From positions 1-40,708 of the forward strand of contig JAFIEM010000019.1 of assembly GCA_020832555.1 (NCBI GenBank): 40,708 bases of DNA, read 5' to 3'. Below are positions 1 through 40,708 of this stretch, piece after piece. The notes below the pieces were generated by a model that was not told where the DNA came from, searched no databases, and was given only the letters and a program-made list of their open reading frames with translations. The first letter of the stretch is position 1, and every line of letters begins with the position of its first letter. Made by a program: the position numbers and the translations under genes. The stretch is from Natronohydrobacter sp. (GTDB lineage Bacteria; Pseudomonadota; Alphaproteobacteria; Rhodobacterales; Rhodobacteraceae).

Positions 1-652
1 GGATGTCGGTATAGGCAGCCGACCATTTCGCGCCCCATTTGCATCCCTGGAAACAGAAGCCCGTCTGCTGGCAGGGCATACGGTCATCATTCCATTCCGA
101 ATTGATGGCCATCCGGCCCGTGCTGACCTCCTTGTAGCCCAGCGCCTTCGCCCCCTTCTCGAACACAAGGTAGTTGTTGTTGCCAGGCAGTCCTGCATGC
201 CCATTGGTCAGCGTCACGCCCAGCTTCTTTTCCGCCAGATCGTACCAGGGGGCCATCTCCTCTGCATCAATTGGCCAATTGAGCAGGTTTGCCCCCTGCA
301 CGCGGCCATAGGTCGTGAGCGCCTTCCACTCATGATCCTGAAATCGCAGCGACGCCCCGGCCCAATGCGTTGTCGTTCCGCCCACTGCCTTGACAATCCA
401 GGCAGGCAGGCCAGAGAAATCGCGTGCCACACGCCAGTCACCCGATGTCGTTCGCGGGTCAAGCCAGGCAAGTTGCCCGAAGCTCTCCCATTCATCATTC
501 ACATAGTCTTCGGGCAGATAGCGCCCCCCCGCTTCCAGCGCGACGACATGCACGCCTTTCTGCGCCAGTTCATTAGCCAGCACACCGCCGCCCGCGCCGG
601 TGCCGATTACGACAACCACATTGTCATCATTGAAGTCAAAACTTGTCGCCAT
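1..652 (-). CDS. GMC-family oxidoreductase, large FAD subunit (N-terminal part)
   Basis: The gene enters from the left edge on the minus strand, so only about the first 217 residues are visible; the substrate-binding and C-terminal parts lie outside. Near residues 12-35 there is an FAD Rossmann motif (VVVVIGTGAGGGVLANEL) followed by an ELAQKG/EAGG stretch, as in glucose-methanol-choline oxidoreductases. A GGTTTHWAG stretch further on is typical of the membrane-linked gluconate/sorbitol dehydrogenase type. The start is the ATG at 652, 21 bases after the stop of the small-subunit gene, so the two genes probably form one operon. Members of this family oxidise sugars, polyols or other alcohols in the periplasm and pass electrons to a cytochrome subunit; no cytochrome gene is visible here. 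The substrate cannot be read from the fragment. Confidence 0.85.
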   Translation of the reverse strand, partial: MATSFDFNDDNVVVVIGTGAGGGVLANELAQKGVHVVALEAGGRYLPEDYVNDEWESFGQLAWLDPRTTSGDWRVARDFSGLPAWIVKAVGGTTTHWAGASLRFQDHEWKALTTYGRVQGANLLNWPIDAEEMAPWYDLAEKKLGVTLTNGHAGLPGNNNYLVFEKGAKALGYKEVSTGRMAINSEWNDDRMPCQQTGFCFQGCKWGAKWSAAYTDI

Positions 653-673
653 AGCCTGTCTCTCCCCTATGGC

Positions 674-1198
674 TCACAGCCAGTTGATGTCATTGAAGCC
701 GCGATCCAGATAGCCGCCCTCGCTGAAGCTTTCGCCTTCATAGCCAAAGATCGGCCAGACCGCTTTCTGGTTGTAGAGCCCGGTCACAAGTCCACCGCGC
801 ACGGTCTGGAAGAAATGGCTTTCCTCCATCGCCCGCAGGATATCAACGCGGTCGCGTTCCCAGCCGACATCAAGATAGCTTGCATGACCGCGCCCCTGTG
901 CCGCAGCATCAAGCGCGCTGATCCCGGCTTCAACCATCTCGGCCATCTCGGCGCTGTCATAGCCACGCACCGCGATGACGTAATATTCATCCCCGACCTG
1001 ATCATGCGGATAGATATCGCGTGCCATCCGAACCAGCGTCGCCATGGTTTCGGGTTTCAGATGCGTTACTTCCAATGCCCAAGCGGCATCGGGGGCCGCG
1101 ATGAATCCGGTACCGATTGCGAAACTCGCAGATGCGGCAACCGTGCCGGACAAAAGCTGGCGACGGGTCATTTCCCGCGGGCTTGCGGTCTTTGTCAT
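674..1198 (-). CDS. Gluconate 2-dehydrogenase subunit 3-like, Tat-exported small subunit
   Basis: This 174-residue protein starts at the ATG at 1198, which has a strong GGGAGG ribosome-binding site six bases upstream; the in-frame ATG at 1219 lies ahead of that site and is unlikely to be used. Residues 11-16 read TRRQLL, followed by a hydrophobic Ala/Gly-rich stretch, which is a twin-arginine signal peptide. The rest resembles the gluconate 2-dehydrogenase subunit 3 family: small periplasmic proteins that accompany a GMC flavoprotein and help its export and assembly, because the large subunit has no signal of its own. The large-subunit gene follows directly downstream. Function is inferred from family and context; the substrate of the complex is unknown. 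Confidence 0.82.
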   Translation of the reverse strand: MTKTASPREMTRRQLLSGTVAASASFAIGTGFIAAPDAAWALEVTHLKPETMATLVRMARDIYPHDQVGDEYYVIAVRGYDSAEMAEMVEAGISALDAAAQGRGHASYLDVGWERDRVDILRAMEESHFFQTVRGGLVTGLYNQKAVWPIFGYEGESFSEGGYLDRGFNDINWL

Positions 1199-1263
1199 GG
1201 ATTTCCTCCCATAAAGCAAAAAATGGCGCCACGCTCCCCAACATGACGCCGGCGATGGTGGCG

Positions 1264-1659
1264 CTACAGGTAGCGCCCTCCCCGTTCGAGAACTTCGATC
1301 TGATATCCATCCGGATCGGCCACGAAGAAAAACCGAGCGATCACCTCTCCGGCCGGAGCGAAATCGACCAGCTTGCGCGGTGCCAGACCTTCGGCCTCGA
1401 ACCGCGCATGTTCTGCGGCGGCATCAGGCACCGAAACCGCCAGATGGCCATACCCGTCGCCCAGCGCATAGGGCTCTGTCCGCCCTTTATTGACGGTCAG
1501 CTCCAGTTCAAAGCCAGTTTCGGAATTGCTGAGATAGAGCAGCGTGAATTCGGGAAAATCCAGCCTGTCCGCGATCTCCAGCCCGAAAGCCTTGTTGTAG
1601 AAAGCAACCGACCGATCTTCATCCAGCACGCGGATCATGCTGTGGATCATTTTCGCCAT
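1264..1659 (-). CDS. VOC-family protein, glyoxalase I-like
   Basis: A 131-residue single-domain vicinal-oxygen-chelate protein, close to the length of bacterial lactoylglutathione lyase. The expected GloA-type metal ligands can be placed at His6, Glu53, His72 and Glu122, inside IHSMIRV, FELEL, GHLAV and QIEVLE contexts. This pattern fits a Ni/Zn glyoxalase I, which isomerises the glutathione-methylglyoxal hemithioacetal to S-lactoylglutathione in the cytoplasm. The start is the ATG at 1659, with GGAAGG upstream; a GTG nine bases earlier is in frame but less likely. A perfect palindrome lies about 60 bases upstream and could be its operator. Many VOC proteins of this size have other substrates, so the exact reaction is an inference. 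Confidence 0.78.
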   Translation of the reverse strand: MAKMIHSMIRVLDEDRSVAFYNKAFGLEIADRLDFPEFTLLYLSNSETGFELELTVNKGRTEPYALGDGYGHLAVSVPDAAAEHARFEAEGLAPRKLVDFAPAGEVIARFFFVADPDGYQIEVLERGGRYL

Positions 1660-1717
1660 TGAGCACACCTTCCATTGTCATCTTTCTGACAAGTGTCGCC
1701 GCAATGGGTATGGGATG

Positions 1718-1737
1718 GGTAGTATTGACCTACTACC
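1718..1737. promoter_or_regulatory. Perfect palindrome GGTAGTA-N6-TACTACC upstream of the glyoxalase-like gene
   Basis: Two 7-base arms pair perfectly around a 6-base centre. The site lies between the stop of the ribbon-helix-helix gene (1746) and the start of the VOC gene (1659). There is no T-run, so it looks more like a dimeric repressor operator than an intrinsic terminator. The regulator is unknown. Confidence 0.5.
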
Positions 1738-1745
1738 AGCCTTCT

Positions 1746-2057
1746 TCAGGCAGACATATCCACGGGTTCGCGTCTGCCTGGTGCGCAAACCACTGACTGT
1801 TTGCGGTCGAGATACACCAGGCAAGTGCAGCGCAGCAGCGAACTGAAATTCACGGGTTCGCCGTGTAACTGCACTACTTCGTCTTGCAGCTTCGAGACAA
1901 AAGCCGCGGTCGACAACCCTTCGGACTCTGCCAACTCATCCAGAATGTCCCAGAACAGATTTTCCAGCCGGATGCTGGTGCTTTGCCTGTTGATGCGCAT
2001 CCTGCGCGTTGTGGCGGAGTACCGGCGCGGATCCTGACCCGCGTAGATCTGGCACAT
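1746..2057 (-). CDS. Ribbon-helix-helix domain protein (RHH_4 type)
   Basis: This 103-residue protein begins MCQIYAGQDP, a start typical of a small alphaproteobacterial family carrying the RHH_4 ribbon-helix-helix domain. The ATG at 2057 is preceded by GGGAGGAG at proper spacing, which rules out the longer frame starting at 2117. The central part, SIRLENLFWDILDELAE, matches the beta-strand and first helix of such domains, followed by a second helix (LSTAAFVSKLQDEV) and a NFSSLLRCTCLVYL segment that is also conserved in the family. RHH proteins are usually dimeric DNA-binding repressors, often acting on their own promoter. A perfect palindrome lies 54 bases upstream and is a natural candidate site. 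No target gene is established by the sequence. Confidence 0.75.
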   Translation of the reverse strand: MCQIYAGQDPRRYSATTRRMRINRQSTSIRLENLFWDILDELAESEGLSTAAFVSKLQDEVVQLHGEPVNFSSLLRCTCLVYLDRKQSVVCAPGRREPVDMSA

Positions 2058-2110
2058 GATCTTCTCCTCCCAAAAACGCATTCCGTGATCGGGCTGCATC
2101 TTATCAGGAT

Positions 2111-2133
2111 ATGACAATCCGATAGTTTGTCAT
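2111..2133. promoter_or_regulatory. Perfect palindrome ATGACAA-N9-TTGTCAT upstream of the RHH gene
   Basis: Seven-base arms pair perfectly around a 9-base centre, 54 bases before the RHH start codon at 2057. On the minus strand a TTGAAT hexamer just upstream could serve as a -35 box (with only a weak -10, TCATAT, 17 bases on), so the palindrome would overlap the promoter. This fits autoregulation by the RHH protein, but another regulator is equally possible. Confidence 0.5.
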
Positions 2134-2214
2134 TCAAAAATTTGCGACCCCGGTCAAATATGGTCAGGGTGTGAGCCGTGGAACGGGCTTCCCGATCCGG
2201 GCGCCATTCACATA

Positions 2215-2435
2215 CTAATGCGCATTATGAAGAGCGCTGCCTGTCGAGGTTGGTGAAGAACGTTGAATTCCGGAACCGTCTCCTCCGGTGGCTGCCACTG
2301 CCCGGATGTCAGGCGTGGCCGTATCCATGGAAAGATCAGCCTTGCGCCATTGGCGTCTAGCTTGGACACCGTGCTCGCAGGCCCGCCATTCGCCGTCGCC
2401 GAGGAACTTGTACCCTTCACGATCGTGCAACATCA
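2215..2435 (-). pseudogene. Relic of an IS5-family transposase
   Basis: The minus-strand reading around 2283-2420 gives YKFLGDGEWRACEHGVQ, then ARRQWRK and MDTATPDIRAV. This closely follows the central catalytic region of IS5-family transposases common in Rhodobacterales, whose counterpart reads roughly KFLGDGEW(Q/R)A.KHG, RRQWRKVHLAMDTAT and DIRAVE. The similarity fades on both sides, and there is no intact upstream domain, no downstream catalytic E region and no recognisable terminal inverted repeats. It is therefore a truncated, decayed insertion sequence lying in the roughly 400-base gap between the RHH gene and the phosphatase gene. The identification rests on recall of the family sequence; exact borders are uncertain. 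Confidence 0.7.
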
Positions 2436-2456
2436 AGCTCGATACGGTTACCAAAG

Positions 2457-3251
2457 TCACGCGTGGCCGGTTATGTCGCAGATATCGGACCATACCGCCG
2501 GAGCCGCCGCCAGCACAACACCGCCGCTGGGCAAGTCAATGCCAACGGGCACAGGCAAGGTCATTCCGCCAGCCTCGCGCACCAAAAGCAGCCCCGCAAG
2601 GCAATCCCACGGATGCATGTGCGGCTCGTAATATGCCCCAAGCCGTCCGGCTGCGACAGCACCCAACATCAGCGCACCAGAGCCATTGCGATAAAACATT
2701 CCGCCTCTGGTCATCAGTCGGGTGATGATCTTGGCAATATGATCGGGCGTCGTGCGGTGGCTGGCTCCTATCCCGGTCAGACTGTTGGTCAGACGGATGT
2801 CGGAGTTCAGCGATAGCGGCTTGTCGTCCAGCCATGCGCCGCGCTCATGGATAGCTGTAAAGATTTCACCTGTCAGCGGCTGGAATATGACCCCTGCCTC
2901 TGTCCGTTCCTTTCCCTGAAGAGCGATGGCGACGCACCAATGCGGCAGGCCAGACACAAATGGCACGGTCCCGTCAATCGGATCGATCACCCATGTCAGA
3001 CCTGATCGACCCTCCTGCGCGCCGCCTTCCTCGCCCAGAAACCCGTCATCCGGGAAAGCCGCGCCCAAATGCGCACGGATGATATCTTCTGCCTCGCGGT
3101 CAGCGCGGCTGACCATATCGAGCGCGTCGTGCTTGGTCTCGATGGTCAGGGCATCGCGGTCGTGAAACAGTGCGAGCGCATGCGCGCCTGCGGCGCGCGC
3201 GGCATCCTGGGCGGCGCTGAGGCGCGCGGCAATCGGATCGTTTTCAGTCAT
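2457..3251 (-). CDS. Inositol monophosphatase-family phosphatase
   Basis: A 264-residue member of the Mg-dependent, Li-sensitive phosphatase family. The metal-binding signatures are all present: GEE near residues 73-75, DPIDGT near residues 90-95, and the C-terminal WDCLAGLLLVREAGG stretch near 220. It would hydrolyse a phosphomonoester such as an inositol phosphate, a histidinol phosphate, a sugar phosphate or 3'-phosphoadenosine phosphate in the cytoplasm. It is the last gene of a four-gene transporter operon and starts only three bases after the ATPase stop codon, so translational coupling is likely. That position suggests it dephosphorylates whatever the transporter imports. The family cannot be split by substrate from sequence alone. 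Confidence 0.85.
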   Translation of the reverse strand: MTENDPIAARLSAAQDAARAAGAHALALFHDRDALTIETKHDALDMVSRADREAEDIIRAHLGAAFPDDGFLGEEGGAQEGRSGLTWVIDPIDGTVPFVSGLPHWCVAIALQGKERTEAGVIFQPLTGEIFTAIHERGAWLDDKPLSLNSDIRLTNSLTGIGASHRTTPDHIAKIITRLMTRGGMFYRNGSGALMLGAVAAGRLGAYYEPHMHPWDCLAGLLLVREAGGMTLPVPVGIDLPSGGVVLAAAPAVWSDICDITGHA

Positions 3252-3254
3252 GGG

Positions 3255-4280
3255 TCAAGCTACTCTTATCGGGGCAGTGTCGGGGATAGTCAGGCTGACG
3301 CGTGTTCCCGGTGCAATCGGCGGCTCCGTCATCGGGCGCGAGGTCAGTAATTCGGCGAAACCGGTCTCGATCTCATACTCCCAGCGGCTGCCCAGATAGG
3401 TGCAGGACAACACTTTGCCCGAAGGGCTGCCGTCTCCGGGCGCAAGCGCGATCCGTTCTGGCCGCAACGATATTTGCGCGGCCCCCTCTGCGCCTGTCAT
3501 TGGCAAATCCAGATCCGCCGCGCGGAAACGCCCGTCTGACACCTGCCCGGAAATCAGATTCGCATCGCCGATGAAATCCGCCACGAAAGGCGAGGCAGGC
3601 CGTTCATACAGATCGCGCGGGCTGCCAATCTGAGCGATCCGGCCCGATTGCATCACCACAATCCGGTCAGAAACGGCCAGCGCCTCTTCCTGATCATGTG
3701 TCACATAGACGGCGGTCAGTCCAAACCGCTTTTGCAGGTCTCGGATCTCACCGCGCACCTTGCGGCGCAGCTTGGCGTCCACATTCGACAAGGGCTCATC
3801 GAAAAGCAGCACATCGGGTTGCTGCACAATGGCACGCGCCACGGCAACACGCTGCTGCTGTCCGCCGGACAGTTCCGAGGGCAGACGGCCTGACAAGCCC
3901 GACAGGCCGATCTGCTCCAGAATCTCAAGTGCGCGGGTGCGTGCCGAAGCCTTCGCCTCGCCGCGAATGACCGGTCCATAGGCCACATTCTCAAGCACAG
4001 TCATATGCGGAAACAGCGCATAGGACTGAAACACCATACCGACATTGCGCTCGGATGCGGCGCGCTGGCTCACATCGCGCCCGGCGATGCGAACGACCCC
4101 GGTTGTCGGCAATTCCAGCCCCGCAATCAGCCGGAGCGAGGTGGTCTTGCCACAGCCCGAAGGCCCAAGGAATGTGACCATCTCGCCCTTCGCGATAGAG
4201 AAACTGATATTATCCACGGCAACCGCAGTTCCATAGCGTTTGGTCACATCCGCGAATTCAATTGCGATTTCGTCTGTCAT
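3255..4280 (-). CDS. ABC transporter ATP-binding protein (AfuC/FbpC/PotA type)
   Basis: A 341-residue ATPase with a full motif set: Walker A GPSGCGKTT near residue 39, Q-loop in FQSYALFPHM, signature LSGGQQQR, Walker B LLFDEPLSNVD and the H-loop THDQEEA. The C-terminal third (from about residue 235) is the TOBE-type regulatory domain found in importers of the iron/spermidine/thiamine/sugar-phosphate group. The start codon at 4280 sits six bases after the permease stop, and its ribosome-binding site overlaps that stop. It powers the fused permease encoded upstream. Substrate choice belongs to the binding protein, which is closest in type to AfuA-like proteins. Confidence 0.92.
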   Translation of the reverse strand: MTDEIAIEFADVTKRYGTAVAVDNISFSIAKGEMVTFLGPSGCGKTTSLRLIAGLELPTTGVVRIAGRDVSQRAASERNVGMVFQSYALFPHMTVLENVAYGPVIRGEAKASARTRALEILEQIGLSGLSGRLPSELSGGQQQRVAVARAIVQQPDVLLFDEPLSNVDAKLRRKVRGEIRDLQKRFGLTAVYVTHDQEEALAVSDRIVVMQSGRIAQIGSPRDLYERPASPFVADFIGDANLISGQVSDGRFRAADLDLPMTGAEGAAQISLRPERIALAPGDGSPSGKVLSCTYLGSRWEYEIETGFAELLTSRPMTEPPIAPGTRVSLTIPDTAPIRVA

Positions 4281-4286
4281 CTTGCC

Positions 4287-6473
4287 TCATTCTGCCGGGG
4301 TGGTCTGACCCTGAAATTCTCGCCGCCGTCCCAGCTTTCGCGCGCCGACGATCAGTTGGATCAGCACGATACAGACGATCATCACGATCATCAGCACTGT
4401 GGAATAGGTGATCGCCAGTGCATACTCACCCGCCTCGACGCGCCCCATGATATAGGCTGTGGCCATGTTGTGACGGGCAGAGACAAGGAAGATCACCGCC
4501 GACACAGCCGTCATTGCGGTGACAAAGGAATAGACCAGCGCAGTAAAGACTGCAGGTTTGACCAAGGGCAACACCACGCGCCGCAGGGTTGTCGCCCCGC
4601 CTGCGCCCATGGTCGAGCTGGCCTCTTCCATCGAACGGTCGATCTGGGCAAAGGCCGCAAGGCCCGCACGCATCCCTACCGGCATGTTGCGGAACACAAA
4701 GCAGATCACAAGGATCGCGGCTGTCCCGGTGATATCCACTGGCGGCACGTTGAAGGCCGCGACATAGCTGACACCGACCACTGTTCCGGGGATGGCGAAG
4801 CTCAGCATCGTGCCGAATTCAAACGCGTTCTTGCCCGCGAAATCCTGACGCGCCACCAGCCAGGCCGTCATGATGCCGACCAGCGTCGTCAGCGGTGCCG
4901 CGATGGCCGAGACGATCAGTGTGGTCTGCATCGAATTCCAGGCCGAGCCGAAGAATTGCACACCATTCGCGCTGATCTCGAACGCGAAGGCGGTGTTCAG
5001 ATGCGCGAAGGTGGGCGTCAGATCCCAGCGTCCGATATCATGAACGAAACCTCCGACCAGCACCACGGCATAGACACCGAGCGTGAACAGCACGAAGGGG
5101 ACGACCACGGCCCAGGCCACACCTTTCAGCCCGAAGGGCAGGGTCGAGGCGAGACCAGCATCGGATTTGCCGGTGACCGTGACATAGCTCTTCCGTCCAA
5201 GCCAGCGCTGTTGCAACCAGAAGGCGATCAGCGTCAGCGAGAGCAGGATCATCGCCAGGGTTGCCGCATTGCCCAAATCATAGCGTGCGCCGACCACTGC
5301 AAAGAAGATTCGCGTGGACAATACCTCATAGCCACCGCCCAGCACGATGGGATTGCCGAAATCCGCCAGGCTTTCGATGAAGGCGAGAAGAAAAGCCGCA
5401 GCGATTCCGGGCCGCAAGAGCGGCCATGTGATCTTGAAAAAGGTTTTCACCGGTCCCGCACCAAGGGTCTGGCTGGCTTCTTCCAGTGTCGGATTGATCG
5501 CCTCGACTGTGCCCAGAAGCACAAGAAATGTGATCGGGGTGAAGGCAAGAACCTGTGCCATCAGGATGCCGGTCAGTCCATAGACCCAACGCGTCGGGCG
5601 GATATCGAACAACTCGGCACCCCAGCCGGTAATCAACCCGGTGCGCCCGAAGAGCACGATAATCGCCACACCGACCACGAAAGGGGGTGTGATGATCGGC
5701 AGGATCGAGAGCGCGCGCAGCGTTTGCTTGAACCGGAACGAGGTGCGCGAGACAATCAGCGCAAGTGCCAGTCCAAGGGTTGTGCAGATCGTTGCAGCCA
5801 GAAGCCCCAGCACCAGCGAGTTGATCACCACACCGCAACGCCGCCCGCCGGTCAGGCAATCCAGCCGCCAGATTTCCGGGGCAAAGAGCCGGGCGAGAAA
5901 CGGGCCAATGGCCAGTTCGCCATCCGGGCCAACAAAGGCAGCCAGCGCCAGTTTCAGGATTGGAAAGAAGACGAACAGCCCGAGCAAGGCCACGATGAAG
6001 ACGACTGCGGACCCAGCGAAGCGGTCCCCTCGACAAAAGCCGCGCAGGGCAAGCGCGTGGGCGATCAGGCCTAGAAGTGCGACCCCTGTAACAAAGCCCC
6101 CCCAGCCAAACCCGGTCTGGCCCTGCGTCGATGTCGGGAAAACACCGGCAACCCAGTCCAACGACGGCCCGCGCAACCCGACCACGAAGCCTTGTGCCAA
6201 AAGCAGGGCAAAGCCCCCGATGGCAAGGGCAAGAAAGACCTGCCCTGCTGCATCACGCATTCCGGCCCAGAACATTAGCGGCAAGAGAAGCACCAGTGGC
6301 CAAAGCCATCCGCGCCCATCTGCGGCCAGCCCAAGCGCAGAAGGCATAAACGGGGAGGCACCGGACGGGACCGTATTGTGCCAAGGCAAGACCATCAGAC
6401 CCAGCGCCAGCACAGCAAGCCAGACCTGTCTTTCGCGCATGGCGCGCGATGCGCGTAGAGCGTCAGTTGTCAT
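4287..6473 (-). CDS. ABC transporter permease, fused double-domain (AfuB/FbpB type)
   Basis: A 728-residue inner-membrane protein carrying two BPD_transp_1 permease domains in one chain. Each domain has its EAA loop, visible as EEASQTLGAG in the first half and EEASSTMGAG in the second, both facing the ATPase. Before the first domain there is an extra hydrophobic region of several membrane segments, making it longer than FbpB-type iron permeases (about 500-560 residues) and closer to AfuB-type hexose-phosphate permeases (near 690). The ATG at 6473 is the likely start; an in-frame TTG at 6488 overlaps a stem-loop and lacks a ribosome-binding site. A 9-base-pair stem-loop separates it from the binding-protein gene. 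Confidence 0.88.
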   Translation of the reverse strand: MTTDALRASRAMRERQVWLAVLALGLMVLPWHNTVPSGASPFMPSALGLAADGRGWLWPLVLLLPLMFWAGMRDAAGQVFLALAIGGFALLLAQGFVVGLRGPSLDWVAGVFPTSTQGQTGFGWGGFVTGVALLGLIAHALALRGFCRGDRFAGSAVVFIVALLGLFVFFPILKLALAAFVGPDGELAIGPFLARLFAPEIWRLDCLTGGRRCGVVINSLVLGLLAATICTTLGLALALIVSRTSFRFKQTLRALSILPIITPPFVVGVAIIVLFGRTGLITGWGAELFDIRPTRWVYGLTGILMAQVLAFTPITFLVLLGTVEAINPTLEEASQTLGAGPVKTFFKITWPLLRPGIAAAFLLAFIESLADFGNPIVLGGGYEVLSTRIFFAVVGARYDLGNAATLAMILLSLTLIAFWLQQRWLGRKSYVTVTGKSDAGLASTLPFGLKGVAWAVVVPFVLFTLGVYAVVLVGGFVHDIGRWDLTPTFAHLNTAFAFEISANGVQFFGSAWNSMQTTLIVSAIAAPLTTLVGIMTAWLVARQDFAGKNAFEFGTMLSFAIPGTVVGVSYVAAFNVPPVDITGTAAILVICFVFRNMPVGMRAGLAAFAQIDRSMEEASSTMGAGGATTLRRVVLPLVKPAVFTALVYSFVTAMTAVSAVIFLVSARHNMATAYIMGRVEAGEYALAITYSTVLMIVMIVCIVLIQLIVGARKLGRRREFQGQTTPAE

Positions 6474-6490
6474 GACAGAAAACCACAAGG

Positions 6491-6520
6491 GCCGGACGGC
6501 AGTCGATGCTTCCGTCCGGC
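6491..6520 (-). other. Stem-loop between binding-protein and permease genes
   Basis: Arms GCCGGACGG and CCGTCCGGC pair over 9 bases around a 12-base loop. It lies directly after the binding-protein stop and before the permease start, without a strong T-run. Such hairpins in ABC operons often stabilise the binding-protein part of the mRNA or terminate part of the transcripts, giving more binding protein than permease. That role is inferred. Confidence 0.6.
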
Positions 6521-6533
6521 GATGTCATTTTAC

Positions 6534-7544
6534 TCAGCGACGCGCGCCGATTTCGTCATCCCAGCGCGACAGCAAACGCTGCCGCGTGTCGCTGGACCCG
6601 AAGGTTGCAAAATCATAGTCGATCAAGGTGATCTGATCGAGCGAAGGCGATTCCGGCGGCACAGGTGAGTTGCGGTTCGATGGCACCTGAAAGCTGTTGG
6701 CTTCAGCGCCAAGCGCCTGAGCCGCAGGGGAAAGCGCCCAATCATAGAATGCCCGGGCATTGTCAGGATTCGGGCCGTCCTTGACGAGGCTCATGGAACC
6801 GATCTCGTAGCCAGTGCCTTCGCATGGGGCAACGGCGGTAATCGGCGCGCCTTGCACGGCTTGGGCGACAGCGTCATGCATGAAGACGATACCTATAGCC
6901 GTTTCGCCCGTTGCGGCGTTCCGGATTGGGGCTGCGCCGGACTGGGTATACTGACTGATATTCTCGTCCAGCTCGCCCAAGAATTCAAATGCCTCGTCCT
7001 CGCCCATGATCTGTACGAGTGTTGCCAACAAGGTGTAAGCCGTGCCTGAGGAGTTCGGATTGGCAACCTGGATATCATCGCGGAAGCGCTCATCAAGCAG
7101 GTCGGCCCAGCACCCCGGAGCCGGATCCGCAACCAGTTCGGTATTGAAACCGTAGCCCAGTGCGCCTGCATAGATACCCACAGTCCGGAAGCCAGATGCT
7201 TCGGCCTGAGACACAGCCCAATCCTGCAATTCTTCCAGCATGGGCGACTGGTACTCTGCCGTCAGCCCTTCTTCAGCAGCCTGAAGATGCGGGTCGCCGG
7301 TCCCCCCCCACCAGACATCCCCACGCGGCTGGCCTTCCTCGGCCTTTAGCTGTGCGAATGTCTCGCCGGACGAGCGACGGGTCATCAAGACATTGATCCC
7401 TGTCTCGCGCTGAAAGCTCTCGGCCATCAGACGGCACCACTCTTCCTGTACCGAACAATAGAGAACAAGCTCATTCGCGCTGGCCGCAACCGGCGCTGTG
7501 ATGAAACCCGCTAAAGTCGCGGAAATGATGGTTGATTTACGCAT
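6534..7544 (-). CDS. ABC transporter periplasmic binding protein (AfuA/FutA-type)
   Basis: A 336-residue protein with a cleavable signal peptide (basic MRKS start, hydrophobic core, likely cut after VAASA near residue 23). The mature part begins NELVLYCSVQEEWC and continues with GDVWWGGTGDPHLQAAEEG, which is the cluster D fold of Fe(III)/2-aminoethylphosphonate/sugar-phosphate binding proteins. A run of tyrosines that would bind iron is not obvious, and the GG(T)GD stretch resembles those that bind phosphorylated ligands. A strong GGGAGGAG ribosome-binding site precedes the ATG at 7544. The gene leads an operon with a fused permease, an ATPase and a phosphatase. The best inference is uptake of a small phosphorylated compound such as a sugar phosphate; iron is the main alternative. 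Confidence 0.83.
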   Translation of the reverse strand: MRKSTIISATLAGFITAPVAASANELVLYCSVQEEWCRLMAESFQRETGINVLMTRRSSGETFAQLKAEEGQPRGDVWWGGTGDPHLQAAEEGLTAEYQSPMLEELQDWAVSQAEASGFRTVGIYAGALGYGFNTELVADPAPGCWADLLDERFRDDIQVANPNSSGTAYTLLATLVQIMGEDEAFEFLGELDENISQYTQSGAAPIRNAATGETAIGIVFMHDAVAQAVQGAPITAVAPCEGTGYEIGSMSLVKDGPNPDNARAFYDWALSPAAQALGAEANSFQVPSNRNSPVPPESPSLDQITLIDYDFATFGSSDTRQRLLSRWDDEIGARR

Positions 7545-7810
7545 TTTCTCTCCTCCCTCTCGGGTACGGCGTTGATGTTGCCCAGAGCCAAAGCCCTGCG
7601 ATCGCCGCTACCGCTAACGAGACTATATGACAGATCCGTGAATGGGCCATATAAATTTTTACCAAATGCTCAGAATGTGGTGGCGCGAAAGCAAGTCTCG
7701 CCCTGCAGCACCCTCAACAGCATGACGACCCCGATTTGCCGGGGGTCAACTTTCCTGCGCGTTGGTTGCACTCCTCTGCCGGCAGGTCACAGCCAGCCAG
7801 ACCGGCAAGC
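7545..7810. other. Intergenic region between the transporter operon and the exopolysaccharide operon
   Basis: No gene is seen. The minus-strand part next to 7544 must hold the transporter promoter; a TATAGT hexamer (plus-strand ACTATA at 7622-7627) could be its -10 box, but no convincing -35 was found. A small inverted repeat GACCCC/GGGGTC at 7727-7747 lies downstream of the last exopolysaccharide gene and might end that transcript, although it has no T-run. Confidence 0.35.
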
Positions 7811-8947
7811 TCAGCAGGATCTTGTATCGGCGCGTGAGAAATGATCGCGCGTAAACACCTTCGCCGTGATATCGCTGAGATCCGGGCAATCCCGTGGGGA
7901 TACCACCAGCTCGCAGTGTGATTTGAACACTTCAAGCGACTCCGTTGAGCTATTGTGAAACCGTGTCCGAATCCCAGAAGCTTCCAATGTCGATTTCAGT
8001 TGCCGAAGGGACGGTGACAGCGGAGTTGCGCTATCGGGTTTGTAGAAACCAACCTCGGTAGGGGCTTCCCGAACAATCTGATCAGCCAGAAATGCGACAC
8101 GCGCAATGCTCGCGCGGTCGAGATTGGCAAGCAACGGTGTGCGCGATTGATCCAGATGACCTGCCATCATTTGCTTTACAAGGGGCAGGGCCCTGCGATC
8201 ATAGCCGAAACAGGGGTTGTTTGCATGTGAGCCGATACGAGGGTCCATGCTGACGCCATCGATGATCTGACGCGCGTTCAGCCCGAGATGCATTGCGTAG
8301 CTGTCCAACTCGTTGAAATAGGTCACGCGTGTTGCATGGAACAAGGTGGAAAGATGGCGCGCCATTTCGGCTTCCGTCGGCCCCATCTGGCGTGTCGGTA
8401 TGTCGTTTCGCAACGCCGCAGCTTTCAACACATTCAATGCCTGCACTCCAAGGGCATGACGATCCCCGGCAATCAGAAAACGCGGATGCAGAACATCGGT
8501 CAGCATATGTCCATCGCGGCTGAATTCGGGAACATAGACGAGTTTTGCGCTATCGAGTGCACTGAGTTTCGAGTCGCAGTAGCCGACAGGAACAGCCGAG
8601 CGCAGGATAATCGGAAGGTGCGGATAATTGCGGGCGATGAACTCAACGCGGCTGTCAAGTTCGATCAGGCTGACATCACCTGTTCCGGGATCTGTGGAAA
8701 GCGGCGTTGCGATAAATACCATATCGGCGTTTGCTATGGCCGCACGGGTGTCCACCATAGCCCTCAGGTTCAAAGCGTGGGAAGCCAGATAGGATGCCAG
8801 TCCCGGATCCTCCAGCCCGTATACACCGCGATTGATGTCGTCGACCCGGTCTGGCATTGGCCCTGTCATCACGACCTCATGCGTGCGTGCCAGCGCCAGC
8901 GCATCTGCCATCGCCACACATCCCAACCCGATTACCGTGATTTTCAT
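7811..8947 (-). CDS. Nucleotide-sugar dehydrogenase paralogue lacking catalytic residues (probable pseudoenzyme)
   Basis: A 378-residue protein aligning without gaps over its first 260 residues with the Ugd encoded just upstream. Compared with that enzyme, catalytic Cys253 is Ala, Lys197 is Arg, Asn201 is Thr, Asp257 is Val and Thr118 is Ala; only Glu141 remains. The NAD-binding GxGxxG has also changed from GLGYVG to GLGCVA. The fold-defining segments (ATRV.YFNE.D, DPRIG..NNP, the C-terminal RDHF end) are kept and the frame is open throughout, so this is not ordinary decay. It cannot be an active UDP-glucose dehydrogenase by the known mechanism; a role in binding UDP-glucose/UDP-glucuronate, in regulating Ugd or in forming mixed oligomers is possible. 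The ATG at 8947 is chosen because family homology starts there. Confidence 0.8.
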   Translation of the reverse strand: MKITVIGLGCVAMADALALARTHEVVMTGPMPDRVDDINRGVYGLEDPGLASYLASHALNLRAMVDTRAAIANADMVFIATPLSTDPGTGDVSLIELDSRVEFIARNYPHLPIILRSAVPVGYCDSKLSALDSAKLVYVPEFSRDGHMLTDVLHPRFLIAGDRHALGVQALNVLKAAALRNDIPTRQMGPTEAEMARHLSTLFHATRVTYFNELDSYAMHLGLNARQIIDGVSMDPRIGSHANNPCFGYDRRALPLVKQMMAGHLDQSRTPLLANLDRASIARVAFLADQIVREAPTEVGFYKPDSATPLSPSLRQLKSTLEASGIRTRFHNSSTESLEVFKSHCELVVSPRDCPDLSDITAKVFTRDHFSRADTRSC

Positions 8948-9068
8948 CCGAAGCATCCGTCTACTGGTTTCTGATCTGGAAACTATTCCGCTTGAACTTG
9001 GCCACACTTGGACGATTTGAAGACAATTTTGCCGACTTTTTCTGTCTTTGGCCATGTCTCACGATGTT

Positions 9069-10235
9069 TCAGTCCAAGGCGAACAAATCGCGCGTAAACA
9101 CCTTCTCGCGATGCGCGTGCAAAACACCGGTCATCCGGTTTGCCACAATGACGTCGCACCCTTGCGCGAAGCTGTCGAAATCCCGCTCCAGTACATGGCC
9201 CATATAGTCATCCTGATCGAGCCCAGGCTCGTGGATCACGAGTTCGATTCCGTCCTGAGAGAGCGCAGAGATTATGTCCTGAATGGCACTTTGGCGAAAA
9301 TTGTCTGAGCCCTGCTTCATCACCAGCCGGTAAATTCCGACACGCCGGGGGCGTTTTGCAGCAATGGCTTCGGCGATGGTGCGCTTTCTTGCGTCATTTG
9401 AGGCAATAGTGGCCGAGATCAGCGCTTGCGGCACATCGGCGAAATTCGCGCGCAGTTGCTTGCTGTCTTTCGGCAGGCAATAGCCACCGTAGCCGAATGA
9501 GGGATTGTTGTAGCCCTGACCGATACGAGGATCGAGGCAAAGCCCCTCGATCACCTCTCTTGCATCCAGCCCCATTTCCAGGGCCAGCGTATCAGCTTCA
9601 TTGAAAAGCGCGACACGGGTTGCGAGATAGGTATTGGCAAAAAGCTTGATGGCTTCAGCTTCTGTCGCGTTTGTCAGCAGTACCGGGGTATCCTCCACCA
9701 GTGCCGCACGACGCAGCATCTCGGCCAGTGCGGCACCGCGCTGGCTTACTTCACCGACGATGATGCGCGAGGGATAGAGATTATCATGCAGCGCCAGTCC
9801 TTCGCGCAGGAACTCGGGCGAGAACACGATACGATCACACTTGAACATCTCTCGCACGCGTTCCGTATAGCCTACGGGCACAGTGGATTTGATCACCATG
9901 AGGGCGCGATCATTGACAGCCATTGCTTGCGCGATAACAGCTTCGATACTGCTGGTGTCGAAGGTATGAGTCGCATCATCATAGTTGGTGGGCGTTGCGA
10001 TGAAGATATAGTCTGCATCTGCATATGCAACGCGCGGGACAGTCGTTGCCTGAAGATCAAGAGCACCACTGGTCAGATACTCCTGGCACACCGCATCTTC
10101 GATTGGAGTGCGACCGCAGTTTACAGCCGCAACGCGCGCCTCTGAAATATCGACCGCGACAACGCTATGTTGGCGTGCCAGCAAGATCGCATTTGCGAGA
10201 CCGACATATCCCAACCCTGCTACTGCGATTTTCAT
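9069..10235 (-). CDS. ugd: UDP-glucose 6-dehydrogenase
   Basis: A 388-residue enzyme, the same length as E. coli Ugd, that oxidises UDP-glucose to UDP-glucuronate with two NAD+. The N-terminal Rossmann motif is GLGYVG at residues 7-12. The catalytic set is complete: Thr118 in KSTVPVGY, Glu141 in SPEFLREG, Lys197 and Asn201 in EAIKLFANTYLATR, and Cys253 and Asp257 in FGYGGYCLPKD. The short form resembles the E. coli/capsule type more than the longer alphaproteobacterial TuaD-like forms. The start at 10235 has AGGAAGG upstream. It sits in the exopolysaccharide operon behind the Wza-like gene, so its product probably supplies glucuronate for that polymer; GDP-mannose as substrate is unlikely given the close match to Ugd. 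Confidence 0.93.
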   Translation of the reverse strand: MKIAVAGLGYVGLANAILLARQHSVVAVDISEARVAAVNCGRTPIEDAVCQEYLTSGALDLQATTVPRVAYADADYIFIATPTNYDDATHTFDTSSIEAVIAQAMAVNDRALMVIKSTVPVGYTERVREMFKCDRIVFSPEFLREGLALHDNLYPSRIIVGEVSQRGAALAEMLRRAALVEDTPVLLTNATEAEAIKLFANTYLATRVALFNEADTLALEMGLDAREVIEGLCLDPRIGQGYNNPSFGYGGYCLPKDSKQLRANFADVPQALISATIASNDARKRTIAEAIAAKRPRRVGIYRLVMKQGSDNFRQSAIQDIISALSQDGIELVIHEPGLDQDDYMGHVLERDFDSFAQGCDVIVANRMTGVLHAHREKVFTRDLFALD

Positions 10236-10289
10236 GCTGAGATCCTTCCTAGGGTAAGATGGTTGTTGAATGACATCGAGATGCGGACA

Positions 10290-11258
10290 TTACCGCGCTG
10301 TGAAAGGCAGGATCGTGTCACCAGCTTGCAGGGCGAAGCGACCGGCCACCTGCGGATCGGCAGCATCGGACATGTTGAAATGAAACGCTTGCTTGCCTGC
10401 GCGAGTCATACGAAGGACTTGCACCTCTGTTCCGGCGATCCTCGCGCTTTCCAGAATCTGGCCAAGCGTGACCACCCGTCCGTCAAGATCGAAGCGTTGG
10501 GTGCCATAGCCCGGTCGGGAAAGCGTTATGCCTTCCGCCGCGGGATCGGTCAGTGGCGGCAGATTGCGCGCAGCGCTTCGGCCGACCTGCACCACATCGC
10601 CATCGCGGAGTACAGGCAAGCTGGCACCATGCCGGAGGAACCCATCCATATCGACAGCATATTCCCGCCCGTTGCGCAGGATCGCGACCCGTCGCATATT
10701 CGCTCCGCTCGCAACGCCGCCAGCCGCATTGATTGCATCAATCACTGTCAAAGGGCGTGTGGTCAGCGCTTGCCGATTTGGGCGCATCACATCACCGATG
10801 ACCGTGATCTGACGCGCGTTGTATTCGAGCACCCGCAGGTCAACCTGCGGATTGGGCAGATAGGCGCGCAGGCGTGTCGCGATATCGGTGCGGATCGCGC
10901 CCGTCGTGCGCTCTGCCGCGGACACACGCCCCAGAAACGGGACCTGAATTGTACCATCCGCTTCCACCAGATATCCTGCGGGCGCTGTCAGTTCGGCGGC
11001 GTCAATCGCGTGGATCTGCAGCACATCCCCGCGCCCGACCAGATAGGCATTCTGTTCCTGTGCGCCGAACTGGCCGATGTTGGCCCGCGTTACAGAAATG
11101 GCCTGTTCCGCCGCGACAGGTTGCAACGCTGTTTCTGGCGCGCTCGGACGAGAGACACTGGTTGTCTGTGTAGTGCAGCCTGCGACAAGCAGGAACATTG
11201 CGACCTGAACGGCGTGCTTGATTACCATTTGTAGAGCCTTTTGATTCTGGAGTGTCAT
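10290..11258 (-). CDS. Polysaccharide export lipoprotein (Wza-like, Poly_export and SLBB domains)
   Basis: Up to 322 residues, starting with a lipoprotein signal peptide whose lipobox LVAGC places the lipidated Cys near residue 28. Around residues 70-150 lies the periplasmic polysaccharide-export domain (LVGRGDVLQIHAID, then VEADGTIQVPFLGRV), followed by an SLBB beta-grasp domain (ITVIGDVMRPN, LTVIDAINAAGG) and a second, weaker one near the C-terminus. Such proteins form the outer-membrane channel for capsule and exopolysaccharide. The frame starts four bases after the synthase stop; an internal ATG at 11228 gives a more typical signal length and may be the true start. No Wzc tyrosine kinase is visible nearby, which fits a synthase-dependent rather than Wzy-dependent system. 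Confidence 0.88.
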   Translation of the reverse strand: MTLQNQKALQMVIKHAVQVAMFLLVAGCTTQTTSVSRPSAPETALQPVAAEQAISVTRANIGQFGAQEQNAYLVGRGDVLQIHAIDAAELTAPAGYLVEADGTIQVPFLGRVSAAERTTGAIRTDIATRLRAYLPNPQVDLRVLEYNARQITVIGDVMRPNRQALTTRPLTVIDAINAAGGVASGANMRRVAILRNGREYAVDMDGFLRHGASLPVLRDGDVVQVGRSAARNLPPLTDPAAEGITLSRPGYGTQRFDLDGRVVTLGQILESARIAGTEVQVLRMTRAGKQAFHFNMSDAADPQVAGRFALQAGDTILPFTAR

Positions 11259-11262
11259 CTTT

Positions 11263-12819
11263 TCAGCGCCCGTAAATCAGTTCGGCAGCCGAAGTATCGG
11301 CAGCGAAATCAAACCTGTCGGACCCGGAGGTGACGTTGGTCAGTGTAATCACGACAGCGGCAAAGACAGTGAGCGAAGCCAACAGCATCAGCTTGCTGTC
11401 ATTACGCACCAGAGCGTTGCGGTCTACAGAGGCACCGCCCGTGTTCTGTCGTGTCCATTTCTGGACATTGGGATTGTGGTTCACGAAAATCTTGATCCCG
11501 GCCCCGACGATCTGTCCGTAATAGGTCAGGACGGGGAAGATCGGATGCCAACGCTTTGCAATCAGCCCGGTCAGTCCCGAATGCACGGTGCGCGTCAGCG
11601 AAACCCATAGAAGAAATATGGCGAGAAACACAGGATCATGCAGCAGCGCTGCAGCGCCGAAGAAGATAATTCCCATCAGCGGAGTCCACATCGACGCTTT
11701 CTGATCAAGAAGTGCCAGCCAGGTGAAAAGGCCAAGCTTCTGCGGACCCAGCCGGATCGCCTTGGCTCCGCCGCGCACCATATTCCCGAACCAGCGTTTC
11801 TGCAGTCCGATCGTATCTGCGAGGAACCCATTTCCCGGCAGTGACTCAAGACAATAGATCACTTCATCCGGAACATAAGAAATATCCCAACCTGCCTCGA
11901 TCACCCAACGCCAGGTGGATTTGTCATCGCCCGTCAACATGACGATACGGCCCAGACGCGGATGATGCAGCACATCTTCAAGCAGGTTCGCCGCGAAATT
12001 CGGGTGCGTCAGGATCTGCGTGCGAAACATTGACCAGCGACCCGTCAAGACCAGAACCCGGCCCGAGACGGCCATGGAAGACATGTAGACATGGCGCTGG
12101 GCCATCCGCAGGCGATACCATTCACGGTCAAGCGTCTTGCCTGCGACGAGTGGCGTATTGTCGACTGTCAGGGCACCGACGCCGGGTTGGTGTAGCAGGA
12201 TGGGCGCTGTGCGTCGGATCAGTCCGGGCTGTACCAGCGTGTCGCCATCCATCAGAATTCCGGGGCAGTCAGGCGGCACGCCAATTTCGCGAAGCCGTTC
12301 GAGTGCGTCGGCCATGGCCGAGCGCTTTCCGCTCCCGTCCTGCCGGGTAAAGGCCAGCCGGATCTGCCCGGTGGGGTCGGTCCGGCGATGTACATGCGCG
12401 ATCACGGCCTCATCCTGATCCGACGACACCGCTGCGACGACCGTACCGCCACCGCCATTGTCAAGAATATCGCGGAACAGATTCGCATAGACCGCAGCAT
12501 TCATTGCATCGCCCATCTTCCAACTCAGGATCACGACTGCGACATGGCGACGATGCACGCTGGCATCGGCTTCAGCCCGGCGGCGGATTACAGGGAAGAT
12601 GTAGCGCGTGTATGCATAGGCGCGCGCCATGTGAAAGCCGCCCCAAGACCAGCGCCAAAGCCCGACTGCACCCAGCGCGGCGATGAAGGCGGTATCCGTG
12701 GCATTCAGCGCGCGCGACGGGACAAATCCAAGCAGGAACACCATGAAAGCCAGCCAGAGCAACGCAGTCAGCCAGACTGACAACATCGAGGAACTGCGCA
12801 GATAGGGTGTATCCGCCAT
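11263..12819 (-). CDS. Alg8-like family 2 glycosyltransferase, polysaccharide synthase
   Basis: A 518-residue membrane glycosyltransferase. Two N-terminal membrane segments precede the cytoplasmic GT2 domain, which shows GKRSAMADAL near 164, DGD at 191-193, TGDDKSTWRW at 297-306 and QKRWFGN at 340-346; a further group of membrane segments follows. TGDDKSTW, the LGLFTWLALLDQKASMW stretch and the QKWTRQ end closely follow the alginate polymerase Alg8 rather than cellulose or hyaluronan synthases. The ATG at 12819 follows the upstream gene's stop after two bases, so translation is probably coupled. With an Alg44-like partner upstream and Ugd downstream, it likely polymerises a uronate-containing chain, but the donor sugar cannot be read from sequence. 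Confidence 0.85.
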   Translation of the reverse strand: MADTPYLRSSSMLSVWLTALLWLAFMVFLLGFVPSRALNATDTAFIAALGAVGLWRWSWGGFHMARAYAYTRYIFPVIRRRAEADASVHRRHVAVVILSWKMGDAMNAAVYANLFRDILDNGGGGTVVAAVSSDQDEAVIAHVHRRTDPTGQIRLAFTRQDGSGKRSAMADALERLREIGVPPDCPGILMDGDTLVQPGLIRRTAPILLHQPGVGALTVDNTPLVAGKTLDREWYRLRMAQRHVYMSSMAVSGRVLVLTGRWSMFRTQILTHPNFAANLLEDVLHHPRLGRIVMLTGDDKSTWRWVIEAGWDISYVPDEVIYCLESLPGNGFLADTIGLQKRWFGNMVRGGAKAIRLGPQKLGLFTWLALLDQKASMWTPLMGIIFFGAAALLHDPVFLAIFLLWVSLTRTVHSGLTGLIAKRWHPIFPVLTYYGQIVGAGIKIFVNHNPNVQKWTRQNTGGASVDRNALVRNDSKLMLLASLTVFAAVVITLTNVTSGSDRFDFAADTSAAELIYGR

Positions 12820-12821
12820 TC

Positions 12822-14411
12822 TTACAGCCGCCACATGCCCAGCACCCGAGTAACCGGGTTCTGGGTCTTGATGACAGTCTGAGCGGTCATGCCGAGGCGC
12901 GCATCAAGGGGTTGGTCCGGCAAGATCTCGACCCGTGCATAGCGTTCGGAAGCAAAGACCGTGTTCTGGAGACCTGCAAAACCGGCCCAGTTGTTGTCAT
13001 AGTTGAGACGGGCAACCTTGCCCGTGACCTGCTGACCATCAGCCAGACGGATCTGTGCACGGTCCCCCTGGCTGATGCGCTGGGCTGCATCAGCCATGAC
13101 CAGCGCATGAACTGCTGTTGCGCCGGAATGGGCCAACACGAACAGGGGCTGCGAGGGTTCGGCCCATTCGCCTGTGACCCGATTGACCCTTGCAACTGTG
13201 CAATCGCAGGGTGCTGTCACAGGCGTTCCGGAGAACAGCCCCTCATGCCGTTGATAGGCAAGCGTTATTTCTGCCGACAGATGTGCAAGCCGCAGATCCA
13301 GCGCCTCAAGCGTTTCGGAACCATGTGTCATGCGACCTGCGGTGAGGCCCAGCGCCTCGGCCTCGATCTGGGAATTCAGGGCACCTCTGGCTGCAGCGAG
13401 GTCAGCCTCGGCACTCAGCACCAGCGCTTCCTGGCGCGCCCTGTTCTGCTGCCGCTCAAGTGTGGGCAAGCCACCCGCAGCGCGCAGGCTGGCGAGTTGC
13501 GCGCGCTCAAGGGACAGGCGGCGCTCGGCGCGCGCGACCGCCTCCTCCAGTCGGACCTGTTCGCTGCTGCGCATCTGGGCCGCGCTCGCCTCCAGTTGCT
13601 GCAGGACGTTCCGCTGCGCCCCAAGCTCGGCCTGTTCTGCCTCAAGCCCACGGATACGGTCTGACAGCGACAGCAGACGGTCCTCGTGATCGGAAGAGCG
13701 CAGATAGGCCAAGGCGTCGCCCTGCCGCACTTGCTGACCTTCAGCAACATCGATCTGCATGACCATACCGGAGGCAGGAACAGACACGTTGGCAGCGGCA
13801 ACCGAAACAGCAGCATAGCGAGACTTTACATTTGTCCATGACCCCAGTGCTGCATAGCCAGCCCCGCCAAGGGTCACACAAGCCAGCGACACCTGAAACC
13901 AGGTGCGAAACTTTTGCGTTTTTTGAGTGGTCTCCTGCCTTGTAACGCGGGTATCGCGCGAATCATTCAGAAGCTGCGTGAGGCTCAGCTCTTGCCGGGT
14001 CACAGCGTAGTCGACCACACGATGAAGCAATTCTGACTGTGCACGTCCGAGATCAATGAACTGATACCTCAATCTGGCCTCATCGCCCGTCTTGGCGCGT
14101 GCCTGAACCTGCATCTGAATTCGGGTTTCACCTTTACCAAGCAACAAGTGGACATCAACGACCCGCCCATTCCCCGGAGACAGCACCGAGGGAATAGCGC
14201 GCTGCAGGCTGAAGCCATGTACGTCCCAATGCGCAACAGGGTATTCGATGCCCTGCCACATGACGCTCATCGGCTCACAGACCGCAACAGGTGTCCGCGT
14301 CGGCCTGTCCGTCCGCGTTGCTTCGGCTTCAGCGATCACGTTTTCAGGGCGCGGAAGCAAAGTCGCTCGTGCATCGGATGCTGCGTCGTATGGGCCTGTA
14401 TGGTCGATCAT
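12822..14411 (-). CDS. Alg44-like protein: N-terminal PilZ-type domain, membrane segment, HlyD/membrane-fusion domain
   Basis: A 529-residue protein. Residues about 33-135 look like a PilZ domain; then a single membrane segment (about 172-192), a lipoyl/HlyD-type domain split by a long coiled coil (about 245-345), and a beta-barrel end. This is the layout of Alg44, the c-di-GMP-binding co-polymerase of alginate synthesis that spans the periplasm. The c-di-GMP motifs are imperfect: arginines at 33, 36 and 39 do not give the exact RxxxR spacing, and the DxSxxG loop reads WDVHGFS. Binding of c-di-GMP is therefore uncertain. It heads the exopolysaccharide operon. The ATG at 14411 is favoured over an in-frame TTG at 14420; no strong ribosome-binding site is seen for either. 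Confidence 0.8.
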   Translation of the reverse strand: MIDHTGPYDAASDARATLLPRPENVIAEAEATRTDRPTRTPVAVCEPMSVMWQGIEYPVAHWDVHGFSLQRAIPSVLSPGNGRVVDVHLLLGKGETRIQMQVQARAKTGDEARLRYQFIDLGRAQSELLHRVVDYAVTRQELSLTQLLNDSRDTRVTRQETTQKTQKFRTWFQVSLACVTLGGAGYAALGSWTNVKSRYAAVSVAAANVSVPASGMVMQIDVAEGQQVRQGDALAYLRSSDHEDRLLSLSDRIRGLEAEQAELGAQRNVLQQLEASAAQMRSSEQVRLEEAVARAERRLSLERAQLASLRAAGGLPTLERQQNRARQEALVLSAEADLAAARGALNSQIEAEALGLTAGRMTHGSETLEALDLRLAHLSAEITLAYQRHEGLFSGTPVTAPCDCTVARVNRVTGEWAEPSQPLFVLAHSGATAVHALVMADAAQRISQGDRAQIRLADGQQVTGKVARLNYDNNWAGFAGLQNTVFASERYARVEILPDQPLDARLGMTAQTVIKTQNPVTRVLGMWRL

Positions 14412-14702
14412 TGCTCGCAACTCGTTTTCTTGCCGCTGCCATTTTCCGTCGGAGCGAGCTCTTTATGAGGCATGGAGTGCCGTTGAATTGCGGCGAGAAT
14501 TTGCGGGTGCCGGGACAAAAACGTGAAAACATATCGATTGTTTCGATTCCGCACATAACCCGAGCAATGGGGCGGTTGCCCGGTCGGAAGTGTCGGCAAC
14601 AGACATTCCGGCACGCATGCGCACCGTCTTCAATCACATGTCGCTATCGTCGCCTCGGAACTGCAGCAGGGCCAGAGCGGCGTTTCTGTTACAGCCCCGA
14701 TC
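14412..14702. other. Intergenic region upstream of the exopolysaccharide operon
   Basis: About 290 bases between the tdh stop and the Alg44-like start, with no convincing gene. It must hold the exopolysaccharide promoter. An imperfect dyad (GAAAACA ... TGTTTCG, with ATCGAT in its centre) lies at about 14524-14542 and is the only operator-like element noticed; no clear -35/-10 pair and no intrinsic terminator for tdh were found. Confidence 0.3.
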
Positions 14703-15752
14703 CTAGCCCCAATCCAGCACGATCTTTCCGGAATTTCCGCTGCGCATGATCTCGAAACCCTGCGCGAAATCATCAGCGGGCAAGCGATGTGTGATTACGG
14801 GGCGAATGTTCAGACCGTTTTCCAGCATCGCAATCATCTTGTACCAGGTCTCGAAGATTTCGCGCCCGTAAACGCCCTTGAGGGTGATCGCCTTGAACAC
14901 GATGCGGGACCAGTCTACGGGGCTTTTGCCCGGCGGGATACCCAGAAGGGCGATGCGCCCGCCCATGACCAGATTTTCCACCATCTGATCGAGCGCCTGC
15001 TGATTGCCGGACATCTCAAGCCCCACATCGAAGCCTTCGCGCATCTTCAGCCGGGATTTTACCTGCCCTAGGTCTTCTTGTGCAACATTGACCGGGGTCA
15101 CATCGGCCACTTTCGCTGCCAGTTCCAGCCGCATAGGGTTCACATCCGTAATCACCACATGGCGCGCACCGACATGGCGCGCGACCGCCGCCGCCATGAT
15201 CCCGATGGGACCTGCGCCAGTGATCAGCACATCCTCGCCCACCAGATCGAAGCTCAGCGCGGTGTGAACCGCATTGCCCAGAGGATCAAGGATCGCGCCG
15301 ATTTCATCGTCAATTGCATCGGGCAGCGGCACGACATTGAACGCAGGCAGGCGCAGATATTCGGCGAAAGCGCCCTGTTCATTGACGCCGATGCCGCGCG
15401 TTGCGGGGTCGAGATGGAATTTGCCCGCGCGGCTCTGACGACTGTCAAGGCCAATCAGATGCCCCTCGCCCGAACAGCGCTGACCAATCGCAAGCCCGGT
15501 GACATTGCGGCCCAGCTCGACAATTTCGCCCGCGAATTCATGGCCGGTGATCAGCGGCACCGGGACTGTCTGCTGCGCCCAGTCATCCCAGTTCCAGATA
15601 TGGATATCCGTGCCGCAAATGCCGGTCTTGCGCACCCGGATCAGTACGTCATCAGGACCGATTTCCGGCACCGGATGCGATTCCATCCAGATACCGGATT
15701 CGGGACGGGCTTTGACAAGTGCTTTCATCGTGACTGATGGAGCGTTGCTCAT
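14703..15752 (-). CDS. tdh: L-threonine 3-dehydrogenase, variant without structural-zinc cysteines
   Basis: A 349-residue medium-chain dehydrogenase that oxidises L-threonine to 2-amino-3-ketobutyrate with NAD+. The catalytic zinc ligands Cys46 (TGICGTD) and His71/Glu72 (GHEF) are present, as is the Rossmann motif GAGPIG, and the C-terminal half follows E. coli Tdh closely. The four cysteines of the structural-zinc lobe are replaced by Gly101, Ser104, Ser107 and Asp115, so this lobe cannot bind zinc in the usual way; the same variant appears, as far as I recall, in other Rhodobacteraceae. The start at 15752 has GAGG seven bases upstream. It lies behind kbl, which uses its product, separated by 127 bases. 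Confidence 0.92.
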
Positions 15753-15879
15753 CGGGCAGCCTCATTTTCGAAAGCGGGCCAAATCCGGATGATGCTGTGC
15801 GACGGGGTCCGCGCACTACAGGCCGAGACCGACGGTTCGGTTGCATGGGCCGCGTGATGATCAAGAGCAGAAAAATGGG

Positions 15880-17097
15880 TCATCCGAGAAGTCCTGTATC
15901 CCTGCCCGCCTGCGCGAAGGCACTCAGCGCCTCGTCAAGATCGGCGCGCGTCAGGGTCGCGTTCATCTGGGTGCGAATGCGCGCCTTGCCTTTGGGCACA
16001 ACCGGAAAGAAGAAGCCTGCAACATAGACCCCGAGTTCAAAAAGGCGCGCAGCCATCGCCTGCGCCTTGTGGGCATCGTGCAGCATGACGGGTACAATTG
16101 GATGTTCCCCCGGCAGCAATTCAAACCCCGCTTCCGTCAACCCGCTGCGCCAGTATTGCGCATTCTCGGACAGTTGTACGCGCAGGTCATCGGCCCCTTC
16201 GACCAGATCAATCGCGGCAAGCCCTGCGGCAACGATGGCAGGCGGCAGCGCATTGGAAAACAGATAGGGCCGCGCGCGCTGGCGCAGCAGATCAATCACG
16301 GGCTGCGGTCCGGCAATATAGCCGCCAAGCGCGCCGCCCAACGCCTTGCCCAGCGTGCCGGTCAGAATATCGGCATTTACCCCGAAATGCGCTGGAGTTC
16401 CTGCGCCTTTCGGCCCAATGAAACCCGTTGCGTGGCAATCATCGACCATCAGCACCGCGTCATACGCGTCGGCCAAGGCACGGATCTCGGGCAATTTGGC
16501 AAGATATCCATCCATGCTGAACACCCCGTCCGTAGCGATCATGATATGGCGCGCACCATCCGAGCGCGCGGCCCGCAACTGCGCTTCCAGATCCTCCATG
16601 TCGGAATTGGCATAGCGATAGCGCCGTGCCTTGCACAGGCGGATACCGTCGATGATGCTGGCATGGTTGAGTGCGTCAGAGATCACGGCGTCTTCCGGGC
16701 CAAGAAGCGGTTCGAACACTGCGCCATTGGCATCGAAACAGGTCGCGAAAAGGATTGAATCCTCCATGCTCAGGAACTGCGCAAGACGGGTTTCCAGCGC
16801 GCGATGCATGTCTTGAGTGCCGCAGATGAACCGGACCGAAGCCATGCCGAACCCGTGGTCTGTCATCGCCTTTGTTGCCGCCTCAATCAGCGTGGGGTGA
16901 TCGGCAAGGCCCAGATAGTTATTGGCACATAGATTGATCACATTGCGACCACCCACCTGGACGCGGGTTGACTGTGGCGAAGAGATAAGTCGCTCACGTT
17001 TATAGAGCCCGTCTGCTTCGATCTGACTCAAGTTCGCACGGATATCGTCGAGAAATGCGCTGCGCCTATGGCCTTGTAGAGTTTCCTGATGGTCCAA
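15880..17097 (-). CDS. kbl: Glycine C-acetyltransferase (2-amino-3-ketobutyrate CoA ligase)
   Basis: A PLP-dependent alpha-oxoamine synthase of about 405 residues that cleaves 2-amino-3-ketobutyrate with CoA into glycine and acetyl-CoA. It follows E. coli Kbl through long stretches such as [30 protein letters not shown] and [12 protein letters not shown], with the PLP lysine in [10 protein letters not shown] and the cofactor aspartate in VDDCHATGF. The start is uncertain: the frame opens with a GTG at 17124 lacking a ribosome-binding site, while a TTG at 17097 has GGAGG 11 bases upstream and gives a length nearer the family's 398; the TTG is preferred. With tdh downstream it forms the threonine-to-glycine route. 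Confidence 0.92.
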
Positions 17098-17307
17098 CCT
17101 GTTCCAATCCTCCAGCCGGGTCACGCAGAGTGCAATTCTTTACATAGCAAGGCGTTCGGTAATCGCTAAGTGATTTTTCTGTTCGCAGAGCAGCAGTTTG
17201 AGCACAGGATCCGGAATGGAATTGTCTGTCGCGTTGTTCTGCGAAGTCAGTTTTGCGAAGAGAATCTGAATCCGCCAACTCTGAGGGTTCAGAACCGTGA
17301 TGCCTTG

Positions 17308-17365
17308 GTACGAATTACTTTACTCTGGGTAAGAAATATATTACCTAGTGTAAGGTATACTTTAC
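17308..17365 (+). promoter_or_regulatory. Three tandem dyads GTAM-N8-TTAC at a 21-bp period, with overlapping promoter
   Basis: Dyads lie at 17308-17323 (GTAC-N8-TTAC, one mismatch), 17329-17344 (GTAA-N8-TTAC) and 17350-17365 (GTAA-N8-TTAC). Their starts are exactly 21 bases apart, two turns of DNA, so dimers would line up on one face. A good -10 box, TATACT at 17356-17361, lies inside the third dyad, 31 bases before the first gene. A Cro/CI-type regulator is encoded in the same operon, so autorepression by cooperative binding is the simplest reading. Confidence 0.7.
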
Positions 17366-17391
17366 CTTGTCAATTGCTCACAGCGACCCCC

Positions 17392-17838
17392 ATGTCCCAT
17401 GAAGAGCGCAACGTCCTGACTGAAATCCTTGCCAATGCGATTATCATTGGCTTGTTCCTGTGGTTCCTCGTGAATGGTCAGGCAACCGGGAGGTTCGATG
17501 GACCGGACGGGCTGCAAGTTTGGGCCGTGCTGGTCCTCAAGCTGATCGCAGTCAGCATCGTGATCGGCATTATTCTGGCCGTTGTCATGTCAATCCTTTG
17601 GCGAGCAGTCACGGGCGAGACGGCGGCTTTGACCCGCGATGAGCGTGACCGTGCGATCTCTGGAATCGGCTGGAAAGCGCAGGGTCTTGCGACCGCCTTG
17701 GGGATTGTCGGGGCCATCTGCGCACTGGCGCTGGGACAATCGATGATTACAGCGATGAACCTGATCCTCGCAGGTTGTGCCTTTGGTGATACGGCAGGCA
17801 ATCTGGCCAAGCTTTACGCCTATCGCCGGGGTCTTTGA
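17392..17838 (+). CDS. Small integral membrane protein, DUF2178-like
   Basis: A 148-residue protein with four predicted membrane segments (about 13-30, 44-68, 95-115 and 120-137). Between the second and third lies a [17 protein letters not shown] segment, similar to the DERD motif of the DUF2178 family, which is often encoded next to a small Cro/CI-like regulator, as here. The ATG at 17392 follows the promoter and dyad array and is where homology and hydrophobicity begin; the longer open frame from 17170 would cross the operators. Its stop overlaps the next start codon (TGATG), so translation is coupled. The function of the family is unknown; the pairing suggests the membrane protein affects the regulator or is controlled by it. 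Confidence 0.75.
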
Positions 17839-18047
17839 TGCCCCGGATCGATAATACCATCCGACGCCTGCGCTTCGACGCTAGCGAAATGACTCAGAAA
17901 GATCTGGCCGCACATGTGGGCGTGACGCGGCAGACGATCCTCGCGATCGAGAACGGGAAATATGCGCCCACGCTAGAGCTTGCGTTCCGAATCGCCCGCC
18001 ATTTTGGGGTAGGCGTCGAGGACGTGTTCACCTACCACGACGACTGA
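17838..18047 (+). CDS. Cro/CI-type (XRE) small transcriptional regulator
   Basis: A 69-residue protein that is essentially one helix-turn-helix domain: [20 protein letters not shown] followed by [19 protein letters not shown]. It belongs to the compact YozG-like group that has no sensing domain. The start codon overlaps the stop of the upstream membrane-protein gene by one base. The protein probably binds as a dimer to the three regularly spaced dyads at 17308-17365 upstream of the operon, giving autoregulation, although no binding can be shown from sequence. Nothing suggests a phage origin: no integrase, excisionase or lysis genes are near. Confidence 0.88.
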
Positions 18048-18072
18048 GTGTCGTTGTAATCGAGGCACTGCC

Positions 18073-18708
18073 ATGATCCGTCCTTTTGCGCGGCCGATAC
18101 CGCTCGTTATATTGCTGGCTTGCGTGACTCTCATTCCCGTAATGATAGCAAGCATCCGGGTGGCGCAGATTCCGACAGGCCAGCTACCGGAGGAAAGTCT
18201 GCGCCTGAGCGGTGCACCGTTCGCGCATTGGCTGCACTCTCTTGCGGGGGCACTGTTTGGCTTTCTGGGGCCAATGCAGTTCGCGCGGGCATTGCACGCG
18301 CGATTTGGTAGGCTCCATCGCGTGGCGGGCAGGATCTTTGTTGTCGCGGGTATGGTCATGGGGCTGTCGGGGCTGGGATTACTCCTGCAGGTCGAGAGTA
18401 TCGCCACTCCGCTGCTGGATATCGCGCGGACCGTTTTCAGCGTTGCGCTGGTCGCAACACTTCTGCTCGGTTTGAGCGCGGCCCGCGCGGGCAACCGGGC
18501 CGCACATCAATCATTCATGATCCGCGCCTATGCCGTCGGAATGGGCGGGGCGACTGTCGCGCTGGTGATGCTTCCCATGTACCTGATCATCGGCGAACCT
18601 GTCACCGGGGTATCGTCTGACATGGTATTCATTGGATGGTGGCTGATCATGATCGCGCTTGGCGAATGGATCATCAAGGTAAACTCTTCCAGAAAGCTTG
18701 TGACATGA
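18073..18708 (+). CDS. DUF2306 integral membrane protein
   Basis: A 211-residue membrane protein with about six hydrophobic segments. It carries the features of the DUF2306 family: a histidine-containing HWLHSLAGALFGFLGPMQF segment, then R..HRVAGRIFVVAGMVMG, and later AHQSFMIRAYAVGMGGA. The conserved histidines lie in membrane segments and might bind haem or metal, but the family has no established function. It starts 25 bases after the regulator stop, and its own stop overlaps the start of the following reductase gene (ATGA), so the two are probably translated together. Confidence 0.78.
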   Translation: MIRPFARPIPLVILLACVTLIPVMIASIRVAQIPTGQLPEESLRLSGAPFAHWLHSLAGALFGFLGPMQFARALHARFGRLHRVAGRIFVVAGMVMGLSGLGLLLQVESIATPLLDIARTVFSVALVATLLLGLSAARAGNRAAHQSFMIRAYAVGMGGATVALVMLPMYLIIGEPVTGVSSDMVFIGWWLIMIALGEWIIKVNSSRKLVT

Positions 18709-19730
18709 AAGCCGCGCTTTGCCGCCGTTATGGCCCGCCCGACTGCATCACTATCGAAGAACTGCCGGCTCCCCAGCCGGGACCCGGTGAGGTTCTGGTC
18801 GCTGTCGCCTATGCGGGCATGACTTCGGGGGATGCCCGCATACGCGGAGCGCAAGCGCCCAAGGGAATGGGGCCGTTGATCCGGTTGGCCTTTGGATTGA
18901 CGGGGCCCCGACGCCCTGTTCTGGGCCGAGAATATGCAGGCCATGTGGTCGAGGTCGGCACGGGTGGAAAACGATTCCAATCGGGGGATGCAGTATTCGG
19001 CATCACTGATGGGATGCAGATGGGCGCACATGCGGAATATGTGCTGGTGAAGGAAACAGGTCTGATCCTGCCCCGCCCTGACAGTCTGACCGAGATCGAG
19101 GCCGCTGCCTTCTTTTTTGGTGGGCTGACAGCCGCTGATTTCCTGTTTGATCAATGCGGTTTGCAACCCGGCGAACGGCTGCTCGTGGTGGGCGGTACGG
19201 GCGCGGTCGGATCGGCAGCGGTACAACTCGCTCACCACATTGGCGCGCATGTCACGACCTTGACGAGTGCCGCAAACCTGAAACTTGCGCGTGAACTCGG
19301 GGCGGATGTAGCGCTTGATTATCGCACCGCTACAGCACAGGGCCCTTTAGATGTGATCCTCGATGTTCCGGGCATTGTTCCGGACATGGCCGCGCAACTT
19401 GCGCCACACGGTCGTCTGGGGATGGTAACGGTGGATCTACGCGGGATGATAAGCGCAATGCTGCGCCCACGTCGCAGCAACGGTGGCCGTGTCTGCGCTG
19501 GGATGGTCAAGGAAACCCCGCAAGCCATGGACAGGCTTCTCGCGTACTTTCACGCCGGGGCCTATCGACCGGTGATCGGCGGGGAGTTTACCTTGCGAGA
19601 CATTGCCCGAGCGCACGCTGTTGCCGGGAGTGGTCACAAATGCGGCAATCTGATTGTCAAAATACAGGGCGATAGAGTCTGGTCGAGGTCAGAAAACGAT
19701 TTTGAACCAAGTCCGGTCGAAGAAGAATGA
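18705..19730 (+). CDS. MDR-superfamily NAD(P)H-dependent oxidoreductase (quinone reductase-like)
   Basis: A 341-residue zinc-independent medium-chain dehydrogenase/reductase. It opens MKAALCRRYGPP with the family's N-terminal GroES-like domain and has the nucleotide-binding motif VVGGTGAVGSAAVQLA near residue 168. The Cys/His zinc ligands of alcohol dehydrogenases are absent, so it is probably an NADPH:quinone or enone reductase. The ATG at 18705 overlaps the stop of the DUF2306 gene by four bases; the longer frame from 18636 runs inside that gene and is rejected. It closes the four-gene operon. The C-terminal tail after about residue 325 is charged and extends past the usual family end. Confidence 0.82.
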   Translation: MKAALCRRYGPPDCITIEELPAPQPGPGEVLVAVAYAGMTSGDARIRGAQAPKGMGPLIRLAFGLTGPRRPVLGREYAGHVVEVGTGGKRFQSGDAVFGITDGMQMGAHAEYVLVKETGLILPRPDSLTEIEAAAFFFGGLTAADFLFDQCGLQPGERLLVVGGTGAVGSAAVQLAHHIGAHVTTLTSAANLKLARELGADVALDYRTATAQGPLDVILDVPGIVPDMAAQLAPHGRLGMVTVDLRGMISAMLRPRRSNGGRVCAGMVKETPQAMDRLLAYFHAGAYRPVIGGEFTLRDIARAHAVAGSGHKCGNLIVKIQGDRVWSRSENDFEPSPVEEE

Positions 19731-20120
19731 TGCCGTCGAAACATCTGCCATGTGGCTCGATGCGTTGCGCCAGATCGCAAAGGCATATTTCCGAACGGGT
19801 ATGATCCACCAGACCTTTCACGCGTGGCAGTCATGGTTCCGCGAAAGCGAAACAGCACCGCGTTCAGTCGCCGCGGGCAGGAATGGGCGGTTGTTGCTTT
19901 GAGAGTCTGCTCTCTGAGCATGCCGAGCAGGTCGCAACGGTCGGGCGTCGCGGAAGCGATCAATTCCGTCACCTGCTGCGGACCAGGCCGGGACAGCGGT
20001 GCCGCCTGTTGGCATATGTCCTGATATGCGGCGCTCCAAACTGTCTCTGAAACGCCACTCCATAAGATTTATCGACGATTTCGAACCTGAAATTCCCGGA
20101 CGGTTTGCCAGAAGTTCGCG
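19731..20120. other. Gap without an intact gene; possible gene relic on the minus strand
   Basis: About 390 bases between the MDR gene and pobA. One minus-strand frame is open from about 20074 to 19634 with coding-like codon use (for example QQVTELIASATPDRC near 19970), but it has no proper start upstream and I do not recognise the protein. It may be the remains of a regulator or simply chance. No terminator hairpin was recognised. Confidence 0.3.
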
Positions 20121-22264
<2,144 letters not shown>

Positions 22265-22330
22265 GCGAAAGTCGAGAGCGACCCCTGCCCCTCCCCGCTT
22301 GGCAAGCGCGCTGCAAGCCATGTTGCGATG

Positions 22331-23641
22331 TCAACGCCTGCTGGCAACCAGCTCCGGCAGGAACAGCACCATCGAGGGCACCGCGACAATCAGCGCCACT
22401 ACCAGAAGGTCGGCCAGAATGAAGGGCAGAACACCGCGGAACACATCCGTTACCATCACATAGCGGCTGGCGACATTCTTGATGACAAAGACATTCATTC
22501 CAACCGGAGGCGTGATCATGCCGACCTCCAGCAGTTTGACGACCAGAACCCCGAACCAGACAAGGCTCAGCCCCTCAGCGCTGATCAGAGGCAGGAAGAT
22601 CGGCAAGGTCACGAGCATCGCGCCAAAGGGTTCCATGAACGTCCCCAGCACGAGATAGATGCAGATGATGATGATCAGCACGACCATCACGCTCAGACCT
22701 GTGTCGCTGACGAAAGAGGCGATCAGGTTGGAGACCCCGGAGACACCCAGAAAGCGGGTGAACATGGTCGCCCCGATACCGATGATCAGTAGCGAACTGG
22801 TGGTGATCACCGTCTCGGTCAGCGAGCGGCGGATCACCTCGCGCGTCAGTCTGCCCATTGCGACGGCAATCACAACCGTCCCAAAAGCGCCGACGGCGCC
22901 CGCCTGGGTGGCTGTAAAGAAGCCGGAAAACAGCCCGCCAAAGACCAGAACAACCAGCAGCAGGATCGGCGCAATCTGTTTCAGTGCGGTCCAGAGTTCG
23001 GGCGTTTCTTGCGCCCTCGTAGGCGGAATGATGTCCGGGCGCATCCAGGCGATGCACAGGATCACGACGCAGTAGGAAAACGCTGTCAGCAGACCGATGC
23101 TGATACCACCAAGGAAAACCTGCGTGATCGAGGTTTCCGCGATTACGCCATAGATGATCATCAGGATCGAAGGCGGGATCAACGCGCCGATGGTGCCACC
23201 TGCGGCAATGCACCCGGCGGCGACCGAGGGCTTGTAACCCGCCTTGACCATCTCCGGAATGGCAATCCGGCCCATCGCTGCCGAATTGGCCAGCGACGAT
23301 CCCGATACCGCCGCAAAGCCCGAGCAGGCGAAGATTGACGAGATCGCAAGCCCGCCAGGCAAGCGCGCCAACAGCGCCTTGGCCGCTTCGAAAAGCCCCC
23401 CTGTCAGCCCGGTGTGAAAGGCCACGAAGCCCATCAGAAGGAACATGGGCACCGCGCTCATCGTCCAGCGCGCGGCAAAGGAATATGGGGTGTTGGACAG
23501 GATCCCTATTGCCGGATTCCAACCCAGCATGGCCCAAATCCCGCCGAAGGACACGATGATCAGCGCCAGCGCCACTGGCAGGCGCAGCGCCAGCAGCCCC
23601 ATCAGAATGGCAACGCCCCAAAGGCCGATCTCAATGCTCAT
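22331..23641 (-). CDS. TRAP transporter large permease (DctM type)
   Basis: A 436-residue, strongly hydrophobic protein of the TRAP large-subunit family, with about 12 membrane segments. Typical stretches are SGFAAVSGSSLANSAAMGRIAIPEM, GTIGALIPPSILMIIYGV and MEPFGAMLVTLPIFLPL. It carries the sodium-coupled translocation path for the solute delivered by the DctP-type protein. Its start overlaps the DctQ stop by four bases (ATGA). The TRAP set lies between pobA and the hydroxycinnamate genes, suggesting an aromatic acid as cargo, as known for the TarPQM system of Rhodopseudomonas palustris; this is inference from position. Confidence 0.93.
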   Translation of the reverse strand: MSIEIGLWGVAILMGLLALRLPVALALIIVSFGGIWAMLGWNPAIGILSNTPYSFAARWTMSAVPMFLLMGFVAFHTGLTGGLFEAAKALLARLPGGLAISSIFACSGFAAVSGSSLANSAAMGRIAIPEMVKAGYKPSVAAGCIAAGGTIGALIPPSILMIIYGVIAETSITQVFLGGISIGLLTAFSYCVVILCIAWMRPDIIPPTRAQETPELWTALKQIAPILLLVVLVFGGLFSGFFTATQAGAVGAFGTVVIAVAMGRLTREVIRRSLTETVITTSSLLIIGIGATMFTRFLGVSGVSNLIASFVSDTGLSVMVVLIIIICIYLVLGTFMEPFGAMLVTLPIFLPLISAEGLSLVWFGVLVVKLLEVGMITPPVGMNVFVIKNVASRYVMVTDVFRGVLPFILADLLVVALIVAVPSMVLFLPELVASRR

Positions 23642-24168
23642 TCATCGTCACTTTCAAGGATGCGTTCGAACTGTGCGCGCCCGTTTGGTGTCACAAAGAC
23701 CAGCGCCATCAGCGCGCAGGCCAGCGTTGCAAGGGCAAAACCGGCAGGGACAAGAAAATGCGATTGCCAAACCGGCAACTGAACGCTGACCAACTCAACG
23801 AACGAACGCGAGCGCATCTCGCGCAGGGCGCGCAGCCATGTTACATAAGTCAACAACCCGTAAACCGCTGCCCCGGTCAGCGCGATAAGGAAGTCGGAAC
23901 TGCGTAACAGCCATTTTGGCAGCACGAAATCCAGCAACTCGACCGAGATCATCTGACCCCGGATCGTCAGCCAGCCAAGCGGTAGAAAGGCAACCGCAAC
24001 CATGTAGTAGCGTGCGACTATTTCGGGCGCGGTATTCATGGAAATGCGGAACAGGTTGAGCATGACCACATCGAGCGTGACATGCAGCATCATCAGCACC
24101 ACAGCCGCGCCGCCGATAAGCGACAACCACCGGCAAAGGCCGGCAGATATCCGGATGACAAAAGACAT
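23638..24168 (-). CDS. TRAP transporter small permease (DctQ type)
   Basis: A 176-residue protein with four membrane segments, the size and layout of DctQ subunits. The characteristic region is FRISMNTAPEIVARYYMVAVAF, with GQMISVELLD after the second segment. It forms the membrane complex with the large permease, whose gene overlaps its 3' end. It starts 63 bases after the binding-protein stop, with GGTGAG as ribosome-binding site. Confidence 0.9.
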   Translation of the reverse strand: MSFVIRISAGLCRWLSLIGGAAVVLMMLHVTLDVVMLNLFRISMNTAPEIVARYYMVAVAFLPLGWLTIRGQMISVELLDFVLPKWLLRSSDFLIALTGAAVYGLLTYVTWLRALREMRSRSFVELVSVQLPVWQSHFLVPAGFALATLACALMALVFVTPNGRAQFERILESDDE

Positions 24169-24231
24169 GAACTCACCCTGTCGCGATCCTCTGGCCGATG
24201 CGGCCAGAGGCGGGGTTTCAACAGATCAATC

Positions 24232-25320
24232 TTACAAGCCGTAGCTTGTCAGATCAACTTTGGCCCAGATCTCCTCGTAGGCACGTTCGGACAAGGCAGC
24301 GGGGTCATCACCGATTTCTTCGACAATGGCGGTCCATTTGTCGACCAGCGCCGCGAAATCGCCTGCCAACGGGTCTGCGGAAACCCGCGATTCCGTATCA
24401 GCAGCGGCGAAAGCATTGGTTGCTTCCAGCAGAGACTCGTCAGGGGTGATCACCTCAATCCCGGCTTCGGCGACAGCATTGCGCGCCGCTTCGGGAAGCT
24501 GGAAGCCCCAACGATCCGTCAGCGTCGGATTGGCCCGGTTCGCGGCCCGAACGACAGTCGCACGCTCGTCGTCACTCAGCCCCGCCCAGGCAGACTGGCT
24601 GAAGGTGAAATTGGATGTAACGTGATAGGTGCCAAGCGGGACTTCGGTCACGTAACGCGCGACATCGACCAGACGGAAGGACAGCATGTCGACGATCGAA
24701 GCCATAGTGCCATCGATCGTGCCCTGATTCATGCCCTCGAACTGATCACCGACGGCGATGCTGACAGGGGTGGCCCCGAAATTCTCGGCCCAGCGCGAGA
24801 ATGGCGCCCCTCCCGAGCGCAGGCGCAGGCCCTGCAGGTCATCTGCCGTGCGCACCGGGCTCGTAGTGATCAGCAGATAAACATCCGAGGCGCCCGCGCC
24901 CAGAAACACCATTCCCTTATTGGCAAATTCTGCCTGGCAGGGTTCGCAATTGACCGCAAACTCAGTCATCGCCAGGGCCATCGCATGCGAGTTTCGCCCC
25001 ATCAGCGCCATGTCACCCGCGACATTGGTGCGCGAAAAATCCGCAGGGAAGAACAGCGGCAGCAGGTTGCCGACCGCAATCAGTTCAGATTGCAGCGCAT
25101 CGGGCACTTGCAACAGCGAGACGACCTCTGGCCCGACTTTGGTCAGGGTCATGGTGCCACCACTTTCTTCCTCCAGATATTCGGCAAAGCGATCATACAT
25201 ATAGGTGGACGGATGCGCTGGCGATGCGCCCCCTGCGCCGCGCAGATCCTGCGCGGTCGCCGTTGACGAGATGCACATCGCAGCGACAGCACCCATCATC
25301 AGTGATTTTGACAGTTTCAT
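24232..25320 (-). CDS. TRAP transporter periplasmic binding protein (DctP type)
   Basis: A 362-residue protein with a signal peptide (likely cut after TATA, near residue 23). The DctP family is recognised by DLQGLRLRSGG, which carries the conserved arginine that binds a substrate carboxylate, and by VGDQFEGMNQGTIDGTMAS. An NCEPCQAEF stretch gives a CxxC pair in the first lobe that is unusual for DctP proteins. GGGAGG precedes the ATG at 25320. The gene lies between a MarR-type regulator (55 bases upstream) and dctQM. The context points to hydroxycinnamates or hydroxybenzoates as ligand; the sequence alone does not decide it. Confidence 0.92.
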   Translation of the reverse strand: MKLSKSLMMGAVAAMCISSTATAQDLRGAGGASPAHPSTYMYDRFAEYLEEESGGTMTLTKVGPEVVSLLQVPDALQSELIAVGNLLPLFFPADFSRTNVAGDMALMGRNSHAMALAMTEFAVNCEPCQAEFANKGMVFLGAGASDVYLLITTSPVRTADDLQGLRLRSGGAPFSRWAENFGATPVSIAVGDQFEGMNQGTIDGTMASIVDMLSFRLVDVARYVTEVPLGTYHVTSNFTFSQSAWAGLSDDERATVVRAANRANPTLTDRWGFQLPEAARNAVAEAGIEVITPDESLLEATNAFAAADTESRVSADPLAGDFAALVDKWTAIVEEIGDDPAALSERAYEEIWAKVDLTSYGL

Positions 25321-25375
25321 GGTCTATTCCTCCCGATATTTGACCGTGATGTGCCTTCCAATTCACGCGACTCCG

Positions 25376-25906
25376 TCAGGGAGCCTGTGTCTCTGACCGG
25401 TCAAGCCCGCAAAAGCGGCGCAAGAGCTGGTTCAATTGCCGCTGTTCTCCGGCGCTAAGGTGTCCGCGCTCATGTTCAGCCGCCCCGCCATACAGCGCGC
25501 GCGCCTGTTGAAGCGCTTTGCGTCCTGCCGGACGGATTGACAGCCGCACCGTGCGCCGGTCCCCGGTCGGGATCTCACGCAGAACAAGGGCGCGCTCCTC
25601 GAAAGCCCGGATGATCCGCGTCATTGCGGCGGGCTTGATATAGAGTGCCTGCGCAAGATGCCCTTGCCGCACGCCAGGGCTTTGCGCGATCATTTGCAAG
25701 ATTGTGTATTCAGCCGCGCTAAGCGATACGCTCAGACTGTTTTCTTCCATTTTTTCAGAGACTTGTAGCCACGCCATGCGCAGCAGAAAGCCAGTATTGT
25801 GGCACAACTCGCCATATATGACGTGTTCAGCGGCAAGCGCGAATCCTTCTGGGTCGTCCATCTCGCGCTGCATCTGATCTTTGATCTCCTGCATCATCTG
25901 GCCCAT
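25376..25906 (-). CDS. MarR-family regulator, next to the TRAP genes
   Basis: A 176-residue MarR-type protein. A winged helix-turn-helix occupies about residues 65-125: AAEYTILQMIAQSPGVRQGH, then LYIKPAAMTRIIRAFEERAL and the wing GDRRTVRLS. A longer N-terminal part (about 45 residues) precedes the dimerisation helix. The start at 25906 is the first ATG after a good promoter at 25927-25955. It may control the TRAP genes, and the AT-rich dyad at its promoter suggests autoregulation. MarR proteins of aromatic pathways are commonly released by the CoA-ester or free acid; the ligand here is unknown. Confidence 0.88.
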   Translation of the reverse strand: MGQMMQEIKDQMQREMDDPEGFALAAEHVIYGELCHNTGFLLRMAWLQVSEKMEENSLSVSLSAAEYTILQMIAQSPGVRQGHLAQALYIKPAAMTRIIRAFEERALVLREIPTGDRRTVRLSIRPAGRKALQQARALYGGAAEHERGHLSAGEQRQLNQLLRRFCGLDRSETQAP

Positions 25907-25926
25907 GCCAATTGTTTCTCTTGAAA

Positions 25927-25972
25927 AGATTACAATAAAAACTGTTTCATTTCAAATAATTTAATATCAAAC
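25927..25972 (-). promoter_or_regulatory. Promoter (TTGAAA-N17-TAATCT) with overlapping AT-rich dyad, upstream of the MarR/TRAP genes
   Basis: On the minus strand a -35 box TTGAAA (plus-strand 25950-25955) and a -10 box TAATCT (25927-25932) are spaced by exactly 17 bases and lead into the MarR gene. An imperfect inverted repeat with outer arms GTTTCAT and ATCAAAC (25944-25972, 6 of 7 positions pairing) overlaps the -35 box. This is a natural site for repression by the MarR protein it precedes. Confidence 0.6.
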
Positions 25973-25975
25973 AAT

Positions 25976-27766
25976 CTATGTGTTTTTCCGTCCAGCGCGC
26001 AGAATATGGCCGCTGGAGTGGTCTGCGTAGAGCTCGTCGGCCAGATGCGCGTAGTTTGTGCGCAACGCCCGTTGATTCAGGCTGCCTTTCTCGGTGATCT
26101 CGCCGCGATCGAAATCTGGGGCGGTGTGCAGGATCATTGCGCGCGTAACGCGACTGGCCGATCCTGTCGCGGCATTTGCAGCTTTTGTCAGCGCGGCTTC
26201 CAGTACCGCACCAATTTCTGCGCCATCCAGAGCCTTTGCGCGTTCCGAAAGCAGAAGCAGCGCGCCCAGTTCGGGCTGGTTTTCTCCCACAATCACGGCA
26301 TCCCGGATCAACCCGTCCATCGCATCGACAAGGACAACACGCACCGCCCCGACTGCAACCCATGTACCGGTTGAAAGCTTGAAATTCTCGGCCACGCGGC
26401 CGTCGAAGAAAAAGCCCTTGATTAGATCGTCAGGCTCCGCCGGACGCAAGGCGTCACCAAGGCAATAGAATCCTTCTTCGTCAAAGGCTTCGACCGACTT
26501 TACCGGATCACCCAGATAGCCCGGCATGATCGTCGGTCCTTTCAGACGGGCCTCCAGCTTGTCGCCCGTCGGGACAAGTTTCAATGTCAGCCCGCGCGCG
26601 GGCACGCCGATATTACCTGCCCGTTTCTGGATTTCAGTGCAGGCCAGCGCGAAAGGAGCGGTCTCGGTCGCGCCAAGCCCGGTGGCCAGCAGAACCTCGC
26701 GCCCCGTAATTTCGCGTCCAAGCGCGCTTAGCCGGTCCCAGGTGTGCTGCGCCATGCCTGCGCCCGCGTAAAACAGCATCCCCAAGCGCGAGAAGAAGGT
26801 TTCGGCCAGCGCACGGTCTTTTTCCAGCGCCTCTACCAGCATGTCAAAGCCGATCGGAACGTTGAAATACCAGTTGCAGGCAATTTCGCGCAGATTGCGA
26901 AGGGTTTCATCGAATTTGCCCGGAACCGGGCGGCCATCATCGATGAAGTAGCTTCCCCCGTGACATAGTACGAGCATGAACACCTTGTTGCCCGCGGCGG
27001 TGTGGTTCCAAGGTGCCCAGTCCAGAACGACAGGCGGTTCATCGCGCAAGAAGCGGTAGCAATCGCTGATCATCGCGCCCATCGCGCACATCATGCGATT
27101 GGTGTTGATAACGGCTTTCGGGCTGCCGGTTGACCCGGATGTGAACAGATATTTCACCACACCTTCGGGATGCAGGTCCGCGCGAGCGGCTTGCGCGGCC
27201 TGCGGGTCACTCGCGAGCAGGGTGTTATAGTCATCCTTGCCATCGCCAAGGCTGATGACAACTTGATCAGGCCGGGCAATTGCATCCAGCGCGGGCGCGA
27301 AAGCCTGTGCGTCATCTGCAAATACCGCACCGGGGCGCAAAAGTTCGGCAATTCCGCGCAGCTTGCCATGATCTTTCGAGACCAGCGAATAGGCCGGAGA
27401 GACCGCAGCGAAGGGAATGCCGACATAGATACAGCCCATCGCCAGCAGGGCATGTTCAAGGCTGTTCTCTGACAAAATCAGCAATGGCCGGTCCGGCCCA
27501 AGTCCGCGCGCCAGCAAGGCCGCGCCCAGTCGTTGTGCGGTGTCGCGCGCCACTGCATAGCTTATGCAGCACCATTCACCACCAGTGTCGCGCCGCGCGA
27601 TCCATGTTGCCTCGGGCGTCGTGTCGGCCCAGTGATCCAGATTATCCGCCACAACCGGCGTGTGATCCGGCAGAGGATCGGCCTGGCGCATAAGGATGCT
27701 ACCATCCGTGCGCCGCGTAATTTCGAACTCCGGCCGCCAGAAGCGCGTATCTTTGCTTTCGGGCAT
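25976..27766 (-). CDS. Hydroxycinnamate CoA ligase (feruloyl/coumaroyl-CoA synthetase; CouL-like)
   Basis: A 596-residue ANL-superfamily adenylating enzyme. The AMP-binding P-loop is YLFTSGSTGSPKAVINTNRM near residue 208, and later motifs include LLATGLGATETAP and FYCLGDA. Its N-terminus (DTRFWRPEFEITRRTDGSI) and overall length match proteins annotated as feruloyl-CoA synthases. It would activate p-coumarate or ferulate to the CoA thioester with ATP. The SDR gene ends at the start: a GTG at 27775 overlaps its stop, while the ATG at 27766 is chosen here as the more usual codon. Position with hydratase, dehydrogenase and hydrolase genes supports the aromatic substrate; benzoate-type or fatty acids are less likely. 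Confidence 0.85.
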   Translation of the reverse strand: MPESKDTRFWRPEFEITRRTDGSILMRQADPLPDHTPVVADNLDHWADTTPEATWIARRDTGGEWCCISYAVARDTAQRLGAALLARGLGPDRPLLILSENSLEHALLAMGCIYVGIPFAAVSPAYSLVSKDHGKLRGIAELLRPGAVFADDAQAFAPALDAIARPDQVVISLGDGKDDYNTLLASDPQAAQAARADLHPEGVVKYLFTSGSTGSPKAVINTNRMMCAMGAMISDCYRFLRDEPPVVLDWAPWNHTAAGNKVFMLVLCHGGSYFIDDGRPVPGKFDETLRNLREIACNWYFNVPIGFDMLVEALEKDRALAETFFSRLGMLFYAGAGMAQHTWDRLSALGREITGREVLLATGLGATETAPFALACTEIQKRAGNIGVPARGLTLKLVPTGDKLEARLKGPTIMPGYLGDPVKSVEAFDEEGFYCLGDALRPAEPDDLIKGFFFDGRVAENFKLSTGTWVAVGAVRVVLVDAMDGLIRDAVIVGENQPELGALLLLSERAKALDGAEIGAVLEAALTKAANAATGSASRVTRAMILHTAPDFDRGEITEKGSLNQRALRTNYAHLADELYADHSSGHILRAGRKNT

Positions 27767-27771
27767 ACCTG

Positions 27772-28533
27772 TCACGCTGGGGCCATGCGAATGGCACCAT
27801 CCAGCCGGATGACCTCGCCATTCAGCATCGGGTTGGTCACGATATGCAGCGCCATGGCCGCAAATTCCGCCGGATCGCCCAGCCGTGATGGGTAGGGCAC
27901 CTGTTTGCCCAACGACTCCTGAGCCTCAGGCGGCAGGCTATGCAGCAAGGGCGTCAGGAACAGACCGGGCGCGATAGTGCAGACGCGGATGCCCTTATCG
28001 GCCAGATCACGCGCCATTGGCAGGGTCATGCCGACAATCCCCCCCTTTGATGCGGCATAGGCCACCTGACCAATCTGGCCATCAAAGGCAGCGACCGAAG
28101 CAGTGTTGACAATGACGCCTCGTGCCTGATCAGCCCCTTTGGGGTCTTGCGCGGCCATGACTGCCGCGGCCTGCGAGGCGCAGTTGAAGGTGCCACCCAG
28201 ATTGACCGATAGCGCGCGCATGAACACTGCCGGGTCATGCGCCAGACCGCGCGATACCGTCTTTGCCGCAGGGCCGATGCCCGCACAATTGACAAGCACG
28301 CGCAGCGTGCCAGCGCTGCCTGCCTGCACGAAGCCCTTGGCCACGCTGTCAGGGTCTGCGACATCGACCTTGCAAAACAACCCATTCAGTTCGGAAGCAA
28401 GCTTTTCCCCGCTCCCCTCACTCAGGTCGAAAATGACCGGACGCATTCCGGCCCCTGCCAGCGCCCGCGCCGTGGCCGCGCCCAGACCGGATGCGCCGCC
28501 CGTCACCACGGCAAGATCGCCATTGAAGATCAC
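27772..28533 (-). CDS. SDR-family 3-hydroxyacyl-CoA dehydrogenase (CouN-like)
   Basis: A 253-residue short-chain dehydrogenase. The cofactor motif TGGASGLG is near residue 11, an acidic residue after the second strand (FDLSE) indicates NAD+, NCAG is at about 87, and the catalytic Ser-Tyr-Lys set lies in NTASVAAF and VAYAASKGG. It resembles the type II 3-hydroxyacyl-CoA dehydrogenases (HSD17B10-like). In this operon it would oxidise the beta-hydroxy-phenylpropanoyl-CoA made by the hydratase to the beta-keto-CoA. It begins with a GTG overlapping the stop of the MarR gene by four bases and overlaps or abuts the ligase gene, so the three are tightly coupled. Confidence 0.87.
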   Translation of the reverse strand: MIFNGDLAVVTGGASGLGAATARALAGAGMRPVIFDLSEGSGEKLASELNGLFCKVDVADPDSVAKGFVQAGSAGTLRVLVNCAGIGPAAKTVSRGLAHDPAVFMRALSVNLGGTFNCASQAAAVMAAQDPKGADQARGVIVNTASVAAFDGQIGQVAYAASKGGIVGMTLPMARDLADKGIRVCTIAPGLFLTPLLHSLPPEAQESLGKQVPYPSRLGDPAEFAAMALHIVTNPMLNGEVIRLDGAIRMAPA

Positions 28534-29000
28534 GATGCCTCATCCTTTTCATGTGCTGATCGGAATTTGCGCAACAATGTCAGCAATTGCACCTGCTCAG
28601 CCCGATCAAGCGGGGCGAGCAATGCGCGTTCATGCGCCTGAACCCGCGCGAGGATCTGGGCGTGAAGTTCATATCCAGCCTCGGTCGCTATCAACGCCTG
28701 CGCGCGACGGTCACCAGGAACCGCCCTGCGTTCGGCCAGCCCGCGCGCTTCCAGATCATCGATGATCGCAACCAACCCCGAGCGCTCTATCCCAAGCTGG
28801 CGCGCAACCTCGCTTTGGGTCATCCCGCTACTTTCCACAATTAGGGTCAGCACGGAAAATGCGCGCGGCGACAGAACAGACTGCTCAACCTGATTGCGGA
28901 AATCATCGCGCACAATCATGTAGGCACGCTTCAGATTATAACCCAGCAGGCGCTCAATGTCCGATTCGTCCTCCAGCAGCGCAGGATGTGCTTTTGCCAT
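28530..29000 (-). CDS. MarR-family regulator, CouR/FerR-like
   Basis: A 156-residue MarR protein with the winged helix-turn-helix at about residues 40-105 (SPRAFSVLTLIVESSGMTQS, then LGIERSGLVAIIDDLEARGL and the wing GDRRAQALI). It is the first gene of the minus-strand dehydrogenase/ligase operon and stands divergent from the hydratase operon, the usual position of CouR and FerR, which repress hydroxycinnamate genes until the CoA ester binds. Dyads in the 125-base divergent region are suitable targets. The ligand is inferred from context only. Confidence 0.87.
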   Translation of the reverse strand: MAKAHPALLEDESDIERLLGYNLKRAYMIVRDDFRNQVEQSVLSPRAFSVLTLIVESSGMTQSEVARQLGIERSGLVAIIDDLEARGLAERRAVPGDRRAQALIATEAGYELHAQILARVQAHERALLAPLDRAEQVQLLTLLRKFRSAHEKDEAS

Positions 29001-29050
29001 ACCCCCCGGCCCTTTCGATAACCCCTCTTGCCAGATAGCTTAGCAGTAAA

Positions 29051-29098
29051 ATTGTAACTTCACAATACTGTTTACTAAGGTAACAATATATGTATAGT
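29051..29098 (+). promoter_or_regulatory. Divergent control region: promoter of the hydratase operon with dyads
   Basis: A dyad ATTGT-N6-ACAAT lies at 29051-29066, and an imperfect one centred on GTTTACTAAGGTAAC at 29070-29084. A probable -10 box, TATAGT, is at 29093-29098, with TTTACT (29071-29076) as -35 box 16 bases upstream. The dyads would let the divergent MarR protein cover both promoters. Confidence 0.55.
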
Positions 29099-29125
29099 GG
29101 CCTTGAGGCATGAGGGGAGTTTTTC

Positions 29126-29917
29126 ATGGACGGGTCCGTCGAAACGCTGGTCAGCTACCGCTTGCAGGGCGAGGTTGCGGTCATCGGCCTGAATCGTCCC
29201 TCGAAGAGAAATGCCATATCAGACACCGTGGTGGACTCATTGCGCATTGCAGCAGAACGTGCCCAGAGCGAAGCGCGCGCAGCGGTCATTTATGGCGAGG
29301 GCGATCATTTCTGCGCCGGGCTGGACCTTGCAGAGCACAAGGACAAGCCGCTGTTTGACGCCATTCAGGGGTCGCGGCGCTGGCATGCAATATTTTCGGG
29401 TTTTGAGCGCGGCACGATTCCGTTCATTTCGGCGCTGCATGGTGCGGTTGTGGGCGGCGGGTTCGAACTTGCGGCGGCGACACACCTGCGCGTGGCGGAC
29501 GAGTCCGCCTTTTTCGGCCTGCCCGAAGGCCAGCGCGGCATTTTTGTCGGCGGCGGCGGATCGGTGCGTATTGCGCGGCTGATCGGGGCTGCGCGCATGG
29601 GTGACATGATGCTGACTGGCCGGACAGTTTCACCCGCGCAGATGGAGGTCTGGGGTGGCGTGTCCTATGTCGTACCCAAAGGGCAAGCACTGGCACGCGC
29701 GATTGAACTGGCCAAAGCTACTGCGAGCAATGCGCCACTGTCGAACTATGCGGTTCTGAACGCACTGCCGCGCATCGCTGAAATGTCTGTAGAGGATGGG
29801 TTGTTCACCGAATCGATCATGTCGGCGCTGACTTCGGAAACCCCCGAAGCCAAGCAACGCCTGCGCGATTTTCTGGAGAAGCGCGCGGCACGCCTCAAGG
29901 CCCCTGACGAGTCGTGA
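29126..29917 (+). CDS. Enoyl-CoA hydratase/crotonase (CouM-like)
   Basis: A 263-residue crotonase-fold protein. Both acid/base glutamates of hydratases can be placed: one in GGGFELAAATHLR and one in GLPEGQRGIFVGGGG. The oxyanion-hole glycine lies in LHGAVVGGG. It would add water to p-coumaroyl-CoA or a related ester. Feruloyl-CoA hydratase-lyases that release the aldehyde belong to the same fold, but the dehydrogenase and hydrolase genes alongside point to plain hydration followed by beta-oxidation. The ATG at 29126 has GGGGAG seven bases upstream. First gene of a three-gene plus-strand operon. Confidence 0.85.
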   Translation: MDGSVETLVSYRLQGEVAVIGLNRPSKRNAISDTVVDSLRIAAERAQSEARAAVIYGEGDHFCAGLDLAEHKDKPLFDAIQGSRRWHAIFSGFERGTIPFISALHGAVVGGGFELAAATHLRVADESAFFGLPEGQRGIFVGGGGSVRIARLIGAARMGDMMLTGRTVSPAQMEVWGGVSYVVPKGQALARAIELAKATASNAPLSNYAVLNALPRIAEMSVEDGLFTESIMSALTSETPEAKQRLRDFLEKRAARLKAPDES

Positions 29918-29928
29918 GAGGAAACGCC

Positions 29929-30813
29929 ATGAGCATCAATCTTGATGAGATCGTCGCTATCGATATTCATACCCATGCCGAGGAGCCGTGCAATTGCCAT
30001 CGTGATGACGGCTATATGGAGTTTCAGAAGGGCATGGCTGCGTATTTCCGCAACCCGGCCGGGGCCGATGGTATGTTGCCCACCGTGGAGCAGACCGCTG
30101 CCTATTACCGCAAGCGCAAGATCGCGGCTGTCATCTTCGGGGTCGATGCCGAACGGGAAACCGGTTTCTATCGACACACGAACGAGGAAATCGCCCGGAT
30201 ATGTGCCGCGAACGCGGATATTCTGATCCCCTTTGCATCGATTGACCCCGCCAAGGGCAAGCTCGGTGCGCGCGAGGCGCGGCGGCTGGTGCGTGATTTC
30301 GGTGTGCGCGGCTTCAAGTTCCACCCGACCATGCAGGGGTTTTTCCCAAATGACCGCATGGCCTACCCGCTCTATGAGGCCATTGCCGAGGAAGGCGCGA
30401 TCATGATTTTCCATACCGGCCAGACCGGTGTGGGGTCAGGCATGCGCGGCGGTATGGGAATGCGGCTCAAATATTCCAACCCGATCCATATCGATGATGT
30501 CGCAGTGGATTTTCCCGAAACGCCGATCATCCTTGCCCATCCTTCTTTCCCCTGGACTGAGGAAGGCTTGGCCGTGGCGCAACACAAACCGAATGTCTAT
30601 GTTGATATGTCAGGCTGGTCGCCCAAGTATTTCCCGCAGATTTTCGTGCATTATGCCAATACGATCCTGAAGAAGAAGATGCTTTTCGGGTCGGACTGGC
30701 CAGCAATCACGCCTGATCGCTGGCTGGCCGATTTCGAAGAGCTGAAAATCCGAGATGAAGTTCGTCCGCTGATCCTGAAGGACAATGCGGCGCGGCTTCT
30801 GGGCCTGACCTAA
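29929..30813 (+). CDS. Amidohydrolase_2 family hydrolase (CouO-like, beta-ketoacyl-CoA hydrolase)
   Basis: A 294-residue TIM-barrel metal hydrolase. Metal-binding residues are visible in IDIHTHAEE (HxH), GFKFHPTMQGF, ILAHPSFPW and FGSDWPAI (the C-terminal Asp). The family includes CouO of Rhodococcus jostii, which hydrolyses 4-hydroxyphenyl-beta-ketopropanoyl-CoA to 4-hydroxybenzoate and acetyl-CoA, and decarboxylases of the ACMSD group. Here it stands between a crotonase and an acyl-CoA dehydrogenase and near an SDR and a CoA ligase, matching the CouLMNO set. Start at 29929 with AGAGGAAA upstream. No thiolase or aldehyde dehydrogenase gene is present in the cluster, which supports the hydrolase reading. 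Confidence 0.82.
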   Translation: MSINLDEIVAIDIHTHAEEPCNCHRDDGYMEFQKGMAAYFRNPAGADGMLPTVEQTAAYYRKRKIAAVIFGVDAERETGFYRHTNEEIARICAANADILIPFASIDPAKGKLGAREARRLVRDFGVRGFKFHPTMQGFFPNDRMAYPLYEAIAEEGAIMIFHTGQTGVGSGMRGGMGMRLKYSNPIHIDDVAVDFPETPIILAHPSFPWTEEGLAVAQHKPNVYVDMSGWSPKYFPQIFVHYANTILKKKMLFGSDWPAITPDRWLADFEELKIRDEVRPLILKDNAARLLGLT

Positions 30814-30816
30814 GCC

Positions 30817-32409
30817 ATGCAGGCGCTTGATGACATCCTGTGGAGTCTGGAATTCACGGGCGCTGCGCGCATTCCAGGTTGGGATCGCGAGCTTGCCCGC
30901 GAGGTTGCGAAACATTTCGCGGCTTTCGCGGCAGCACGGATTTCACCGCTGGACGGGCCGGGGGATTTGCAGGGGTGTCACCTGATCGCCGGGCGTGTCC
31001 ATCTGCCAGACGGATTTGCACAGACCTATCGCGACTTGGCAAAGGCGGGCTGGCAGGGGCTGAGCGCGCCTGAGAAATTCGGCGGGCAAGAACAGGGACC
31101 GGCAGTTCAGGCGCTGGTGTCAGAGGTGTTTTCCGGTGCCTGTCATGCGCTTCAGATGGTTGCGGGTCTGGTGCCAGGCGCGATCCGGCTTCTGCGCCAT
31201 GTCGCAACACCCGAACAACAGGCGCGTTATATCCCCGAACTGGCCTCGGGGGCCTGGCTGGCGACCATGTGTCTGACCGAATCTGACGCTGGCTCGGATC
31301 TGTCGCGCATCCGCAGCCATGCGGTCAGGGACGAGCAGAGCTGGCACGTCAGCGGTGAGAAAATCTTCATCTCAGGCGGTGATCAGGACGCGAGCGAAAA
31401 TATCCTGCATCTGGTGCTGGCGCGGACCGGGCCAGAGGGGACGAAGGGTCTGAGCCTCTTTGCCTGTCCTGCGATCTTGCCTGATGGCCGACGCAATACG
31501 ATCACTGTGGAGCGGATCGAGCAGAAGATGGGCCTGCACGCCTCGCCCACCTGCCACATGATCTTCGAAGCCGCCGAGGGTGAATTGATCGGCGCACCGG
31601 GCCAAGGGCTGGCAGCGATGTTCCTGCTGATGAACCATGCCCGTCTGGATGTGGCGCTGCAAGGTGTGGCCCATGCCGCGAAATCGCATGCCATCGCGCG
31701 CGACTATGCCGCAGGACGCAGGCAGGGGCGCAGACCGGATGGCAGCCCGGCGGTTCTGGCGCAGCACGCCGATGTGGCGCGCATGCTTGCCGAGATGGAC
31801 CAACAGACACTTGCCGCGCGCGCGCTGGCTCATACTGCGCTGGTTGCGCTTGAAACCGGAGAAAATGATCTTGCGGAGTTTCTGACTCCGATGGCAAAAG
31901 TCGCTGGGTCGAATGCGGGCATTCGGGTGACGGAAACCGCGATGCAGGTGCTGGGTGGCTATGGCTATCTGCACGAATATCGGCTGGAACAGGCGTATCG
32001 GGATGCGCGAATCTGCGCAATCTATGAAGGCGCAAATGGGATACAGGCGCTGACCCTTGCCATGCGCGGTCTGTCCTATGCCGGGGGTGCACAGGCGCGT
32101 GCTTTTGCGGATTATATCGGGCAGATCGCGCAGGCTCATCCGCATTCGCCGCTGGCAGCCGCGCTGGAAGACTGGCATGCGCTATGTGACCGGGTGCGCA
32201 CGTCCCCGGCTGAAATGGCTGATCTGCTGATGCAGGCCAGTATAGCGCTGGCGGAACTGGCCTTCTGGCAGCGCGTCAGCATCGAGTGCAGGGGCAGCGC
32301 GCGGTTGCAGGCCCTTGTAACCGATGCGTGCAATATGGCCGTGCATACCATTCGCAGCGGCCTGCATTTTGCCGCCTTGCGCGAAAAGCCAGTTCTGCAA
32401 AGTGCCTGA
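30817..32409 (+). CDS. Acyl-CoA dehydrogenase, long form (530 residues)
   Basis: A flavin-dependent acyl-CoA dehydrogenase of 530 residues, longer than the usual 380, with a C-terminal extension of the type found in long forms such as DmdC. Recognisable parts are CLTESDAGSDLSRIRSHAV (FAD and substrate loop), VSGEKIFISGGDQ, and LEQAYRDARICAIYEGANGI, which holds the catalytic glutamate. It starts three bases after the hydrolase stop. In this operon it could desaturate 3-(4-hydroxyphenyl)propanoyl-CoA to coumaroyl-CoA, letting dihydrocinnamates enter the same route; this is inferred from position. Its 3' end faces the pcaD 3' end with 8 bases between. Confidence 0.85.
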   Translation: MQALDDILWSLEFTGAARIPGWDRELAREVAKHFAAFAAARISPLDGPGDLQGCHLIAGRVHLPDGFAQTYRDLAKAGWQGLSAPEKFGGQEQGPAVQALVSEVFSGACHALQMVAGLVPGAIRLLRHVATPEQQARYIPELASGAWLATMCLTESDAGSDLSRIRSHAVRDEQSWHVSGEKIFISGGDQDASENILHLVLARTGPEGTKGLSLFACPAILPDGRRNTITVERIEQKMGLHASPTCHMIFEAAEGELIGAPGQGLAAMFLLMNHARLDVALQGVAHAAKSHAIARDYAAGRRQGRRPDGSPAVLAQHADVARMLAEMDQQTLAARALAHTALVALETGENDLAEFLTPMAKVAGSNAGIRVTETAMQVLGGYGYLHEYRLEQAYRDARICAIYEGANGIQALTLAMRGLSYAGGAQARAFADYIGQIAQAHPHSPLAAALEDWHALCDRVRTSPAEMADLLMQASIALAELAFWQRVSIECRGSARLQALVTDACNMAVHTIRSGLHFAALREKPVLQSA

Positions 32410-32417
32410 GTCGCGAT

Positions 32418-33194
32418 TTACAGCGCATGTTTTTGCAGGAAGGGCAGCAGTATCGCCGCCATGACTTCCGGAGCCTCGACACAGGGCAAATGCCCTGCAC
32501 CGTCAATAAGGTGGAATTCCGCACCTTCGATCAGATCGGCTGTGGCGCGCACGATATCGGGCGGCGAAGCGCCATCCTTGGACCCGGCGATGACCAGACA
32601 GGGCAGGCGCAGGCGCGCGGTCGCGGATGTCTGGTCCGCACCCGCCAACGCATGGCAGGCCGCGATATAGCCATCGCGCGGACTGCGTGCCAGCATGTTG
32701 CGCCACATAGCCAGCTCGGGCTTTGCGCAGAAGGTCGGCGCAAACCAGCGTTCCATTACGGCATCAGCAATGGCGCGAGTGCCGCCGACCTGCACGGCTG
32801 CAATGCGGTCCTTCCAGCTTTCGGCGGAACCCAGCTTCGCCGCACTGTTGGACAGAACCAGCGCGCGGACCAGTTCTGGCCGGTCAGCGGCCAACCGCTG
32901 TGCGATCAGCCCGCCGATGGAGCAGCCGATCACCGTGGCGCGACAGTTCAGACTATCAAGGATTGCAGCCGCATCAGCGGCATGTTCGGCAATGTCAGTG
33001 CCATCGCCCAGGTCCGACAAGCCATGCCCCTGCTTGTCATAACGGATCACCCGCCATTCATGCAGATACGGCATCAGCGCATCCCAGAGGCGCAGATCAG
33101 TGCCCAGCGAATTGCAAAGCAGCAATACGTGGGCATCTTGTGGGCCGTCCACGCGCAGATGCAACGCGCCGTAAGGTCGGGGCAGAACATGCAT
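32418..33194 (-). CDS. pcaD: 3-oxoadipate enol-lactonase
   Basis: A 258-residue alpha/beta hydrolase. The nucleophile elbow is IGCSIGG (Ser near residue 92), the acid lies in IAGSKDGASPP and the histidine in GAGHLPCVEAP. The MHVLPRPYGALHLRVDGPQD start and the NSLGTDLRLWD segment are typical of PcaD. It opens 3-oxoadipate enol-lactone to 3-oxoadipate. The ATG at 33194 has AAGGAG before it. It lies 57 bases behind pcaQ on the same strand, as in other alphaproteobacteria, while pcaC, pcaH and pcaG are about 5 kb away on the other strand, so the usual pcaDCHG order is split by the gal operon. Confidence 0.93.
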   Translation of the reverse strand: MHVLPRPYGALHLRVDGPQDAHVLLLCNSLGTDLRLWDALMPYLHEWRVIRYDKQGHGLSDLGDGTDIAEHAADAAAILDSLNCRATVIGCSIGGLIAQRLAADRPELVRALVLSNSAAKLGSAESWKDRIAAVQVGGTRAIADAVMERWFAPTFCAKPELAMWRNMLARSPRDGYIAACHALAGADQTSATARLRLPCLVIAGSKDGASPPDIVRATADLIEGAEFHLIDGAGHLPCVEAPEVMAAILLPFLQKHAL

Positions 33195-33251
33195 GGTCTT
33201 TTCTCCTTGCATCTGATTTTCCGCGAGTGTGGGCGACTGGCGCTGTCTTCA

Positions 33252-34184
33252 TCACGCGGGGCTTGGGCGTCCATCTTCCGGCGGGTCGCACATTGCGCGC
33301 AGCAGTTTCACGAATGCCTCTGTCTCTTGCGTCATTTCGGAATTGGCGCGCTGGCAGATCCCCACTGGCCCGGCAGGCAAGTCGCTTTCCGGGTCAAGTG
33401 TTGTCAGACTGCCTGCCGCAAGTTCATCCGCGACCACCCCTTTCGAGATGAACCAGACAATGTCAGAATTCATCACAAGCTTGCGCCCGAATGCCAGTGA
33501 AACCGTCTCAAAAGTCGGCTCCAGATGCGACAGCCCCACGCTGACCAGCCAGCCACGCACCGCAGGGGCGATAAGGGCGCCCGCAGGTGGTAGCATCAGC
33601 TTGTATTTCGCAAGTGCCGCCGACACGTTGGACATACCCAGAAGCGGATGACCCGGACGCACGACCATGACCACGCGCTCGGCGTAAAGCTGGCGAAAGG
33701 TCAGGCCGTTCATCTGCTCGGCATCGGGCATGCGCCCGACCATCAGATCAAGTGATCCTTCGCGCAGTTGAGACATCAAAAGCCAGTTCGGCCCGGTGGT
33801 AAGCTGCAATATGCAATGCGGGACCAGTTCGTTGTATTTCAGCGCCGCGCGCGGCAGCAGATCCGTCGCCACAGTTGGCAACACCCCAAGATTAAGCCGG
33901 GTGATCCGTTCTGGCGCATCGCGCACCGCCTCTTGCGCGGTTTCCAGTGCACGCATAGCCGAACCGGCATGTTGCTGAAACACGCGCCCGGCGGGCGAGA
34001 GCACAAGCCGCCTTGTGCTGCGGTCAAACAGCGCGACATCGAGAATTTCTTCCAGTTCGCGCAGGGTTTTTGACGCAGCAGGCTGCGAGATCGAGAGTTC
34101 CTCTGCCGCTGCCGAAAGCCCGCCCAGACGGGCAGTTTCCAGAAAGCACCGCAAGTGACGCAAACGCAGCCTTGGGTCCATCAT
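33252..34184 (-). CDS. pcaQ: LysR-family activator of the protocatechuate genes
   Basis: A 310-residue LysR-type regulator. The helix-turn-helix is at about residues 8-65 (HLRCFLETARLGGLSAAAEE, then ISQPAASKTLRELEEIL) and the C-terminal two-lobe effector domain follows. Its sequence and its position directly before pcaD identify PcaQ, which activates pca genes in response to beta-carboxy-cis,cis-muconate and gamma-carboxymuconolactone. A site resembling the PcaQ box lies upstream of pcaC at 37877-37892, and a GGTTAACC sequence lies at 34194-34201 just before its own start. The first two codons are both ATG (34184 and 34181). Confidence 0.9.
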   Translation of the reverse strand: MMDPRLRLRHLRCFLETARLGGLSAAAEELSISQPAASKTLRELEEILDVALFDRSTRRLVLSPAGRVFQQHAGSAMRALETAQEAVRDAPERITRLNLGVLPTVATDLLPRAALKYNELVPHCILQLTTGPNWLLMSQLREGSLDLMVGRMPDAEQMNGLTFRQLYAERVVMVVRPGHPLLGMSNVSAALAKYKLMLPPAGALIAPAVRGWLVSVGLSHLEPTFETVSLAFGRKLVMNSDIVWFISKGVVADELAAGSLTTLDPESDLPAGPVGICQRANSEMTQETEAFVKLLRAMCDPPEDGRPSPA

Positions 34185-34275
34185 ATGCCTTGTGGTTAAC
34201 CGAATTGTCCAAATGCATAATTTATGAATTGAGCTGCCTACGCAAGCCCGTCATTGCCGAAACGCGCGCGCCCGA

Positions 34276-35346
34276 TCAGCCCATGCTTTCGGGGGCAGGA
34301 AATACCCGACCCTCCATCAGCTTGCGAGCGGTGCGCAGAAATCCAGCGGCGCGTACTTGCGCTCCCTCGCGTTCCAGCAAGACCTCTGTCATGCCTGCGG
34401 GATGCTCAATCCAGAAGCTGCCGCTTTGTGGCAGCGTAGCCAAAGGATGCGCGATACTGCCCGGTGTCACACAACTCGCGGCCACACTGAGCGCGGCAAG
34501 CACTCCGATGCCCCTATGCACCTGATGTGGAATAAAAAACCGCGTTGCGATTGTCCCGCCACAAACGGGCGGGGCAAGAAGGGCCATCTTGGGGATGCTT
34601 TTCTCGCGCACATCGCCCAGCCCCATCAATGGTCCGGCTTGCAGGCGGATGGATTCAATCTGCGCTTTGAGGCAGTCCATCCCTTCAAGGGCTTCGGGGC
34701 TTTCCTGCCCGCTCAACCCCATATCGGCTGCGCGCAGCAGTACCACCGGCATACCATGATCAATCAATGTGCAGGCCACACCGTCGATCACATCCGAGGG
34801 TCGGCCCGAGGGCAGCATCGCGCCACAAACTGCCCCTGCGATATTCTCAAACAACAGTTGAACCGGCGCATGGGATGCCGGCACGCCGTCTATTTCTGCG
34901 CTGCCGTCATAGCGCACGCGCCCGCCCGGGGTCTGTACAGTGGCTTGCGCGATCTCGCCGGTATTGCACATATGGACGCGCAGCGCCGTTTCTCCGTTCT
35001 GCGCAGCGACCAACCCGCGCTCAATCGCGGCGGGGCCGACCGCGGCCAGGACATTGCCGCAGGGCTGCGCAGCAGTAACGCAGGGCTGGTCAACAAAGAC
35101 CTGCAGGAACAGATAATCCACATCCGCATCTGCGCGCGAGGGGGGCGACAGAATCGCGACCTTGGAACTAAGCGGATCGCCGCCCCCGATCCCGTCAATC
35201 TGGCGTGGGTCAGGGCTTCCCAAAATGCGTAGCAGCAATTTGTCGCGCTCCGTTTCATCCGAAGGCAGGTCAGAGGCCAGAAACACGGCGGCCTTGGAGG
35301 TACCGCCGCGCATCCACAGGCAGGGAATGCCTGTGCTGTCAGACAT
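34276..35346 (-). CDS. galD: 4-oxalomesaconate tautomerase (PrpF family)
   Basis: A 356-residue member of the PrpF family with the diaminopimelate-epimerase fold. It starts [20 protein letters not shown] and continues with [20 protein letters not shown] and later [14 protein letters not shown], closely following GalD of Pseudomonas putida. GalD interconverts the keto and enol forms of 4-oxalomesaconate. The ATG at 35346 overlaps the end of galC by eight bases; the much longer open frame upstream is only the galC shadow. It is the last gene of the four-gene galB-dioxygenase-galC-galD operon. 2-methylaconitate isomerase (PrpF) is the alternative, but the neighbours exclude it in practice. Confidence 0.93.
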
Positions 35347-36010
35347 ATTTAAGCCCCTTCTCGGCCAGTCGCGAGCGCATGTTGTAGATGTCCAGCCCCA
35401 ACTCACCCGAGGCCAGACGGCTGCGGCGCGCATCTTCCGAGGCCAGCCGAGCTTCGGCCTTGTCCGCCACTTCCTCGGCGCGGGCATGGGGGACGACAAC
35501 CACGCCATCGTCATCAGCAACGATGACATCGCCCGCATTGACCTGCTGGCCCGCACAGACAATCGGCACATTGACCGAACCCAACGTTTCCTTCATCGTC
35601 CCTTGCGCCGAAATTGCCGTCGACCAGACCGGAAAGCCCATTGCCTTCAAATCCGCAATATCGCGCACGCCAGCATCTATGACCAAGCCCTTGCAGCCGC
35701 GCGCCATCGCTGATGTGGCCAGAAGATCGCCGAAATAGCCCATATCGCAGGAACTCGTGGGCGCGAGCACCAGAAGGTCACCCTGTTGCACCTGTTCAAT
35801 GGCGACATGCAGCATCCAGTTGTCGCCCGGCGGCGCAGAGATGGTGACGGCGGTGCCTGCAAGTCTTGCCCCGCGCCAGATCGGGCGCATCTGCGCCGCC
35901 ATGCACCCGCTGCGACCCTGCGCCTCATGCACTGTGGCCACACCGGCCTGCTCCAGACGCGCGATGACCTCTGGCGCGGCGCGGGGAATGCTCTGAACAA
36001 CGACGCCCAT
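35339..36010 (-). CDS. galC: 4-carboxy-4-hydroxy-2-oxoadipate aldolase
   Basis: A 223-residue RraA-fold class II aldolase. It opens [11 protein letters not shown] and carries [45 protein letters not shown] and [13 protein letters not shown], where the last Arg-Asp pair and the GDLL loop bind metal and substrate in LigK/ProA/GalC enzymes. It splits 4-carboxy-4-hydroxy-2-oxoadipate into pyruvate and oxaloacetate, and usually also decarboxylates oxaloacetate. Its start codon overlaps the stop of the dioxygenase gene by one base (TGATG) and its end overlaps galD. Confidence 0.94.
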
Positions 36011-36978
36011 CAGGCTGGTTCCTTGTCATTTGGCGGTGTGCCATGCGTGTGGAAAGTCTCGATCGTTTTCAGCCCCCAGGCCTGCCCTTTCTTGCGATCG
36101 GTCTCTGTCCAGCACACAGGTTCCCAATCAGGCGCCAGGATCAGGCGCGCCCCGGCATTGGCCAGTTCCACCCGATTGCCAGCAGGTTCCCAGACATACA
36201 GAAAGAATGTGCCCTGTATCGCATGCTTGTGCGGCCCGGTTTCGATATGCACACCATTTTGCAGGAAGATATCAGCCGCACGCAGGATATCCTCGCGCTG
36301 GTCGGTGGCATAGGTGACATGATGCAACCTTGCATGCCCGCCGCCATGTTCTTCCGTGCAGGCCAGATCATAAGTCTTGTTGTTGATGGTGAACCAGCAC
36401 CCGCCCAGTCGACCATTGTCGAGTTGGATATATTCTGTCACCCGGCTGCCAAGGCAGGTCTCCATGAACCGGCGGAATTCGCGCACATCGGCAGATAACA
36501 GGTTGAGGTGGTCGATCCGCCGTGGGGCCGCCCCGGTGAAGGCGCTGGCCGTGTTCTTCAGCGCCGGGCGGTCAGTAGCATCGGGTTCGGCGCGGCGCGT
36601 ATCATAATAGATTTCGAACACATGGCCGAACGGGTCTTCGAACCGAAAGGCACGGCCATGCCCCATATCACCATCATTCCAGCCATGCACTATGTAGCCA
36701 GACGCCCCGATCACCTCGACGCGCCGCGCCAGCGCCTCTGGGCTGGCGGCGCGGTAGCCGATATGACCCACGCCGGTTGTATGGTGGCGCGTCAGTTTGA
36801 GCGAATAGAATTCGTAGTCATCCCAGGCGCGCAGATAGGCGCTTGTGTGGTCCTGCCCTGACAGTTTCAGGCCGAAAACACGGGTAAAGAAGTCAAGGCT
36901 TTCGTCAAAGCGGTCAGTGTAGATTTCGACATGGCCCAGATGCGCAATGTCGAAAGCCGGTTTCGTCTGCATAGGCAT
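36010..36978 (-). CDS. Type I (VOC) extradiol ring-cleavage dioxygenase
   Basis: A 322-residue, two-domain vicinal-oxygen-chelate protein of the catechol 2,3-dioxygenase / homoprotocatechuate 2,3-dioxygenase group. The iron ligands in the second domain can be placed as His in [10 protein letters not shown], His in [10 protein letters not shown] and Glu in [10 protein letters not shown]; the nearby [14 protein letters not shown] carries the second-shell His and Tyr. The first domain keeps HLGHVEIYT but its fold is the non-catalytic copy. It lies inside the galB-galC-galD operon, where gallate dioxygenase (a LigB-type protein) is normally found. It probably makes 4-oxalomesaconate or a close relative, so gallate or a methylated or related trihydroxy acid is the suspected substrate. 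The ATG at 36978 has GAGGAGG seven bases upstream. Confidence 0.88.
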
Positions 36979-36990
36979 CAATCGTCCTCC

Positions 36991-37722
36991 TCAAAGCTCA
37001 TCAACAGTGCGCGGAAAGACCGACTGGAACCCTTCGGCATATTTGCAATCCCGCCCCCCTGCCATACCGCCCGAATTGCGCTTGAAGTGATTGGCGCGCT
37101 GCTGGGCGACGCGGGTGTAGAAATCCCACAGATGCACCTGACCACCCATCGCCTCCATCGCGGCGCGCTTCTGATCCCAAACGGGGGTGATGTCTAGAAA
37201 TGTGTCGGGCTTCCAGCCCATCTGCTCGGTTTGATGCGGCTCAAACAGGTACAGCTGCGGCGCGCCCAGAACGCGCTCGCCCGGATTATGGCCCCAAGCC
37301 TGCGCAATCATCCGCGCTTCCAGCGCGATCTGGGTCGTGTACATGTGGTCGGTGTTATAGGGGTCGTACTGGCTGTGGCTCAGCATGAAGGCGGGCTGCA
37401 CCTTGCGGATCAGATCAACGAGCCGCATCTTGTCGGATTGCTCCAGATGCAACGGGTAATCACCCAGATCGAAACATTCCAGCCGGTGCACGCCCAAAAC
37501 CTGCGCCGCGACCTCTGCCTCTTTTCGGCGGATCGCCTTGACCTGATCGAGAGTCATGCCTTCTTTCCACAGCTTCGCGCTTTCGCCGCGTTCGCCAAAA
37601 GAAAGGCAGGCCACTGTCACGTCATAACCCTTTTGCGCATGCAGCGCGATGGCACCGCCGCAGCGCCAGACGAAATCTGCGGCATGGGCGGAGATGACGA
37701 GCGCGGTTTTGGTGGCAGTCAT
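36991..37722 (-). CDS. galB: 4-oxalomesaconate hydratase (PIG-L/LmbE family)
   Basis: A 243-residue zinc-dependent protein of the PIG-L/MshB fold. The metal site reads SAHAADFVWRCGGAIALHAQ instead of the AHPDD of deacetylases, exactly the kind of change seen in GalB of Pseudomonas putida, and the rest (VACLSFGERGESAKLW, LSHSQYDPYNTDH, FLDITPVWDQK, AEGFQSVFPRTVD) also follows GalB. It hydrates 4-oxalomesaconate to 4-carboxy-4-hydroxy-2-oxoadipate, the substrate of GalC. The start at 37722 has GAGGAG upstream; it is the first gene of the operon and divergent from pcaC. Confidence 0.93.
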   Translation of the reverse strand: MTATKTALVISAHAADFVWRCGGAIALHAQKGYDVTVACLSFGERGESAKLWKEGMTLDQVKAIRRKEAEVAAQVLGVHRLECFDLGDYPLHLEQSDKMRLVDLIRKVQPAFMLSHSQYDPYNTDHMYTTQIALEARMIAQAWGHNPGERVLGAPQLYLFEPHQTEQMGWKPDTFLDITPVWDQKRAAMEAMGGQVHLWDFYTRVAQQRANHFKRNSGGMAGGRDCKYAEGFQSVFPRTVDEL

Positions 37723-37985
37723 GCTGACTCCTCTGAATAGGTTATCCGTGCGACAGTGCCAAATGCGACCTCACTGCTCAAATCGGAAAGCAGTGGAAGG
37801 TCATAAGCTGAACGAAAACTAGAGCGCGGTGCGGGACGACGCTGAAACGTTGATCAGGAGGAAGGTAGACTTATTTTTAACCTGAGAGTTAAGCTTTTTG
37901 ACAAAAAATATAATTTATTGCATTTGTATTTTCTGCCATTACGCATGTATCCATAGAAAAAACAGTTTTCCGGGGATGCAGAAAT
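37723..37985. other. Divergent promoter region between the gal operon and pcaCHG
   Basis: 263 bases without a gene. The half near pcaC is strikingly AT-rich (about 37865-37965) and holds the PcaQ-like site and a TTGACA box. The galB side shows no clear operator. Both operons may share control here, but no second regulator gene is adjacent. Confidence 0.55.
37877..37903 (+). promoter_or_regulatory. PcaQ-type operator followed by a -35 box, upstream of pcaCHG
   Basis: TTAACC-N4-AGTTAA at 37877-37892 closely follows the ATAACC-N4-GGTTAA site described for PcaQ in Sinorhizobium. Five bases further on is a perfect -35 box, TTGACA (37898-37903). No strong -10 box lies 16-18 bases downstream, as expected for a promoter that depends on a LysR-type activator. 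pcaC starts about 80 bases later. Confidence 0.65.
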
Positions 37986-38384
37986 ATGCGTGAATTCATG
38001 ACCGACCGCTATGCCAACGGAATGCGCGTCCGCCGGACAGTACTTGGAGACGCGCATGTGGATCGGGCCGAGGCGGGGCGCGATGAGTTTGATACACCTT
38101 TTCAGTCGCTGATAACCGAATCTGCCTGGGGCACGGTCTGGGCGTCGGATGCCATCAGCCTGCGCGAACGCTCAATGCTGACACTCGCGATCCTTGCGGC
38201 AACAGGAAGTTTCGAAGAGATCCCGATGCATGTGCGCGCAACCCTGCGCACCGGCGCCAGTCAGCGTGATGTGATGGAGGCTTTCCAGCATGTGGCCATC
38301 TATGCCGGTGTGCCAAAAGCCAATCATGCGATCAAACTTGCAAAGGCGATTTTTGCCGAGATGGAGGCGGCAGACAATGCTTGA
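37986..38384 (+). CDS. pcaC: 4-carboxymuconolactone decarboxylase
   Basis: A 132-residue member of the AhpD/CMD fold. It matches PcaC in RYANGMRVRRTVLGDAHVDR, LITESAWGTVWA and MHVRATLRTGASQRDVMEAF, then HVAIYAGVPKANHA. It decarboxylates gamma-carboxymuconolactone to 3-oxoadipate enol-lactone, PcaD's substrate. The ATG at 37986 is the first after a GGGGA stretch; an in-frame ATG at 37998 would give a start closer to most homologues. Its 3' end overlaps pcaH by eight bases. Confidence 0.95.
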   Translation: MREFMTDRYANGMRVRRTVLGDAHVDRAEAGRDEFDTPFQSLITESAWGTVWASDAISLRERSMLTLAILAATGSFEEIPMHVRATLRTGASQRDVMEAFQHVAIYAGVPKANHAIKLAKAIFAEMEAADNA

Positions 38385-39105
38385 TGACGGACCCTTGATC
38401 CCGCGCAATCGTGCGCTTCACCCGGTCCCCTACGATCCGGGTTACAAGACGACAGTCGCACGCTCACCCTATCTGCCACTTCTGTCGATGGATAGCAGCG
38501 CATCCGAAGAAACCGGGCCGACCTTCGGTCATGGCGCGTTCGGAGCGCTGGACAACAATCTGATCCTGAACTGGACCCGCGGCTCTGCGCCTGCTGTCGG
38601 AGAGCGGATCGTCATGCATGGCCGCGTTCTCGACGAGCGCGGGCGCGGCGTGCCGCATACGCTGGTGGAAATCTGGCAGGCCAATGCAGGCGGGCGTTAC
38701 CGGCACAAGAAGGACGGCTATCTCGCCCCACTGGACCCGAATTTCGGCGGTGCCGGGCGCACCCTGACCGATGCGGAAGGAAACTATCAGTTCTTGACCA
38801 TCCGCCCCGGTGCCTATCCCTGGCCCAATCGTGGCAATGACTGGCGTCCGATGCATATCCATGTTTCGGTTTTCGGGCATAGTTTCGGGCAGCGCCTGAT
38901 CACACAGATGTATTTCGAAGGCGACCCGCTGATCCCGCTCTGCCCGATTGCGGCAACGATCAAGGATCGTGCGCAGCTCGACCGGTTGGTCGCGCCGCTG
39001 GACATGGCGAATTCCAAGCCGCTGGACTATCTGGCCTATAAATTCGACATCGTACTGCGCGGTCGACGCCAAAGCATGTTTGAAAACAAGCCGGAAGGGA
39101 TGTGA
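38377..39105 (+). CDS. pcaH: Protocatechuate 3,4-dioxygenase beta subunit
   Basis: A 242-residue intradiol dioxygenase subunit holding the non-haem Fe(III). The four ligands can be counted out as Tyr108 (GGRYRHK), Tyr147 (PGAYPWP), His160 and His162 (PMHIHVS), the same numbering as in the Pseudomonas beta subunit (408, 447, 460 and 462 in its usual scheme). With PcaG it cleaves protocatechuate between the hydroxyls to beta-carboxy-cis,cis-muconate. The ATG at 38377 overlaps the pcaC end; the longer frame from 38290 runs inside pcaC. Confidence 0.97.
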   Translation: MLDDGPLIPRNRALHPVPYDPGYKTTVARSPYLPLLSMDSSASEETGPTFGHGAFGALDNNLILNWTRGSAPAVGERIVMHGRVLDERGRGVPHTLVEIWQANAGGRYRHKKDGYLAPLDPNFGGAGRTLTDAEGNYQFLTIRPGAYPWPNRGNDWRPMHIHVSVFGHSFGQRLITQMYFEGDPLIPLCPIAATIKDRAQLDRLVAPLDMANSKPLDYLAYKFDIVLRGRRQSMFENKPEGM

Positions 39106-39108
39106 GCC

Positions 39109-39708
39109 ATGGTCCAGAGACTTGACATGCTGGTGGAGACCCCGTCGCAGACCGCTGGTCCCTATGTGCATATCGGGCTGATGCCCAGCTATACTGGTAA
39201 CGGCCAGATCTTCGATCTGGAGCTCGGCCAAAACCCGATTGAGGATGGCGCTGCGGGCGAGATCATCGAGATTACCGGGTCAGTCTATGATGGCACGGGC
39301 TGGGCAATGCGCGATGCGCTGATCGAGAGCTGGCAGCCCGATGCGCAGGGGCGTTTTGCCGGGCAGGACGGTGCCGACCCCAAAGTGACCGGGTTTTGCC
39401 GTTTTGCGGCCAATGCCGAAACCGGCGAATTCACCCTGCGCACGGTAAAACCGGGCCCGGTTGCGTTGCGAGACGGGCGGGTACAGGCACCGCATATCTC
39501 ACTGTGGATAGTGGCGCGCGGAATCAATATCGGTCTTCAGACGCGCATCTATTTCGAAGATGAAGACAACAGCGCAGACCCGCTTCTCGAGCGGATAGAA
39601 CAGCGCCCGCGTGTCGAGACCCTGATCGCGAAAAAGACCGGGTCAGGGCAATACCGTTTCGATATTCGCTTGCAGGGTGATGGCGAAACGGTTTTTCTCG
39701 ACATCTGA
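39109..39708 (+). CDS. pcaG: Protocatechuate 3,4-dioxygenase alpha subunit
   Basis: A 199-residue subunit homologous to PcaH but without the iron ligands. It starts ETPSQTAGPYVHIGLMP, typical of PcaG, and keeps APHISLWIVARGINIGLQTR, in which the subunit contributes to the substrate pocket. It starts three bases after pcaH with GGAAGGGA as ribosome-binding site, which gives balanced synthesis of the two subunits. Confidence 0.96.
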   Translation: MVQRLDMLVETPSQTAGPYVHIGLMPSYTGNGQIFDLELGQNPIEDGAAGEIIEITGSVYDGTGWAMRDALIESWQPDAQGRFAGQDGADPKVTGFCRFAANAETGEFTLRTVKPGPVALRDGRVQAPHISLWIVARGINIGLQTRIYFEDEDNSADPLLERIEQRPRVETLIAKKTGSGQYRFDIRLQGDGETVFLDI

Positions 39709-39720
39709 CAATAGCGCCCC

Positions 39721-39755
39721 GAGCGCGAAACGCTCACCCACCCGCGTCACACGCG
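39721..39755 (+). other. Two small GC-rich hairpins between pcaG and the BKACE gene
   Basis: GAGCG/CGCTC closes a 5-base loop at 39721-39735, and CGCG/CGCG closes another at 39743-39755. Neither is followed by a T-run, so termination is unlikely; an effect on mRNA processing or on the ratio of downstream expression is possible. Confidence 0.35.
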
Positions 39756-39789
39756 CAAGGGCGCAGGTGCGACAAGACAGGACAGACCC

Positions 39790-40623
39790 ATGACCAACCC
39801 CTGCATAATCGCTGTTGCCATCACCGGCTCGGTCCCGACCAAGGCGAACAACCCGGCAGTACCGATTACCGTGACCGAGCAGATCGAGAGTACGCAAGCC
39901 GCGTTCGAGGCCGGCGCAACCATTGCACATTGCCATGTGCGCAATGACGATGAAACACCGTCCTCTGACCCGGAAAAATTCGCGCGTCTGAAAGAGGGAC
40001 TGGAAAAGCACTGCCCCGGCATGATCATCCAGTTTTCAACCGGGGGACGATCCGGGGCGGGGCAGGCGCGCGGCGGGATGCTGCCGCTACGCCCGGACAT
40101 GGCGTCGCTTTCCGTTGGGTCGAACAATTTTCCGACACGGGTTTATGAGAACCCGCCCGATCTGGTGGATTGGCTGGCCTCTGAGATGCTGAAATACGAC
40201 GTCATACCGGAAATAGAGGCCTTTGACCTGAGCCATGTCATTCAGGCCGCGCGCATGGCCGATGACGGACGACTGAAGCGCCCCCTCTATGTGCAATTCG
40301 TCATGGGCGTGAAAAACGCCATGATCGCCGATGAGCGCATCCTCGATATCTACATCGAAACCCTGAACCGTTTCGCCCCGGATGCGCTATGGTGCGCTGC
40401 GGGCATTGGTCCCAATCAGATCGTAGTCAATGAATGGGCGATTGCGCGTGGGGGCCATACCCGCACGGGTCTGGAAGACAATATGCGCCTTAACCGCGAG
40501 ACGCTCGCGCCATCCAACGCAGCCCTTGTCGCTCGCACAGTGGAGCTGTGCGACAGGTATGACCGACCGGTTGCAAGCTGGCAGCAGGCGCGCGAGATTC
40601 TGGGGTTGCGGGCAGCAGCTTGA
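39790..40623 (+). CDS. BKACE (DUF849) beta-keto acid cleavage enzyme, probable 3-oxoadipate cleavage
   Basis: A 277-residue TIM-barrel enzyme of the BKACE family, which condenses a beta-keto acid with acetyl-CoA and releases acetoacetate and a new CoA ester. The zinc ligands His47 and His49 (AHCHVRN) and Glu229 of the GLEDN motif (227-231), with Arg225 and Asp230 beside them and Glu143 in PEIEAFD, agree with positions known from the founding enzyme Kce. It follows pcaG by 81 bases in the same direction. A substrate of 3-oxoadipate would give acetoacetate and succinyl-CoA, replacing PcaIJ and PcaF. 3-keto-5-aminohexanoate, the original Kce substrate, is unlikely here. Confidence 0.87.
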   Translation: MTNPCIIAVAITGSVPTKANNPAVPITVTEQIESTQAAFEAGATIAHCHVRNDDETPSSDPEKFARLKEGLEKHCPGMIIQFSTGGRSGAGQARGGMLPLRPDMASLSVGSNNFPTRVYENPPDLVDWLASEMLKYDVIPEIEAFDLSHVIQAARMADDGRLKRPLYVQFVMGVKNAMIADERILDIYIETLNRFAPDALWCAAGIGPNQIVVNEWAIARGGHTRTGLEDNMRLNRETLAPSNAALVARTVELCDRYDRPVASWQQAREILGLRAAA

Positions 40624-40708
40624 CGCCCGCAGCCAGGTCAGCTTTTCGCGCAGAGCTATAACTGGACTACCGTATTGATCCGGCGCAAGCGTGGTGAAAG
40701 GGGGCGCT
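40624..40708. other. Right-hand edge of the window
   Basis: 85 bases after the BKACE stop with no recognisable gene start, terminator or operator. pcaB, missing from the window, could begin just beyond. Confidence 0.4.

Follow-up and report, generated by a model that had tools for sequence, protein, structure and literature searches.

A putative type I gallate dioxygenase of the VOC family encoded in a gal operon of Natronohydrobacter sp.

Background

GalA of Pseudomonas putida KT2440 and DesB of Sphingobium SYK-6 are characterised LigB-type gallate dioxygenases according to the available portions of the papers (PMC3962378, PMC12314914), and a 2014 survey, as far as its accessible text goes, places gallate dioxygenases under the LigB superfamily (PMC4250580). 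From partial texts, gallate is converted to 4-oxalomesaconate in one step, and GalD, GalB and GalC act upon that product (PMC10512348, PMC12314914). A literature search covering titles and the beginnings of abstracts, with subscription journals mostly outside its reach, found no type I gallate dioxygenase.

Gene organization

The window, a stretch of 40,708 nucleotides from a draft genome of Natronohydrobacter sp. (contig JAFIEM010000019.1), contains an operon on the minus strand (37722-34276) in the order galB-VOC-galC-galD. The original prediction, that of a gal-type operon in which a VOC gene lies 12 bases from galB and overlaps galC, agrees with our analysis in its genes, strand and spacing: 12 bases separate galB from the VOC gene, 1 base is shared by the VOC gene and galC, and 8 are shared by galC and galD. 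The features are as follows.

36991..37722, minus strand: galB, 4-oxalomesaconate hydratase, a PIG-L-type metalloenzyme (PF02585; best PDB relative 5cgz, E 9.3e-93)
36010..36978, minus strand: candidate gallate 4,5-dioxygenase, a type I (VOC) extradiol enzyme whose second-sphere catalytic His is replaced by Tyr (two PF00903 stretches; alignment to 1q0c)
35339..36010, minus strand: galC/ligK, 4-carboxy-4-hydroxy-2-oxoadipate aldolase (TIGR02798, 364.6 bits, cut-off 304.5)
34276..35346, minus strand: galD, 4-oxalomesaconate tautomerase, ATG at 35346 (NF033377, 481.4 bits, cut-off 440, the protein having been scanned from 35340, two residues short)
33252..34184, minus strand: pcaQ, LysR regulator of the adjoining protocatechuate genes, context (TIGR02424, 315 bits, cut-off 303.8)
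37986..40623, plus strand: pcaC, pcaH, pcaG and 3-oxoadipate cleavage enzyme genes, divergent from the operon, context (TIGR02425, TIGR02422, TIGR02423 and NF053568, all above cut-off)
20121..21416, minus strand: pobA, 4-hydroxybenzoate 3-monooxygenase, which supplies protocatechuate, context (TIGR02360, 673.7 bits, cut-off 538.7)

GalB, GalC and GalD, the set that leads from 4-oxalomesaconate to pyruvate and oxaloacetate, are thus present together, and their assignments, described from the outset as convincing, hold: GalC and GalD pass curated models and match a solved aldolase (3noj) and a solved 4-oxalomesaconate isomerase (6p3j), respectively, and the best solved relative of GalB, 5cgz, is labelled "4-oxalmesaconate hydratase". 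With pcaQ and pcaD to one side of the operon and pcaC, pcaH, pcaG and the 3-oxoadipate cleavage enzyme gene to the other, the 3,4-branch already provides for protocatechuate. A CoA ligase, an enoyl-CoA hydratase and a TRAP transporter are encoded farther from the operon.

As with GalA, the downstream enzymes are GalD, GalB and GalC, and the reaction proposed for the VOC enzyme is that of GalA and DesB. The fold is unrelated: the VOC protein contains two PF00903 stretches and no PF02900 (LigB) domain, its domain matches being of the VOC type only.

The VOC protein

The VOC gene ends at 36010 and starts best at ATG 36978 (322 amino acids, with GAGGAGG upstream) or else at TTG 36981; residue numbers given here count from the TTG, and one is to be subtracted for the ATG start. 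Its product is alignable over almost its full length to solved type I enzymes, in keeping with the two-domain type I dioxygenase that had been predicted. Two curated families were tried and rejected. Membership of the catechol 2,3-dioxygenases fails at 287.3 bits (TIGR03211, cut-off 320.2), and key residues differ; membership of the homoprotocatechuate 2,3-dioxygenases (HPCD/HpaD) fails at 198.2 bits (TIGR02295, cut-off 321.4), with Thr in the Arg243 column.

For mapping residues we took the roles of those of HPCD (metal ligands, second sphere) to be as generally assigned. HPCD (1q0c) shares with the VOC protein the two-domain VOC architecture at 28% identity, and no hpa genes were recognised near the operon. 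Its Fe ligands His155, His214 and Glu267 align with H158, H221 and E272, and the Asn157, Trp192, His248 and Tyr257 columns are all kept. At two columns the proteins differ. HPCD Arg243 corresponds to Thr248, and HPCD His200 to Tyr204, so that the second-sphere catalytic His of type I enzymes is replaced. In the 100 locus sequences that share 70% identity or more with the window's VOC protein (mutually different, some coming from the same genomes via two collections), the 2-His-1-Glu site H158/H221/E272 and Tyr204 are found in 100/100; Thr occupies the Arg243 column in 99 of these 100 close relatives. Judged from the alignment, this His-to-Tyr change at the His200 position, with the Fe-ligand columns retained, is what is new here; the original prediction had not noticed it. 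An AlphaFold model made with 25 close relatives was of low confidence (mean pLDDT 61.8) and was set aside.

XylE (the type I catechol 2,3-dioxygenase of pWW0) and 3lm4 belong to the same superfamily and share the metal-ligand columns; at 27% and 35% identity, respectively, they differ from the VOC protein in keeping the catalytic His. The nearest solved relative, approximately 50% identical, is PDB 9wgj, labelled "Catechol 1,2-dioxygenase", which resembles the VOC protein in its Tyr at the His200 column and in an R-K-K/R-G-Q stretch near the C-terminus. No close homolog with a known different substrate, a finding that would have spoken against the original prediction, was found among the relatives searched.

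In a tree of 55 rows, the 39 with Tyr form one clade (support 98/97), which takes in 9wgj and sequences from Nonomuraea, Thermus oshimai, Methylobacterium and Roseomonas as well as Bradyrhizobium-like ones; among the 16 rows outside it, the His200 column holds His in 15 and Ile in one. Within the Tyr clade the gal-type sequences form a clade of their own (28 rows, support 100/99), and 9wgj differs in lying outside it. The deep branching order is unsure because several outgroup branches are long. Tyr also occurs in relatives with DUF1932, LigI-like or DUF6282 neighbours, which suggest other substrates, and is therefore not confined to gal-type operons.

Proposed function

We propose that the VOC protein is probably a type I gallate 4,5-dioxygenase which replaces the LigB-type GalA, and place the probability of this at about 0.72. 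Gallate would be bound via its 3- and 4-hydroxyls at the 2-His-1-Glu metal site, O2 would be added and the C4-C5 bond cleaved to give 4-oxalomesaconate, which GalD (tautomerase), GalB (hydratase) and GalC (aldolase) would then convert to pyruvate and oxaloacetate. We infer the substrate (gallate), the product (4-oxalomesaconate) and a catalytic role for the Tyr.

The Tyr itself needs explaining, and counts against the proposal, because HPCD, in which His200 serves as base and acid, is very slow without it according to the available part of one report (PMC10760822). Calculations on HPCD, as given in the accessible text of another, indicate that His200, His248 and Tyr257 favour extradiol over intradiol cleavage (PMC6308299). 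In gallate the C4-C5 bond would be extradiol to a metal-bound 3,4-diol and intradiol to a 4,5-diol, the product being the same by either route; the constraint on His200 may therefore be relaxed, and the extradiol-directing His could be dispensable for gallate cleavage. A natural Tyr at this position would offer a direct test of the purpose of that His. It is tempting to go further, to a view that we hold tentatively and would bet slightly against: that the Tyr-for-His clade acts on trihydroxylated or carboxylated rings, and that its gal-type branch cleaves gallate without the His, extradiol and intradiol outcomes being equal, as a natural counterpart of laboratory HPCD His200 variants and a non-homologous replacement for GalA in many Alphaproteobacteria.

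Distribution of the gene arrangement

A scan of a species-genome collection yielded 567 stretches encoding a VOC relative, of which the best 80 were kept. These are 81-92% identical, all close relatives, and by record title are mostly from Rhodobacterales and Rhizobiales. Neighbours were scored by tblastn matches to a reference protein set rather than by full gene calls; 57 of the 80 loci span at least 16 kb. In the other loci the flanks are short, and counts of genes not found therefore cover only what the stretches contain. On this basis galB, galC and galD all lie within the stretch in 66 of the 80 best loci of 567; the order galB-VOC-galC-galD is kept on one strand in 63, and in 56 the four are neighbouring matches. 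Counting against the proposal, none of the three gal genes was found within the stretch in 8 of these best 80.

We also compared 147 relatives of the window's genome, of which 24 carry a VOC relative (at least 68%). The GalD model matches in 23 of these 24 genomes versus 52 of the 147 overall (hypergeometric p 1.5e-11, shared descent being ignored). This tally takes in a paralogue group near the cut-off, exemplified by a second match in the window's own genome (G000:C71, 441.1 bits); since the single GalD match of one VOC genome (G050, 446.4 bits) is of paralogue size, secure co-occurrence amounts to 22/24. The VOC and gal genes are widely inherited together, and their arrangement is not due to chance.

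The original prediction had noted the lack of a LigB-type gene in the window and allowed that one elsewhere in the genome might serve the operon. No PF02900 match was found in the whole draft genome (86% complete, 238 contigs). Nor was a LigB gene found in 14 of the 24 VOC genomes, and five of those 14 (G001, G031, G081, G083 and G128) are rated 100% complete. Among the best 80 of the 567 loci a clear LigB gene occurs in one (L097), beside a second galBCD set, and a weak 27% match in another (L102). The search for VOC genes in gal neighbourhoods lacking LigB, which had been suggested as a check, came out in favour of the idea. Several genomes argue the other way. Some LigB gene is present in 10 of the 24 VOC genomes, and in G041 a fused LigB-LigA gene, a layout which we take to be that of GalA, and the VOC gene are separated by approximately 3 kb. 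A stop codon interrupts the VOC relative of G083, which is on a different contig from a galBCD cluster that begins with a LigI-like gene; no LigB match was found in that genome. As far as can be judged from gene content, the candidate replacement of GalA by a VOC enzyme is real and widespread.

Substrate of the VOC enzyme

The original prediction had left two options, an unrelated fold performing the GalA step or an operon serving another substrate; the former is favoured, with a lower likelihood for protocatechuate or a methylated gallate. A gallate analogue, such as 3-O-methylgallate derived from syringate, might be what the enzyme cleaves, with loss of methanol or de-esterification of the product before GalD, GalB and GalC act; we consider this improbable. 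Routes from 3-O-methylgallate to 4-oxalomesaconate are known in other bacteria, as the available part of one paper has it (PMC12314914), VOC relatives of approximately 60% identity adjoin a LigI-like amidohydrolase gene and galB (L161, L162, L165 and L167), with galC also present in L161, L162 and L167, and the LigI-like gene that precedes galBCD in G083 points the same way. Either 3-O-methylgallate or protocatechuate as substrate would, however, need additional enzymes. The four-gene operon has no methylesterase, the window's draft genome (86% complete) gave no match to a LigI-like gene in a search run without a positive control, and among the best 80 of 567 loci such a gene lies near VOC in only two, L059 (49%) and L099 (30%), which therefore implies a one-step route to 4-oxalomesaconate. 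In clusters with LigB and galD fetched from the relatives' genomes, a LigI-like gene was present in three of four (L121, L129 and L130); in the fourth (L153) none was found, the stretch ending near that side.

Similarly unlikely is a type I protocatechuate 4,5-dioxygenase that would depend on a PDC hydrolase and a DUF1932 dehydrogenase for the remaining steps to 4-oxalomesaconate. A DUF1932 gene does lie near VOC in 37 of the best 80 of 567 loci, and relatives of 57% identity in Methylobacterium and Thermus oshimai are accompanied by DUF1932, LigI-like or DUF6282, and ligK genes; against this, the best DUF1932 match in the window's genome (86% complete) is only 26%, LigI is unmatched there as stated above, and protocatechuate 3,4-dioxygenase genes adjoin the operon. 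Slow activity on gallate is a property of PcaHG. Gallate might then be cleaved by PcaHG, and the VOC protein might simply be an ordinary 2,3-dioxygenase for catechol or homoprotocatechuate parked in the operon; the two top curated models are indeed those of catechol 2,3-dioxygenase and HpaD. That the protein scores below both cut-offs and that its relatives have Thr and Tyr at the Arg243 and catalytic His columns make this very improbable; moreover, a Ruegeria relative annotated as HpaD, within an hpa operon, is only 28.5% identical. Catechol, homoprotocatechuate and protocatechuate all fit less well than gallate.

Tannase-family genes count in favour of gallate as the substrate. Among the best 80 of the 567 loci such a gene lies within or directly after the operon in four, always on the same strand: in L090 the order is galB-VOC-galC-tannase-galD, in L081 it is galB-VOC-galC-tannase, the remainder of the stretch showing no galD, and in L083 and L109 the gene directly follows galD, as it also follows galD on a plasmid of a walnut Agrobacterium. 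PF07519 genes exceed the cut-off in 7 of the 24 VOC genomes versus 10 of 123 others (p 0.008, shared descent being ignored); in those seven the gene is not beside VOC, the nearest being approximately 20 kb away (G075). The argument is weakened by the breadth of PF07519, to which feruloyl esterases and MHETase belong as well. In the window's own genome (86% complete) neither tannase nor VanA was found as a source of gallate, which counts against the proposal; the controls of the tannase search gave no match, but the same model matched in 18 of the 147 relatives.

Gallic acid is a building block of tannins; both these and syringyl lignin release gallate, which is common in soils and in the sea. 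Its ring seems to be cleaved in many marine and soil bacteria by an enzyme of a fold other than that of GalA, bearing Tyr in place of the catalytic His. If so, one ring cleavage would be carried out by two unrelated folds, with the same downstream enzymes following in either case.

Annotation and plasmid-borne relatives

In the records examined, relatives of the VOC protein are annotated as VOC family protein, catechol 2,3-dioxygenase or bphC. Were the VOC enzyme a gallate dioxygenase, the ring-opening step would have been missed or misnamed in many Rhodobacterales and Rhizobiales. Plasmid records hold 44 VOC relatives of at least 60% identity, many of them from near-identical Agrobacterium isolates; a search of the same kind of records for relatives of 9wgj gave a best match of 57%. 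The carriers of VOC relatives include Pantoea and Chimaeribacter plasmids, from which we conclude that the gene is mobile. Pantoea piersonii has the VOC gene together with galBCD and genes for a LysR protein and an aromatic acid symporter.

Gene neighbourhoods of the VOC relatives

In four stretches from Bradyrhizobium-like genomes (L161, L162, L165 and L167), a 60% relative of the VOC extradiol dioxygenase lies near a LigI-like amidohydrolase gene and galB, with galC also nearby in three of them (L161, L162 and L167); no galD was found in any of the four stretches. This relative may act as a type I enzyme on protocatechuate or 3-O-methylgallate.

Three further stretches carry other associated genes:
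L090 (Paracoccus salipaludis), about 7258-12429, operon's strand: tannase-family gene inserted between galC and galD
L120 (G041:C12), about 9391-14787: VOC gene, TRAP transporter and GalA-like gene with LigB and LigA fused, next to one another
L113, 2391-3275: DUF1932 gene, 6-phosphogluconate-dehydrogenase-like

Since the VOC gene lies about 3 kb from the fused LigB-LigA gene in L120, both kinds of candidate gallate dioxygenase occur at one place. The DUF1932 gene is a recurrent neighbour of ring-cleavage clusters of both the gal type and the LigB type, and tblastn neighbour matches placed it near the VOC gene in 37 of the best 80 among 567 stretches. Its product may be a semialdehyde dehydrogenase. 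The window's own genome, an 86% complete draft, yielded no close copy.

Catalytic His column

L145 (Halobellus limi), 5992-6933: haloarchaeal VOC relative with Ile at the catalytic His column

This Ile represents a second kind of departure from the catalytic His. PDB 9wgj, a VOC-type protein with Tyr as in the window's protein, carries the database label "Catechol 1,2-dioxygenase", a name that denotes intradiol cleavage.

Other genes in the window and its genome

G000:C71, 10581-11621 (stretch L128): 4-oxalomesaconate tautomerase-like gene, the second of its kind in the window's genome
Window, 25376-32409: genes for a CoA ligase, an SDR, an enoyl-CoA hydratase, an amidohydrolase and an acyl-CoA dehydrogenase, accompanied by two MarR-like regulators

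At 441.1 bits, the second tautomerase-like gene barely exceeded the model's threshold of 440 bits, and neither galB nor galC had a match in the 19 kb around it. In the window, where both regulators were labelled MarR-like by eye from their sequence, the gene set possibly constitutes a phenylpropanoid side-chain pathway supplying the aromatic genes.
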